Part shown: positions 1 through 53,006 of the stretch, in pieces
How positions within the stretch are numbered: position 1 is the first letter of the stretch
Layout: each line of letters begins with the position of its first letter
Assembly (NCBI GenBank): GCA_903856295.1
Contig: CAIOBP010000187.1
Coordinates: 1-53,006, forward strand
Length of the DNA stretch: 53,006 nt
Direction of reading: 5' to 3'
Source: an uncultured Rhodospirillales bacterium
GTDB lineage: Bacteria; Pseudomonadota; Alphaproteobacteria; Azospirillales; Azospirillaceae
Notes under the pieces: generated by a model
What the model saw: only the letters and a program-made list of their open reading frames with translations
Told to the model about the DNA's origin: nothing
Database searches by the model: none
Translations under genes and position numbers: made by a program

Positions 1-160
1 CCGTTCTTCGGACGCTTACGCGTCCTCATCACTCCGGGAGGCCCGGCTGCGCAGTATCAGCAAGCAATTAATTTACAGAAGCTAGTATGCACAAACCTAC
101 GTAAGCTTGTCAGCCGGCATATGTACCTAAACAGCCACCGGCAGGAAGAGGGACGCGATC

Positions 161-1154
161 ATGATCCTGAGGAGGTGGCTGGCGGTCCTGTCGTCGGTAA
201 TGCTGTTCGGCTGGGCGGGCACCGCCGCCGCCGAGACGGTGCTCAACGAGAGGGTGCTCAAAATGGGCTTCACCCTCACCGGCAGTTCCCATTACGGCAG
301 CGGCGGAGCGGCGTTCGCCGAGGCCGTGGCCCGCGGCACCGGGGGGCGCTACCGCATCCAGCTTTACCCCGACGGCACCCTTGGCGCCGAGCGCGAGCTG
401 CTGGAAGGGGCGCAGGAAGGCTCGGTCGACCTCGCGCTCGTCTCCACCGGCCCAGTCGGAAACTTCGTGCCGGAAACCCTGATCACCGACATCCCATTCC
501 TGTTCCGTGATTACGCCCACGCCAGGGCGGTGCTCGATGGCCCGATCGGGCAGGAGATGCTGGCCCTGTTTCCCAAGCACGACCTGATCGCGCTGGCCTG
601 GGGCGAAAACGGCTTCCGTCATCTCACCAACAGCGTGCGGCCGGTGCGCGAGCCCGACGATCTCAAGGGCCTGAAAATCCGCACCATGCAAAATCCGCTG
701 CATGTGCTGACCTTCGCCACCCTCGGCGCGCGGCCGATTCCGATGCCGTTCCCGGAATTATATGGAGCGCTCCAGCAGCGGAGCGTCGACGGCCAGGAGA
801 ACCCCGCCCTGACCGTGGAGAAAAGCCGCTTCTTCGAGGTGCAGAAATACCTGTCCCTGACCCGGCCACGTCTATTCGCCGGCTCTGGTGATCATGGCGC
901 CGACGCGATGGAACGCCCTCGACGACGCCGACCGCGCGGTCTTCCGCGACGCCGCCAAGCGCGCGGCCCAGGCCATGCGCGACGACATCGACCGCTCGGA
1001 GCGCGACGCCCTCGCCGCCCTGCGCAAGGCCGGCATGGACATCATCACGGTCGACCGGGCCCGGTTCGAAGCCGCGACCGCCCCCGTCCATGCCGACTGC
1101 GCCCGGCGGTTCGGCCAGGAGCGCATCGACCGCATTCGAAACTATCACGAGTAG
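161..1154 (+). pseudogene. TRAP transporter substrate-binding protein (DctP family), frameshifted
   Basis: DctP-type periplasmic solute receptor of a TRAP transporter. The start at 161 follows a GGAAGAGGG ribosome site and gives a signal peptide ending near AAAETV. The first frame matches the family as far as VQKYLSLTR (about residue 236). It then loses homology, while the frame ending at the stop 1152-1154 continues correctly with HVYSPALVIM and a typical C-terminal helix. Removing one C at about 866 joins the two parts. The repaired protein would be about 330 residues, normal for the family. No TRAP membrane subunits lie nearby, so this is an orphan receptor. Either a real single-base insertion or an assembly error would explain it. 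The substrate cannot be read from sequence. Confidence 0.85.
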
Positions 1155-1171
1155 CGACCGGATTCGACCGG

Positions 1172-1720
1172 TCAGTTCAGGACCTTGGCCGCGACGCAGG
1201 CCCGGACCGAGGGAGACATCGCCCCGACGGAGCGGGAGACCACGTATTCGCCCATCAAAATCATGTTGATGGCCTGACCGTCGGCGGACAGCGGCAACGA
1301 CAGGCGGGCGCAATTGAACGAGAACAGCCCGCCGCTGCGGGGCGGCACGACCTCGTACATCGGCTCGCCCAGCACCAGACAGCGATAAACCCCCTGAGTC
1401 GCCGGATTGTTGGCGGGATCGACCACGATGTCATCCATCGTCTTGCCGGTGGGATCGCGCTTCAGATTGTCGACGATGTGAATGCCGACCAACCGGTAAT
1501 GCAGCCGGATCGGATTGTGCGAAACATCGATCAAGGCCAGATTACCCAACCAGGGCCGCAAAGATTCCGGAGTGAAGTCCCGGCGGGCCGGCATGCGACG
1601 GCCATTCCGCGCGGACTCCCAGAGCCTGAACAACGACAAAAGCGTCGGTTCCCCGCGAAGACAGTCGCCATCATCCTCAAGAGGATATGAAATGACGTTT
1701 ATGTGCTTTGTCACAGCCAT
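1172..1720 (-). CDS. PAS domain-containing protein (PAS_5-like)
   Basis: A protein of 182 residues made of one PAS-like sensor domain of the PAS_5 type common in Rhodospirillales. It has the typical opening (LFRLWESARNGRRMPARRDF), then a region resembling a ligand pocket (RLVGIHIVDNLKRDPTGKTM), and a C-terminal beta segment. No kinase, GGDEF or other output domain is attached. It probably senses or relays through a partner, but the signal is unknown. The ATG at 1720 is preferred over a TTG two codons upstream. It converges with the broken dctP gene, with stops 17 bases apart. The PAS assignment is from family resemblance; the role is not known. Confidence 0.75.
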   Translation of the reverse strand: MAVTKHINVISYPLEDDGDCLRGEPTLLSLFRLWESARNGRRMPARRDFTPESLRPWLGNLALIDVSHNPIRLHYRLVGIHIVDNLKRDPTGKTMDDIVVDPANNPATQGVYRCLVLGEPMYEVVPPRSGGLFSFNCARLSLPLSADGQAINMILMGEYVVSRSVGAMSPSVRACVAAKVLN

Positions 1721-2003
1721 CGACAAACACCCAGACCATTATCTTCGACAACCAAGATACAACATCAAGTCAGTAAATCAACCTCCATGGTCAATCCCAA
1801 CTGCGACATAGTGTCTTCACGAACGAACAAGTACGAATAATTAATAAATATTTATAGTTAGTTCGCTTGTTGTTTGGAAAAATTTTTCATGGCTTTTGAT
1901 GAAACCACGACATGTTTTCAGGAGACAGCCCAGCGGCGCGCGCAGGTCAGGCCCACGGATCACGCCCGACGCGGCGCACGGCAGCGCGGCCGCCTTTCCG
2001 GTA

Positions 2004-2432
2004 TCAGACCTTCCCGAACAGCCCCAGCTCCTTGAGATAGCAGCCGAAATCCCGGTCATCGCGCTCGATGTGATCAAACACCGCCGAGTTGATGAACGGA
2101 AGATTGACCCGGATCGCCTCCACCATCGGATCGACCACCAGCAATGTCGCCAGGGCATCGGTGTGCATGGCGTGATGTTCGGCGTGGCGCTCGATTTTGG
2201 CATAGAAGAATTGATGCATGATCAACTCTTCATAGGTGGCGTGCGCCCGATAGCTGGAATAAAACGCGGCGGCGATGGCGGCGACCCGCTCGGTGCCGGA
2301 AGGATCATCCGACGCCGCCGCGACCGCCTCGTTGAGCGCATTGACGCAGGCGATCAGGTCCCGGTGCTGCGCGTCGATCCCCTGATGCCCGATGGACAAC
2401 GCTTCAGTCCACTCCGTCATGTCGAACTCCAT
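2004..2432 (-). CDS. bacteriohemerythrin
   Basis: Single-domain hemerythrin of 142 residues, the usual length. It binds dioxygen at a non-heme di-iron centre in a four-helix bundle. The iron ligands can be placed: His23 (IDAQH), His64 with Glu68 (HATYEE), the histidines of the ERHAEHHAMH stretch, and His121 with Asp126 (HIERDD). In related bacteria such proteins supply oxygen or act in oxygen sensing. A second ATG at 2420 has a better GGAG ribosome site, so the protein may be four residues shorter. It is transcribed divergently from the acyl-CoA ligase gene, with 63 bases between them. The AT-rich stretch 1727-2003 downstream holds no gene I can support. Confidence 0.9.
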   Translation of the reverse strand: MEFDMTEWTEALSIGHQGIDAQHRDLIACVNALNEAVAAASDDPSGTERVAAIAAAFYSSYRAHATYEELIMHQFFYAKIERHAEHHAMHTDALATLLVVDPMVEAIRVNLPFINSAVFDHIERDDRDFGCYLKELGLFGKV

Positions 2433-2495
2433 GGTCTTGGCGCTTCGGGACAGCTACTTTTATAGCCAGTCCCGGCCGGTTGAGCCAATCTCTAT

Positions 2496-4061
2496 ATGGC
2501 TCCTCTGGCCATTGATCCGCCCAAGATACCCACGATGAGCCTGCCGCATATGTCCCTGCCCGAGCGCATCAACATTACCGGCCACTGCCTCGCCGAACCG
2601 GCGCGTCGTCATCCGGACAAAACCGCGCTGATCATCGTCGGCGACGAGGGGCGCGAACAGCGCTGGAGCTACCGCGATCTCGATCTCGCGGTGCGGCGGC
2701 TGGCCGGCGGCCTGCTCCGGTCGGGAGCGCGGCCGGGCGAGCGGCTGATGATTCGCATGGGCAACGACCTGCCCTATTTGCTGACCTTTTTCGCCGGGCT
2801 GGCCGCCGGGCTGGTGCCCCTGCCCTCCTCGGCGGCGCTGACCGGCGAGGAAGCCGAATTCCTGCTCGGCGACTCGGGCGCGGTCTGGCTGGCGCTCTCC
2901 GGCGATCTCGCCCTCGATCACGTCCCGCCGCCCGGCGTGCGCGTGCTGACGGAGGATGACATCCGCCGCCTCGCCGGCTCCGGCCCGCCGCTCGACCCCG
3001 CCGACACCGCCGCCGACGATCCCGCCTTCCTGATCTACACCTCGGGCACCACCGGCAAGCCCAAGGGCGTGCTGCACGGCCACCGCACCGTCTGGGGCCG
3101 GAAGCCGATGCATCAGGGCTGGTACGGCATTTCCGGGAGCGACGTCGTGCTCCACGCCGGAGCCTTCAACTGGACCTACACCCTCGGCGTCGGCCTGCTC
3201 GACCCCTGGGCCAACGGCGCCACCGCCGTACTCTATAATGGCCGGCCCGATCCGGCGCTGTGGCCGGAGGTGATCGCCCGCCACGGCGTCACCCTGTTCG
3301 CCACCGTGCCCAGCCTCTATCGCCGGATTCTGAAGTACAGCCGGCCGGAACCCAGGCAACTCGCCAGCCTGCGCCACGGCCTGACCGCCGGAGAGGCGCT
3401 GCCCCCGGCCCTGCTCGAAGAGTGGCGCGCCCGCACCGGCAAGGAGTTGTACGAAGCCCTGGGCATGAGCGAAATCTCCACCTACGTGTCGACCGGCCCC
3501 GGCATGGCGATCCGGCCGGGCAGTCCGGGCAAGCCCCAGCCGGGGCGGCGGGTGGCGATTCTCGATGTCGGGACCGGCCAACCCCTGCCGGCGGGTGAAA
3601 CCGGCCTGCTGGCGGTGCATCGCTCGGACCCCGGCCTGATGCTCGGCTACTGGCGGCGTCCCGAGGAAGAGGCGCTGGTCTGGCGCGGCGAATGGTTCGC
3701 CGGGGGCGATCTCGCCCATTTCGACCAGGATGGCTATCTGTGGTTCCACGGCCGCAACGACGACATTCTGAACACCCAGGGCTACCGGCTGTCGCCCCTG
3801 GAAATCGAACGGACGCTGGAGCATCACCCCGACATCGCCGACGTCGCGGTCGGTGAACTTTCGGTGTCGACCGGCCTGAAGCTGCTCACCGCCTTCGTCG
3901 TGCCCCACCATGCCGGCGTCAGCGAAGGCGCCCTTCTCGACTGGGCCGCCGCCCACCTCGCGACCTACAAGCGCCCGCGCAAGATCATCTTCCTCGACAA
4001 ACTGCCCCGCACCGCCAACGGCAAACTTCTGCGCCGGGAGTTGACGGGGTCTGGGGCCTGA
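2496..4061 (+). CDS. AMP-dependent acyl-CoA synthetase/ligase
   Basis: Adenylate-forming enzyme of 521 residues that activates a carboxylic acid with ATP and loads it on CoA. The phosphate-binding motif YTSGTTGKPKG lies near residue 180, followed by the adenine/acyl region (YEALGMSEIS), the hinge (GRNDDILNTQGYRLSPLEIE) and the C-terminal catalytic Lys in RTANGK. The sequence looks closest to the benzoate-CoA ligase/acetyl-CoA synthetase-like branch, but the substrate cannot be fixed. ATGs at 2535 and 2550 are alternative starts. The last codons run into a hairpin (4051-4069) whose 3-base loop is the TGA stop codon. The gene stands alone, divergent from hemerythrin and convergent with the HAD gene. 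Confidence 0.88.
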   Translation: MAPLAIDPPKIPTMSLPHMSLPERINITGHCLAEPARRHPDKTALIIVGDEGREQRWSYRDLDLAVRRLAGGLLRSGARPGERLMIRMGNDLPYLLTFFAGLAAGLVPLPSSAALTGEEAEFLLGDSGAVWLALSGDLALDHVPPPGVRVLTEDDIRRLAGSGPPLDPADTAADDPAFLIYTSGTTGKPKGVLHGHRTVWGRKPMHQGWYGISGSDVVLHAGAFNWTYTLGVGLLDPWANGATAVLYNGRPDPALWPEVIARHGVTLFATVPSLYRRILKYSRPEPRQLASLRHGLTAGEALPPALLEEWRARTGKELYEALGMSEISTYVSTGPGMAIRPGSPGKPQPGRRVAILDVGTGQPLPAGETGLLAVHRSDPGLMLGYWRRPEEEALVWRGEWFAGGDLAHFDQDGYLWFHGRNDDILNTQGYRLSPLEIERTLEHHPDIADVAVGELSVSTGLKLLTAFVVPHHAGVSEGALLDWAAAHLATYKRPRKIIFLDKLPRTANGKLLRRELTGSGA

Positions 4062-4130
4062 GGCCCCAGTGGGGTCCAGGGGCGAAGCCCCTTGGTCGCC
4101 GAAGGCAAGGCCAGCAGCCTTTGGAAACCG
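4051..4130. repeat. double-hairpin intergenic repeat, copy 1
   Basis: First comes an 8-bp stem (4051-4058 with 4062-4069) around the TGA stop of the ligase gene. Then come two short hairpins, one based on caggggc/gcccctt near 4077-4093 and one on aaggc/gcctt near 4108-4122, followed by ttggaaac. The same order (CAGGG hairpin, then an AAAGGC hairpin, then TTTGGAAAC) recurs near 12,565 and 28,850. It lies between convergent genes and probably ends transcription from both sides. Confidence 0.7.
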
Positions 4131-4134
4131 GAAC

Positions 4135-4803
4135 TTAAAGCAGGTCCAGAATCGCCAGCAACAATGCTCCGGCGGTGTCGACCACTTGGTGGGCACCGGC
4201 GGCCAGCAGTTCCTCGGGCTCGTGATAGCCCCAGCTGACACCGATCGCGCCGGCGCCGGCCCGGCGCGCCATCTCGATGTCATAGACCGTGTCGCCGACC
4301 ATCACCGTCCCGGCGGGCTCGCCTCCCGCCTCGGACAGCGCCCGGAAGATCATGTCCGGATCCGGCTTGCCCGGCCCGAAATCCGCCGTCTGGAGCGTGA
4401 CGAAGAAGCGGCCGAGATCGTGGCGTTCCAGCACGGCGGCCAAACCGCGCATCGACTTGCCGGTGGCCACGCCCATTGGCACGCCCTCGCGCTCCAGCGC
4501 CTCCAGCACCTCGCGGATGCCCGGAAACACCGGCTCGCCATGCAGCCCCGCCCGCCGCTCGATGGCGAAGGCATCCTTGTAATGTTCGGAGAGACGGATG
4601 TGCTGATCCTGATCGCCCTCGGGCAGCAGGCGCGCCACCGCTTCGACCAGCGACAACCCGACCACCCGGCGCACGCGATGGGAATCCGGTTCTTCCAGCC
4701 CCTCCCGCCGCCACGCCTCGGCCATCGCCGAAATGATCGCATGCTGGCTGTCGATCAGCGTGCCGTCACAGTCGAATAACACCAGGTTTTTGCTCAGATT
4801 CAT
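4135..4803 (-). CDS. HAD-family hydrolase (phosphoglycolate phosphatase-like)
   Basis: Haloacid-dehalogenase-type phosphatase of 222 residues. Motif I is FDCDGTLIDS, with nucleophile Asp10 and acid/base Asp12. Motif II is the Thr in GVATGKS, the Lys is in GPGKPDPD, and the metal Asp is in MVGDTVYDIEMARRAG. The helical cap after motif I is typical of the Gph/PGMB group, which removes phosphate from small sugar phosphates such as 2-phosphoglycolate. The ATG at 4803 is chosen over a GTG at 4833 because the fold begins directly after it. The exact substrate is unknown. It stands alone, convergent with the acyl-CoA ligase. Confidence 0.87.
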   Translation of the reverse strand: MNLSKNLVLFDCDGTLIDSQHAIISAMAEAWRREGLEEPDSHRVRRVVGLSLVEAVARLLPEGDQDQHIRLSEHYKDAFAIERRAGLHGEPVFPGIREVLEALEREGVPMGVATGKSMRGLAAVLERHDLGRFFVTLQTADFGPGKPDPDMIFRALSEAGGEPAGTVMVGDTVYDIEMARRAGAGAIGVSWGYHEPEELLAAGAHQVVDTAGALLLAILDLL

Positions 4804-4905
4804 CGTTTCGCCGGTTGTAAGACTCTTTTGCACAAACTTCGCGCCGGATTCGCCCTTCGGCCAACGGCGGCGCGGAACGGGTCATACCGTCACCCTGAAA
4901 ACGCC

Positions 4906-5898
4906 TCAGCCCCAGTTCGTATCCTTGCAGCCGCCGCTGAACACCGACAGCGCGTCGCAAAGATCGGGCAGCATGCGCTCGACGGCGGCCTCGCCCTCGG
5001 CGATGGTCTCCTCGGCGCGGTCGAATTCCAGCAGCCCGATATGGCCGAGACGCGGCACGATATGAACGTCGGGCGGTTCACCGGCCAAGCGCGAGCGGGT
5101 GATGCGGTCGGTGATGATGTTGAAGGACGAGACCATCACGCCGAACATGCTCGGCCCCTCATAGTCGCGGCGGAAGATGCGCCGGGTCAGGGCATTGAGC
5201 GCCGAGGGCGGCGGCACGTAATGGGGCTGCGGCGCCTCGAGCAGCGCCAGCAGATCGAAGCCGGCCGCCGTCGGCACCTGACAGCCCGGTTTGCGCGCCT
5301 TGCCGATGATGTCGCCCGAGAGGTTGACCGCGATCACCATCTGGCAGCCCAGCGCCCGGCACACCGACACCGGCACCGGATTGACCAAAGCGCCGTCGAC
5401 CAGCCACTGATTGTCGATCTTCATCGGCGGAAACACGCCGGGCAGGGAAAACGAGGCGCGCATCGCCTCGACCATCGGGCCTTCGCGCAGCCAGACCTCG
5501 TGTCCGGTCGACAAATTGGTGGTGACGGCGACGAACGGCGTCGGCAGGTTCTCGATCCTGACATCGCCGATGTGGCGCATCATCTCGGCGACCAGATGAT
5601 TGCCGCCGATCAGGCCGCCGTTGGACAGCTTGAGATCGAGATAGCTGACGATCTTGAGACGGGTCAGCTTGCGCGCCCAATCCTCAAGCGCCGACATCCG
5701 GCCGGCAAGATAGGTGCCGCCGACCAGCGCCCCCACCGAGGAGCCGGCAATCACATCGGGCTCGACGCCATAGCGCCGCAATGCCCGCAACGCACCGATA
5801 TGCGCCCAGCCCCGCGCCACCCCGCCACCAAGGGCAAGGCCGATGCGCGGACGCTTGCGGGTGCCCGGGCTGCCCGGGGAGCCTTCGTTCACTGCCAT
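4906..5898 (-). CDS. patatin-like phospholipase family protein (RssA-like)
   Basis: Patatin-fold serine hydrolase of 330 residues. The oxyanion glycine loop is LALGGGVARG (residues 20-29), the nucleophile elbow is GSSVG with Ser54, and the catalytic Asp is in VDGALVNPVPV. There is no signal peptide or lipid anchor, so it is probably cytosolic and acts on membrane lipids or acyl esters. The ATG at 5898 is used: longer readings to 6057 add low-complexity residues and overlap the small gene upstream. It starts 5 bases after the stop of the 44-residue gene 5904-6038, which points to one transcript. Confidence 0.88.
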   Translation of the reverse strand: MAVNEGSPGSPGTRKRPRIGLALGGGVARGWAHIGALRALRRYGVEPDVIAGSSVGALVGGTYLAGRMSALEDWARKLTRLKIVSYLDLKLSNGGLIGGNHLVAEMMRHIGDVRIENLPTPFVAVTTNLSTGHEVWLREGPMVEAMRASFSLPGVFPPMKIDNQWLVDGALVNPVPVSVCRALGCQMVIAVNLSGDIIGKARKPGCQVPTAAGFDLLALLEAPQPHYVPPPSALNALTRRIFRRDYEGPSMFGVMVSSFNIITDRITRSRLAGEPPDVHIVPRLGHIGLLEFDRAEETIAEGEAAVERMLPDLCDALSVFSGGCKDTNWG

Positions 5899-5903
5899 CG
5901 CCG

Positions 5904-6038
5904 TCAGTCCTGCCGTTGTTTGCGCGCCGCGAACTCCAGGGGTACCGGCTTGCCCTGCAAGCGGCGGATCAGCTTCTGCCACCAGGTTTCCGGAACCGGA
6001 ACAAGCTTGACGTCCCTCAAATCGGCCTGATCGTTCAT
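5904..6038 (-). CDS. small hypothetical protein, 44 aa
   Basis: A 44-residue protein starting MNDQADLRDVKLVPVP and rich in basic residues in its second half, with a WWQKLIRRLQGK stretch that could form an amphipathic helix at a membrane surface. I do not recognise a family. It is supported by its position: its stop lies 5 bases before the patatin-like gene on the same strand. A longer reading from 6095 adds a cysteine- and arginine-rich stretch with no sign of being real. Moderate confidence only. Confidence 0.5.
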   Translation of the reverse strand: MNDQADLRDVKLVPVPETWWQKLIRRLQGKPVPLEFAARKQRQD

Positions 6039-6157
6039 GACGGCAACTCCTCGACAAGTGTCACTCCGGCGGACAGGCCGGCCCGGCGTCGACACACCAC
6101 GATCCTGCTACAAAATCCGCATTTTCGCCACGGGTGAAACGCGCCGCTGGCGTCTTA

Positions 6158-6197
6158 TCCGCAGCAGGACGGTCTGGTCCGTAGCAGGACAGTCTGG
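6158..6197. repeat. 20-bp tandem repeat, two copies, in the comM leader
   Basis: Two adjacent 20-base units (6158-6177 and 6178-6197), 18 of 20 identical, each of the form tccGNAGCAGGACNGTCTGG. They lie upstream of the comM-like gene, in the same leader as a second tandem repeat at 6271-6315. Confidence 0.75.
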
Positions 6198-6270
6198 CAT
6201 CTCCGGCACCATGACGCTGGCGCTTGCCATCGCAGGGACATACACTGGTAATCACTCGGCATGGTACGGG

Positions 6271-6315
6271 GTCAAATCGATCCAGTTCAAATCGATCCGG
6301 TTCAAATCGACAAGG
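6271..6315. repeat. 15-bp tandem repeat, three copies, at the comM start
   Basis: Three adjacent 15-base units (6271-6285, 6286-6300, 6301-6315) built on ttcaaatcgatccgg. The third unit is diverged at its end. The array finishes 10 bases before the GTG start of the comM-like gene at 6326. It keeps frame, which is why an open frame extends back to 6224. Confidence 0.8.
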
Positions 6316-6325
6316 TGCGACGGCG

Positions 6326-7882
6326 GTGGTTGCTCGGGTAAAAACGGTGGCGTTTCAGGGCATCGACGTGCTCGACATCGATGTTCAGGTGCAGATGTCC
6401 GGGGGCATCGTCGCCTTCACCATCGTCGGCCTGCCCGACAAGGCGGTGGGCGAAAGCCGGGAGCGGGTCCGGGCCTCCCTGCACGCGCTGGGACTGGGGT
6501 TGCCGCCGAAGCGAATCACCGTCAACCTCGCCCCCGCCGACGTCCTGAAGGAGGGCAGCCATTTCGACCTGCCGATCGCCCTCGGCCTGCTGACGGTGAT
6601 GGGCGTGCTGCCCGGCGATGAAATTTCCCGCTACGTCGCCCTCGGCGAACTGGCCCTCGACGGCACCCTGACCCCGGTGGCCGGCGTGCTGCCGGCGGCG
6701 GTCAACGCCCTGGCCCGCGAGCGTGGCCTGATCTGCCCGGCCGGCTGCGGCGGCGAAGCGGCCTGGGCCGGCGATCTCGACGTGCTGGCTCCCGCCTCGC
6801 TGCTGGCGCTGATCAACCACTTCAAGGGCACCCAGGTCCTGACCCCGCCCAAGCCGAAGCTGGAGGAAGCCGGCGGCGGCGGTCTCGATCTGCGCGACAT
6901 CAAGGGCCAGGAGACCGCGAAGCGGGCGCTCGAGGTGGCGGCGGCCGGCGGCCACAATTTATTGATGATCGGCCCGCCCGGTTCGGGAAAATCGATGTTG
7001 GCGGCCCGGCTGCCCGGCCTGCTGCCGCCGCTGGCGCCGGCCGAGGCGCTGGAAGTGTCGATGATCCACTCGGTCGCCGGCCTGCTCGAAGACGGGCGGC
7101 TGCTGCGCCGCCGGCCCTTTCGCGATCCCCATCATTCGGCCTCGCTGCCGGCGCTGGTCGGCGGCGGCGCGCGGGCCAAGCCGGGGGAAATCTCGCTGGC
7201 CCACCAGGGCGTGCTGTTCCTCGACGAACTGCCGGAGTTTCCCCGCCAGACCCTGGAAGCCCTGCGCCAGCCCCTGGAGACCGGACGGGCCAGCGTCGCC
7301 CGCGCCGCGGCTCACGTCACCTATCCGGCGCGGGTGCAACTGGTGGCGGCGATGAATCCCTGCCGCTGCGGCCATCTCGACAATCCGGCGCTGGCGTGCG
7401 GCCGGGCACCGAAATGCGCCGCCGAGTATCAGTCGAAGATTTCCGGGCCGCTGTTCGACCGCATCGACTGCCATATCGAGGTTCCGGCTGTCAGCCCGGC
7501 CGATCTCAGCCTGCCGCCGCCGGCCGAGGGCAGCGCCGAGGTCGCGGCCAGAGTCGCCGCCGCCCGCGCCGTCCAGACCGACCGTTACCGTCCCGACCGC
7601 GACGGCGCCGCCCGGCTTCAATCCCTGAGCGGCGGCGGCCACGCGCCGGTGCGCAGCAACGCCGACGCCGACGGCGAACTGCTCGAACGGGTCGCCGGTC
7701 CCGACCAACCCGGCCGCGCCCTGCTCTCCCAGGCCGCCGAACGCATGCACTTGACCGCGCGCGGCTATCACCGCGTGCTGCGGGTCGCGCGCACCCTGGC
7801 CGATCTCGAAGGCGCCGACGCCGTGCGCCGGCTCCACATCGCCGAGGCCCTGAGCTACCGGCGGATCGGGCCGGGACGATAA
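6326..7882 (+). CDS. comM: YifB/ComM-family AAA ATPase
   Basis: ComM/YifB ATPase of 518 residues, the usual length for the family. It has an N-terminal Lon-like ChlI domain (GIDVLDIDVQVQM, GLPDKAVGESRERV), a central Mg-chelatase-type AAA domain with Walker A GPPGSGKS and Walker B GVLFLDELPEF, and the C-terminal ComM domain (RGYHRVLRVARTLADLEG). In other bacteria ComM helps branch migration during integration of foreign single-stranded DNA. The GTG at 6326 is taken as start because VVARVKTVAFQGID is the normal family N-terminus. The frame upstream to 6224 encodes only the tandem repeats. The gene stands alone, with a repeat-rich leader. Confidence 0.9.
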   Translation: MVARVKTVAFQGIDVLDIDVQVQMSGGIVAFTIVGLPDKAVGESRERVRASLHALGLGLPPKRITVNLAPADVLKEGSHFDLPIALGLLTVMGVLPGDEISRYVALGELALDGTLTPVAGVLPAAVNALARERGLICPAGCGGEAAWAGDLDVLAPASLLALINHFKGTQVLTPPKPKLEEAGGGGLDLRDIKGQETAKRALEVAAAGGHNLLMIGPPGSGKSMLAARLPGLLPPLAPAEALEVSMIHSVAGLLEDGRLLRRRPFRDPHHSASLPALVGGGARAKPGEISLAHQGVLFLDELPEFPRQTLEALRQPLETGRASVARAAAHVTYPARVQLVAAMNPCRCGHLDNPALACGRAPKCAAEYQSKISGPLFDRIDCHIEVPAVSPADLSLPPPAEGSAEVAARVAAARAVQTDRYRPDRDGAARLQSLSGGGHAPVRSNADADGELLERVAGPDQPGRALLSQAAERMHLTARGYHRVLRVARTLADLEGADAVRRLHIAEALSYRRIGPGR

Positions 7883-8038
7883 AACGAACGCGGCCACACG
7901 GTCGAAATACGTATAATCTCGCAATCAGGCGCTATTTCACCCGGTCGGGACCCGCCCAAGCCGTTGCCCGACCGTCTTCGCCTTGCTACAAATGGCGCGG
8001 CGTGCCCGCCATCGCTCCCATCCAGGAGACATCCCGCC

Positions 8039-8806
8039 ATGGCGATGATCGAGATTGAAAAGCTGGTCAGGCGCTTCGGCAGCTTCACCGCCGTGGACGG
8101 CGTCAGCTTCACCGTCGAGCGCGGCACGGTGCTGGGCTTTCTCGGCCCCAACGGCGCCGGCAAGTCGACCACCATGAAAATGATCACCGGCTTTCTCGCG
8201 CCCACCGCCGGCCGGGTCGTGGTCGAGGGCTTCGATCTCGCCGACTCGCCGGTCGAGGCCAAGCGCCGTATCGGCTATCTGCCCGAGGGCGCGCCGGCCT
8301 ATGCCGAGATGACGCCCCGGGCGTTCCTCGATTTCGTCGCCGATGTCCGCCAGCTCAAGGGCGACGACCGGCGGCGCCTGCTCGATCAGGCGATCGCGCG
8401 GGTCGATATCGGCCCGGTGCTGGAACAGCCGATCGATACCCTGTCCAAAGGCTTCAAGCGCCGGGTCGGCTTGGCCCAGGCGATTCTCCATGATCCCGAC
8501 GTGCTGATTCTCGACGAACCCACCGACGGTCTCGATCCCAACCAGAAACACGCCGTGCGCACCCTGATCAAGGAAATGGCCGCCAGCAAGGCGATCATCA
8601 TCTCGACCCACATCCTGGAAGAGGTCGAGGCGGTGTGCAACCGCTCGTTGATCATCGCCCGCGGCCGCGTGCTCTCAGAGGGCGGACCGCTGCCGAATGG
8701 GGCCGGCTGGCGCTTCGGCGAACATGAGGCCGCCCCCGACCGGCTCGACGCCGTGTTTCGCCGCATCACCACCGGAAAAACTGAAAGTCAGGAGAAAGCG
8801 GCATGA
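8039..8806 (+). CDS. ABC transporter ATP-binding protein (GldA-like)
   Basis: ATPase subunit of 255 residues. It has Walker A GPNGAGKST, a Q-loop region near IGYLPEGAPAY, the signature LSKGFKRRVGLAQA (slightly altered from LSGGQ), Walker B LILDEPTDGLD and the switch His in IISTHILEEVE. The ATG at 8039 has AGGAG 11 bases upstream. Longer readings from 7964 lack support. Its stop overlaps the permease start by 4 bases (ATGA), so the two are translationally coupled. This is the first gene of a four-gene operon (8039-12547) of the ABC/Gld/DUF4340 type found widely in Proteobacteria. The cargo is unknown, and gliding is not implied. Confidence 0.92.
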   Translation: MAMIEIEKLVRRFGSFTAVDGVSFTVERGTVLGFLGPNGAGKSTTMKMITGFLAPTAGRVVVEGFDLADSPVEAKRRIGYLPEGAPAYAEMTPRAFLDFVADVRQLKGDDRRRLLDQAIARVDIGPVLEQPIDTLSKGFKRRVGLAQAILHDPDVLILDEPTDGLDPNQKHAVRTLIKEMAASKAIIISTHILEEVEAVCNRSLIIARGRVLSEGGPLPNGAGWRFGEHEAAPDRLDAVFRRITTGKTESQEKAA

Positions 8807-9540
8807 TCGGAGGGACCATCGCTGTCTATCGCCGGGAACTGAGCGGCTATTTCGCAACCCCGGTGGCCTTCGTGTTCATCGTGATTTTCCTGCTGCTCAC
8901 CGGCATCTTCACCTTTTACGTCGGGGGCTTCTTCGAGCGCGGTCAGGCCGACCTGAAACCCTTCTTCATGTTTCATCCCTGGCTTTATCTGCTGCTGATG
9001 CCGGCCATCGCCATGCGCCTGTGGGCCGAGGAGCGCAAGACCGGCTCCATCGAGTTGCTGCTGACCCTGCCGGTGCGGCTGTGGGAAGTGGTGCTCGGCA
9101 AATTCCTGGCGGCGTGGAGCTTCACCGCCATCGCGCTGGCTCTGACCTTTCCGCTCTGGCTCACCGTCAGCTATCTCGGACAGCCCGACCAGGGGGTGAT
9201 CGTCGCCGGCTATCTCGGCAGCCTGCTGATGGCCGGCGGCTATCTCGCGATCTGCGCCTGCCTGTCCGCCGTCACCAGCAATCAGGTGATCGCCTTCGTG
9301 CTCGGGGTGATCGTCTGCCTGATGTTCACGGTTTCGGGGACGCCGATCGTGCTCGATCTGATCACGGCCTGGGCGCCCCAGTCGCTGGTCGACACCATCG
9401 CCTCGTTCAGCTTTCTCGGCCGCTTCGGCGCCATCGTCGATGGCGTGGTCGATCTCCGGGACCTGGTTTATTTTGCCTCGTTGATCGCTTTCTGGCTCTT
9501 CGCGAACGCGGTGGCCGTCGATCTGCGCAAGGCCGGCTGA
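8803..9540 (+). CDS. ABC transporter permease (ABC-2/GldF-like)
   Basis: Membrane subunit of 245 residues with about six hydrophobic segments. It starts IAVYRRELSGYFATPVAF, a hallmark of GldF-type permeases. The loop MRLWAEERKTGSIELLLTLP is the usual coupling region that contacts the ATPase. It overlaps the ATPase gene by 4 bases and lies 13 bases before the GldG-like gene. Presumably it forms the export channel together with 8039-8806. The substrate is unknown. Confidence 0.92.
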   Translation: MIGGTIAVYRRELSGYFATPVAFVFIVIFLLLTGIFTFYVGGFFERGQADLKPFFMFHPWLYLLLMPAIAMRLWAEERKTGSIELLLTLPVRLWEVVLGKFLAAWSFTAIALALTFPLWLTVSYLGQPDQGVIVAGYLGSLLMAGGYLAICACLSAVTSNQVIAFVLGVIVCLMFTVSGTPIVLDLITAWAPQSLVDTIASFSFLGRFGAIVDGVVDLRDLVYFASLIAFWLFANAVAVDLRKAG

Positions 9541-9553
9541 AGGGAGACGCGGT

Positions 9554-11449
9554 ATGGTGACCTCGAAGACGCTCTCCCGCAGGATACTGTCCCTGACCGC
9601 GCTCGGCGTCGCGGCGGTGCTGTTTCTCTCGGTCAATGTGCTGAGCGGCGCGCTGCTGCATCAGACCCGGCTCGACCTGACCGCCGACCGGCTGTTCACC
9701 CTCTCCCCGGGCACGCGCAACATCCTGGCTTCGCTCAAGGAACCGATCACCCTCCGGCTGTTCTTCTCGGAAAAGCTGGCCGGCGCCTCGCCGGGGCTGC
9801 GCCTCTATGGCCAGCGGGTGCGCGAGGTGCTGGAGGAGTACGCCAGCCGCTCCAACGGCAAAATCCGGCTCAAGATCATCGATCCGGAGCCGTTCTCGGA
9901 TGCCGAGGACCGGGCGGTCCAGGCCGGGATTCAGGGCATCCCCATTGAGCAGGGCTCCGGCCAGCCGGCCTATTTCGGCCTCGTCGGCACCAACAACACC
10001 GACCGCCAGGAGGTGATCCCCTTCTTCTCCCAAAGCCGGGAGCGCTTTCTCGAGATCGATCTGACCAAGCTGGTGTACGCCCTGACCGACCCGCCGAAGC
10101 CGGTGGTGGCGGTGATCTCCGACATGGACCTGACATACGGACCCGGCGGTCTGATGGCGGCGATGCGCGGCAACGCCCAGACGTACGCCTTCCTGCGCGT
10201 GCTGCGCCAAACCTTCGACATCCGGGTGCTCAAGTCCGATATCGCCAGCATCGACAGCGATGTATCTGTCCTGCTGGTGCTACGGCCGCAACAGCTGCCC
10301 GAGCCCGCCCTCTTCGCCATCGACCAGTACGTGCTGGCCGGCGGCAAGGCGATCGTGTATGTCGATCCGTATGTCGAGAGCGCCACCGACCAGCCAGGAC
10401 CGACCGGCGCTCCGGTGCCCGCCCAGCGCTCTGCGACCGTGTCCAGGCTGTTCGCCGCCTGGGGCATCGCGATGGACGAGGAGCATTTCGTCGCCGACCC
10501 CAGCCTCGCGGTGCGGGTGGCGTCCGGCCAGGGGGCACGGCGGCGCTCGCTGCCCTATCCGGCCTGGCTGGAGATCGGCGCGGACAATCTCAACCATGAC
10601 GACGTGGTCACCGCCGACCTGTCCGGCCTGATGATGGCCTCGCCGGGCGCGCTCTCCAAGCTTCCCGACGCCGAGACGGTGTTCACGCCGCTGCTGACCA
10701 GTTCACCGCGCGGCCAGTTGCTGGAACTGTCCAGGCTGGAAGGCGACCCCGATCCCGAGGCGCTGATGGCGGCGCTCGCCGCTGGCGGCAAGCGTCAGGT
10801 GCTGGCCGCCCGCGTCTCCGGCACCCTCAAAACCGCCTTCCCCGACCGCAACCTCGACAAGGGCACGCCGCTCAATGTCAGCGCCAAGCCGGCCAACCTG
10901 ATCGTGGTCGCGGACACCGACATGCTGGAGGATCGCTTCTGGGTCCAGGAGCAGAGCCTGCTCGGCGAACGGGTGCTGACCCCCTTCGCCGCCAACGTCG
11001 ATTTTCTCAGCAACGCCATCGACAATCTCACCGGCACCAACGACCTGATCGGCCTGCGCGGCCGGGCCGGCGCGACCCGGCCATTCCTGGTGATCGAGGC
11101 GCTGCAACGGGCGGCGAGCGAACGCCTGCTCGCCCGCGAGCAGGCTTTGCGCAACCGTCTCGAACAGGCGCAAAAGCAGATCGCCGACCTTGAAGGCAAG
11201 GCCAAGCCCGGCAGCGGCACCCTGCTCGCCCCCGACGAACAGGGGGTGATCGAGCGCTACCGGTCGGAGATACTCGGGACCCGCAAGGAATTGCGCGAGG
11301 TTCAGCACAATCTCAACCGCGATATCGAGCGGCTTTCCGGCAAGCTCAAGGCTCTCAACATCGCCGCGATGCCGGTGCTGGTCGCGGGCTTCGCCTTTTG
11401 CCTCGCCGGATGGCGCGCCCGGCGGCGGCGGATGGCGGTTCGCGACTGA
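9554..11449 (+). CDS. GldG-family ABC-type transport accessory protein
   Basis: Protein of 631 residues with an N-terminal membrane helix (residues about 12-35) and a C-terminal helix followed by an RARRRR tail. Between them lies a large periplasmic GldG/ABC_transp_aux domain (LDLTADRLFTLSPGTRNIL, then KIRLKIIDPEPFSDAEDRAV). Residues about 525-605 look like a coiled coil (LRNRLEQAQKQIADLEGK). In the family it works with the two ABC subunits encoded just upstream, although its biochemical role is not settled. The start at 9554 is 13 bases after the permease stop. The two terminal membrane segments around a periplasmic core match the family layout. Confidence 0.88.
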   Translation: MVTSKTLSRRILSLTALGVAAVLFLSVNVLSGALLHQTRLDLTADRLFTLSPGTRNILASLKEPITLRLFFSEKLAGASPGLRLYGQRVREVLEEYASRSNGKIRLKIIDPEPFSDAEDRAVQAGIQGIPIEQGSGQPAYFGLVGTNNTDRQEVIPFFSQSRERFLEIDLTKLVYALTDPPKPVVAVISDMDLTYGPGGLMAAMRGNAQTYAFLRVLRQTFDIRVLKSDIASIDSDVSVLLVLRPQQLPEPALFAIDQYVLAGGKAIVYVDPYVESATDQPGPTGAPVPAQRSATVSRLFAAWGIAMDEEHFVADPSLAVRVASGQGARRRSLPYPAWLEIGADNLNHDDVVTADLSGLMMASPGALSKLPDAETVFTPLLTSSPRGQLLELSRLEGDPDPEALMAALAAGGKRQVLAARVSGTLKTAFPDRNLDKGTPLNVSAKPANLIVVADTDMLEDRFWVQEQSLLGERVLTPFAANVDFLSNAIDNLTGTNDLIGLRGRAGATRPFLVIEALQRAASERLLAREQALRNRLEQAQKQIADLEGKAKPGSGTLLAPDEQGVIERYRSEILGTRKELREVQHNLNRDIERLSGKLKALNIAAMPVLVAGFAFCLAGWRARRRRMAVRD

Positions 11450-11476
11450 CGCATTTTTCCGGCAGGGGTTGCCTCC

Positions 11477-12547
11477 ATGAAACTCAAGACCTTCATCGCA
11501 TTCGCCGGCATCACGTTGACCGCGGCGGCGGCGGCCATGTTCGCGGTGAGCGGTCGCAACGTCGCGCCGCCCGCCGACCCCGGCGCCGGCCAGCCGCTGA
11601 TTCCCGGGCTGGCTCAGCGCATCAATCAGGTGACCGTGCTGGTGGTGGGCACCGCCAGCCAAACCGCGACCTTCGTCCGCCCCGATCCCGAGACCGACCG
11701 CTGGACCCTGGTCGAAAAATCCGGCTATGCCGCCGATACCGATCTGGTCAGGCGGGTCATCGTGTCGCTGGCCCTGTCGCGGACCGTCGAGTCCCGCACC
11801 TCGAAACCCGAGCAGTACGCAAGGCTCGCCCTGAGCGACGACACCGCCACCACCGTGACCTTGCGTTGCGCCGATGGCCAGGACCTCCCCGGCCTGTTCA
11901 TCGGCAAGACCGTCACCGCCGCCACCGCCGAACGGGAAGGCACATTCTATGTCCGCCGGAGTGGCGACGCCATGGCATGGATGGCCGAGGGCCGGTTGCC
12001 GCCCCTGACCACCGATCCTATGCAGTGGCTGCCCCGCGACCTGCCCTCCCTGCCCCGCGCCCGCGTCGCCTCGGTGACCGTCAGCCGTCCCAACGGCGAC
12101 GACATCGCCATCAGCCGCAAGGACCCGGCGCTCTCCGATTTCACGGTCAGCGGCCTGCCCCGGAACGCCAAGCTCAAGCAGGCCAAAATCAATGAACTGG
12201 CCGGCGCTTCGGAGTTTCTGGCCTTCGAGGATGTCGCGCCGCTCGAGCCCAACGCCCCGCCGCCGGCCGTGGTCACCACCCTGCGCAGCTTCGAGGGCGA
12301 AGTGCTGACGATCCGGATTTCAAGGCGGGACGGTCGCAGCTGGGTCAACTTCGCCGCCTCCAGCGAGGGAAAAGCCACCTCCCCCGAGGCCGAACAGCGG
12401 ATCAAGGATGCCCAGGCCAAGTATGACGGCTGGAGCTACCGCCTGTCCGACGCCGCGGTCAAGGACCTCGCGCCATCCTCCGACGATCTTATGGAAATAG
12501 GGGCTGGGGTCAGTGGCCCCGGCGGGGGACAGGGGCGGCGTCCCTGA
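11477..12547 (+). CDS. DUF4340 domain-containing protein
   Basis: Protein of 356 residues with an N-terminal signal anchor (MKLKTFIAFAGITLTAAAAA) and repeated DUF4340-type modules (TDLVRRVIVSLALSRTVESR and LNELAGASEFLAFEDV-like stretches). It is the usual fourth partner of GldA/F/G-type operons and probably sits in the periplasm. An oddity is that the last 14 or so residues (GAGVSGPGGGQGRRP) are encoded by GC-rich sequence that belongs to the intergenic repeat unit downstream. The true family C-terminus seems to have been replaced or extended by the repeat. It converges with recQ. Confidence 0.85.
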   Translation: MKLKTFIAFAGITLTAAAAAMFAVSGRNVAPPADPGAGQPLIPGLAQRINQVTVLVVGTASQTATFVRPDPETDRWTLVEKSGYAADTDLVRRVIVSLALSRTVESRTSKPEQYARLALSDDTATTVTLRCADGQDLPGLFIGKTVTAATAEREGTFYVRRSGDAMAWMAEGRLPPLTTDPMQWLPRDLPSLPRARVASVTVSRPNGDDIAISRKDPALSDFTVSGLPRNAKLKQAKINELAGASEFLAFEDVAPLEPNAPPPAVVTTLRSFEGEVLTIRISRRDGRSWVNFAASSEGKATSPEAEQRIKDAQAKYDGWSYRLSDAAVKDLAPSSDDLMEIGAGVSGPGGGQGRRP

Positions 12548-12564
12548 TCTCCGGAAGACGAAGG

Positions 12565-12612
12565 CCAGGGCTCCGCCCTGGACCCGCCAAAGGCCGCCGG
12601 CCTTTGGAAACT
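12565..12612. repeat. double-hairpin intergenic repeat, copy 2
   Basis: Two perfect hairpins: ccagggc/gccctgg (12565-12581, loop tcc) and aaaggcc/ggccttt (12589-12605, loop gcc), followed by ggaaac. It lies between the convergent DUF4340 gene and recQ. It has the same layout as the copies near 4080 and 28,850 and is probably a two-way terminator. Confidence 0.8.
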
Positions 12613-12614
12613 GG

Positions 12615-14444
12615 CTACCTGAAGTCCCGGATCGCCTCCAGAAAGGCGTCGGCGTAGCGCTCGAGCTTGCGGGCGCCGACGCCGGTCAGAGTGGCGAAAC
12701 CGGTCAGGTCGACCGGCCGGCAGCGGGCCATTTCCTCGAGCGTCGAGTCATGGAAGATAACGTAGGCCGGCACACCCTGCTCCTTGGCCAGCTCGGCGCG
12801 GGTGCGGCGCAAGGCCTCGAACAGGGAGGTGTCGTCGCCGGCGAGCGACGGCGCCGCGGCGCCCTTGCCACGGCCCCGGCGCGCCTCCTTCAAACCGCGT
12901 TTGGTTTCGGCCAGCGGGTCGCGGCGCAGGTACAGCTTCTCCTGTCCCTTCAGCACCGGCATGGCGGCATCGGTGAGCTGAAAGCCATGGGTCTCGACAT
13001 CGACGCTGATCAGGCCGAGGGCGATCAACTGCCGGTAAATGCCCTGCCATTCCCGCTTTGAGTGCTCGGCGCCGACACCGAAGGTCTTGAGGCGGTCATG
13101 ACCGAGCCGAAGCGCCCGCTCATTGGCCTCGCCACGCAAAACGTCGATCAGATGGCCGGAGCCGAAGCGCTGACCGGTGCGATAAATCGCCGACAGCGCC
13201 TTCTGCACCGCCACCGAGGCATCCCACATGGCCACTTCGTCGAGGCAGGTGTCGCAGTTGCCGCAAGGCTCGGCCAGAGCCTCGCCGAAATAGCCAAGCA
13301 GCGCCTGCCGCCGGCACCCCGGCGTCTCGCAGTAGCCGAGCAGCGCCGAAAGCTTGACCCGCTCGGCATGCTTATGGGCGTCGGACGCCATCGAGGCGTC
13401 GAGCAACTGACGGACCAGCACGACATCAGACATACCGTATGCCATCCAGGCATTGGCGGGCAGGCCATCGCGACCGGCGCGACCGGTCTCCTGATAATAG
13501 GCTTCAAGGGATTTCGGCAGGTCGAGATGGGCGACGAAGCGAACATCCGGCTTGTCGATCCCCATGCCGAAAGCGATGGTCGCCACCATCACCAGACTGT
13601 CGGAGCGAATGAAACGGTCCTGGTGGGCGTCGCGGGTCGCCGCCGGCAGGCCGGCATGATAGGGCAGCGCCTCGCGGCCCTGGGCGGCCAGCCAAGCCGC
13701 CGTCTCATCGACCTTGTTGCGCGACATGCAATAAATGATGCCGGCATCCCGGGGGTGGTTCTCCTTGAGAAAGGAAAGCAGCTGCTGGCGCGGATTCTCC
13801 TTGACGGTCACCCGGTAGGTGATGTTGGGCCGGTCGAAGCTGGTGAGAAAGACCCGGGCCTCTTCGAGTCCGAGCTGACTGGCGATGTCGACGCGGGTGC
13901 GCTGGTCGGCGGTGGCGGTCAGGGCCAGCCGGGGCACGGCGGGATAACGCTCGTGCAGCAGGGAAAGCTGCAGATACTCGGGCCGGAAGTCGTGCCCCCA
14001 CTGGGAAACGCAGTGGGCTTCGTCAAGCGCAAACAGCGCCAACCGCGACCGGTCGAACAATTCGAGACAGCGGGGCGTGACCAGTCGCTCCGGCGCGACA
14101 TACAGCAGATCGAGCGTACCCGCCTCGACCGCCCGTTCGATCTCCATGGCCTCGCGCCAATCCACCGTGGAGTTGAGGTACGCCGCACGTACACCCAACT
14201 GGCGCAGCGATTCCACCTGATCGCGCATCAAGGCGATCAGCGGCGACACGACCACCGCAACCCCGGGCCGAACCAGCGCCGGAATCTGGTAGCACAGAGA
14301 CTTGCCGCCACCGGTCGGCATCAAGACCAGGGCATCACCACCGGCGATGACATGATTGATGACATCGGCTTGAAGACCCCGGAACTCGTGAAAACCGAAT
14401 ACCGAGCGCAGCACCCGGCGCGCCGGTTCCTCTCCTGCACTCAT
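12615..14444 (-). CDS. recQ: ATP-dependent DNA helicase RecQ
   Basis: RecQ helicase of 609 residues, normal length. It unwinds DNA 3' to 5' in recombination and fork repair. Motif I is [15 protein letters not shown], motif II is [15 protein letters not shown], and motif VI is [12 protein letters not shown]. The zinc-binding RQC cysteines are visible ([18 protein letters not shown], then CGNCDTC), and the C-terminal HRDC domain includes [19 protein letters not shown]. All three RecQ modules are present and intact. The ATG at 14444 gives the usual start just before [15 protein letters not shown]. It is convergent with DUF4340 and divergent from the SDR gene. Confidence 0.95.
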
Positions 14445-14563
14445 GGCCCCACACTCATGGCACAGCCTCTATCCCTGGCGCAACTATCACCGCTGCATAC
14501 CATATTTCGCGGCAAACACCAGAGGGGATTGAATTGCCCCCCGCTTGCCACTAAACTTCGGCC

Positions 14564-15334
14564 ATGAATGAGACCGCAGCAAACACCGTACTGGTCACCG
14601 GCGCCGGCAAACGGATCGGCCGTGAAATCGCGCTCGATCTGGCCGCGCATGGCTGGGCGGTGGCGGTTCACTACCATCACTCCGGGGCTGCCGCCGAAGA
14701 GGTGGCGGCCCGGATCGTCGCGCGAGGCGGCCGGGCGGTGGCGCTTGGCGCCGACCTCGCCCGCGAGGACGAGGTCGCGGCGCTGGTGCCGGCGGCGGCC
14801 GAGCGGCTGGGACCGCTGACGGCGCTGATCAATAATGCCAGCGTTTTCAAGGATGACCGCATCGACACCGTCAGCCGGACCAGCTGGGACGAACACCTCG
14901 AGGTCAATCTCCGCGCGCCCCTGGTGCTGACTCAGGCCTTCGCGGCCCAACTGCCGGCGACGGCGACCGGCTGCGTGGTCAACATCCTCGACCAGCGGGT
15001 CTGGAACCTGACGCCGTACTTTCTGTCGTACACCGTCAGCAAGTCGGCGCTGTGGACCCTGACCCGGACTCTGGCGCTGGCGCTGGCGCCCCGGGTCCGG
15101 GTCAACGCCATCGGCCCCGGCCCAACCTTGCGCAACGAACGCCAGACCGAGGATCACTTCGCCACCCAGTGCCAGCGGGTTCCACTCGGCCGCGGCACCA
15201 CTCCCGGTGAAATTTGTGATGGTGTACGCTTCATTCTTGGCGCCAAGGCCCTGACCGGCCAGATGATCGCCCTCGATGGCGGCGAGCATCTCGGCTGGGC
15301 CCAGCCAACCACCGGCTTTGTTCCGGTAGAGTAA
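14564..15334 (+). CDS. SDR family oxidoreductase (FolM/pteridine reductase-like)
   Basis: Short-chain dehydrogenase of 256 residues. It has the NAD(P) site TGAGKRIGREIA near the N-terminus, NNASVF, and the catalytic Tyr-x-x-x-Lys in SYTVSKSALW. The GAGKRIG glycine motif and the C-terminal LTGQMIALDGGEHLGW resemble FolM-type dihydromonapterin or pteridine reductases that act on pterin cofactors. Usual partners such as folE or folB are not in view, so the substrate call is tentative. The ATG at 14564 is used. The gene is divergent from recQ. Confidence 0.85.
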   Translation: MNETAANTVLVTGAGKRIGREIALDLAAHGWAVAVHYHHSGAAAEEVAARIVARGGRAVALGADLAREDEVAALVPAAAERLGPLTALINNASVFKDDRIDTVSRTSWDEHLEVNLRAPLVLTQAFAAQLPATATGCVVNILDQRVWNLTPYFLSYTVSKSALWTLTRTLALALAPRVRVNAIGPGPTLRNERQTEDHFATQCQRVPLGRGTTPGEICDGVRFILGAKALTGQMIALDGGEHLGWAQPTTGFVPVE

Positions 15335-15853
15335 CGTCGGCGGCCTGTCCCGCCGCCCCGGACCGGACCGCTGCCTCCGGGTCCGGTCACCGCGATTCCG
15401 GCGCATACCTCTTTGGGATAACCGGTCGGGCGTACGGAACCGGCGTCGCGAGTATCCTTTCGGATAAGCCCCTGGTATCGCGCGATTTCGCGAGGTCTGA
15501 GTTGTACACAGGCAAAGAGTACAGCTTTGGAGCCTGTCCGCGCCCTCGATTCGGTCGTCAAAATGTCACAATTGCTGCACCGCAACAGGCTTGACAAAAT
15601 TTTTGTCGTTATAAATCAAACAGTTAATATTGATGCCTATTTTTTAAGCATACACCCCGAAGCCACGGAGCGCCATGAGTCGCGGCTCACGCCACAGAGT
15701 TTTCCAAAGACTTATCCACAGATTTGGTGGATATTTTTTTAGCGGCTACGCCTGATGGCTGACACCAAAAGGCTACGCAAACCTCCTTATATCTATGACT
15801 TTTCCCCAACCATCACCATTGACCCCGGCTTTCGCCGACGCCAGAATCACCCC
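15335..15853. other. AT-rich intergenic region with a DnaA-box-like site before uvrC
   Basis: About 520 bases with no gene I can support. It contains an AT-rich tract (15585-15650) with a TTGACA at 15590 but no well-spaced -10 element. A perfect consensus DnaA box TTATCCACA lies at 15712-15720 and also forms the left arm of a weak stem (atccac/gtggat) followed by seven T residues. An in-frame upstream start for uvrC at 15755 falls inside this region. Confidence 0.5.
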
Positions 15854-17752
15854 ATGTCCGAGCCCGACTCTGCCTCCGCCCCCCCCACGCCGACCAAAAG
15901 CGACGGCCCTCTCGCCCGCGGCGTCGAGGTCATACGCTCGTATCTGCGCACCCTGCCCCAGGCGCCGGGGGTCTACCGCATGCTTGGGGAAAAGGGCGCG
16001 GTTCTGTATGTCGGCAAGGCCAAAAGCCTGAAAAAACGGGTGGCCAGCTACACCCAGCCGGCGCGCCAGCCGCTGCGCATCCAGCGCATGATCGCCGAAA
16101 CCGCAACCATGGAATTTGTGATCACCAATTCCGAGGTCGAGGCGCTGCTTCTCGAGGGCAACCTGATCAAGCGGCTGATGCCCCGCTATAATGTCCTGCT
16201 GCGCGACGACAAGAGCTTCCCCCACATCCTGATTGCCGGCGACCACCCGCATCCGCAATTGACCAAGCATCGCGGAGCGCGCACCCGGCCCGGCGATTAT
16301 TTCGGCCCCTTCGCCTCGGCCGGCGCGGTCAACCGCACGGTGGCGGCGCTTCAGCGCGGATTCATGCTGCGCACCTGCACCGACACCGTGTTTGCCAGCC
16401 GCTCGCGCCCCTGCCTGCAATATCAGATCAAGCGCTGCACCGCCCCGTGCGTCGACCGGGTCACTCCGGCCGAATACGCCGCCCAGGTCGAGCAGGCCCG
16501 CGCCTTCCTCTCGGGCCGCTCCCGCGATATCCAGGCCGGCTATGCCGAAACCATGCTGGCGGCCAGCGACGCCCTCGACTTCGAGACCGCCGCCCAGTAC
16601 CGCGACCGCATCCGGGCGCTGACCGCGATCCAGGCCCACCAGGACATCAACTTCCAGGATTTGGACGACGCCGATGTCGTCGCCGCCCACCAGGACGGCG
16701 GTCAGACCTGCATCCAGGCCTTCTTCTTCCGGGGCGGCTGCAATTACGGCAACCACGCCTACTTCCCCAGCCACGAACGCGGACTGGCCATCGAGGAGGT
16801 GCTGGCCTCGTTCCTGGTCCAGTTCTACGAAAACAAACCGGCGCCGCCGCTGCTGCTGCTCAGCCACGATCCGCCCGAACGCCCGCTGATCGCCGAGGCG
16901 CTGTCCCTGCACAGCGGCCACAAGGTCGAACTGGCGGTGCCGATGCGGGGCGAGAAGCGGCGGGCGGTCGAGCACGCGATCACCAACGCCCGCGAGGCGC
17001 TGGGCCGGCGCCAGGCCGAACGCTCCTCCCAGGCGATGCTGCTGGCCGGAGTCGGCGCGTTGTTCGGTCTGGAGGAGCCGCCGGGCCGGATCGAGGTCTA
17101 CGACAACAGCCACATCCAGGGCACCAATTGCGTCGGCGCCATGATCGTCGCCGGTCCCGAGGGCTTCACCAAAAACGCCTACCGCAAATTCACCATCCGC
17201 AACCAAGAAGTGATGGGCAACGATTACGGCATGATGCGCGAGGTGCTGACCCGCCGCTTCGCCCGCACCCTCAAGGAAGACCCGGAACGCCAGAGCACCG
17301 GCTGGCCCGATCTGGTGCTGATCGATGGCGGCAAGGGCCAACTCAACGTCGCGCTGGAGGTGCTGGCGGAGTTGGCCCTCGACGACATCCTGGTGGTGGC
17401 CATCGCCAAAGGCCCCGACCGCAACGCCGGCCGCGAGCGCTTCTTCATGGCCGGGCGCGAGCCTTTCAGTCCCGAGCCACGCGACCCGGTGCTCTATTAC
17501 CTGCAACGGCTGCGCGACGAGGCCCACCGCTTCGCCATCGGCAGCCATCGCGACCGCCGGGCCAAGGCCCAGACCCGTTCCGAGATCGACCAGATTCCCG
17601 GCATCGGCCCCGCTCGCAAGAAGGCGCTGCTGCTCCATTTCGGCAGCGCCAAGGCCGTCGCCCGCGCCGGGCTGGCCGATCTGGAGGCGGTGTCCGGAAT
17701 CAACACCGCGGTGGCCCGGAAAATCCATGCCTTTTTTCACGAGGAAGGGTAG
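15854..17752 (+). CDS. uvrC: excinuclease ABC subunit UvrC
   Basis: UvrC of 632 residues from the ATG at 15854. It makes both incisions in nucleotide excision repair after UvrA/UvrB find damage. The GIY-YIG nuclease is at the N-terminus ([20 protein letters not shown]), followed by the cysteine region, a UvrB-binding UVR segment ([18 protein letters not shown]), the RNase H-like second nuclease ([30 protein letters not shown]) and a terminal helix-hairpin-helix ([18 protein letters not shown]). The frame opens at 15755, but the added residues do not look like UvrC. It is followed by pgsA 149 bases on, an order common in Alphaproteobacteria. Confidence 0.95.
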
Positions 17753-17901
17753 ACTCCGGAACAGGATGCTCCGGCTCGGTTCGGAGGATCGTCACGAACA
17801 TTTATCGTTTCCCGGGCGTGGACGAGGCGAAGACCCTTGAGATTGCCTCCCGCCTGCTCCACTACTAAGACTCCGGACACCGAGCGGCACCGTCGGCACT
17901 C

Positions 17902-18468
17902 ATGAAACTTTCTCTGCCCAATCTCCTGACTCTTGGCCGCATCGCCGCGATTCCGCCGGCGGTGGCGCTGTTTTTCGTGCCGACGGTCTGGGCGGACTGG
18001 GCACTGCTGCTGTTGTTCGGATTCGCCGCGCTCACCGACTGGCTCGACGGCTATCTCGCGCGGATATTGAAGGAAGAATCGGCGTTCGGCCGTTTCCTCG
18101 ACCCGATCGCCGATAAGTTGCTGGTCTCGGCGCTGCTGTTCATGCTCGGCGCCACCGGCCGCTTGCCCGACCTGTCGGTGGTGCCGGCGGTGATCATCGT
18201 GATGCGCGAATTGCTGATCTCGGGCCTGCGTGAGTTCCTGGCCGGAATCGGCGTCGCGCTCATGGTCAGCCAGCTGGCCAAATGGAAAACCGCCGTGCAG
18301 ATGATGGCCATCGGGCTGCTGATTCTCGGCCGCCAGAGCGGCGAGATACTGCCCTTCGACCATTGGGGCGCCGGAGCGCTGTGGATCGCCGGAGTGCTGA
18401 CGGTGGCTAGCGGCTGGGACTATCTCGTGGTCGGCTTCGGCCACATCGCCGCCAGCCGGAAGAAATAG
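17902..18468 (+). CDS. pgsA: CDP-diacylglycerol--glycerol-3-phosphate 3-phosphatidyltransferase
   Basis: PgsA of 188 residues, the committed step of phosphatidylglycerol synthesis in the inner membrane. It starts with the usual MKLSLPNLLTLGRI. The CDP-alcohol phosphotransferase motif DG-x2-AR-x8-G-x3-D-x3-D is intact, read from DGYLAR, then FGRFLDPIADKLL. About five membrane segments are predicted by eye. The linkage with uvrC upstream supports the call. Confidence 0.95.
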   Translation: MKLSLPNLLTLGRIAAIPPAVALFFVPTVWADWALLLLFGFAALTDWLDGYLARILKEESAFGRFLDPIADKLLVSALLFMLGATGRLPDLSVVPAVIIVMRELLISGLREFLAGIGVALMVSQLAKWKTAVQMMAIGLLILGRQSGEILPFDHWGAGALWIAGVLTVASGWDYLVVGFGHIAASRKK

Positions 18469-18535
18469 AGCCGGAAGCCGCCACCAGAGTCCCGGAGCGC
18501 AGGCCGGCGCCCCGGCATCAGGCGCGAGCCTCTTT

Positions 18536-18594
18536 GGAAAGGGGGCGTGGCCCTGCGGAAATGGGGCGTGGCCCTGCCATTTCCGGGCCTTTCC
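18536..18594. repeat. nested inverted/direct repeat downstream of pgsA
   Basis: The 15-mer ggggcgtggccctgc occurs twice (18542-18556 and 18563-18577). Around these lie an inner stem ggaaatgg/ccatttcc (18557-18564 with 18577-18584) and an outer stem ggaaagg/cctttcc (18536-18542 with 18588-18594). It may act as a terminator or processing structure for the uvrC-pgsA side. No T run follows. Confidence 0.6.
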
Positions 18595-18647
18595 ATCGAC
18601 GACCAGCCACCCCACATCTATCGGGAACAAGCTTGGCGAGGTCTGTC

Positions 18648-18851
18648 ATGATCTGGTTCCTCAGCCTCATCGCAATATCGTTCCTGATGGGAATTGTGGT
18701 CTTGTTCTCGCTCGATCTGCCCGACCGGGAAGATGGCGGCGGGGGGGTGCGGCAGTTGCAGCCGCCACCGATCATGGCCGGCATCTACGACTCGCTGGCC
18801 GCGCGCCCCATGATCGCAAGCAGCCACACCCTCAGCCTCGATGATTTTTGA
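18648..18851 (+). CDS. small single-pass membrane protein, 67 aa, unknown
   Basis: A 67-residue protein with one N-terminal membrane helix (WFLSLIAISFLMGIVVLF), then an acidic turn (DLPDREDGG) and a proline-rich tail. I recognise no family. The ATG at 18648 is chosen because the hydrophobic helix starts right after it. The frame upstream to 18534 runs through the palindromic repeat and is not credible. Its TGA overlaps the left arm of a perfect 20-bp hairpin that also touches the stop of the convergent acetyltransferase gene. That shared terminator supports this as a real transcription unit. Confidence 0.55.
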   Translation: MIWFLSLIAISFLMGIVVLFSLDLPDREDGGGGVRQLQPPPIMAGIYDSLAARPMIASSHTLSLDDF

Positions 18852-18893
18852 GCGTGATCACATTGACTGTTCGCAGTCAATGTGATCACGCTC
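18850..18893. terminator. perfect 20-bp hairpin, bidirectional terminator
   Basis: Left arm 18850-18869 and right arm 18874-18893 are perfect reverse complements, with a ttcg loop. The structure overlaps the TGA of the + strand gene and touches the stop of the - strand acetyltransferase. It has A/T-rich sequence on its left (gattttt) but no long T run on its right. Its place between convergent stops points to termination in both directions. Confidence 0.8.
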
Positions 18894-19453
18894 TAATGAA
18901 CCGTGCCGCCGGACGTGGAGGTGAAGCCGGAGAGGATCGACGCGACCAGAGCCGCGCTCTCTTCCAGCGCCTCGCGCATCAGGCTGAGTTGGTCGGCGCG
19001 ATCCAAGCGGATGCTGACCCCGACCTCGCCAGCCTCGACCACCCGCGCGCTGGTGAATTTGAGCGCCAGATTCTGCATCGCCCGGTTTTCCAGAAGACAG
19101 ATCAGATTGACCTGCCGGATGCCCCGGTTGCGCGCGATGTTCAGCACCCGCCCCATCAGGTCGCCGCCGACCCCCTTCCCCTGGTAGGACCGCTCGACGC
19201 TGAACGCCAACTCCCCACGGCTGGGGAAAAGATCGCCGGCGGTGCGCAGTTCGGCAGCTCCACGCATTTCACCATCGACGAAATAGCCGATAACGATGGT
19301 GTCATGCCAATCCAGCCGCAGACAATGCTGCTCGATCACCGCATCCGAAACCGAACCGCCGAAACGCATATGACGGTCGACCGGCGAAAGGCGCAGAAGG
19401 TGCGCCCGATAGCGGGACATTTCAGTCGGCAGAAGTTTGCGATAGGCAATCAT
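18893..19453 (-). CDS. GNAT family N-acetyltransferase
   Basis: GNAT acetyltransferase of 186 residues. The acetyl-CoA pyrophosphate loop is RSYQGKGVGGDLMGRVL and is preceded by the beta-4 strand GELAFSVE. The N-terminal part (LRLSPVDRHMRFGGSVSD) matches the group found beside protein acetyltransferases in Rhodospirillales. The acceptor is not known. The ATG at 19453 has AGGAAGAG just upstream. A longer frame to 19609 adds a cysteine-rich stretch unlike GNAT proteins and runs into the 19550 hairpin. It ends at the shared terminator at 18850-18893. Confidence 0.85.
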   Translation of the reverse strand: MIAYRKLLPTEMSRYRAHLLRLSPVDRHMRFGGSVSDAVIEQHCLRLDWHDTIVIGYFVDGEMRGAAELRTAGDLFPSRGELAFSVERSYQGKGVGGDLMGRVLNIARNRGIRQVNLICLLENRAMQNLALKFTSARVVEAGEVGVSIRLDRADQLSLMREALEESAALVASILSGFTSTSGGTVH

Positions 19454-19961
19454 GGCACAGCTCTTCCTGGCGAGATACTCGCTCCTTGAAAGCGCTTCCT
19501 GATCCCTAAGTTTATATGATGCCTGACGAAGGCAAAGCCGACACAGACACCCCCCAACCTTTGCGATCAGGTTGGGGGGACTGTCATAGATCCGGACCGG
19601 CAAGTCCATTGCATTTTTCGCAAAGCAGTAAAAACACCGAAAACTCGCGACAAACCATTCCGTTTGTTACGTTTTACGGGCTTCTACGGATCGCGCAATA
19701 ACAAGGCCGCTTACCGAGGCAATGACATTTAACATCGAATCAAAAAAGCGCAGGAATGTGACAGGACGCCGCAGGCTGCCGAAATCCTGATTTCACCTCC
19801 CCTGACTTCGCCTGCCCGACTTCACCTCCATTGACTCAACCGTTCAGGCAGCCGATGATAATCGCCAGGGTACGGAATGCCGCCGTTGCCATCGATACCC
19901 TGCGCCTTGCCCGCCCGGACCGCGCTGATTGTCGCGCTGGTTGAACTTTTGCATTGATCCC
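19454..19961. other. intergenic region with a hairpin, no gene seen
   Basis: A divergent interval of about 500 bases between the acetyltransferase and the ABC-F gene. It holds an 11-bp stem (19550-19560 with 19569-19579, ccccccaacct/aggttgggggg, loop of 8) and three loose copies of a gacttcncct motif near 19792-19835. I see no supported gene. The stem lies in the 5' leader of the acetyltransferase side and could be regulatory. Confidence 0.5.
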
Positions 19962-21782
19962 ATGGCCCCTCCTCCTCTGCTCGCCCTTCAGGGCGTCACC
20001 GTCACCTTCGGCGGCACGCCGCTGTTCGAGGGCGTCGACCTGCCGATCGCCCGGGGCGACAAGCTGACCCTGGTCGGCCGCAACGGCGCTGGCAAGTCGA
20101 CCCTGTTGCGCCTGCTGACCGGCGAGGTGCTGCCCGATGGCGGCGACCGCTTCATTCAGCCCGGCTGCCGCATCGGCACCCTGCCCCAGGAGCCCGACAT
20201 CAAGGGCTTCCGGACGATTCACGAGTTCGTCGCCGCCGGCCTGCCGGAAGGGGACGAAGATGCGCTGCACCGGGTCGACGCGGTGCTCGACCGCCTGCGC
20301 CTGCCCGCCGACCGCGAACTGGCGCTGCTCTCGGGCGGCAAGTTGCGCCGGGCCGCTTTGGGACGGGCGCTGGTCAGCCAGCCCGACGTGCTGCTGCTCG
20401 ACGAACCGACCAATCACCTGGACCTGCCGACCATCGAATGGCTGGAGTCGGAATTGCTGGCCTTTCGCGGCGGCCTGCTGCTGATCAGCCACGACCGCGC
20501 CTTCCTCAACCGCCTCGCCCGCAACACCCTGTGGCTGGATCGCGGCCGGCTCCGGGTTTCCGAGCGACCGTTTTCCGAGTTCGAGAGCTGGCAGGCCGAG
20601 CAGTTCGCCGCCGACGACCTCGCCTCCCACAAGCTCGACCGCAAAATCGCCTCGGAACTGCTGTGGATGCGCGAGGGCATCAGCGCCCGGCGCACCCGCA
20701 ATATGGGCCGGGTGCGCTCGCTCCAGCAATTGCGCCGCGACCGCGCCGCCGAGGTCAGGGGCGGCAAGCAGGTCAAGCTCGCGGTCTCCGAGGCCGAGAC
20801 CGGTGGCCGGCTGGTGATCGAGGCCGAGCGGGTTTCCAAGCAATTCCAGACCTCCTCGGGTCTGCGCTACATGGTCAAGGATTTCTCGACCCGGATTCTG
20901 CGCGGCGACCGCGTTGGCCTGATCGGCCGCAACGGCGCCGGCAAAACCACGCTGCTGCGCCTGCTCACCGGCAAGCTGGAGGCAGATTCGGGCACGGTGC
21001 GTCTGGCGCCGAGCCTGGAGCCGGCCTATTTCGACCAGAAGCGCGAGGCCCTCGACCCCGACGCCACGCTACGCCGGGTGCTGTGTCCGTTTGGTGGCGA
21101 CGCCATCGTGGTCGACGGAAAGTCGCGCCACGTCGCCTCCTATCTCAAGGATTTCCTGTTCGACACCCGCGCGCTCGACACCCCCGTGCGCACCCTCTCG
21201 GGCGGTGAGCGCAACCGGTTGCTGCTAGCCAAGCTGTTCGCCCTGCCCTCGAACCTGCTGATCATGGACGAGCCGACCAACGACCTCGACATGGACACCC
21301 TCGATCTGCTGCAAGAGGTGCTGAGCGAGTATAAGGGCACACTGCTGCTGGTCAGCCACGACCGCGACTTCCTCGACCGCTTGGTGACCTCGACCATCGC
21401 CGTCGAGGGCGATGGCGTGGTCGCCGAATATCCCGGCGGCTACAGCGATTATCAGCGCCAGCGTCCGCCGCCCCCCGTGCCGGTGGCCGCCGCGCCGCCC
21501 AAACCCGCCGCCGTCACAGCCGCCGAGCCCCCGCCCAAGGCCAAACGCAAGCTCGGCTACAAGGATCAGCGCGAACTCGACCAGTTGCCGGCCCGCCTTG
21601 AGGTCCTGACCGCCCAGATCAAGACCCTCTCCGACCGTCTGGCCGACCCTGCCCTGTTCGCCCGCGACGCCGCCGCCTTCGGCCGCCTGAGCGCCGATCT
21701 GGAAGCCCGCCACGCCGAACTCGCCGCCGCCGAGGAACGCTGGCTGGAGTTGGCGGCTTTGCGCGAAGAGCTGGAAGGGTGA
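19962..21782 (+). CDS. uup: ABC-F family ATPase (Uup-like)
   Basis: ABC-F protein of 606 residues with two ATPase cassettes and no membrane segment. Cassette 1 has GRNGAGKST, signature LSGGKLRRAALGRAL and LLLDEPTNHLD. Cassette 2 has GRNGAGKTT, LSGGERNRLLLAKLF and LIMDEPTNDLD. The C-terminal Pro/Ala linker leads to a coiled-coil DNA-binding-like domain (LDQLPARLEVLTAQIKTLSD), which is the Uup layout. Such proteins act on ribosomes or on branched DNA. The ATG at 19962 starts MAPPPLLALQGVTVTFGG; the upstream TTG frame adds nothing conserved. Confidence 0.9.
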   Translation: MAPPPLLALQGVTVTFGGTPLFEGVDLPIARGDKLTLVGRNGAGKSTLLRLLTGEVLPDGGDRFIQPGCRIGTLPQEPDIKGFRTIHEFVAAGLPEGDEDALHRVDAVLDRLRLPADRELALLSGGKLRRAALGRALVSQPDVLLLDEPTNHLDLPTIEWLESELLAFRGGLLLISHDRAFLNRLARNTLWLDRGRLRVSERPFSEFESWQAEQFAADDLASHKLDRKIASELLWMREGISARRTRNMGRVRSLQQLRRDRAAEVRGGKQVKLAVSEAETGGRLVIEAERVSKQFQTSSGLRYMVKDFSTRILRGDRVGLIGRNGAGKTTLLRLLTGKLEADSGTVRLAPSLEPAYFDQKREALDPDATLRRVLCPFGGDAIVVDGKSRHVASYLKDFLFDTRALDTPVRTLSGGERNRLLLAKLFALPSNLLIMDEPTNDLDMDTLDLLQEVLSEYKGTLLLVSHDRDFLDRLVTSTIAVEGDGVVAEYPGGYSDYQRQRPPPPVPVAAAPPKPAAVTAAEPPPKAKRKLGYKDQRELDQLPARLEVLTAQIKTLSDRLADPALFARDAAAFGRLSADLEARHAELAAAEERWLELAALREELEG

Positions 21783-21891
21783 GCGGCGTTCCCCCGCGAC
21801 CGGCTGAGCCCCCGCCCTTTCTCTTGACCCCTCCGTTATTCGGCGTAGTTTCAATTTCCTGCAATAGCGCACTCCGAGAGAGGATACGCCG

Positions 21892-22182
21892 ATGAAGCGC
21901 CTGCTCGTCGCCCTGGTTCTGGTGATCGCCTGCGCCGTGCCCCCGGCCAAGGCCGCGGAAGCGGCGCCGCTGATGCGCAATGTCATGCAATCCTGCGCTT
22001 TTGGCGCCGGCGTCTTCGCCGCGACCACCTATTATGGCCTGACTCCCGCCCTGGCCACCGGGTCTCTGGCTCTGCCGGTGACCGAAGTGGTCGCGGCCAA
22101 CGCCATCATCGGCTGCGGCGTCGGCGTGGCGGGCGCGACCGCCTCCAGCGTGGTCGGCTGGTTTTACGACCTGATTTTCTGA
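21892..22182 (+). CDS. small secreted glycine-rich protein, 96 aa (paralogue A)
   Basis: A 96-residue protein with a signal peptide (MKRLLVALVLVIACAVPPAKA) and a glycine/alanine-rich hydrophobic body ending IIGCGVGVAGATASSVVGWF. The small-residue pattern suggests a helical hairpin packed in a membrane, of glycine-zipper type. It resembles the next gene over most of the mature part, for example CAFGAGVF versus CFFGASVL and GCGVGVAGA versus GCGLGMVGA. The two are tandem paralogues separated by about 20 bases and probably one transcript. Function unknown. Confidence 0.75.
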   Translation: MKRLLVALVLVIACAVPPAKAAEAAPLMRNVMQSCAFGAGVFAATTYYGLTPALATGSLALPVTEVVAANAIIGCGVGVAGATASSVVGWFYDLIF

Positions 22183-22202
22183 AGTTTTTCCGGAGGCGCG
22201 TG

Positions 22203-22547
22203 ATGAAACGAGTCCTGCTGATCCTGGCAATCCTGGTCGCCACCGCCTCGCCATCGCGCGCCGACGATTTCTGGCGCGAGTCGGGCCGGGCCTGCTTCTT
22301 CGGCGCCTCGGTGCTTGGGGTTTCGGCGGCGATGGTGCTGTATCCGGCCGTCGCCTCGGGCGCCGCCGTGCCCGCGACCACCCTGGTGATCGGCAACACC
22401 ATCTTCGGCTGCGGTCTCGGCATGGTCGGCGCCATCGCCGCCTATGGCTTCGGCGCCATTTACGACCGGCTCAGCCCCACCGAAACCCTTCCGGCCCTGC
22501 CGATGGGGCCGGCGGTGCCGCGCAAGAGCAGGGACTCGGTGACCTGA
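22203..22547 (+). CDS. small secreted glycine-rich protein, 114 aa (paralogue B)
   Basis: Tandem relative of the gene upstream. It has a signal peptide (MKRVLLILAILVATASPSRA), then FWRESGRACFFGASVLGVSA, a hydrophobic core, GNTIFGCGLGMVGAIAAYGFGAIYD, and an extra proline-rich tail absent from its neighbour. The ATG at 22203 is used; a GTG directly before it is possible, and GGAGG lies near 22191. Two conserved single cysteines (CFFG and FGCG) match those in the paralogue and could pair in the periplasm. Function unknown. Confidence 0.72.
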   Translation: MKRVLLILAILVATASPSRADDFWRESGRACFFGASVLGVSAAMVLYPAVASGAAVPATTLVIGNTIFGCGLGMVGAIAAYGFGAIYDRLSPTETLPALPMGPAVPRKSRDSVT

Positions 22548-22553
22548 CGCCCC

Positions 22554-23285
22554 GTGCGAGAGCTGCCGTCACCCAACCACGGCCCGCGCCCCGATGGCGC
22601 CCGGGTCGATATTCTGCTGGTCCACTTCACCGGCCTGCCCAGCGCCACCATCGCCCTCGACCGCCTGACCAGCCCGGAGTCCGGAGTCAGCGCCCACTAC
22701 ACCATTGACGAGGACGGCACGCTCTACCGCCACGTCGACGAGGAGCGGCGCGCTTGGCATGCCGGAGCCGGCTGCTGGCTGGGCTGCCGGGACATCAATT
22801 CGATCTCGATCGGGGTCGAACTGGTCAATCCCGGCCACGAGTTCGGTTACCGCCCGTTTCCGGCGCTGCAAATGGCGGCGTTCCGGGAGTTGGCCGGCGA
22901 CATCATCGGCCGCCACGCGATTCCGCCCGAACGGGTGCTTGGTCACTCCGACACCGCCCCGGCGCGCAAGCAGGATCCGGGCGAATTGTTCGACTGGCGC
23001 GGCCTCGCGGCGGCGGGCATCGGCCTGTGGCCCGAACCCGGCCCGGCCCCCGACCCGGACGACGCATCCCCAGCCACCGAGTCGGAGGTGGCGGCTTTGC
23101 TGAGTCGTTTCGGCTACGACGGTGAGGGCGCCGGCATCCCCCTGACCTTGCTGGCGTTTCAGCGTCACTTCCATCCGGAGTGGCTGTCCGGATTGCCGCT
23201 GGCCGAGACCGTGCGCCGGCTCAGGGCGCTGTCACGGGTGCCCACAACACCGCTTCGATCGTCTCTACCCCCGCGCACAGCATGA
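22554..23285 (+). CDS. N-acetylmuramoyl-L-alanine amidase (Amidase_2 family)
   Basis: Zinc amidase of 243 residues, AmiD/AmpD-like, which cuts between muramic acid and the stem peptide. Metal and catalytic residues are seen in LLVHFTGLPSA, RRAWHAGAGCW and GHSDTAPARKQDPGELFDW. A C-terminal peptidoglycan-binding-like region follows (SEVAALLSRFGYD, LLAFQRHFHPE). The start is a GTG at 22554, 7 bases after the upstream gene, with no signal peptide, so it is probably cytosolic recycling like AmpD. Its last 65 bases overlap the 3' end of the convergent epmA gene. Confidence 0.9.
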   Translation: MRELPSPNHGPRPDGARVDILLVHFTGLPSATIALDRLTSPESGVSAHYTIDEDGTLYRHVDEERRAWHAGAGCWLGCRDINSISIGVELVNPGHEFGYRPFPALQMAAFRELAGDIIGRHAIPPERVLGHSDTAPARKQDPGELFDWRGLAAAGIGLWPEPGPAPDPDDASPATESEVAALLSRFGYDGEGAGIPLTLLAFQRHFHPEWLSGLPLAETVRRLRALSRVPTTPLRSSLPPRTA

Positions 23286-24288
23286 CCAACCGGTCGAAGC
23301 CAAGGGCGATCCCGGCACTGTCCGGCATGCCATAGGCAAGCGCGGCCAGAAACTCCTCATCGATCGGGGTGCGCCGGCCGTAAAGCCGCTCCTGCAAGGC
23401 CAGATCCGCCTCGAACCGGGCGCGCTGGGCGGCGGCATCGGTGAGTTCTCCGAAGGCGTTGGCCAGCTCCAAGCCGCAGATATACAACTCGAACCGCTCG
23501 GAAAGCCTGGGATCGCCGGCTTTCGGCCGGGACAGCGCCGCCATCGAAAGCGGATAATCGGTGAGAAAGGTCGGAGCCCCGGCCCCCAAAACCGGCTCGA
23601 TACGCTCGAACATCACCCGAAAGAAAATATCGTCCCAGCGGTCATCTTCGGCGACCCGGATGCCGGCCCGAGACGCCGCCTCGGCGAGCAGCGAACGGTC
23701 CGGCACGTACGGGTCCGGCGCCGTGGCCAGCAGGTCGATGCCGGCGTACGCCTGGAAGGCCTCAGCCACGGTCACGGTATGCCAATCGACATACGGGTCA
23801 CAGACAAGCCCCCGGAACCTGAAGCGGTCGCGCCCGGCCGCATGGGCCGCCGCACGCACCAGAGCCACGCAATCATCCATCAAATCAGCAAGCTCCGCCC
23901 CGGCCCGGTACCATTCCAGCATCGAGAATTCCGGATGGTGGGTGTCGGAGCGCTCGCCATTACGGAACACTTTCGCCAATTGCCAGATGCGCGGCATGCC
24001 GGCGACCAGCAGTTTCTTCATGGCGAATTCCGGACTGGTGTGCAAATGGAGCAGGCGCCGCTGATCGGGGTGTACGCCCCGCAACTCGGTGACGAAGGAC
24101 AGCAGATGCGGCTCCATGCCCGGAGAAATCTGCAGCGCCGGGGTCTCGACCTCGACCAGTTCCTGCCCGGCCATGAAGGCGCGGGTGGCGGCCAAAACCC
24201 GGCCCCGCGCCACCAGATTGGGCAGACGCCGGGACAAAGACTCGGGATACCACCAAGGGTGTTTCAGGCCCGTCACCAACCCCTCCAT
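23221..24288 (-). CDS. epmA: EF-P (R)-beta-lysine ligase EpmA
   Basis: EpmA/PoxA/GenX of 355 residues, a short class II lysyl-tRNA synthetase relative without the tRNA anticodon domain. It attaches (R)-beta-lysine to elongation factor P. Class II motifs are clear: motif 2 region RIWQLAKVFRNGERSDTHH, then PEFSMLEWYRAG, and motif 3 GIALGFDRLVML. The efp and epmB genes are not in the window. The ATG at 24288 gives the usual PWWYPESLSRR start. It overlaps the amidase gene tail to tail by 65 bases. Confidence 0.93.
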   Translation of the reverse strand: MEGLVTGLKHPWWYPESLSRRLPNLVARGRVLAATRAFMAGQELVEVETPALQISPGMEPHLLSFVTELRGVHPDQRRLLHLHTSPEFAMKKLLVAGMPRIWQLAKVFRNGERSDTHHPEFSMLEWYRAGAELADLMDDCVALVRAAAHAAGRDRFRFRGLVCDPYVDWHTVTVAEAFQAYAGIDLLATAPDPYVPDRSLLAEAASRAGIRVAEDDRWDDIFFRVMFERIEPVLGAGAPTFLTDYPLSMAALSRPKAGDPRLSERFELYICGLELANAFGELTDAAAQRARFEADLALQERLYGRRTPIDEEFLAALAYGMPDSAGIALGFDRLVMLCAGVETIEAVLWAPVTAP

Positions 24289-24407
24289 CTAGTATTTAGT
24301 CATTCTAAAGCAGATTTATTCCCCTGCCACCCCCGGGCTGATGCTGGCATCGGGCGGCATCGGTGTGCTATGTAGATCGTATCGATAATCTCTGCCGGAG
24401 AGTCAAA

Positions 24408-24752
24408 ATGCGCATTCTCGCCCTCGCTTTCATGTTGCTGCTCGCCATGCCGGTGATCGCGAACCACCCCGCGCAGGCCCAGACCCATCAGGCCAGCGGT
24501 CAGGCCAACAGCGACGAACTGCGCGAAGGCATGCGCGGCGCGCTCAACCAGTCCCGCCAGTTCCTCGGCAATCTGCTGAGCGAGGCCAAGACCGCCAGCG
24601 GTCTGAACGACGAGCAGCTCTACGCTGTCGGCGTCGGCCTTCTGGGCGGCCTGCTGGTCGCGGACGTGGTGGGAACCGGCGGAGTCGGCACGATCTTCTT
24701 CGCCGGCGCCGGCGGCCTGTTCGGCAAGTGGGCAACGACTCCCGGCAAGTAA
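24408..24752 (+). CDS. small secreted protein, 114 aa, glycine-rich C-terminus
   Basis: A 114-residue protein with a signal peptide (MRILALAFMLLLAMPVIA) cut near AQAQT, a polar helix (DELREGMRGALNQSRQFLGN) and a glycine-rich hydrophobic end (VGVGLLGGLLVADVVGTGGVG). It is similar in size and style to the paralogues at 21892-22547 but not clearly homologous. The ATG at 24408 has CGGAGAG upstream. A longer frame from 24363 is not convincing. Function unknown. A hairpin at 24827-24850 probably ends its transcript before carB. Confidence 0.65.
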   Translation: MRILALAFMLLLAMPVIANHPAQAQTHQASGQANSDELREGMRGALNQSRQFLGNLLSEAKTASGLNDEQLYAVGVGLLGGLLVADVVGTGGVGTIFFAGAGGLFGKWATTPGK

Positions 24753-24826
24753 GCCGTTCGGCACCACGCCGGGGCTAGGCGTCGGCGCCCGGTGCCGTTA
24801 TAACGACGTCGATCCGGCGTAGCGTC

Positions 24827-24850
24827 CCCCTCTCCTTTTTGGGAGAGGGG
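24827..24850 (+). terminator. hairpin before carB
   Basis: A 9-bp stem cccctctcc/ggagagggg with a 6-base loop of mostly T, followed by cgtttgttgt. It lies between the small secreted gene and carB and is either a terminator for the former or an attenuator in the carB leader. No leader peptide was recognised. Confidence 0.6.
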
Positions 24851-24906
24851 CGTTTGTTGTGTCGGCCGCTCCGTCTCAGGTCACACGCTACCCGTATACA
24901 GGCGCC

Positions 24907-27900
24907 ATGCCCAAACGCACCGACATCAAGAGCATCGCCATCATCGGCGCCGGCCCGATCGTCATCGGCCAGGCCTGCGAATTCGATTATTCCGGAGCGC
25001 AGGCCTGCAAGGCTTTGCGGCAGGAGGGATACCGGGTCATCCTGGTCAACTCCAACCCGGCGACGATCATGACCGATCCGGCGCTCGCGGATGCGACCTA
25101 TATCGAGCCGATCACGCCCGAAATGGTGGCGCGCATCCTGGAACGGGAGCGCCCCGACGCCCTGCTGCCGACCATGGGCGGCCAGACCGCGCTCAACACC
25201 GCCATGGCGCTGGCCGACGACGGCACCCTGGCCCGACTCGGCATCGAGCTGATCGGCGCCAAGCGCGACGTCATCGCCAAGGCCGAAGACCGCTTGCTGT
25301 TCCGCGACGCCATGGCCAAAATCGGCCTGGAATGCCCCAAGAGCCGGATCGTCCGCAGCGAGGCCGAGGGCACCACGGTGCTGCCGGACATCGGTCTGCC
25401 CGCGATCATCCGACCCAGCTTCACCCTGGGCGGATCGGGCGGCGGCATCGCCTACAACAAGGGCCAGTACGAGGAAATCGTGCGCAGCGGCCTGCGCGCT
25501 TCCCCGGTCGGCGAGGTGCTGGTCGAGGAATCGGTGCTCGGCTGGAAAGAATATGAAATGGAGGTGGTGCGCGACACCGCCGACAATTGCATCATCATCT
25601 GCTCGATCGAGAACGTCGATCCGATGGGCGTTCATACCGGCGACTCGATCACCGTCGCCCCGGCCCTGACGCTGACCGACAAAGAATACCAGATCATGCG
25701 CGACGCCTCGATCGCGGTGCTGCGCGAGATCGGGGTCGACACCGGTGGCTCCAACGTTCAGTTCGCGGTCAATCCCGAGACCGGACGGTTGGTGGTGATC
25801 GAGATGAACCCCCGGGTCAGCCGCTCCTCGGCGCTGGCCTCCAAGGCCACCGGCTTCCCGATCGCCAAGGTCGCGGCCAAGTTGGCGGTGGGCTACACTC
25901 TCGACGAATTGCTCAACGACATCACCGGGGTCACGCCGGCCTCGTTCGAGCCGACCATCGATTACGTCGTCACCAAGATTCCGCGCTTCACCTTCGAGAA
26001 GTTCCCCGGCGCCGAGGCCCTGCTCACCACCTCGATGAAATCGGTGGGCGAGGCCATGGCCATCGGCCGCAACTTCGCCGAGTCGGTGCAAAAGGCGCTG
26101 CGCTCGATGGAAACCGGGCTCACCGGCTTCAACGAAACCACCTCGGGCGAGGTTGCCGACCCCAAGACCGTGCTGGCCGCGCTTTCGAAACCGACTCCGG
26201 ACCGTATCCTGGTGATCGCCGACGCCTTCCGCGCCGGTCTGACGGTCACCGAGGTTCATCGCGCCTGCAAATACGATCCCTGGTTCCTCGACCAGATCAA
26301 GGCGATCGTCGATGCCGAACAGCAGGTCCGCCGCTTCGACCTGCCCAAGGACGCCCAGGGCTGGCGTCACCTGAAACAAATGGGTTTTTCCGACGCCCGC
26401 CTCGCGCAACTGGCCGGCACCGACGAGAGCGCCGTGGCCACGGCGCGCCGGGCCGAGGGCGTGACCCCGGTCTACAAGCGCATCGACACCTGCGCCGCCG
26501 AGTTCGCCTCGCGCACCCCCTACATGTATTCGACCTACGACTCCGATCTCGACGGCGCTTCCGAATGCGAGGCCGAGCCGAGCGCGCGGCGCAAGGTGAT
26601 CATTCTTGGCGGCGGCCCCAATCGCATCGGCCAGGGTATCGAGTTCGACTATTGCTGTGTCCACGCCGCTTATGCGCTTCGCGATGCCGGCGTCGAGACC
26701 ATCATGGTCAATTGCAATCCCGAGACCGTCTCCACCGACTACGACACCTCGGACCGGCTTTATTTCGAACCGCTGACCGCCGAGGATGTGGTCGAACTGG
26801 TGCGGGTCGAACAGCGCAACGGCACGGTGCTCGGGTTGATCGTGCAGTTCGGCGGCCAGACACCGCTGAAGCTGGCGCGCAAGCTTGAAGCGGCCAACAT
26901 TCCGATTCTCGGCACCTCGCCCGACGCCATCGATCTTGCGGAAGACCGCGAACGCTTCCAGCAGTTGTTGCACCGGTTGAACCTGCGTCAGCCCGAAAAC
27001 GGCTTGGCCCGCAGCCTCGCCGAAGCGGAAAAGGTCGCCGAAACCATTGGTTTTCCCGTCGTGATCCGGCCCTCCTATGTGCTGGGTGGCCGGGCGATGG
27101 AAATCGTTCACGACCGCGCCGGCCTGCAACGCTATATGGGGCAGGCGGTGATCGTTTCCGGCAACAATCCGGTGCTGATCGACCGCTACCTTCAGGACGC
27201 CATCGAGGTCGATGTCGACGTGGTCGCCGACTCCGAGGATGTCTACGTCGCCGGCATCATGGAGCACATCGAGGAAGCGGGGATTCATTCGGGCGACAGC
27301 GCCTGCGCCCTGCCCCCCTACACCCTCAAGGCGCCGATGATCGCCGAGATCACCGCCCAGTCGACTCAGCTCGCCCGCGCGCTCCAGGTGGTCGGGCTGA
27401 TGAACATTCAGTTCGCGATCAAGGACGAGACCGTCTTCATCCTCGAGGTCAATCCGCGCGCCAGCCGCACGGTGCCGTTCGTGGCCAAGGCCACCGGCAC
27501 CGCCATCGCCAAGATCGCGGCACGGGTGATGGCGGGCGAGAAGTTGAAGAGCTTCCCACTCGCCGGGCCGAACCCGCCGCACACCGCGGTCAAGGAGGCG
27601 GTCTTCCCCTTCGCCCGCTTCCCGGGGGTCGATATTCTGCTCGGGCCGGAAATGCGCTCGACCGGCGAGGTCATGGGGCTTGATCACGACTTCAACCGCG
27701 CCTTCGCCAAATCCCAGCTGGGGGCGGGCACCATGCTGCCGGTCAGCGGTTCGGTGTTCATCTCGGTCAAGGATCGCGACAAGGCGGCATTGATCGTCAT
27801 CGCCCGGCGCCTTCATGACATGGGCTTCACCCTGCTGGCCACCGAAGGCACGGCGCGGGTGTTCGCCGCGGCCGATCTTCCGGTCAAGCGAATCAACAAG

Positions 27901-28149
27901 GTCTTGGAAGGCCAGCCCCACATTGTCGATGCCATGGTCGACGGCGAGGTCCATCTGGTGATCAACACCACCGAGGGCGCCCAAACCATCGCCGACAGTT
28001 TCAGCCTGCGCCGCACCGCGCTGGTCAACAACATTCCCTACTACACCACGGTCGCCGGCGCCCGCGCCGCGGTTGCCGCAATCATGGTCCTGCGCAACGG
28101 CAGTCTTGAAGTTGCGCCCTTACAATCGTATCTTACCGGATCGTACTAG
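24907..28149 (+). CDS. carB: carbamoyl-phosphate synthase large subunit
   Basis: CarB of 1080 residues, the expected size. It makes carbamoyl phosphate from bicarbonate, ATP and ammonia channelled from CarA, for arginine and pyrimidine synthesis. Both ATP-grasp halves are present, with [15 protein letters not shown] at the start and [18 protein letters not shown] in the middle. The C-terminal MGS-like allosteric domain is also there ([19 protein letters not shown]). The ATG at 24907 is used. carA is not adjacent, so the subunits are encoded apart here. A very long open frame on the opposite strand is a codon-bias shadow. Confidence 0.97.
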
Positions 28150-28355
28150 GCAGAGCTGCCTGGGTTTGTTTGCTGTTGTTGTTTAAGAACTCTCGGTGAG
28201 GCAGGTTTGCCGGGATTCTACCGCGTAAGGGTCTGGATGAGGATGTCTCCTTATCAAGGCTGTACGGGTAGTATTGATGGCGTCCCTTTCGCGCCAATTT
28301 TTCAGGTGCGGTGCCCGATCTGATGGCACCAGGACAGGATGACGGATCAGGGACA

Positions 28356-28829
28356 ATGGAAAAAATCCCGATGACGGCAGGCGGCTACAATCGCTTGCAA
28401 GAGGAACTGAGGCAGCTGAAGACCGTGGAACGGCCGGCAGTGATCAAAGCCATCGCCGAGGCGCGTGAGCACGGTGATTTGTCTGAAAACGCCGAGTACC
28501 ACGCCGCACGCGAGCGCCAGAGCTTCATCGAAGGACGGGTTCTCGAGCTTGAGGACCGCATCAGCCGTGCCGAAGTCATCGACGTCTCCAAGCTTTCAGG
28601 CGATGCGGTCAAATTTGGCGCCACCGTCACCGTCGCCGACGAGGATACCGATGAGGAATCGGTCTTCCAGATCGTCGGCCAGGATGAAAGTAACATCAAG
28701 GCCGGGTTGCTCTCGATCACCTCACCGCTGGCACGGGCGCTGATCGGCAAGTCGGTGGGTGACAATGTCGAGGTCACCACCCCGGGCGGCTCCAAGAGCT
28801 ATGAAGTGATCAAGATCGTCTATCGCTGA
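28356..28829 (+). CDS. greA: transcription elongation factor GreA
   Basis: GreA of 157 residues, normal length. It rescues backtracked RNA polymerase by stimulating transcript cleavage. The N-terminal coiled coil carries the acidic tip ([18 protein letters not shown]), and the C-terminal FKBP-like domain ends [18 protein letters not shown]. The ATG at 28356 ([18 protein letters not shown]) is standard; the upstream GTG frame adds 15 unconserved residues. The 206-base gap after carB holds no gene I can support. Confidence 0.96.
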
Positions 28830-28849
28830 CCCGGAATGCGGCTCCGATT

Positions 28850-28919
28850 CCAGGGGCTTTGCCCCTGGACCCCACCAAAGGCCGTGGCCTTTGGAAACCT
28901 GGGGCCTTTGGAAACCTGG
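28850..28919. repeat. double-hairpin intergenic repeat, copy 3, with a tandem duplication
   Basis: Perfect hairpins ccaggggc/gcccctgg (28850-28868, loop ttt) and aaaggcc/ggccttt (28877-28892, loop gt), then ggaaac. The 17-mer ggcctttggaaacctgg is duplicated exactly in tandem (28886-28902 and 28903-28919). It lies between convergent greA and the SPFH gene, as do copies 1 and 2 between their gene pairs. Confidence 0.82.
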
Positions 28920-28931
28920 ACCAGAAACGGC

Positions 28932-28966
28932 AAAAGGCCGGCAGCGTGGCGTGCTGCCGACCTTTT
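28932..28966. terminator. bidirectional hairpin terminator
   Basis: Stem aaaagg-c-cggcagc paired with gctgccg-a-cctttt, with one internal mismatch and a 7-base loop. A-rich and T-rich ends on opposite sides suit termination from both directions. It lies just after the repeat and 18 bases before the stop of the SPFH gene. Confidence 0.75.
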
Positions 28967-28983
28967 GTTCAATCGGTACCCTA

Positions 28984-29922
28984 TTACAACTTGCTTGCGG
29001 AGTCGCCACCGAAGGCATCGCGAGCGATTTCGGCGATCCCACCGAGAGCGCCGATGACGTTCGCCGCTTCGAGCGGCAGGAACAACACCTTCTGATTGGG
29101 TGCGGAGGCGATCGCCTTGAGCGCACCAACATACTGCTGAGCGACGAAGTAGTTGATCGCCTTGACGTCACCGCCCTGGATCGCCACCGACATCAAGCGG
29201 GTCGCTTCGGCCTCGGCCTGGGCCGCGCGCTCACGGGCCTCGGCGTCGCGATACCCGGCTTCCCGGCGGCCTTCGGCCTCAAGAATGATCGCCTGCTTCT
29301 GACCTTCGGCGCGCAAAATCGCGGCTTGACGCTGGCCTTCGGCCTCGAGAATTGAGGCGCGCCGGTCGCGCTCGGCCTTCATCTGGCGGGCCATGCTGTC
29401 GACCAGATCCCGGGGCGGCTGAATGTCGCGGATCTCGATGCGCGTGACCTTCACCCCCCAAGGGCTGGTCGCGTCATCGACCACATGCAGAAGCTGCTGA
29501 TTGATCTTGTCGCGCTGGGACAGCAACTCGTCGAGATCCATCGAGCCCATCACCGTGCGAATATTGGTCATAGTCAGGTTGAGGATCGCGAGGTGCATGT
29601 TGCTCACCTCGTATGAAGCCTTGGCGGCATCGAGCACCGAGTAGAACACCACGCCGTCCACGGTGACCATGGCGTTGTCCTTGGTGATCACCTCTTGCGA
29701 GGGCACATCAAGAACGGTCTCCATCATGCTGATTCGATGGCCGATCTTATCCACCAATGGCACGATGAGATGCAGGCCCGGCGACAAGGTGCGCGTGTAG
29801 CGGCCGAAGCGCTCGACGGTGTATTCCTTTCCCTGCGGAATGGTCTGAACCCCAAGCCAGACCAAAATCAGAGCAAAGGCGAAGATCGCAACAGCGAAGA
29901 GCGTAAAACCGGTAAATTCCAT
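28984..29922 (-). CDS. qmcA: SPFH/Band 7 (stomatin/QmcA-like) membrane protein
   Basis: SPFH protein of 312 residues. It has an N-terminal membrane helix (FTLFAVAIFAFALILVWLGV), the Band 7 domain (GKEYTVERFGRYTRTLSPGL to VTRIEIRDIQPPRDLVDSM), then a long charged coiled coil with repeated EAEG units (ILEAEGQRQAAILRAEGQKQ). QmcA-like proteins form ring or cage assemblies in the membrane and modulate FtsH-type proteolysis or membrane domains. The ATG at 29922 has GAGGGGATT upstream. The usual NfeD partner gene is not next to it. Confidence 0.9.
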   Translation of the reverse strand: MEFTGFTLFAVAIFAFALILVWLGVQTIPQGKEYTVERFGRYTRTLSPGLHLIVPLVDKIGHRISMMETVLDVPSQEVITKDNAMVTVDGVVFYSVLDAAKASYEVSNMHLAILNLTMTNIRTVMGSMDLDELLSQRDKINQQLLHVVDDATSPWGVKVTRIEIRDIQPPRDLVDSMARQMKAERDRRASILEAEGQRQAAILRAEGQKQAIILEAEGRREAGYRDAEARERAAQAEAEATRLMSVAIQGGDVKAINYFVAQQYVGALKAIASAPNQKVLFLPLEAANVIGALGGIAEIARDAFGGDSASKL

Positions 29923-30176
29923 CGTAATCCCCTCGTTTGGACATCCGCCGAGATCAAGCCATGATCCGCCCGGCACTATGCCGCAAAACAAAACGAAAAT
30001 AAACCGGGCTTTCGAGCCCCGCTTCCGTCCCCAGACCGTTTTTCGAACCGAACCACAGGCAGGGTTTGCCCGCGACAGGACGCTCCCCACACAAGACCGG
30101 CGGCCAGACTAATCCAGAGCCACCCCGGCCGCCAGACAATTGATGCGACCCGATCTAATGAAAGAAACCGCCCCGG

Positions 30177-31019
30177 TCAGCCTGCCGCTTTACGCAACGC
30201 GGCCGGGGCATCGGCGATGACGTAAAGCCCCCTCTGCCCCTCCAGGGGCTTGAAGCGCTCGGTGATGCCAAGCACCGTCTCAGCCCCACCAAGATAAAGG
30301 TAGCCATCCGGCGGCATCACCCGAGAAATCTGCTCAAGCACCTTGCCCTTTGTCACCTGATCAAAGTAAATGAGAACATTTCGACAAAAGACAACATCAA
30401 ACTGCCCAAGCGGGGAGAGATCGCCAAGCAAATTGAATTCCCTGAAACTGGCCATCTGGCGAATCTGGGGACTGATCTGCCACTTGTCACCGTTCTGCTT
30501 GAAGTGCTTGACCAGCAAGGTGATCGGGAGCCCGCGCTGAACTTCGAACTGCGTATAAACCCCCGCCCTGCAACGCTCGACCATTTCAGCGGATATGTCG
30601 GTACCGATGATTTCGATCTTCCAGCCGGCCAGTCTCGCCCCCTCCTCCTGAAGCAGCATGGCCAGGGAATAGGCTTCCTGCCCGCTGGAACAGGCGGCGG
30701 ACCAGATTCGAATCTGCTTCCTGGCGGCCCGGGTCTCCAGCAGCTTCGGCAGCACCAGTTGCTTGAAAAGATCGAACGGTTTCTGATCGCGGAAGAAGGA
30801 AGACTCGTTGGTGGTCATCGCTTCCGTGATGTCGCGCAGCAACGCTTCATCTTTGCGGGAGCGCACCGTCTGGGCCAGATCCTCCAGCCCTTTCATGTTC
30901 CACTTGCGCGCCACCGGCATCAGGCGCGATTCGAGCAGATACGCCTTGTCTTTGGTCAGGACCAACCCGGAACGCTGCTTGAGCAGGTTGGAAAACATGT
31001 CGAAATCTTCGACCTTCAT
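30177..31019 (-). CDS. cheR: chemotaxis protein methyltransferase CheR
   Basis: CheR of 280 residues, which methylates glutamates on chemoreceptors with S-adenosylmethionine. It has the all-helical N-terminal domain (FSNLLKQRSGLVLTKDKAY), the conserved TNESSFFRDQKPFDLF, the SAM-binding IWSAACSSGQEAYSLAM, FCRNVLIYF, and the C-terminal YLYLGGAE. The ATG at 31019 overlaps the cheB stop by 4 bases (ATGA), which indicates coupling. It is the last gene of the che operon running cheA-cheW-cheY-cheB-cheR on the minus strand. Confidence 0.95.
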   Translation of the reverse strand: MKVEDFDMFSNLLKQRSGLVLTKDKAYLLESRLMPVARKWNMKGLEDLAQTVRSRKDEALLRDITEAMTTNESSFFRDQKPFDLFKQLVLPKLLETRAARKQIRIWSAACSSGQEAYSLAMLLQEEGARLAGWKIEIIGTDISAEMVERCRAGVYTQFEVQRGLPITLLVKHFKQNGDKWQISPQIRQMASFREFNLLGDLSPLGQFDVVFCRNVLIYFDQVTKGKVLEQISRVMPPDGYLYLGGAETVLGITERFKPLEGQRGLYVIADAPAALRKAAG

Positions 31020-32179
31020 GCCGCGGTCCTCGATGCAAACTTGCGAATGTAAGGCCCGATCTCTTTCAGGGGCAATATGGCGCTGCACAGGCCGGCCGTC
31101 GCCACCGCCCCCGGCATCCCCCACACCACGCTCGACGCCTCATCCTGACCGATCACCACGCCGCCGGCGGCGGTAACCTCCTGGCACCCCTTCATGCCAT
31201 CCTGCCCCATTCCGGTCAGAATCGCGGTCAGCACCTTGCGCCCGTACGCACGAACGACACTCCGCAACATCGGATCCACTGCCGGCCGGCAGAAATTTTC
31301 CGGAGGGTCCTTGGTCAGGCTCAGCACACTCGCGCCCCCCCGGTTGACCACCAGCATGTGATAATCTCCAGGAGCGACATAGGCGCGATTTTCGACGATC
31401 GCCTCTCCATCCTTCGCCTCGGCACACACGATACCGCATTGGCGGGAGATGTGCTCCGCTAAAATCGTGGTAAAGGTCGCGGGCATGTGCTGGGTGATGA
31501 GAATCGGCTGGGTGACGCCGCCCTTGAAGTGGGACAGCACCTCGAACAGCGCCTGCGGCCCCCCGGTCGAACTGCCGATGGCGATGACATCGGGGCGGAA
31601 TTGCTGGGTAAACGGCCGCAAAACCGGCGGCAACTGATCATGCCGTGAACGCCCCCCGGCGACGGCCGGCATCGGCAGCGCCTGCACCCGGACATCGGGG
31701 CGGCTCCGCGACCCGGCACGCCGGGCGTTGGCGCCCAGGGCCTTGACCTTGGACACCAACTCGCGCTTGAAGACATCGGCCCCGGCGATTTCCCGCGTCG
31801 TGGTCGGCTTCGGAATATAATCGGCGGCACCGGCCTCGAGGGCGCGCATGCTGATGTCCGCGTTCCGGATGGTCAGCGTCGACGCCATGATGATCTTGAC
31901 CGACGGCGAAACCGCCAGCAGCTTCGGAATGGCGGTCAGGCCATCCATCACCGGCATCTCGACATCAAGCACGATGACATCGACCGCGTTGCGCTGAAGC
32001 GAGTTGATGGCCATCTGGCCATCTCCCACCGAAGCCACGACCCGAATCTCAGGATCGCCCTCGAGCGCCCGGGCCAACAACCCGCGAATCACCGCCGAGT
32101 CATCAACGACCATAACCCTGTAAGGGTCTTTCCCCTCGGTCTTGACCGGGGGTGCGCCTTTGCTGGTGAAATCAATCAT
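31016..32179 (-). CDS. cheB: chemotaxis response regulator protein-glutamate methylesterase CheB
   Basis: CheB of 387 residues. The N-terminal receiver has Asp72 in VIVLDVEMPVMDG and switches on a C-terminal methylesterase/deamidase that removes methyl groups from chemoreceptors. The catalytic triad is visible: Ser in IAIGSSTGGPQALFEV, His in TQHMPATFT, and Asp in GMGQDGMKG. A long basic, proline-containing linker joins the domains. It lies 17 bases downstream of cheY and is coupled to cheR. Confidence 0.96.
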   Translation of the reverse strand: MIDFTSKGAPPVKTEGKDPYRVMVVDDSAVIRGLLARALEGDPEIRVVASVGDGQMAINSLQRNAVDVIVLDVEMPVMDGLTAIPKLLAVSPSVKIIMASTLTIRNADISMRALEAGAADYIPKPTTTREIAGADVFKRELVSKVKALGANARRAGSRSRPDVRVQALPMPAVAGGRSRHDQLPPVLRPFTQQFRPDVIAIGSSTGGPQALFEVLSHFKGGVTQPILITQHMPATFTTILAEHISRQCGIVCAEAKDGEAIVENRAYVAPGDYHMLVVNRGGASVLSLTKDPPENFCRPAVDPMLRSVVRAYGRKVLTAILTGMGQDGMKGCQEVTAAGGVVIGQDEASSVVWGMPGAVATAGLCSAILPLKEIGPYIRKFASRTAA

Positions 32180-32196
32180 TCCCTGCGCTCAAGCCC

Positions 32197-32562
32197 TCAC
32201 AGCAACCCGACTTGGGCAAACTTCGTTTGAATAATATCACTGTCGAAGGGCTTCATAATGTACTCATTGGCCCCGGCGCTCAAGGCTTCCTGAATATGAG
32301 CCAAGTCATTTTCAGTGGTGCAAAAGACGACCTTCGGCCCCAGCCCTCCGGTCATCTTGCGCAGACGCCGCAGAAACTCGATACCGGTCATGACCGGCAT
32401 ATTCCAATCCAGCAAAATCGCGTCGGGCATATTCAAGGCGCAGGCCTCCATCGCCTGCTTGCCATCCTCGGCCTCAGAACAAGCGAACTGGAGTTCCTCA
32501 AGAATCTTCCGTGCCACCTTCCGGACGACACGGCTATCATCAACCACCAGGCAGGATTTCAT
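32197..32562 (-). CDS. cheY: chemotaxis response regulator CheY
   Basis: Single receiver domain of 121 residues that carries the phosphoryl signal from CheA to the flagellar motor. The acid pocket is VVDDSRVV, the phospho-acceptor is Asp52 (LLDWNMPVMTG), the switch Thr is in VVFCTTEND, and the conserved Lys is in YIMKPFD. It has no output domain. It sits between cheW and cheB in the operon. Confidence 0.95.
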   Translation of the reverse strand: MKSCLVVDDSRVVRKVARKILEELQFACSEAEDGKQAMEACALNMPDAILLDWNMPVMTGIEFLRRLRKMTGGLGPKVVFCTTENDLAHIQEALSAGANEYIMKPFDSDIIQTKFAQVGLL

Positions 32563-32606
32563 CAGGTGAGCCTCGGCCGGGATATGGCGGCAAGAGCGTG
32601 ACCGCC

Positions 32607-33101
32607 CTACGCCGCCTCCAGATTAGCGAAGTTAAGCAGACGCGAGACATCGAGAACAACCATCAACTGGTTGTTGAGCCGGTAAATGCCCGTCGACACC
32701 TCGCGCCAGCGGGCGTCGAGCGTCGCCGGATTGCGCTCGAAATCGTCGGTGGACAAGCTCAGCACCTCGCCGACGCTGTCGACGATCAGGCTGTACAACT
32801 CGCCTCGCAGATCGACCACGATGCTCATCTCGGGCTTGTCCTTCTGCCGGCCGGGCAGGCCAAGCCGCAGGCGAACGTCGATCGCGGTGACAATCCGGCC
32901 GCGCAGATTCAGCGACCCGGCGACCTCGGGCGGCGCCAGCGGAATCCGGGTGATCCGCTGATGCCCGAGCACGTCCTGGACCTGAAGCACGGGGATACCG
33001 AACAACTGATTGGCGATCGTCATGGTCACGAAGTCCATGCTGCCGCCGGAACTCGCTTCTTCCGACTTTCCCTTTTTCACAGGCAGTTTGGCATTGCTCA
33101 T
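32607..33101 (-). CDS. cheW: chemotaxis coupling protein CheW
   Basis: CheW of 164 residues, a scaffold joining CheA to chemoreceptors. The fold is marked by TIANQLFGIPVLQVQDVLG, RIPLAPPEVAGSLNLRGRIV and a C-terminal VVLDVSRLLNF. A short charged N-terminal extension (VKKGKSEEASSGGSMDF) precedes the domain. Its ATG overlaps the cheA stop by 4 bases, so translation is coupled and the two products are probably made in fixed ratio. Confidence 0.95.
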   Translation of the reverse strand: MSNAKLPVKKGKSEEASSGGSMDFVTMTIANQLFGIPVLQVQDVLGHQRITRIPLAPPEVAGSLNLRGRIVTAIDVRLRLGLPGRQKDKPEMSIVVDLRGELYSLIVDSVGEVLSLSTDDFERNPATLDARWREVSTGIYRLNNQLMVVLDVSRLLNFANLEAA

Positions 33102-35794
33102 GCGGCACCTTTATGGGCGGAAAGGGTCTGCGACAGGGTGTACAGCAGGGCGTCCCGATCGAACTTGGCAACGTAATCGTCGAATCCGGCGGCCCGTCCC
33201 CGATCGAGGTCCCGCGGCGAAGCGTGACTGGACAGCGCCACCAGCGGCGTGTCCTGCCAACGGCTGCCGTTCCGGACCGCCGCCGCGAACTCCAGGCCGG
33301 TCATCCCCGGCATCTCGATGTCGCTGACGATGACGTCGAAGCTCTCGCCCGCCTCGCACAACCCGAGAGCATCAATGGCGCTCGGCACGGTGGTGACGCT
33401 GTACCCCGCCACCGACAGCAACGGCGTCAGCAGATTGCGGAAGAACGGGCTGTCGTCGACCAGCAGCACGCGATGAACCTTGTCTTCCTCGAACGCCTCG
33501 GTGCCCGACGAACCGAACCAGTCCTTGTAAGCCTGGGTCAGGTAGAACCCGGCGTCGAGCACGTCGGTGGCCTTGCCGGCGATGATCGCGCTGCCCATGT
33601 AGCCCGGCCGCTCGGCCGCCAACTGCACCAGCAGCTTCTCCTCGACGATATCGAGAATTTCATCGACGATCAGCCCCATCGAGCGATCGCCGTCGGCGAA
33701 CACCAGCACCGGCTGCCTGCCCTCGCCCGACTGGCTGAAACAGGGATCGATCGGCACCAGCGGCATCAGCTTGCCCCGGTACTGCACCACCGGATGACCG
33801 TTGGACAGCTCGATGGACGACATGTCGACGTCTTCGAGGCGGGCGACCAGCGACAACGGCACCGCCTTGGGCGCGCCGCCGCCGGCCATGAACAGCAGCA
33901 GCGCCATCTTCTCGTCCTGGCGCGCCGTCTGAACCGCCGTCGCCTCGCTGCCCCGGCTCTCGCCCAGCGAAATATTGCCGCTGCCCGAAGCGATGCCGTT
34001 GGGATCAAGGATCATGATGACGCTGCCGTCACCCAGGATGGTGTTGCCCGAGAACATCTCGATGTGGCGCAGGATCGGCGCCACCGGCTTGACCACGATT
34101 TCTTCGGTGTCGAACACCCGGTCGACCATGATGCCGAAAGTGTAGGTGCCGACCTGGGTCACGACGATAAAGGTCTCGTCGTCGCTACCCCCCTCGACCG
34201 TCTCGAGCTTGAGCAGGGTCTGGAGCGACACCAGCGGCAGCAGGCGGTTGCGCAGGCGCAACACCGGCGTGCCCTTCAGCCGCTCGATGGTGTGCTCGCT
34301 GTCGGCCGCGGCCCGGACCAACTCGACGACGCTGATCTGCGGAATGGCGAAACGCTCGCCGGCACATTCGACGATCAGTGCCGAAACAATGGCCAGGGTC
34401 AGCGGAATCTTGATGATGAAGGTCGAGCCGCGTCCCTTGGTCGATTTGATCTCGATGGTGCCGCCGATCTTTTCGATATTGGTCTTGACCACGTCCATGC
34501 CGACGCCGCGGCCGGAAACGCTGGTGATCTTGGCGGCGGTCGAGAAGCCCGGCTTCATGATGAACTGCTGGATCTGCTGATCCGTCATCGCCGTGATTTC
34601 GGACTCGGTGGCGAGGCCGTTGGAAATCGCCTTGCGCTTGATCCCCTCCAGATCGAGACCCCGGCCATCGTCGGAAATCTCGATGATGATGTGGCCGCCC
34701 TCGTGATAGGCGTTGAGGGTGACGCGACCGGTCTCCGGCTTGCCCGACTTGAGGCGATCGGCCCCGATCTCAAGCCCGTGATCCGCCGAATTGCGCACCA
34801 TGTGGGTGAGCGGATCCTTGATCAGCTCAAGCACCTGACGGTCAAGCTCGGTGTCGGCGCCGAGCATCTGAAGATCGATCTTCTTGCCCAGTTCGTGCGC
34901 CAGATCGCGCACCAGCCGGGGCAGCTTGGCCCAGGCGTTGCCGATCGGCTGCATCCGGGTCTTCATCACGCCTTCCTGAAGCTCGGAGGTCACGTGATTG
35001 AGCCGCTGCAACGGCGCCGCGAATTCGCTGTCCTTCTGGCTGCGCAAAATCTGCAACAGCTGGTTGCGGGTCAGCACCAGTTCGCTGACCATGGTCATCA
35101 GGTTTTCAAGCAGATCGACGTTGACCCGGATGGTCTGGGCGGCCACCGCCGATTCCTTGGGCGCGGACTCGCGGGGATCGACACCGCTATCGCGCTCCGG
35201 GGGCGCCTCGTGGGCCACCGGCTCGGCCACCACCACTTCGCGCTTGGTCGCAGCGGCCTTGACCGGTTCGGGTTCCGGCTCGGGCTCCGGCTTGGCGGCC
35301 CTGACCGGCTCGAAATCGATATCGAGATCGGGCTGCGGCCGCATGACCAGCGGCGCCTTGGCCGCGGCCTTGGGCGCCTTGGGCGGCAGCGGAGCCGACG
35401 CGGAGGCCGAAACCTCCTTGCCTTCCTCGACCTCGTGCAACAGGGCGATCAGGGCGCTGTCGTCCCCGGGCGGTTCCGCCTCGGTGGCTTCCAGCACCGC
35501 CAGAATGCCCTTGATGGTGTCGAGGGAGCGCAGGATCACCGACACCGCGCCGGGCGTGATGTGCAGCGTGCCGTCGCGGAACTTGCCCAGCACGTTCTCG
35601 GACGCATGGGCCACCGCCTCGAGCCTGGGCAGGCCGAGAAAGCCGCAGGTTCCCTTGATCGTGTGAACGAGACGGAAAATATTGCTCAGCAGCTCTGGAT
35701 TATTGGGATTCTGTTCGAGACGGACCAGCTCGACGTCGAGCACCGACAGGTTCTCGGCAGTCTCTGTCAAAAATTCGCTGAGCAAATCATCCAT
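33098..35794 (-). CDS. cheA: hybrid chemotaxis histidine kinase CheA (Hpt-kinase-CheW-CheW-REC)
   Basis: CheA of 898 residues, longer than the usual 650-700. Domains in order: Hpt with phospho-acceptor His44 (RLVHTIKGTCGF); a Pro/Ala/Glu-rich linker without an obvious CheY-binding P2; dimerisation helices; HATPase (MVRNSADHGLE, ISDDGRGLD, GRGVGMDVV); a CheW-like regulatory domain; a second CheW-like segment (about 620-760); and a C-terminal receiver (about 774-898) with Asp825 (IVSDIEMPGMTG). The receiver may act as a phosphate sink or internal brake. It is the first gene of the operon. No chemoreceptor gene is linked, so receptors must be encoded elsewhere. Confidence 0.95.
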   Translation of the reverse strand: MDDLLSEFLTETAENLSVLDVELVRLEQNPNNPELLSNIFRLVHTIKGTCGFLGLPRLEAVAHASENVLGKFRDGTLHITPGAVSVILRSLDTIKGILAVLEATEAEPPGDDSALIALLHEVEEGKEVSASASAPLPPKAPKAAAKAPLVMRPQPDLDIDFEPVRAAKPEPEPEPEPVKAAATKREVVVAEPVAHEAPPERDSGVDPRESAPKESAVAAQTIRVNVDLLENLMTMVSELVLTRNQLLQILRSQKDSEFAAPLQRLNHVTSELQEGVMKTRMQPIGNAWAKLPRLVRDLAHELGKKIDLQMLGADTELDRQVLELIKDPLTHMVRNSADHGLEIGADRLKSGKPETGRVTLNAYHEGGHIIIEISDDGRGLDLEGIKRKAISNGLATESEITAMTDQQIQQFIMKPGFSTAAKITSVSGRGVGMDVVKTNIEKIGGTIEIKSTKGRGSTFIIKIPLTLAIVSALIVECAGERFAIPQISVVELVRAAADSEHTIERLKGTPVLRLRNRLLPLVSLQTLLKLETVEGGSDDETFIVVTQVGTYTFGIMVDRVFDTEEIVVKPVAPILRHIEMFSGNTILGDGSVIMILDPNGIASGSGNISLGESRGSEATAVQTARQDEKMALLLFMAGGGAPKAVPLSLVARLEDVDMSSIELSNGHPVVQYRGKLMPLVPIDPCFSQSGEGRQPVLVFADGDRSMGLIVDEILDIVEEKLLVQLAAERPGYMGSAIIAGKATDVLDAGFYLTQAYKDWFGSSGTEAFEEDKVHRVLLVDDSPFFRNLLTPLLSVAGYSVTTVPSAIDALGLCEAGESFDVIVSDIEMPGMTGLEFAAAVRNGSRWQDTPLVALSSHASPRDLDRGRAAGFDDYVAKFDRDALLYTLSQTLSAHKGAA

Positions 35795-35897
35795 GTCGCA
35801 GTTCCCGGAATGTTGTTGCCGTCACGCCCCGCACCGCCCCGGACAGATCGCTGCCGAACCGGCTTTGCCGATATCCCAACCGTGCCTTCCAAGACCT

Positions 35898-36009
35898 CGT
35901 TCCGACGAACGGTTTCGTTTCCGAAACGTCACTCCGGGACGATAAACTCAGACGTAAACTCAGGCCTTGCTTTTCCGCCGTTCGCGACAAGCCCCCGTTC
36001 GCGATAAGC
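35898..36009. promoter_or_regulatory. tandem palindromes and direct repeats upstream of cheA
   Basis: The 346-base gap between chpT and the cheA start holds two adjacent short inverted repeats (cgttc/gaacg at 35898-35911 and gtttcg/cgaaac at 35912-35927). It also has a duplicated taaactcag (about 35942-35962) and two copies of ccgttcgcganaagc at 35978-35992 and 35995-36009 (14 of 15 identical). They lie on the promoter side of the che operon and may be binding sites. No regulator was identified. Confidence 0.45.
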
Positions 36010-36140
36010 ACTCTTGTGCCAGCGTCACGATCATGAGCCAGCGCCCCATAATTTCAGAATATCGGCCCGCAATCAAATACTGTTTCAGGGATCATTACGT
36101 TTCAAGGGGCGCGGGTGCGCCGGCTTCTATTCCCTCCCGG

Positions 36141-36818
36141 TCACCAGGTCAGCCGCAGGGCCAGGTGTTCGGTGTCGGAGGTGTCCCAGTTCAGGGTCAG
36201 TCCGTAATGTTCCGCGAATCGGCCGGTGATCGCCGCGTGGATGGCGCGCGGCCCCGGCCCGCCGGCGTCCATCCGGCCCGCCAGCGCCTGCCCCAGTTCG
36301 GGCGCCCACCGAACGCCCCGCCCCGCCGCCGCGACCACGACCCGGCCGGAGTCGTACGTCCCCGCCCCCAAAACCGTGACGATGCCGCCCTGGGGAATGG
36401 CGTCGCTCGCCAGCACCACCAGATTGAGGATCGACTTGGCGAGGCCGGGACGGGCCGCGAGGGCGTCATCGGGAGCGTCGGTCGGCCATTGCAGCGTCAC
36501 CCGCCCGCCGGCCAGCCAATCGGCCGCGGTGTCCCGGATTTCCGTGAAGCTGCGCACGCCCTCGCTGCACGCCCGGCCATAGGCCAGCCGGAACAGCCGC
36601 AGCCGCCGCGCCGCCTGTTCGGCGCTGTGAACGATCAGCTCGAGAGCCTGATCGCCGCCCTTGCCGCCGCCGCCACCCTCGGCATCCTCGGCGTCCCCGA
36701 TCAGCTCCAGGCCATTGCGGATGGCTCCGATCGGCCCCGCCATGTCGTGGCAGATGCGGGAGCACACCTGCTCCAGCACCTCGATCGTCACCGCCCCGCG
36801 CCGCTCCGTTCCGCTCAT
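36141..36818 (-). CDS. chpT: histidine phosphotransferase ChpT
   Basis: ChpT-family phosphotransferase of 225 residues. In Alphaproteobacteria ChpT passes phosphate from the hybrid kinase CckA to CtrA and CpdR. The dimerisation helix carries the acceptor His24 in RICHDMAGPIGAIRNGLELI, followed by a kinase-like but degenerate ATPase fold (RPGLAKSILNLVVLASDAIP) without ATP-binding glycine boxes. A glycine-rich insert (EGGGGGKGGD) lies between the helices. It is 22 bases downstream of the sppA start region on the same strand and upstream of the che operon, though its own promoter is not clear. Confidence 0.88.
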   Translation of the reverse strand: MSGTERRGAVTIEVLEQVCSRICHDMAGPIGAIRNGLELIGDAEDAEGGGGGKGGDQALELIVHSAEQAARRLRLFRLAYGRACSEGVRSFTEIRDTAADWLAGGRVTLQWPTDAPDDALAARPGLAKSILNLVVLASDAIPQGGIVTVLGAGTYDSGRVVVAAAGRGVRWAPELGQALAGRMDAGGPGPRAIHAAITGRFAEHYGLTLNWDTSDTEHLALRLTW

Positions 36819-36840
36819 TCGACCAGTCCCCCTCGTGCCC

Positions 36841-37725
36841 CTATAGCCCGTAGCGCGCCCACCATGCCCGCTCCTCGATCGCCGTCAGCGCCGCCCGGAC
36901 CGCGCCCGCCGCCAGATCGCCCGAGTCGGCTCCGGCGGCCACGGCGGCGGAGGCGCCGAACGAAAGCCTGCTGGCCAGCCAGCCGCGCTCCTCGGCGATC
37001 TCGCGAATCTCGACCTTTTTACCGTAACGGGCGCGGATCACGGTGGAAAGCTCGCCGAGACCGTCGATCAGCCCCAGTTCGACCGCCCGCCGGCCGAGCC
37101 AGACCTCACCCGAAAACACGCTGTCGTCGTCGTCGCCGCGCAAGCGATCGCCGCGCCGCAGCCGGACCAGCTCCTTGAAACTGTCATAGATCTCGCCCTG
37201 AAGCACCATCAGCCGTTCGACATCCTCGGGATTCTCGGGCCGGAACGGATCGAGCATCATCTTGCGCTCGCCCGTGACATGCACCCGGCGCTCGATGCCG
37301 TGGCGGGCGATCAGCTCCTGAAAGCCGAAGCCGGCGCTGATCACGCCGATCGAACCGACCACCGAATTCTGATCGGCGAAAATCTCGTCGGCGGCCACGG
37401 CCAGCCAGTAGCCGCCCGAGGCCGCGACATCCTCGACGAAGGCCAGCACCGGCACCTTCTTCTCGTCGGCCAGTTCGCGAATCCGCTTGGCGATCAGCGC
37501 CGACTGCACCGGCGAGCCGCCGGGCGAATTGATCACCAGCGCCACCGCCGCCAGCCGCGAGGGCTCGAAGGCGCGTTCCAGCTGCCCGGCCACCCCGTGC
37601 AGGGTCAATCCCCCACGCCCGAGCCCGCCGACGCCGATCACACCGGCCAGCCGGACGACCGTCACCCGGGAGCGCCGGCGAAACCAGCCGAACAGCCGCC
37701 TGGATATCCAGGATTTCAAGGACAT
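36841..37725 (-). CDS. sppA: S49 family signal peptide peptidase (SppA-like)
   Basis: Short-form SppA of 294 residues that degrades leftover signal peptides in the membrane. The substrate strand is VALVINSPGGSPVQSALIA and the nucleophile is Ser103 in VAASGGYWLAVAADEI. SVVGSIGVISAGFGF and SGEVWLGRRAVELGLIDGLG follow. A basic N-terminus (RRLFGWFRRRSR) precedes the strand LAGVIGVGG instead of a strong membrane anchor. It lies 18 bases downstream of the DUF2007-methyltransferase gene, so 38700-36141 is probably one unit: methyltransferase, sppA, chpT. Confidence 0.9.
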   Translation of the reverse strand: MSLKSWISRRLFGWFRRRSRVTVVRLAGVIGVGGLGRGGLTLHGVAGQLERAFEPSRLAAVALVINSPGGSPVQSALIAKRIRELADEKKVPVLAFVEDVAASGGYWLAVAADEIFADQNSVVGSIGVISAGFGFQELIARHGIERRVHVTGERKMMLDPFRPENPEDVERLMVLQGEIYDSFKELVRLRRGDRLRGDDDDSVFSGEVWLGRRAVELGLIDGLGELSTVIRARYGKKVEIREIAEERGWLASRLSFGASAAVAAGADSGDLAAGAVRAALTAIEERAWWARYGL

Positions 37726-37743
37726 GGCTTGCCGTTCCCGTCT

Positions 37744-38700
37744 CTACAGTTCAAGCCCGCCCCCGTCCCTCAACACGGCTTCCGCCCCGGCGGTGAACCC
37801 GCCGCCCGCCCCGTGCAGCACCAGCCCGGGCGCCAGACGCGCCGGCGACGCCGCCCCCAGCCGGGCGGTGAGCACCACCCGTTTCGCCGCGCACCCGGCG
37901 CGCGGCCAGAGCGGAAACAGCACCAGCGCGCCGAACTCCTTATGCAACAACGCAATCGCTTCGTCCAGCCGGTCGGCCCGGTGAATCAGCGCGATCTGGC
38001 CGCGCGGACGCACCATCCTCGCGGCGGCGGCGATCCAGTCCGCAAGCTCCGCCTCCCCCTCGCCATTGGCCGCCGCCCGCGACGGATCGGGCGAAGGGGT
38101 GTGGGCGCCGGCTCGCAAATAAGGCGGATTGGCCATCACCCAATCAAAGGCCCCCGGCCTGAGTTCGGGCGGCGGGCAGCGCAGATCGCCGGTCACCACC
38201 CCCACCCGCCCCGTCACGCCATTGGCCGCGACGTTTGCCACGGCCAGCGCCGCCAGCCCGGGCTGGCGCTCAAGCCCGGTCACCGACACCGCCGGCAGGC
38301 GCGCGGCGAGGCAAAGCGCCGAGGCCCCGACCCCGGTGCCCAGTTCCAGCACCCGCTCGCCCGGCCGCGCCGCCACGGCGGCGGCCAGCAGCACGGCGTC
38401 GATGGCCACCCGGTAGCCCCGGCGCGGCTGCGCCAGCCTCACCCGGCCGCCGAGCAGGTGATCGAGGCTGACGTCCGGCGCACCCTGTCCGGAGTCGGCA
38501 TGATCCGCAGGCGCGATCAGCCGGCGGGCGGTCTCCACAGCCCCGCCTTCGACCATCAGGCGTTGCGGCGGGGCCCCCGAGGCGCCGTCGGAGGACAGCA
38601 TCGGGGCATCGAATGTCACAACTGCGATCCCGGCATCGGCGAGCCGCGCCTTCACCCGCGACAAGAGCACCGGATCGGTGGTAACTAGCAATTCCTGCAT
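37744..38700 (-). CDS. DUF2007 domain fused to a TrmN6-like methyltransferase
   Basis: Protein of 318 residues. Residues 1-65 match the small DUF2007 family (MQELLVTTDPVLLSRVKARL, then RLMVEGGAVETARRLI). Residues about 78-318 form a SAM-dependent methyltransferase like TrmN6 (LLGGRVRLAQPRRGYRVAID, SAM loop VLELGTGVGASALCLA, catalytic NPPY at 191-194). TrmN6 methylates A37 of tRNA-Val. From memory, related Rhodospirillales often encode the two parts as neighbouring genes, so this looks like a fusion. No stop, and no convincing internal start, is seen at the junction. It is divergent from the polyprenyl synthase gene, with 53 bases between. Confidence 0.8.
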   Translation of the reverse strand: MQELLVTTDPVLLSRVKARLADAGIAVVTFDAPMLSSDGASGAPPQRLMVEGGAVETARRLIAPADHADSGQGAPDVSLDHLLGGRVRLAQPRRGYRVAIDAVLLAAAVAARPGERVLELGTGVGASALCLAARLPAVSVTGLERQPGLAALAVANVAANGVTGRVGVVTGDLRCPPPELRPGAFDWVMANPPYLRAGAHTPSPDPSRAAANGEGEAELADWIAAAARMVRPRGQIALIHRADRLDEAIALLHKEFGALVLFPLWPRAGCAAKRVVLTARLGAASPARLAPGLVLHGAGGGFTAGAEAVLRDGGGLEL

Positions 38701-38753
38701 CTCGTGCCGTTCCGCATTGAGGCAGCGCGCTTGACCGCCGGGGGCGGCTTGCT

Positions 38754-39830
38754 ATGCTTGCGCTGTCGAAAGGCTGTCGTCAAAGACCGTTGGTGGAGAC
38801 CGACTTGGCGGTTGTAACAAATCTGGACCAGAAACGCCGTAAATCCCAGCAGACGCCGCTGGATGCCCTGGCCGATCTGGTCGCCGATGACCTTAAGGCG
38901 GTCAACGAGGTCATCATTCAGCGTATGCACTCGTCCGTCGACCTGATTCCGCAGTTGGCGAGTTACATCGTCTCGGCCGGCGGCAAACGGCTGCGCCCCC
39001 TGCTGACCCTGGCCGCGGCCCGGCTGTGCGGCTACAAGGGCACCAAGCATCTGGGGCTCGCCGCGGCGGTGGAGTTCATCCACACCGCGACCCTGCTCCA
39101 CGACGACGTGGTCGACGAGAGCGACCTGCGCCGCGGTCAGGCCTCGGCCAACGAGCTGTTCGGCAACAAGCCGAGCGTGCTGGTCGGCGACTTCCTGTTT
39201 TCCCGCGCCTTTCTGCTGATGACCGACGCCGGCATTCTCGAGGTGCTGCGGATTCTCTCCAACGCCTCGGCGGTGATCGCCGAGGGCGAGGTGCTCCAGC
39301 TCACCACCACCAACGACACCAACACCAGCGAGCAATCCTATCTCGAGGTGATTCGCGGCAAGACCGCCGCCCTGTTCGCCGCCGCCTGCCGGCTCAGCGC
39401 CGTGGTCGCCGAGCGTCCGGAGGCCGAGGCGGTGGCCCTCGACGATTACGGCCTCAATCTCGGCATCGCCTTCCAGCTGGTCGACGACGTGCTCGATTAT
39501 TCGGCGCTCCAGGCCCGGCTCGGCAAGACCGTGGGCGACGATTTCCGCGAGGGCAAGATCACCCTGCCGGTGATCCTCGCCTTCCGCCGGGGCAATGACG
39601 AGGAGCGGGAGTTCTGGCGCCGGGTGATGGAAGACCCGGAACAGCAGACCGAGGGCGATCTCGAACGCGCCATCGAACTGATGGCCCGCCACGCCACCCT
39701 GCGCGACACCGTCGACCGCGCCCGCCACTATGGCGCCATCGCCCGCGATGCCCTGGGCCTCTTTCCCGACAGCCCGGAGAAGCGCGCCCTGCTCGAGGTG
39801 ATCGATTTCGTGATCGAACGCGAATACTGA
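38754..39830 (+). CDS. ispB: polyprenyl (octaprenyl/decaprenyl) diphosphate synthase
   Basis: Trans-isoprenyl diphosphate synthase of about 358 residues. It builds the long side chain of ubiquinone or menaquinone. The first aspartate-rich motif is LLHDDVVDESDLRRG (about 115-127) and the second is FQLVDDVLDYS (about 245). The substrate-binding GGKRLRP is at about 77-83. The small residues before the first motif suit a long-chain product. The ATG at 38754 is listed, but a GTG at 38793 or a later start is possible because the first 17 residues are not conserved. It is followed 46 bases on by tRNA-Pro. Confidence 0.92.
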   Translation: MLALSKGCRQRPLVETDLAVVTNLDQKRRKSQQTPLDALADLVADDLKAVNEVIIQRMHSSVDLIPQLASYIVSAGGKRLRPLLTLAAARLCGYKGTKHLGLAAAVEFIHTATLLHDDVVDESDLRRGQASANELFGNKPSVLVGDFLFSRAFLLMTDAGILEVLRILSNASAVIAEGEVLQLTTTNDTNTSEQSYLEVIRGKTAALFAAACRLSAVVAERPEAEAVALDDYGLNLGIAFQLVDDVLDYSALQARLGKTVGDDFREGKITLPVILAFRRGNDEEREFWRRVMEDPEQQTEGDLERAIELMARHATLRDTVDRARHYGAIARDALGLFPDSPEKRALLEVIDFVIEREY

Positions 39831-39876
39831 CCCTTGCGGCCGGCGGATAAAGCCGTTATATACCCGCTGCCCCGGT

Positions 39877-39953
39877 CGGAGAGTAGCTCAGCCTGGTAGA
39901 GCACTGCTTTCGGGAGGCAGGGGTCGCAGGTTCGAATCCTGTCTCTCCGACCA
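39877..39953 (+). tRNA. tRNA-Pro (anticodon CGG)
   Basis: A 77-base cloverleaf with encoded CCA. The acceptor is CGGAGAG/CTCTCCG with discriminator A. The D arm is GCTC/GAGC, the anticodon stem CTGCT/GGCAG carries loop TTCGGGA (anticodon CGG, codon CCG), and the T arm is GCAGG-TTCGAAT-CCTGT. The C1-G72 pair is typical of bacterial tRNA-Pro. The low-GC island begins after it, with an integrase 205 bases downstream, so it is the likely integration site. Confidence 0.97.
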
Positions 39954-39955
39954 AC

Positions 39956-39990
39956 AAAAAGCCCAGATCCCTTGAGGTTCTGGGCTTTTT
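39956..39990 (+). terminator. Rho-independent terminator after tRNA-Pro
   Basis: A perfect 12-bp stem aaaaagcccaga/tctgggcttttt (39956-39967 with 39979-39990) with an 11-base loop, ending in a T run. It starts 2 bases after the tRNA CCA. Confidence 0.93.
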
Positions 39991-40135
39991 GCTGTCTGTG
40001 GATGCGTCCAAATGGGGTAGTGAAGGGCTAATGCAGTGCCCTGCCCAGCCCAAAGCCCCTCCAAAAATCCCAAAGGAATCGGGCCTCACTCTTTTGTTGA
40101 CCGTCCAAGGTAGTGCAACTTTAATGCAGGGGTTG

Positions 40136-40156
40136 GAGCACTGCTTTTTGGGGGCA
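40136..40156 (+). repeat. copy of the tRNA-Pro anticodon arm in front of the integrase
   Basis: Bases 40136-40156 match tRNA-Pro bases 39899-39919 at 18 of 21 positions, including 12 in a row (gagcactgcttt). The match covers the end of the D stem and the anticodon arm. It ends 2 bases before the integrase ATG at 40159. It could be an attachment-site relic or an integrase-binding site. Confidence 0.55.
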
Positions 40157-40158
40157 CA

Positions 40159-41414
40159 ATGGGTAATAAACCTTACCAACTATTTCAGCGAAAAGGTTCG
40201 TCGAAATGGTATTGCCGGTTTAGTATTCCGGAACAGGGGCAGTTTCAAAAATCCCTAAAAACAGAAGATGAAGCCGAGGCCGACAAACTTGCAATGTTGG
40301 CCTATATGCGGGCAACGGTTCGCGCCGAACAAGGGCAGTCAATTCGGGAGAGAACTTTCGCCGATGTTGCGGAAGAGTTTATAGCCAAGATCGAGAAAGA
40401 TGTTGCGAACAAGGAAAAGAAAGATATTTTGCTTCACGTTGATGTTCCAACCATAAAAAGATATTTTATTGAATTTTTCAAAAACAAGCCTATCGATGCG
40501 ATAAAAGAAAAAGATATCGCTGCATATATAGAGTGGCGTAAATCATATTGGGTTTCCGGTCCCGGAAAAGATATTAAGACGATAACTTACAAGCGTGCCG
40601 GCAGGATTGTATCGCGGCCAACGCCAAAAGATCGTCAGAACACATCATACAGCCGAATTCGTCGCGAAATTGTGCTACTTAAGCAGATTTTAAGGCAGGC
40701 CGTTAATTGGGGATTTTTACCAGCACAACTTATGCCGGAGATAAAACTTGACCGCCAAAAGATAGCCCAAGGCCGGGGTTCACTTTGGAAGAGTTCAAAA
40801 GGCTTCACAAAATGGCTGAAGACAAGGTTGGCGACGCAAAGGTATTTTCACATTTATGGCGTGATCGCGTTAAGTTAATGGCGTTCATTACAATTGCAGG
40901 ATATTCCGGATTAAGACCTGGAGAAATTTTCAATTTAAATTTTGGCGATATTATTGGGCTTGAAAAAGCAAGAGCGGAACATTGGAAAAATCACGACATA
41001 AGGATAAGAGTAAGGGGGAAAACAGGAGGCAGAACGATTGTTGCAAAAGTTAATGTTGTCGCCCCACTTAGAATGCTCGGTGAATTATGGTTTAACGATT
41101 TCGACAGAGAACCGGAAGATATGGACCCCGTATTTTTTAATGATGATGGCAGTAGAATGAAGTCCATAAAGAAGGGCGTCGGCAGTTTACTAAAAGCCGC
41201 TGGATTAGAAAAAGATCATACAGGAGCACGAAGGACAGCATATTCGTTTCGACATTTTTATATCACGATGCAGTTAATTCACGGAGTTGACATATATTTG
41301 GTCGCAAAAAATGCCGGAACAAGTTCGGATATGATCCACAGATTTTACGGACATGCCGAGATAGAAAAAATGGCAGATGAATTACGCCCCGAGTGGGATC
41401 ATCCTATGGCGTAA
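40159..41414 (+). pseudogene. tyrosine recombinase/phage integrase, frameshifted
   Basis: Site-specific tyrosine integrase split in two frames. The first frame (from ATG 40159) gives the arm-binding and SAM-like core-binding domains (FADVAEEFIAKIEKDVANKE, SRIRREIVLLKQILRQAVNW). The second (through 41414) gives the catalytic domain, with Arg in GYSGLRPGEI, the SFRHFY box, and the Tyr in DMIHRFYGH. Adding one base in the G run at about 40775-40778 joins them as GRGFTLEEFKRLH, a natural continuation. This could be an inactivating slip, an assembly error in a homopolymer, or rarely a recoding event. Position beside tRNA-Pro marks it as the island's integrase. Confidence 0.85.
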
Positions 41415-41537
41415 GACGAACACGACATGTAGACGCACAGCAGTTCATCCGGTCATTAAGAAATCTATCCCGCTCCGCCAATTCTTAAAAATTGTTAAAG
41501 CCCGATCTCCGGATAATATGCAACAGATTAAGTGAAG

Positions 41538-42227
41538 TTATAATGCGGCAGATTGTGCAATGTCTCGAACGCTGGCATAGCCCGAACGCTTGACGATGTT
41601 TAATACGCTGCTTCCGTTCCATGCACCGCCGCGACGTGTTGCAACGCCACGGTTATTAAGAGCGTCGGCGATTTTGTGCACGCTGTAAACACCACAGCGA
41701 ACAACGTCTCGGATCGCCGGTAAAACGTTGGATGCGTGGGTATCGGCTTGGGCGATTAAAGTCCGCCGTGCCTTCGCTTGTGCATCTGCGAGATTTTTTC
41801 GATTTCCGAGGAGAACTCCGCGAGCACGGGCGGCTTGCAATGCTGCCTTTGTGCGTTCGCTAATCATTTTTGCCTCGTGCTCTGCAAACACTGCGACAAT
41901 CTGTAGCATCATCCGATCTGCTTGTGGCATATCACAGGCGGCAAATTCTGCCCCGCTATCCAAAAGTGCCGAGACGAACGCGACGTTGCGGGCAAGCCGG
42001 TCGAGTTTGGCGATCACGATTGTGCTCTTTGTTTTGCGCGCCAACGCGATCGCTTTTTTTAATTCCGGTCGATCACAATTTCGTCCGCTCTCTATCTCTA
42101 TGAACTGTCCAACGAGTTCGTGGCCGGCTGTATGGGCTTGCACCGCTGAAATTTGTGCTTCTAATCCCAATCCACTACGGCCCTGTCTTAAAGTTGAAAC
42201 TCGGATATACGAGACATAACGGGACAT
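41538..42227 (-). CDS. serine recombinase (resolvase/invertase family)
   Basis: Recombinase of 229 residues. The resolvase catalytic domain starts SRYVSYIRVSTLRQGRSGLG, with nucleophile Ser10 in RVST. Catalytic arginines and the dimer helix are in IAKLDRLARN and ISERTKAALQAARARG. The C-terminus holds a DNA-binding helix-turn-helix (KIADALNNRGVATRRGGAW). The ATG at 42227 has GGAGG 5 bases upstream, which decides it over a GTG at 42239. It is divergent from the 652-residue gene; the 180-base gap between them should hold promoters for both and possibly its own crossover sites. Confidence 0.92.
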   Translation of the reverse strand: MSRYVSYIRVSTLRQGRSGLGLEAQISAVQAHTAGHELVGQFIEIESGRNCDRPELKKAIALARKTKSTIVIAKLDRLARNVAFVSALLDSGAEFAACDMPQADRMMLQIVAVFAEHEAKMISERTKAALQAARARGVLLGNRKNLADAQAKARRTLIAQADTHASNVLPAIRDVVRCGVYSVHKIADALNNRGVATRRGGAWNGSSVLNIVKRSGYASVRDIAQSAAL

Positions 42228-42407
42228 TTCGGCCTCCACTATATGTAGATGTGCCGATTATACGACCGTCGGAGAAATTGATCATCCGAAGAGTGGTGCT
42301 GGCGTTGAAAATGTGGATGGCATCGGCCTTGCATTACTCTGCGGGCATTAACGGCAACAAGCACTTTGTTCCTACCAATCGCAATCGAACCTACGGGAGT
42401 AATTAAA

Positions 42408-44366
42408 ATGTCTGCTATCTCTCTCCGTGCTGCCGCTCTGTCCATGTCTTCACTCGTGGACACCACTTATACCACCACTACCGGCATCGGTGGCGTGGTG
42501 GCCGCTAACCTTAACACCCGGACGACTTCGTTTGGCCGGTCGGGAGGCTTTTCGGCTCCGGCGAAGGGTGGCAAGGGTGAAACATTTGGCGAGCAAAGAT
42601 TTACCGGCCATGGTGGTGGCGGTGGATCGGATGGCGGCGACGATGGCGGCGACGGTGGGGACGCCGTAGAGTTCGTCCTGCAACAACGTATCCGGCTGTT
42701 CGACATCCTCGGCGACATCGATAATCGGAAGGATACAGTTAAACTCTCCCGCAAGGAAATCGACGAACTAACCGTGCAGGGCCTCGAAGTCTGCTTCGTC
42801 ACGACCGAGCGTGCGCGGGTCGATAAAGCCGTGCTTGCCGAACTAATCGCGACTTATCCGAAGCGGGTTAGCGAGACCTCTATTAACAACCCTGCGATCC
42901 TCGTCGTGCATGGTGAGTTTAACGTGTCCGCTGCGCAACTCTCGATCTACGCAAATATTCTACAACGTGCACACGATGGTATCGACGGCACTGGCCGGGC
43001 GATGACGACGGACGAACTTGGGGCGGCACTCCGGAAAACGTTGATGGGATTTTACCGGAAACATTGCTTGAAGAGCGACGGGACGGCAAAAAGCAAGGCT
43101 GCACAAAACGAGCCCTTCACGCTTGATGGACCGTTCCGGACGACCGCGTTTGATGGTCTTGATGGTATTTTCATTGTTAGGCTCGCTGTTAATAATGGTA
43201 TCGCCGAAGCGCAAAAGTTTAACCTTGAAACACCCGTCGTAGAACCGGCGTGGGCTGAATATGAAGAGACGGAAGCGGACGATGCTAATTCGCCGCCAGC
43301 AGCAACATCGCCACCCTCGACCGTACACGCCACTACGCCACCCGCTGCCCTCGATCACGACGTCATCGTTCGGCAGGAACTTGCGGCCATCATTCGTGCC
43401 GGCACTGCACAGAATTACAATGCGATGGCAAAGGCGTTAAACGCGGCAGGCATTACGACCGCTCGCGACAAAGCATGGTATGCCGGCACGCTGAAGAACG
43501 CCCTCGACCGTTGGGGCTACGGCAGCGTGGCGGAATTCGTCGCTGCTCACGCTGACGATACCGTCGTTGCGACCGTTCCGAACGGTGATGATGACGATCC
43601 GGAGGGCGGTCCGGACGACGGTGGAAACGGGGGTGGGCAGCCCGCACCGACCAACGACGGAACCGTGATGACACCGTTCGCTGGAGGTTTTGGGCTGTGG
43701 GGCTATGGCGAGGTAAAAATGCCCGACACGATCCGATATCAAGAAAATTCCGTTATCGATCCCAACCTTATACCGTCCAAAAATATTTACCTCGAAGCGG
43801 TGGCCGAGCCTTGGGATGTAAACATAACGCTGGAAGGCGATACGGTTGTTTCGCTTGTCGATGTCATGATGACGGCGTACAGAAAACGCTATGTCGGAAC
43901 GCGGCGTAAGATTGATAATTCGAGTGCTCGGAACGGAATGAAGACATATTTTGACCTCTATGTTAAACCGGACGGAGCGGAAATTCGGATCGGCGTTCTT
44001 GGTGGTGATCCGCTGCTTGTCCAAGAAGTAGAAGGTTTTTCGACGACCGGAGCGGATTACAGAACGAGCCGCCGCGTGATCGAGATCGATGCCTTCGAAC
44101 TTGCGGAAACGTTCGCAACAATAACGGCTAACAGCGAGACGCTCGGATTTTATGCTAACGGGCTGAAAAATATCAAGGAAGCGATGAAAACGCCTGTTGA
44201 CGTTGTGCTTCGAGGTTCGATGGAGGGGTTGCAATTGGTCGCTGGAAATCGGCAAGTTGCATATCTCGGAAACGAGCGGATGAACGTTGTTAAAAACCGA
44301 GACGGCCAGCCCGCTGCGAAAATTCGGGTGCGGAAGGCTACAGGACGGAAACCGAAAGGCGATTGA
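42408..44366 (+). CDS. 652-aa unknown multidomain protein with a recombinase-like HTH segment
   Basis: I recognise no full-length family. Layout: a Thr/Ser-rich start; a Gly/Asp linker (about 68-86); a globular domain (about 87-275); a Pro/Thr linker; a segment at about 335-380; a second Asp/Gly linker (about 393-420); and a C-terminal alpha/beta domain (about 435-652) with a basic tail (RVRKATGRKPKGD). The middle segment reads ALNAAGITTARDKAW...GYGSV and resembles ALNNRGVATRRGGAW...GYASV in the divergent serine recombinase. I infer a DNA-binding helix-turn-helix. It starts at ATG 42408 and ends 2 bases before the transglycosylase-like gene, so the two are probably partners. GC is higher than in the genes that follow. 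Confidence 0.75.
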   Translation: MSAISLRAAALSMSSLVDTTYTTTTGIGGVVAANLNTRTTSFGRSGGFSAPAKGGKGETFGEQRFTGHGGGGGSDGGDDGGDGGDAVEFVLQQRIRLFDILGDIDNRKDTVKLSRKEIDELTVQGLEVCFVTTERARVDKAVLAELIATYPKRVSETSINNPAILVVHGEFNVSAAQLSIYANILQRAHDGIDGTGRAMTTDELGAALRKTLMGFYRKHCLKSDGTAKSKAAQNEPFTLDGPFRTTAFDGLDGIFIVRLAVNNGIAEAQKFNLETPVVEPAWAEYEETEADDANSPPAATSPPSTVHATTPPAALDHDVIVRQELAAIIRAGTAQNYNAMAKALNAAGITTARDKAWYAGTLKNALDRWGYGSVAEFVAAHADDTVVATVPNGDDDDPEGGPDDGGNGGGQPAPTNDGTVMTPFAGGFGLWGYGEVKMPDTIRYQENSVIDPNLIPSKNIYLEAVAEPWDVNITLEGDTVVSLVDVMMTAYRKRYVGTRRKIDNSSARNGMKTYFDLYVKPDGAEIRIGVLGGDPLLVQEVEGFSTTGADYRTSRRVIEIDAFELAETFATITANSETLGFYANGLKNIKEAMKTPVDVVLRGSMEGLQLVAGNRQVAYLGNERMNVVKNRDGQPAAKIRVRKATGRKPKGD

Positions 44367-44368
44367 CG

Positions 44369-45904
44369 ATGATCGATTATGGCGCGCTGCACGAAAAGCA
44401 TTGGGCGCAACTTATCCCAGCAGTATCGCCGTCGTATAACACAGCGTGGGTAAAAGCCTCGAACTCGGACCGACCGCTACGGAACAATATAATACAAGAT
44501 GACCTTAATTTCCTTAAGCGGTCGAGCCCATTATTTTACCTCGACAAAGTTTTGTATAGTGCTGGTTTAGCAGCAGGTAAAAAAGACTATGACCTTGTAA
44601 AAGATAAGGCGGGGCACGACGCGGAATTAACCGGCGATAGTGGTGGCTATCAAGCGGCAACGGGAACCCTTAAATGGGCAATGCGCGAGTGGCTTGAAAA
44701 CTTACTCCCGTTCACAGAAGAATATTGTGATTTTTGTCCAATTGCGGATTTACCGACTTCGGCTATCGCTAACAATCCCGACGATGATGATGATGATGAT
44801 GACGGCGAGGAGGCGAAGCCCGCCCGCAAACCGTTTAAAAATCATGTTGATCGTCTCATGATGAATAACGGATTTGATCCAACAATCGCGGAAAATCCAA
44901 ATGAAACTTTGCATACGCTAATCACCAAAAATAAACTTTCGCCGGAATTTAACACCTGTTTATGGTATACAAAATATAACACCGAATGGATATTGGCGAA
45001 TAAAAATCCAGATGCAAACACCAAGTGGCTTAATGTTATACAAGGTATTGGATTGGACGAAAGCGAGGCGTGGCTTAAAGAAATGATAAATTATCCGTTG
45101 GATGGAATGTGCTTCCCTGCGCAGCATCTTACACGAATGGAGCAAACGCTAAACGCCATATCAAGGCTTTGGGACGGCGGAATGCTTGGAAAATACAAAC
45201 GTTTGCATTTTCTTGGAACCGGACAAGCACAAAACTTTGTTGTATATTCCGAGGTTCTTAAGCAAATTCAAAAACATGTAAATCCGGATATATCCTGCAC
45301 AGGAGATGTATCATCAGCAGTTTACGAAACCAAACAAGGCAACATGGCTGTTGGATTTACGATAGGAAATGGCGAATGGGCTGTGCAGCGAATTCATGCA
45401 AGCAAGCCGGCGGCACTTAAGGAAGGCCAAAAAAAGGAGCCGTCCGAACTGGCTAATATGCCGCCGAATACCAATCTTGAAGAAGCATTATTACATCTTT
45501 GGAAAAAGCGATATTTTGGGGGAACGAGAGTAGCAAAAGGTTGGATCGAAACGGACAGTTTAGTTTACCGCAACGACGACCCGAGATTTTTTGTGAGAAC
45601 GGAGATTGCAAAGTTATTAACTGTTTCCGATATTTTCGATCTAAGTCGAGGCAAGCACGGAACGGATAATCTTGCATACCTTTATATGTATAACCATAAT
45701 CTACAAGTTTATGCACAAAGCGTTTATACAGCCCTGCAATATAGTGATGCCGCCCATCCAATGTTTACGAGCCCAACATTGGAAAAAGTAAAAATGGCGA
45801 TACGAAATGTTTTTGAAAGCCCGCCCGAAGATCGCCTTGATTATATTTTTGTTAACCGAAAAGAATTGAATATTCCGGACTGGATAAACGGAAAATCGAG
45901 GTGA
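44369..45904 (+). CDS. tRNA-guanine-transglycosylase-like protein (DpdA-type, 7-deazaguanine insertion candidate)
   Basis: Protein of 511 residues with the order of motifs of the TGT fold: GDSGGYQ (residues 89-95, base-binding Asp as in TGT DSGGFQ), ADLPTSA (compare DIPT in archaeal TGT), NVIQGIG (222-228, compare IVQGG), YPLDG, LHFLGTG (279-285), Asp313 in CTGDVSS at the nucleophile position, and a late HNLQVYAQS like TGT HNL-x-Y. The zinc cysteine set of tRNA TGTs is not seen. Known relatives (DpdA) exchange guanine in DNA for preQ0-type bases in phages and islands. RNA as substrate is not excluded. A poly-Asp loop lies at about 137-146. No preQ0 synthesis genes are nearby. The ATG at 44369 has AAAGG upstream. 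Confidence 0.78.
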   Translation: MIDYGALHEKHWAQLIPAVSPSYNTAWVKASNSDRPLRNNIIQDDLNFLKRSSPLFYLDKVLYSAGLAAGKKDYDLVKDKAGHDAELTGDSGGYQAATGTLKWAMREWLENLLPFTEEYCDFCPIADLPTSAIANNPDDDDDDDDGEEAKPARKPFKNHVDRLMMNNGFDPTIAENPNETLHTLITKNKLSPEFNTCLWYTKYNTEWILANKNPDANTKWLNVIQGIGLDESEAWLKEMINYPLDGMCFPAQHLTRMEQTLNAISRLWDGGMLGKYKRLHFLGTGQAQNFVVYSEVLKQIQKHVNPDISCTGDVSSAVYETKQGNMAVGFTIGNGEWAVQRIHASKPAALKEGQKKEPSELANMPPNTNLEEALLHLWKKRYFGGTRVAKGWIETDSLVYRNDDPRFFVRTEIAKLLTVSDIFDLSRGKHGTDNLAYLYMYNHNLQVYAQSVYTALQYSDAAHPMFTSPTLEKVKMAIRNVFESPPEDRLDYIFVNRKELNIPDWINGKSR

Positions 45905-46241
45905 TCTCGGGTTAAAACCTTTGCACGGCAAACTTTTATGGTGGCGACAGCGGTGGCGGCTGCCACCGCTGTCTTCGTGCTGGTAGCGTGGTAAGCGGCC
46001 ACGCTGCCGATGTGCAGCCGCCTCGGGAAATCATGCCAGCGGCGTTCCTACACGATTTTAGCAGCGCGGCAGATCGCTACCAACGTCGCCGTGTCCGCTG
46101 CTGCCGCTCGTGCCGGTTTGGTAAAAAAATCAACGCTTTGGTAAAAAAGAAAGTCGACATTTTATAGCACCGAAAGCATCATAATAAGGTCGCGAATGAT
46201 TTTGATCGTGGCAACCAAACTTTTTTATAAAGGAAATAGAA
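45905..46241. ncRNA. structured intergenic region, candidate RNA
   Basis: A GC-rich 200-base patch between AT-rich genes. Two strong hairpins stand side by side: 45946-45957 with 45962-45973 (12 bp perfect, loop ggct) and 45982-45991 with 45999-46008 (10 bp with one G-T pair). Further on, tttggtaaaaaa occurs twice, 20 bases apart (46117-46128, 46137-46148). No open frame fits. The hairpins lack a T run, so a simple terminator is not the whole story. A small RNA or a processing/regulatory element downstream of the transglycosylase-like gene is possible. Confidence 0.4.
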
Positions 46242-46379
46242 ATGGATATTAAAGGCACTACACAGAGATTATATTGGTTTGATTGGGCATTATACGCTTG
46301 CGACGACGATCCGGAATTTACAGAAACAGACGAGTTTCGAGACGATCCGGATTATATGCCGGACGAGTGGTTATCGTGA
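46242..46379 (+). CDS. small acidic protein, 45 aa
   Basis: A 45-residue protein starting MDIKGTTQRLYWFDWALY and then very acidic (CDDDPEFTETDEF, then RDDPDYMPDEWLS), with about a third Asp/Glu. AAGGAA lies 8-10 bases before the ATG. Its stop overlaps the next ATG by one base (TGATG). I recognise no family. Highly acidic small proteins of mobile elements sometimes mimic DNA to block restriction, but that is only a suggestion here. Confidence 0.6.
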   Translation: MDIKGTTQRLYWFDWALYACDDDPEFTETDEFRDDPDYMPDEWLS

Positions 46380-46486
46380 TGCAAAACCACACAGACGATA
46401 TTTGCATCGTCGGGCATAATCAAAATCGGCTTGGCAAAAATTATTTTTATCAAGCCGGCAAAAAGTTAGTGCAAAAGCATAAATAA
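46379..46486 (+). CDS. small basic protein, 35 aa, coupled to the upstream gene
   Basis: A 35-residue reading frame starting MQNHTDDICIVGHNQNRLGK and ending in a lysine-rich tail (KKLVQKHK). It starts on the last base of the upstream stop (TGATG), the usual sign of translational coupling. No family recognised. It is moderately basic, in contrast to its acidic partner. Confidence 0.45.
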   Translation: MQNHTDDICIVGHNQNRLGKNYFYQAGKKLVQKHK

Positions 46487-46598
46487 GATTGGGCAACATA
46501 AATTCGCTACCAACGAACTTGCTCGCGGTGATCAATAAAAAACGGCGTTATGTCGATTAATTTTTTAGTTTACGTCGCACTTATCACCGCGACTTTTC

Positions 46599-46638
46599 GG
46601 CCCCGTGGCGTTTGGTAGACGCGCGGGGCCATTTTTTT
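46599..46638 (+). terminator. Rho-independent terminator
   Basis: A GC-rich stem ggccccg.../...cggggcc followed by a run of seven T residues (46632-46638). An inverted repeat tcgcggtgat/atcaccgcga (46523-46532 with 46583-46592) precedes it. It ends the transcript of the 46242-46486 pair. Confidence 0.88.
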
Positions 46639-46654
46639 ACAGAAAGGCTATAAA

Positions 46655-47053
46655 ATGACAAAATTAAATACGAGAGAGATTTATGATATTGATGCGGCGA
46701 TGATATACGGATTTTTTAGTTATCTCTTCGAGCATGAAATGCGAGACGATGCAAACAATGAAATTGGCGTTGATGACGGATGTTTAACATACGACTTAAC
46801 ATATGAGATTATAAAAGTTCACGAGAACGTAGACGGAATTGTGTTTACCGCCGTGGTCGAAGATACCGTGTTCGACATTGAAGACAGGTCGTTGGGGTAT
46901 AAAGGTGGAACTTTGGTGGTATCGAAAGTTAGCGGAATATACAGCGGATACGTCTCGGGAATGTCATTATTAGACCAGCATCGAATTTTATGTAAGTTAA
47001 CCAACAGGTATGAACTCGAAGCGCAAGACCATTTTTATCGGGAAATTCATTAA
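46655..47053 (+). CDS. hypothetical island protein, 132 aa
   Basis: A protein of 132 residues, acidic at the start (MTKLNTREIYDIDAAMIYGF), with a beta-rich middle (GIVFTAVVEDTVFDIEDRSL, GGTLVVSKVSGIYSGYVSG) and a helical end (LLDQHRILCKLTNRYELEAQ). No signal peptide or membrane segment. AGAAAGG lies about 10 bases upstream. I recognise no family. It follows a strong terminator, so it has its own promoter or starts a new unit with 47121-48209. Confidence 0.65.
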   Translation: MTKLNTREIYDIDAAMIYGFFSYLFEHEMRDDANNEIGVDDGCLTYDLTYEIIKVHENVDGIVFTAVVEDTVFDIEDRSLGYKGGTLVVSKVSGIYSGYVSGMSLLDQHRILCKLTNRYELEAQDHFYREIH

Positions 47054-47120
47054 AGCGGATGCCGGCCAATTTGCAGTTGGCCGGCATCAATATTACATAA
47101 CACAGCAAAAGGATTATAAC

Positions 47121-48209
47121 ATGACACAATTACAAAAAGTAGATATAAATGACTTAATGCGGCGTATGAATATTAAACGGCACGAGCCCGAGTTAAAATT
47201 TGTCGGCGACATAAAAACTTCCCCTGTTGTATCGGAAAATGATAGTGTATTAGATGTATTTAATGCAAGCGGAGAACGGGCGGATTTGGAGCGGATCCAT
47301 ATTGGCTTAATTGGCTTAATTGAAGGAAATAAAGACAATAATGGATCCGCTGTAAATCCGCCCGAAGGCGGATATAACAACGGACCAATAAATGAAAGCA
47401 ATCGCTTGCTACGCCTTTCTTCTTCGAAGGCAATAAATGCAATCCAATACGAACCAAATCGACAAAATGCAATTACAAAAAGCAATCAAAAAGATTATGA
47501 TATGGCCGTATCGAGTGGCGTTTCGAGTGACGTTTCGGATGCGGCTAACGAACGCTTCGAACGCATTGAAAAAACGCTCGAAGACATCGGAGAAACGCTA
47601 AAGCACTTGATTGGTTTAACAAGTAGCACAAAGACAGCACCGGAAATAAATCACGCAGGTGGCGGATTAATAGATTTTACAATGCAGATACCGGACAAGA
47701 TAGTTATACAATATTTCAAGAACGCAAAATCAAAATCTCCACCAACTATCAAGTTGGAACTACGAGAAAGAGCGAGAGATGCAGGCGGCAAGATATATTA
47801 CAGAGATTATTGTGTTTTACACGGGAATTTAGCAGGTAGTTTCGGACGTGGCAAACTTGATAAATTAACCGCATTAAGCATTAACAAAGGAAACATGGAC
47901 GATATATGGACGCTGCGAAACTTTATAAACAACATTAGTGATGAGTATCGAGAACTTAAAAGTTATATGGGAGTGGTGTTTTATGACTACGAAACAAATG
48001 AATTATTCCCATACGCATACATGGTAATTGATAAGTCGGATGATTGGGCATTGCTGTATTTGCATAACGGTGAGCAATTCATATCGGAAGAAGTTAAGTT
48101 TATCGAGTCAAAATCGACAGGTAAGAAAAAAGGTGCGGACGGAATATTTACACTTAATAAAGACGTAATCGATTGCATTTTTAATTGCGAAGATAGCAAA
48201 AGCGAATGA
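47121..48209 (+). CDS. hypothetical island protein, 362 aa, with coiled coil
   Basis: A protein of 362 residues from ATG 47121. The N-terminal part is low in order and rich in Asn and Ser. A short coiled coil (RFERIEKTLEDIGETLKHLI, about 145-165) follows, then a C-terminal domain of about 180 residues (IPDKIVIQYFKNAKSKSPPT, KLDKLTALSINKGNMDDIWT, MGVVFYDYETNELFPYAYMV). No known motif recognised. The coiled coil suggests oligomerisation. A frame open from 47010 is not used because the ATG at 47121 has AAAGGA upstream. A hairpin terminator follows 18 bases after the stop. Confidence 0.7.
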   Translation: MTQLQKVDINDLMRRMNIKRHEPELKFVGDIKTSPVVSENDSVLDVFNASGERADLERIHIGLIGLIEGNKDNNGSAVNPPEGGYNNGPINESNRLLRLSSSKAINAIQYEPNRQNAITKSNQKDYDMAVSSGVSSDVSDAANERFERIEKTLEDIGETLKHLIGLTSSTKTAPEINHAGGGLIDFTMQIPDKIVIQYFKNAKSKSPPTIKLELRERARDAGGKIYYRDYCVLHGNLAGSFGRGKLDKLTALSINKGNMDDIWTLRNFINNISDEYRELKSYMGVVFYDYETNELFPYAYMVIDKSDDWALLYLHNGEQFISEEVKFIESKSTGKKKGADGIFTLNKDVIDCIFNCEDSKSE

Positions 48210-48226
48210 TTGGTTTATCGAATTGG

Positions 48227-48254
48227 GCAGTGCGATATTATTCGCACTGCTTTT
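48227..48254 (+). terminator. Rho-independent terminator
   Basis: A 9-bp stem gcagtgcga/tcgcactgc (48227-48235 with 48242-48250) with a 6-base loop, followed by four T residues. It lies directly after the 362-residue gene. Confidence 0.9.
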
Positions 48255-48308
48255 ATCGACATCGGCATAAATACTATTACACAAGCATGCTACATGGGAG
48301 AAACTTAA

Positions 48309-48488
48309 ATGGGATTTGCAGATATTTACAAAAAATACAATGCGACGATGAATATCGGGCACGAAGCGGAAACGAAGCGAGCGGACGATGCGGTCGTTTC
48401 GGCTAAGCGGTTAAAGAAACAAGCCGAGATAAAAGGTGCAGACGAAAAGTTAAAGATCAAGAAGATGGAATTATCAGACATCAAGTAA
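48309..48488 (+). CDS. small lysine-rich protein, 59 aa
   Basis: A 59-residue protein starting MGFADIYKKYNATMNIGHEA and continuing as one charged helix (RADDAVVSAKRLKKQAEIKG, LKIKKMELSDIK), probably a coiled coil. GGGAGA lies about 10 bases before the ATG. No family recognised. It is followed 14 bases on by the DUF6626-like gene, so the two are probably one transcript. Confidence 0.55.
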   Translation: MGFADIYKKYNATMNIGHEAETKRADDAVVSAKRLKKQAEIKGADEKLKIKKMELSDIK

Positions 48489-48502
48489 GCGAGTATTACA
48501 AA

Positions 48503-48901
48503 ATGAATCAAATATTGTATATTGTGTATTTCATGTTAGCAGATTGTGGAATTGTTAAATCATCAAATGATTTTTCTCGGAGATTATTGGGAAGAAGCAG
48601 CCGATATTATAGTTGGATACTTGCAACCAACCATAAACCGGCTATTGATGTGATGGTCGGCTTATTTGTTAGGCTTGAAGGTTTATGCAACGAGGCAAAA
48701 TCAATTGGTGATGAGGACAAAGAGTTATTGTTTGATGATTTGGCAACTAAACTTTGGGCTGAAATTCGGATTGAGAGCCTCGCAAAAAAGCCGGTATCTC
48801 GTAAAAAACATCGGCATGAAAATGATGCTGGTGACGGCGTGGACATGGTGGAGAACGGCAACGCTACCGTGCCCGCCCATGCTGAACCGTTCGGAGCATA
48901 G
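48503..48901 (+). CDS. DUF6626-like protein
   Basis: A protein of 132 residues. The N-terminal half (YIVYFMLADCGIVKSSNDF, then SRRLLGRSSRYYSWILATN) matches the DUF6626-type pattern: helix, a FSRxxLGRSxxYY core, helix. This resembles a small helix-turn-helix fold and is found on phages and islands of Alphaproteobacteria. The C-terminal half has a basic patch (KKPVSRKKHRH) and a disordered tail. The role is unknown; DNA binding is an inference from fold resemblance. The ATG at 48503 is used. Confidence 0.65.
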   Translation: MNQILYIVYFMLADCGIVKSSNDFSRRLLGRSSRYYSWILATNHKPAIDVMVGLFVRLEGLCNEAKSIGDEDKELLFDDLATKLWAEIRIESLAKKPVSRKKHRHENDAGDGVDMVENGNATVPAHAEPFGA

Positions 48902-48964
48902 CAGCATAGCGGGCAAGCCGGCGATTACGCTGGACGGGCATATGGCGACGATGGCGAACAAGCC

Positions 48965-49019
48965 GTTATGCCGACCGCAGCACCTCACCAAAATTACCAA
49001 AATGTGCGGTCGGCATAAC
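48965..49019. repeat. 15-bp perfect inverted repeat with a 25-base loop
   Basis: gttatgccgaccgca (48965-48979) and its exact reverse complement (49005-49019), separated by 25 AT-rich bases. No T run follows. It may be a stem-loop in RNA or a binding or recombination site. It lies between the DUF6626-like and DUF6641-like genes. Confidence 0.75.
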
Positions 49020-49113
49020 CGCCATCATATTGAAATTACGCCATAATTATCTTGATCTGCCTTGGCGGCATTGTAGCATTGGCTTAGCACAAGAACTTAT
49101 TGGAGTAATCGAG

Positions 49114-49620
49114 ATGGGAGTTTTGCAAAGCCTTAAGTTCTCGGATATTAGCAAGAAGTCCGAGAATACCACGCCGGTAATGGTAATGCGGCGTAAAATG
49201 CTGGTGGCCTTGGATGAGCAAATCGAAGCCGCGACCAGCGAGGCAGCCGGACATCATTACATCCGCAGCGTCGAAAAGACGGTGAAGAACGCTGAAACGG
49301 GCGTAAGCGAGCGTCGAACCGTTGAACGAACGCTTCGTAAGATGTGGTGGAGGTCGGCGGAAGGCGTGATGCTGGAGTTGCGATTTGCGAACCGTGTGAT
49401 GACGGTCGGCGCCGGCAACAGCATTGTAATCGGACCGGCTGAAAATCTTGTTCCTGTGCTCGAACAGGTGAAGCAGGCCGTGAGCAACGGTGAACTCGAC
49501 GCTGCTATGCAGGCTGTTGCGGATAGTCGCAAGCGTGCTCGGAAGTCCGGCAAGCCTGTCGGTGATGCTGGTCTACCGGTTGCGACGGTGACGAAGGCCG
49601 CGACGAAGGCGGCGAAGTGA
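49114..49620 (+). CDS. DUF6641-like protein
   Basis: A protein of 168 residues that matches what I recall of DUF6641: MGVLQSLKFSDI at the start, then RRKMLVALDEQIEAATSEA, then ERTLRKMWWRSAEGVMLELR with the paired Trp, an AEGVMLELRFANRVM strand, and VPVLEQVKQAVSNGELDAAM. The end is Ala/Lys-rich. Such proteins occur on phages and integrative elements of Proteobacteria, with unknown function. GGAG lies 8 bases before the ATG at 49114. A terminator follows at once. Confidence 0.7.
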   Translation: MGVLQSLKFSDISKKSENTTPVMVMRRKMLVALDEQIEAATSEAAGHHYIRSVEKTVKNAETGVSERRTVERTLRKMWWRSAEGVMLELRFANRVMTVGAGNSIVIGPAENLVPVLEQVKQAVSNGELDAAMQAVADSRKRARKSGKPVGDAGLPVATVTKAATKAAK

Positions 49621-49630
49621 TGGGCATGAT

Positions 49631-49666
49631 GGCCGACTCCGAGAAAATTGGAGTCGGCCAATTTTT
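49631..49666 (+). terminator. Rho-independent terminator
   Basis: A perfect 10-bp stem ggccgactcc/ggagtcggcc (49631-49640 with 49650-49659), then aa and five T residues. It ends the DUF6641-like transcript. Confidence 0.95.
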
Positions 49667-49681
49667 ATGATGGAGGCGGAC

Positions 49682-49879
49682 ATGGCGAGACAGGAATTTA
49701 GGGATTTTAGCGGCAGGTGCGTCGGGTGGATCGAAACGTTTGCGGGCCGGCTCGAAGCACGCGATTACGCTGGCCGGCTGAAAGGCTGGTTCGACGTGCG
49801 GGCGAACGAGACGCGAGACTACTCGGGCAGGATGGTCGGACGTGGCAACATGTTGGCGGCACTTATATTTTCACCGTGA
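49682..49879 (+). CDS. small repeat protein with R-D-[FY]-x-G-R units, 65 aa
   Basis: A 65-residue protein with three copies of a short unit: RDFSGRCVG (7-15), RDYAGRLKG (27-35) and RDYSGRMVG (45-53), spaced 18-20 residues, then GRGNMLAALIFSP. This looks like a small repeated beta-hairpin fold as found in short phage and bacterial proteins of unknown role. GGAGG 5 bases before the ATG at 49682 decides the start over an upstream ATG at 49667. It is higher in GC than its neighbours. Confidence 0.7.
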   Translation: MARQEFRDFSGRCVGWIETFAGRLEARDYAGRLKGWFDVRANETRDYSGRMVGRGNMLAALIFSP

Positions 49880-50179
49880 TTGACGGTGGATTACAGCGGC
49901 AAATGTTTGCTCGGCAAACTTTAACGGATACCGGCACGCTGGGCATGGCCGCATTACCTGCATCGTGTTGGAGCGTGTGGCAGGGTCGGCAATGGCGATG
50001 AAACATTGGATGCGACGCTGGTAGCGATTGGGCATGGGGCGAATGGGCGGAGACGACAGGAGCAAATATGACGCCGGTTGGTAATGATCATGGCCTTGCA
50101 AATGACCATTGATCACGCTATAGGCAGCGTTCGAACCGCACCGATGCTGTTCAATCCTTTTTACGTTCCTCCCTAAACT
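49880..50179 (+). other. intergenic region, no gene seen
   Basis: About 300 bases with no frame I can support. It contains an imperfect palindrome around 50081-50115 (tgatcatgg ... ccattgatca) and leads straight into a strong terminator at 50180-50209. It may be untranslated RNA or the remains of a gene. Confidence 0.45.
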
Positions 50180-50209
50180 GGGTCGCTTGTCTGCGGCCCA
50201 TTTTTTTTT
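50180..50209 (+). terminator. Rho-independent terminator
   Basis: Stem gggtcgc/gcggccc with one G-T pair and a 6-base loop, followed by A and nine T residues (50201-50209). Confidence 0.95.
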
Positions 50210-50417
50210 GCAAAATATTTCCATTTTATGCAACGCCCCACAATTAACAGCCCTTTTTGACAGCATAAAACGAACATGATTGTCAAAGGCTACGCATAAA
50301 CACTGATGCGGCATATTGGCCGAAAGACATATTTTTGCCCCATTTGCGAACCCGGCGCGCCGAAGCCTATTCCGGAAACTGACGGCCCAATATATAATCA
50401 TTGGCATCATATCGAGG

Positions 50418-50792
50418 GTGAAGACCAAGGCGACCATTCTTGTTATCGATGACGACAATTTTATGCGTAAAGCCATTCGGCTTATGATCGAGGAACACGG
50501 CCACAGCGTTATTGAAGCCGAAACTGGACTAAAAGGTGAGCAAGCACTTGAGTTTTCAAATGTTGATATTATTTTCACTGATATCTTTATGCCGGAGCAA
50601 GATGGAATTCAAACCATCATCAACATAAAGAAAATTATGCCCGATATTCCAATTGTGGCTATTACATCTGCTCACTCCGAAAGCATGACATGCCACCTAA
50701 AGCAAGCGAAACTTCTTGGGGCATCGATAGCATATAGCAAGCCCATTACAGCCGAGAATATTCATCACGCATTATTCACGCTTCTATCATAA
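50418..50792 (+). CDS. single-domain response regulator (CheY-like receiver)
   Basis: A receiver domain of 124 residues. The acid pocket is ILVIDDDNFM, the phospho-acceptor Asp is in IIFTDIFMPEQDG, the switch Thr/Ser is in VAITSAH, and the conserved Lys is in AYSKPI. There is no output domain. The start is taken as a GTG at 50418 because the domain begins there; its ribosome site is poor. AT-rich codon use separates it from the host CheY at 32197-32562. It lies 37 bases before the DUF1465-like gene and may be co-transcribed. Its partner kinase is not in view. Confidence 0.85.
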   Translation: MKTKATILVIDDDNFMRKAIRLMIEEHGHSVIEAETGLKGEQALEFSNVDIIFTDIFMPEQDGIQTIINIKKIMPDIPIVAITSAHSESMTCHLKQAKLLGASIAYSKPITAENIHHALFTLLS

Positions 50793-50829
50793 GAACTAAG
50801 GGCTATCATTTGAAGTGCTGGGGTGCCAA

Positions 50830-51258
50830 ATGACTGCTATTAGTTTTATTTCTTTATTAGACCCAATATACGATGAGGCAATAGCACTTGCGCTCAATTC
50901 AAAAGAATATTTTTCATATTATGACAATATGGATAAAGATTTCTTATCATATATGACACGAATGCAAATGATTGATGAGATGAGAATTTTGACCATCCGG
51001 CTTACTGAAATAGTTTCGTGGGCGTTTGCCATAAGAGCACTCCACAACAATGAAATTGATGCTGAAGAAATTGACAAAAAATACAGAATTTCTAAGGACG
51101 AATATCTGCTACAGCCTTATGCAAAACAAATTCCGCTTCCAAAAGAGATGATTGAACTATTGACAAAAAGCCACGCTCTCTATGTTAGAACGTCGAGGAT
51201 AATTGATGATACCGTTAAGCATTTACAATTTAAAGATCGCTGCTACGGAATAACATAG
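50830..51258 (+). CDS. DUF1465 family protein
   Basis: A helical protein of 142 residues that matches the alphaproteobacterial DUF1465 pattern: FISLLDPIYDEAIALAL, MIDEMRILTIRLTEIVSWAF followed by AIRALHNNEIDAEE, and LPKEMIELLTKSHALYVRTS. The function of the family is not established. The gene is AT-rich, unlike usual chromosomal copies in high-GC hosts, which suggests transfer or a second copy on the island. The ATG at 50830 is used. Its neighbours are a response regulator and an HD-GYP gene. Confidence 0.75.
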   Translation: MTAISFISLLDPIYDEAIALALNSKEYFSYYDNMDKDFLSYMTRMQMIDEMRILTIRLTEIVSWAFAIRALHNNEIDAEEIDKKYRISKDEYLLQPYAKQIPLPKEMIELLTKSHALYVRTSRIIDDTVKHLQFKDRCYGIT

Positions 51259-51352
51259 CGCGCTTAAAACATTCGTTAATGTGTAGGCATAAAGTTTTTT
51301 TAAAAATTTTGTTAGATATATTTCGTCAAAAACAATGCACGCCACCATATCA

Positions 51353-52609
51353 TCAATAGTAAACATTAAGTATCCTATTTGCCTCATTAACAACCTCGTC
51401 ATCATTTCGATTTGAATAGTTATCAAATAGCATCCTCGCAATGTCTATAAACTTATCCACCAAATCAGCATCAAAATGACCGCCTTTTGCTGAAATTAAA
51501 TAAATCATTGTATCTTCAAACGACTTCCCTTTTTTATACGGCCTTTCACTTGTTATAGCATCAAAAACATCAACTATCGCAAACATCCTCGCAATTATTG
51601 GAATTTCGTCACCGGATATTTTGTGCGGGTATCCCTTACCATCATATCGCTCATGGTGATACTTGATAATATCTATGCCGCTTTCAACCCAATCAGAATT
51701 CACCATAATTTTTTCACCGAGAGAAACATGGCCTTTAATAACTTCAAATTCTTCGTTCGTTAATTTTCCGGGCTTCTGCAAAACAGCATCCGGTATTCCA
51801 ATTTTGCCAATATCATGCAACAACGCGCCACTAATAAGTTCGTTCATTTGATGCTCTTGTAGCCGCATAATTTCTCCAAAATAATATGAATAAATCATAA
51901 CTCGCAAATTGTGATGAAATGTATCATTATCCCTTAATGCAATTGTATTGCCCAACAATAAAAGCGTTTTAACATTAGCCTTAACCAAAGTTCTACTAAC
52001 TTTTACCGAAACATAATATTGGACAAAAGATACTAAAATTGCAATAAGCGAGGTTATCCCGACCACAACAATTGTGTTGTCAATGAAATCAGAAATTACT
52101 TTGTCCGAAACGTGAAGAAAGCCGTATAAATTATAATGTGTATGCCCATTAACAACCGCTGATTTTGAACAAAAGTAATTGCTTTTACCGTATGAGATGA
52201 TTGGCAATAAAGAAACAGAACACTCGATTGCAGATCGTTTGGAGAAAATATTTTTATCATAATCACTCAATTCAGTTTCAACAATCCGCTGATCAAACTC
52301 GTCAGTCAGCAAAATATATACAAAATTTGCGTCGCTTGATGGAGCGGCTTTCTTATATGAAATATAATCATAAACAGTTTCTAAAATCACCGCATTTTGA
52401 GAAGCGGGCGTTATCTTCGAAAAGATGCGCTGACCAAACTCACTAACTTGCCGATCTACTATTCTATCATATCTTGCTTTCGAAAATTTATATGATACAA
52501 CTAACGCAATCGGCATGATCAATATTGATGAAACTATTGCAACAACAATTGCGCGATACATAAATTTGATGCGCGCTTTCGACATGCTTATACCCTGCGA
52601 TCCCGACAC
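51353..52609 (-). CDS. membrane-bound HD-GYP cyclic-di-GMP phosphodiesterase
   Basis: A protein of 418 residues. A first membrane helix (AIVVAIVSSILIMPIALVV) and a second (VVVGITSLIAILVSFVQY, about 185-205) flank a periplasmic sensor region. The C-terminal HD-GYP domain has LLHDIGKIGIPD, IIKYHHERYDGKGYP and FDAITSERPYKKG, all intact, so c-di-GMP hydrolysis is likely. The GTG at 52609 has GGAGG 6 bases upstream, which makes it a better start than the ATG at 52585. It lies 26 bases after a truncated gene, and both were probably one operon before the IS inserted. Confidence 0.92.
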   Translation of the reverse strand: MSGSQGISMSKARIKFMYRAIVVAIVSSILIMPIALVVSYKFSKARYDRIVDRQVSEFGQRIFSKITPASQNAVILETVYDYISYKKAAPSSDANFVYILLTDEFDQRIVETELSDYDKNIFSKRSAIECSVSLLPIISYGKSNYFCSKSAVVNGHTHYNLYGFLHVSDKVISDFIDNTIVVVGITSLIAILVSFVQYYVSVKVSRTLVKANVKTLLLLGNTIALRDNDTFHHNLRVMIYSYYFGEIMRLQEHQMNELISGALLHDIGKIGIPDAVLQKPGKLTNEEFEVIKGHVSLGEKIMVNSDWVESGIDIIKYHHERYDGKGYPHKISGDEIPIIARMFAIVDVFDAITSERPYKKGKSFEDTMIYLISAKGGHFDADLVDKFIDIARMLFDNYSNRNDDEVVNEANRILNVYY

Positions 52610-52635
52610 GGCATACCTCCAACAAAACCAAATAT

Positions 52636-52872
52636 TTAAACAGGCTTCCGCATGTGATCTCGTATGGAACTTATCGCAATTTCAATTTTGCTTATAATAT
52701 CATCCATTGAAGCCGAAACATCTGTTAACTTCCATGATACTTTAACAAGTTCTGCATTTTGTTTTGCCGTGCTTTGAGCAGCATCACGTGAAAATGTCCC
52801 AAATCCGCTAACAGTTTCTATTGCCGCATTCATTTCTTGTTCTAATGTGCGAACGGTATGTTCAGTTTCTTT
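52636..52872 (-). pseudogene. 3' fragment of a coiled-coil gene cut by the insertion sequence
   Basis: The last 78 or so codons of a gene whose 5' part is replaced by the IS end at 52873. The remaining protein is one charged helix (HTVRTLEQEMNAAIETVSGF, QNAELVKVSWKLTDVSASMD, IISKIEIAISSIRDHM), in the style of a chemoreceptor signalling tail or another coiled-coil sensor, though no diagnostic hairpin tip is visible. It ends 26 bases before the HD-GYP gene on the same strand. An in-frame GTG inside the IS end could restart translation. Confidence 0.6.
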
Positions 52873-53006
52873 GGCTCTTCGCTGTTTCACGTGGGTAGCT
52901 TGAGTTCTAGCTTTCCGGCGACGAGGTAGATTATCGCGGCCAGGTTGCGGGTAGAGCGGTATCCCCGTGCCTTGGCCTTGGCTGCCTGGACCAAGCTGTT
53001 GATGCC
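52873..53006 (-). mobile_element. ISL3-family insertion sequence, partial (3' end)
   Basis: The element begins at 52873 with GGCTCTTCGCTGTTTCACG, matching the GGCTCTTC start of ISL3-family inverted repeats such as IS31831. It contains the end of the transposase gene and runs beyond the window. ISL3 elements normally make 8-bp target duplications; the flanking 8 bases here are agtttctt, but the other side is not visible. Confidence 0.75.
52887..53006 (-). CDS. ISL3-family transposase, C-terminal part only
   Basis: The last 39 residues of a DDE transposase, open to the window edge. The sequence reads GINSLVQAAKAKARGYRST, then RNLAAIIYLVAGKLELKLPT. This is the characteristic end of ISL3-family transposases (N-x-L-[IV]-Q-x-x-K-x-K-A-R-G-[FY]). 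It stops at 52887-52889, 14 bases inside the IS end. The catalytic residues lie outside the window. Confidence 0.85.
   Translation of the reverse strand, partial: GINSLVQAAKAKARGYRSTRNLAAIIYLVAGKLELKLPT

Follow-up and report, generated by a model that had tools for sequence, protein, structure and literature searches.

Bacterial Dpd genomic islands, said to have been described by Thiaville in 2016, reportedly combine DpdA with DpdB, DpdC, and other proteins. Among phages, Vibrio phage nt-1 encodes DpdA2 (taken here to be VPFG_00171), which adjoins FolE and other preQ0-type genes. Phages with dpdA alone are already described, and E. coli in which phage 9g dpdA alone was expressed yielded plasmid DNA containing dPreQ0 (PMC6884629); Pseudomonas phage PA5oct carries a jumbo-phage deazaguanine system (PMC7824862). 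Here we describe a two-gene module on an island in a 53,006-nucleotide stretch of DNA (the window) from an uncultured Rhodospirillales bacterium. Like the Dpd island it places a DpdA-type enzyme on mobile DNA, but the partner is of another family and no dpd model was matched in the proteins scanned. Like this enzyme's family, nt-1 DpdA2 has TGT-type motifs (DSGG) and lacks CxCxxC; unlike the nt-1 locus, the visible island shows no preQ0-type genes.

The island begins at a proline tRNA gene, where GC content falls from ~0.66-0.70 to ~0.42-0.44, and its low-GC DNA reaches the contig end (53006). Its features are as follows:

39877..39953, plus strand: tRNA-Pro (CGG), island insertion site (ARAGORN; Rfam RF00005; site of the GC drop)
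40159..41414, plus strand: tyrosine integrase in 2 overlapping ORFs in different frames (40159-40878; 40785-41414; the second matches PF00589, E 2e-6)
41538..42239, minus strand: serine resolvase, divergent from the module (PF00239, E 3.3e-28; PF07508, E 4.1e-5)
42408..44366, plus strand: p652, 652-aa partner, first gene of the two-gene module (ORF; putative partner-family member by its N-terminal domain)
44369..45904, plus strand: predicted TGT-fold, DpdA-like enzyme, 511 aa from ATG (model; family alignment A2)
48503..48901, plus strand: DUF6626 protein, cargo common to other such islands (PF20331, E 1.2e-8; cluster c47, 6 loci including the window)
49030..49620, plus strand: 196-aa ORF, second shared cargo gene (cluster c26, 11 loci including the window)

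The mobile element proposed by an earlier reading of this DNA (the sequence-only reading) is supported by the tRNA gene, the drop in GC, and the integrase behind them, and both module ORFs lie as it had described, with 2 bases between the stop of p652 and the start of the enzyme. Islands of this kind carry integrases and vary in cargo; both integrase ORFs here fall in cluster c14, found at 19 loci. Since the contig ends inside low-GC DNA and the window showed neither a second attachment site nor a repeat of the tRNA end, the same reading's remark that preQ0 genes and a DpdB-like partner are not seen holds only for the visible part of the island. Among nine window proteins scanned with PADLOC, the island being cut by the contig end, none gave a dpd row and two gave chance-level rows for other systems, and no preQ1 riboswitch reached the Rfam threshold in 39700-53006.

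The 511-aa enzyme has a predicted TGT fold with a conserved active-site set and without the zinc motif. Its AlphaFold model (pLDDT 84.4, pTM 0.88) returned TGTs in all of the best 50 Foldseek rows against the PDB, with VIA Z scores of 19.8 to archaeosine TGT 1iq8, 19.0 to 2ash, and 18.6 to the Z. mobilis TGT. One of the BFVD matches to the model is a Vibrio phage nt-1 protein (E 1.1e-9) of 464 aa, the same length as nt-1 DpdA2, and nt-1 DpdA2 aligns with the enzyme-family alignment A2 by hhalign (E 2.4e-5, probability 76%); the 5-sequence family HMM (A1) did not find it. Conservation of the motif series was read from A2, 53 rows picked out of 120 family matches:

44636..44653, plus strand: DSGGYQ, residues 90-95 (D, S, G, G, and Q in 53/53; position 94 F or Y; D90 taken as the active-site Asp by analogy)
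44747..44761, plus strand: DLPTS, residues 127-131 (D127 and P129 in 53/53)
45035..45046, plus strand: VIQG, residues 223-226 (Q225 in 53/53)
45209..45223, plus strand: FLGTG, residues 281-285 (G283 in 53/53)
45305..45307, plus strand: D313, which we take to be the TGT nucleophile position, its role by analogy with TGT (53/53)

N444 is likewise present in 53/53 aligned relatives and H443 in 51/53, and the series is far above chance level. The sequence-only reading had seen the TGT motif series, had noted that the zinc cysteines of tRNA TGTs are lacking, and had looked to structure prediction for a TGT barrel. All three points stand: the invariant residues recur throughout the alignment, CxCxxC occurs in 0/53 rows whereas the host TGT has CVCPAC, and a barrel is predicted with VIA Z of 18-20 to TGTs. 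The enzyme is divergent, because no Pfam, NCBIfam, or PADLOC family matched it at E<=1 (including the tRNA TGT family PF01702) and the PHROG scan gave only two chance-level rows (E 0.11 and 0.14). As a single-protein query against genome and viral contigs it also gave nothing, whereas alignment A1 did find relatives. When the enzyme, its family, the partners, and the phage gene c2 described below were searched by sequence in the PDB, neither TGT nor clamp came up.

The family found in this way is large and mostly unnamed, with 34 genome loci and 513 viral stretches, and is common to islands and large phages (L144, L145, and L146, which repeat L008, L032, and L004, were counted once). Among 84 phage-type loci, with neighbour families assigned from cluster representatives and many viral contigs so short that the counts are lower bounds, a DNA polymerase cluster is present in at least 71, the clamp-like gene c2 in at least 76, FolE in at least 43, and QueE in at least 35. 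c2 ends <=1.6 kb upstream of the enzyme in 72 of the 76, and the order polymerase, c2, enzyme within 2.5 kb is kept in 64/71 loci having all three. PA5oct EST35_0316 is a member of the same enzyme family, and near it lies a gene annotated as 7-carboxy-7-deazaguanine synthase; unlike the islands, PA5oct has no island partner gene that we found, its enzyme instead having c2 upstream and carrying the polymerase-type motif in its tail. The c2 gene is absent from L002, L040, and L041, the phage relatives closest to the window enzyme. Because the phage members adjoin FolE, QueE, a clamp-like gene, and a DNA polymerase, we favour a DpdA-type enzyme acting on DNA. The other substrate that has to be considered is tRNA: a tRNA-modifying TGT paralogue, exchanging the base in tRNA and not in DNA, would fit the closest solved structures, which are tRNA enzymes, and an island at a tRNA gene. 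tRNA genes are common integration sites, however, and so uninformative on substrate. Against such a paralogue, which we think very improbable, stand the missing zinc motif in 53/53 rows and the place of phage members in a replication module with a DNA polymerase whose tail motif many of them share.

In the enzyme tree (25 of the 84 phage-type loci, without L181, L145, and L146, and keeping the identical pair L008/L144), the window enzyme sits on a long branch (2.46) and its placement is unsure. Because the integrase is split, the island may be decaying, and one could read the long branch together with the two overlapping integrase ORFs as signs of a remnant in which the pair no longer works. 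We find this hardly credible for the module, given that both of its ORFs are open and closely spaced and all invariant residues are retained.

A second line of evidence for DNA comes from the C-termini of the phage enzymes. An F..LF-type motif lies near the C-terminus in 68/77 phage polymerase ORFs, and in a test on 65 of the 84 phage enzymes, near-identical tails being removed, a polymerase-type tail motif was present in 33/65 as against 0/268 control proteins (8 clusters), the threshold not being reached by the other 32; in 31 of the 33 it starts 34-46 residues before the C-terminus. A loose clamp-motif pattern is unspecific, because it is also found in 17/35 bacterial enzymes (shuffled mean 6.1, maximum 14); a stricter version was found in 53/84 phage enzymes versus 1/35 bacterial ones. 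By analogy, the polymerase-type motif is likely a clamp-binding peptide: in T4, the clamp gp45 is bound by the polymerase, gp55, and gp33 through highly similar, interchangeable C-termini (PMC2988020). The tails of the phage enzymes, which carry a motif like that of the phage polymerases, are in this respect comparable with the clamp-binding C-termini of T4 gp43, gp55, and gp33, with the differences that the motif here is carried by a base-exchange enzyme and mostly stands before the C-terminus, not at its very end. The window enzyme lacks the polymerase-type motif, and the tail of nt-1 DpdA2 ends unlike nt-1 polymerase. That c2 is itself the clamp is suggested weakly by its sequence: one of three c2 proteins matched PHROG 223 (E 0.0016), and c2 matched the merged partner profile at a probability of 39-60%, whereas comparison with single partner clusters gave no link, nt-1 gp45 no match, and the PDB sequence search no clamp. 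The best PDB row for c2 is a fimbrial subunit, matched over 50 residues at E 4.8e-5; we judged it to be chance, no stretch passing alone.

In bacteria, a partner gene adjoins or lies near the enzyme in 41/42 distinct loci. Partner genes diverge fast, and four of the 41 are short (247-375 aa; L011, L034, L035, and L181). Their clusters are joined by profile comparison, c122 being not directly significant against c27 or c92 and tied to them via c20, and partner type tracks the enzyme tree (8 changes, with a minimum of 7 and a shuffled mean of 36.4). Alignment A4 covers 29 partners, without L004, L011, L034, and L035 and with the C-terminal extensions of L006, L010, L012, and L013 trimmed. The partner N-terminal domain is not specific to the system, since it is also present in genomes where the enzyme was not found. 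The C-terminal half of the one modelled partner, L036, has a predicted PCNA/beta-clamp fold: the best 50 Foldseek rows are all clamps (top PCNA, E 1.6e-7), and the VIA Z score to PCNA/beta clamp is 15.5 over 231 residues. Its predicted fold is that of PCNA and DNA polymerase III beta clamps, from which the partner differs in its extra helical N-terminal domain, its fast divergence, and its lack of sequence match to solved structures. Two features noticed by eye, a glycosyltransferase-like extension on the c20 partners L006, L010, L012, and L013 and, in cluster c41, an HxH Rep-like motif, were set aside when Pfam gave no support in the one member scanned for each.

A clamp fold beside a modifying enzyme could also serve interference, with a clamp-like decoy capturing phage replisome parts while the enzyme marks or damages phage DNA, the island being a defence or satellite element. 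The occurrence of the enzyme family in large phages would suit such a role, as would islands that carry integrases and differ in cargo, and one relative of the N-terminal domain adjoins an AAA ATPase that weakly matches a clamp-loader lid. A search for a clamp-loader gene next to the enzyme found none, one AAA query matching only itself. We consider interference distinctly unlikely, since no PADLOC model matched the enzyme or p652 and ten relatives and neighbours gave a single weak row (PtuA, E 0.032). A protein-modifying role like that of CBASS Cap10, suggested by PMC11996544, was also dropped, no CBASS family being found among the scanned proteins.

The window's own partner, p652, has three regions of interest:

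42768..43055, plus strand: residues 121-216, putative helical domain common to the partner family (hhalign)
43389..43529, plus strand: residues 328-374, resolvase-like helix-turn-helix, possible DNA-targeting insert (BLASTP to resolvase)
43770..44327, plus strand: residues 455-640, C-terminal region at the place of the relatives' clamp domain, by position only (alignment A3)

Residues 121-216 scored 34.8 by hhalign against the merged family profile (E 0.00094, at a probability of only 22%), whereas the best of 300 unrelated proteins, drawn at random from 458, scored 21.7. The link rests on the merged profile, since single clusters scored at or below their shuffled maxima (c27, 19.6 versus 22.3; c92, 19.1 versus 23.6; c122, 14.3 versus 23.6) or barely above (c20, 26.7 versus 25.7), and hhalign's own probability for it ranges over 10-22%. 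These comparisons support only the N-terminal domain of p652 as probably homologous to the partner family. At the BLAST level p652 is an orphan apart from the short resolvase-like stretch: searches of Pfam, NCBIfam, PADLOC, and PHROGs gave chance-level rows outside it, neither tblastn against phages and plasmids nor a scan of viral contigs gave a match, and rows at E<=0.01 in 8 of 194 relative genomes are its own copy and weak local matches. The partner that the sequence-only reading had called unknown can be placed by its N-terminal domain in a fast-evolving family; the recurrence of the gene pair elsewhere, which that reading had raised, holds at the level of this family.

Residues 328-374 share 36% identity over 47 aa with the C-terminal helix-turn-helix of the neighbouring resolvase (E 2e-5, BLASTP), PF07508 giving E 0.095, below the family cut-off. 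A clamp domain in the C-terminus of p652 looked plausible by eye and was dropped as an assignment, two sequence tests giving no support. These observations, with the lack of direct BLAST relatives, could instead describe a DNA-binding adaptor that is not a clamp, targeting sites through its helix-turn-helix and having a C-terminus of some other fold. We think such an adaptor unlikely, while giving it real weight, because the family tied to the N-terminal domain of p652 has a predicted clamp fold (one member modelled) and p652 holds the same position beside the same enzyme.

The tail motif shared with phage polymerase, together with the clamp-fold relative of the partner, suggests that a sliding clamp tethers the base exchange. 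As the best explanation of the whole, we read the two-gene module as a DNA-guanine transglycosylase and its tether, to which we give somewhat better than an even chance. We infer a DNA substrate, the base used, contact between the proteins, function as a clamp, and the presence of a clamp domain within p652 itself: the zinc-less DpdA-type enzyme would swap guanine in DNA for a 7-deazaguanine of the host queuosine pathway (preQ0 or preQ1), p652 would keep it on DNA, most likely DNA under replication, and the resolvase-like helix-turn-helix may direct the complex to sites on the island itself. On the same reading the phage enzymes are proposed to bind the clamp of the phage through the polymerase-type tail peptide, while in the islands, whose enzymes lack this tail, a clamp-family partner accompanies the enzyme. 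A preQ0/preQ1 pool in the host is likely, since its genome has a canonical TGT (contig C229), QueA, and QueC. Borrowing this pool, which the sequence-only reading had put forward as new, is not a novelty, phage 9g dpdA alone having given dPreQ0 (PMC6884629). More tentatively, at a little less than an even chance, transglycosylases of this family may generally act where DNA is replicated, at the fork, while bound to a sliding clamp: those of phages would dock on the phage's own clamp via the polymerase-type tail peptide, and those of alphaproteobacterial islands, where the tail is missing, via a dedicated clamp-family partner that travels with the enzyme, which would let the element modify its DNA during copying with only the host preQ0/preQ1 pool. 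Among the matches listed in a search of open-licence PubMed Central, we recognised no paper that links a sliding clamp to DpdA or any 7-deazaguanine transglycosylase.

The related TGTs have RNA loops as substrates. If the clamp link is true, it would offer a simple account of how DNA transglycosylases find and modify much double-stranded DNA, namely the modification of newly copied DNA, and would predict that peptide and clamp touch in many phages. The island's pair would then be a compact module of two genes for which the host base pool suffices, and the link would suggest functions for the unnamed enzyme family, the partner family, and PHROG 12062.

In the window, the module stands behind an integrase (two overlapping ORFs) and a divergent serine resolvase, on low-GC DNA that reaches the contig end at 53006, so the right end of the island and any later genes lie outside the contig. 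Both ORFs lie where the sequence-only reading had placed them:

39877-39953, tRNA-Pro(CGG), where the low-GC DNA begins
42408-44366, ORF of the partner, p652 (652 aa)
44369-45904, ORF of the TGT-fold, DpdA-like enzyme (511 aa), starting 2 bases after the p652 ORF

Just ahead of the integrase, the stretch at 40131-40152 resembles, by eye, the anticodon region of tRNA-Pro, and is possibly part of the attachment site. The ORFs at 46655-47053 (132 aa) and 47010-48209 (399 aa) gave only chance-level rows in four family libraries. The segment 50316-52609, with a very low GC content (about 0.35) and ORFs for response-regulator-like (by eye), DUF1465/RcdA-like, and HD-domain (PF13487) proteins, may be a separate insertion.

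The enzyme matches no curated family; the most fitting label for it is DpdA-type member of the TGT superfamily. Its AlphaFold model (pLDDT 84.4, pTM 0.88) has the TGT fold anticipated from its motifs: TGTs make up all of the best 50 matches listed by Foldseek and all of the best 50 listed by VIA (Z 18-20). Combining the window protein with four relatives from tblastn gave a profile that matched 34 genome-contig loci; in 599 viral stretches it matched 513 relatives, 80 of which were retained. Across 53 aligned members, D90, S91, G92, G93, Q95, D127, P129, Q225, G283, D313, and N444 are invariant and H443 is present in 51; the zinc-binding CxCxxC, already noted as missing from the window protein, is found in none of the 53 and is present in the host's canonical TGT. 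Among viral models, the enzyme model has a match (E 1.1e-9) to a Vibrio phage nt-1 protein of 464 aa, which is also the length of VPFG_00171, the nt-1 protein that we infer, from its motifs and its place beside FolE, to be the DpdA2 of PMC6884629. We call the window enzyme a relative of DpdA2, a designation that stops short of equating the two. The family is uncommon: counting the window's own genome each time, it occurs in 9 of 82 host-family genomes and in 2 of the 385 that make up the class sample.

Enzyme plus partner is a real, conserved arrangement in bacteria. We counted 42 distinct bacterial loci: all genome-contig loci but the phage-like L027 (33 of 34), the Azospirillum B510 plasmid, the window, six more host-family loci, and one from a further genome of the class. 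A partner belonging to cluster c27, c92, c20, or c122 was found by BLAST or HMM at 39 loci, and by profile-to-sequence comparison only at two, the window and L151 in the same-genus genome G003; the one locus without a counted partner, L019, stops at a contig edge. At the level of the partner family, the gene pair thus recurs at 41 of the 42 loci including the window, bearing out the proposal of a two-gene module. The partner adjoins the enzyme at all but L011, where it is two genes away, and may be upstream, downstream, or divergent. Partner clusters are linked by hhalign (c27-c92 97.9%, c27-c20 94.8%, c20-c122 93.1%, c92-c20 87.8%), with no significant direct match of c122 to c27 or c92 (1.3 and 1.0%). 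On the enzyme tree, partner labels change 8 times (minimum 7; shuffled mean 36.4), a clustering that speaks for a lasting enzyme-partner link, although shared descent alone also clusters labels.

The only partner modelled, L036:8106-9830 (pLDDT 83.4, pTM 0.63), combines a helical N-terminal part with a predicted sliding-clamp fold at residues 280-560, the relative placement of the two halves being uncertain given the modest pTM. Foldseek returned PCNA as the best match (E 1.6e-7) and 475 chains at E<=0.001, the best 50 listed all being clamps; VIA gave Z 15.5 across 231 residues, and its best 50 listed consist of PCNA, 9-1-1 and beta clamps together with a viral processivity subunit. In this one modelled member, then, the partner family is predicted to have a clamp fold. 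Four short partners (L011, L034, L035, and L181) apparently have no clamp part.

For p652, the sequence evidence of kinship with the partner family lies in its N-terminal domain. The merged partner profile scores 34.8 on p652 and 42.7 on the L151 partner, against 21.7 for the best of 300 unrelated same-loci proteins and 16.8 for the best of 25 shuffles; a smaller profile gives p652 31.5, against 19.6 for the best of 60 shuffles and 22.9 for the reversed protein. Against single partner clusters p652 scores no higher than shuffles (c20 barely above), and its hhalign probability against partner profiles is 10-22%. The matched part, residues 121-216, is followed by a short resolvase-like helix-turn-helix (E 2e-5 to the neighbouring resolvase), and the C-terminal region does not resemble the clamp domain in sequence. 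It is thus the N-terminal domain, together with gene position, that assigns p652 to the partner family, whereas a clamp domain is expected of p652 rather than demonstrated.

The helical N-terminal domain, a domain without a name, also occurs in 7 of the 385 class-sample genomes and one Azospirillum-group genome where the enzyme search found nothing, which makes it a wider module. At six alphaproteobacterial loci (L173, L174, L175, L176, L177, and L180), in genomes with no enzyme match, it is joined to a part that looks PAS-like (PF07310 E 0.01, below cut-off, in L174, the only one scanned), and can lie behind it. At L178:4642-6774 it stands alone as a 286-aa protein, whose neighbours are a DUF6641-like protein and an AAA ATPase of 212 aa (PF00004 E 2.3e-7) that weakly matches a clamp-loader lid (PF22608 E 0.049), with restriction-type genes close by (by eye). 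On a number of islands that do carry the enzyme, the cargo includes a 320-465-aa protein (c41; L006, L010, L012, L013, L015, L034, and L035) with an HxH motif, rolling-circle Rep-like by eye; the one member scanned (L013) has no Pfam match.

The partner was not found in any of the 84 phage-type loci (80 viral contigs, three named phages, and L027, a MAG contig with phage gene content). There, with family names resting on scanned representatives, the enzyme has near it a DNA polymerase cluster (71/84), the clamp-like c2 (about 245 aa, PHROG 12062; 76/84), a glycosyltransferase-like protein known from weak Pfam rows only (c3; 59/84), FolE (43/84), and QueE (35/84). The order polymerase, c2, enzyme falls within 2.5 kb in 64 of the 71 loci with all three. 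One of three c2 proteins scanned weakly matches PHROG 223, DNA polymerase processivity factor (E 0.0016), and c2 is weakly similar to the profile merged from the bacterial partners' clamp domains (hhalign E about 1e-4, probability 56-60%), with no match to single partner clusters or to the nt-1 clamp gp45. This context suggests that the substrate is DNA rather than tRNA.

An F..LF-type motif lies in the last 14 residues of 68 of 77 polymerase ORFs (those of at least 300 aa). With a matrix made from 34 different polymerase tails alone, the best match falls within the last 75 residues in 45 of 65 non-redundant phage enzymes (shuffled 14%); 33 of the 65 also score above the 99th percentile of shuffled enzymes in that position, as do 0 of 268 proteins from eight other neighbourhood clusters. 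The T4 clamp is bound by the polymerase, gp55, and gp33 via highly similar, interchangeable C-termini (PMC2988020); by analogy, docking of the phage enzymes on the phage clamp is probable. The phage members closest to the window enzyme (L002, L040, and L041) are without c2 and fall short in the tail-matrix test, although LF stands at or close to the end of their tails.

The host genome encodes a canonical TGT with QueA adjoining, plus QueC, from which a supply of preQ0 and preQ1 is to be expected. Both c3 and c42, a small membrane protein, occur near the enzyme at L010, L011, L016, L017, L020, L022, and L026, which fits a 7-deazaguanine substrate; the one c42 member scanned resembles Vut_1/YhhQ-type transporters (PF02592 E 2.2e-5, just below cut-off). 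Five of these loci (L016, L017, L020, L022, and L026, roseobacter group) share a fixed block of the c42 transporter-like gene, c3, enzyme, and partner, with response-regulator-like and histidine-kinase-like genes by eye. Borrowing of the host pool, put forward from the sequence as one half of a novelty with the added targeting subunit, was already shown for the lone DpdA of phage 9g (PMC6884629). Among the literature matches listed, we recognised no published description of an enzyme-clamp link. The new part is this link of the enzyme family to replication clamps, met separately in phages and islands.
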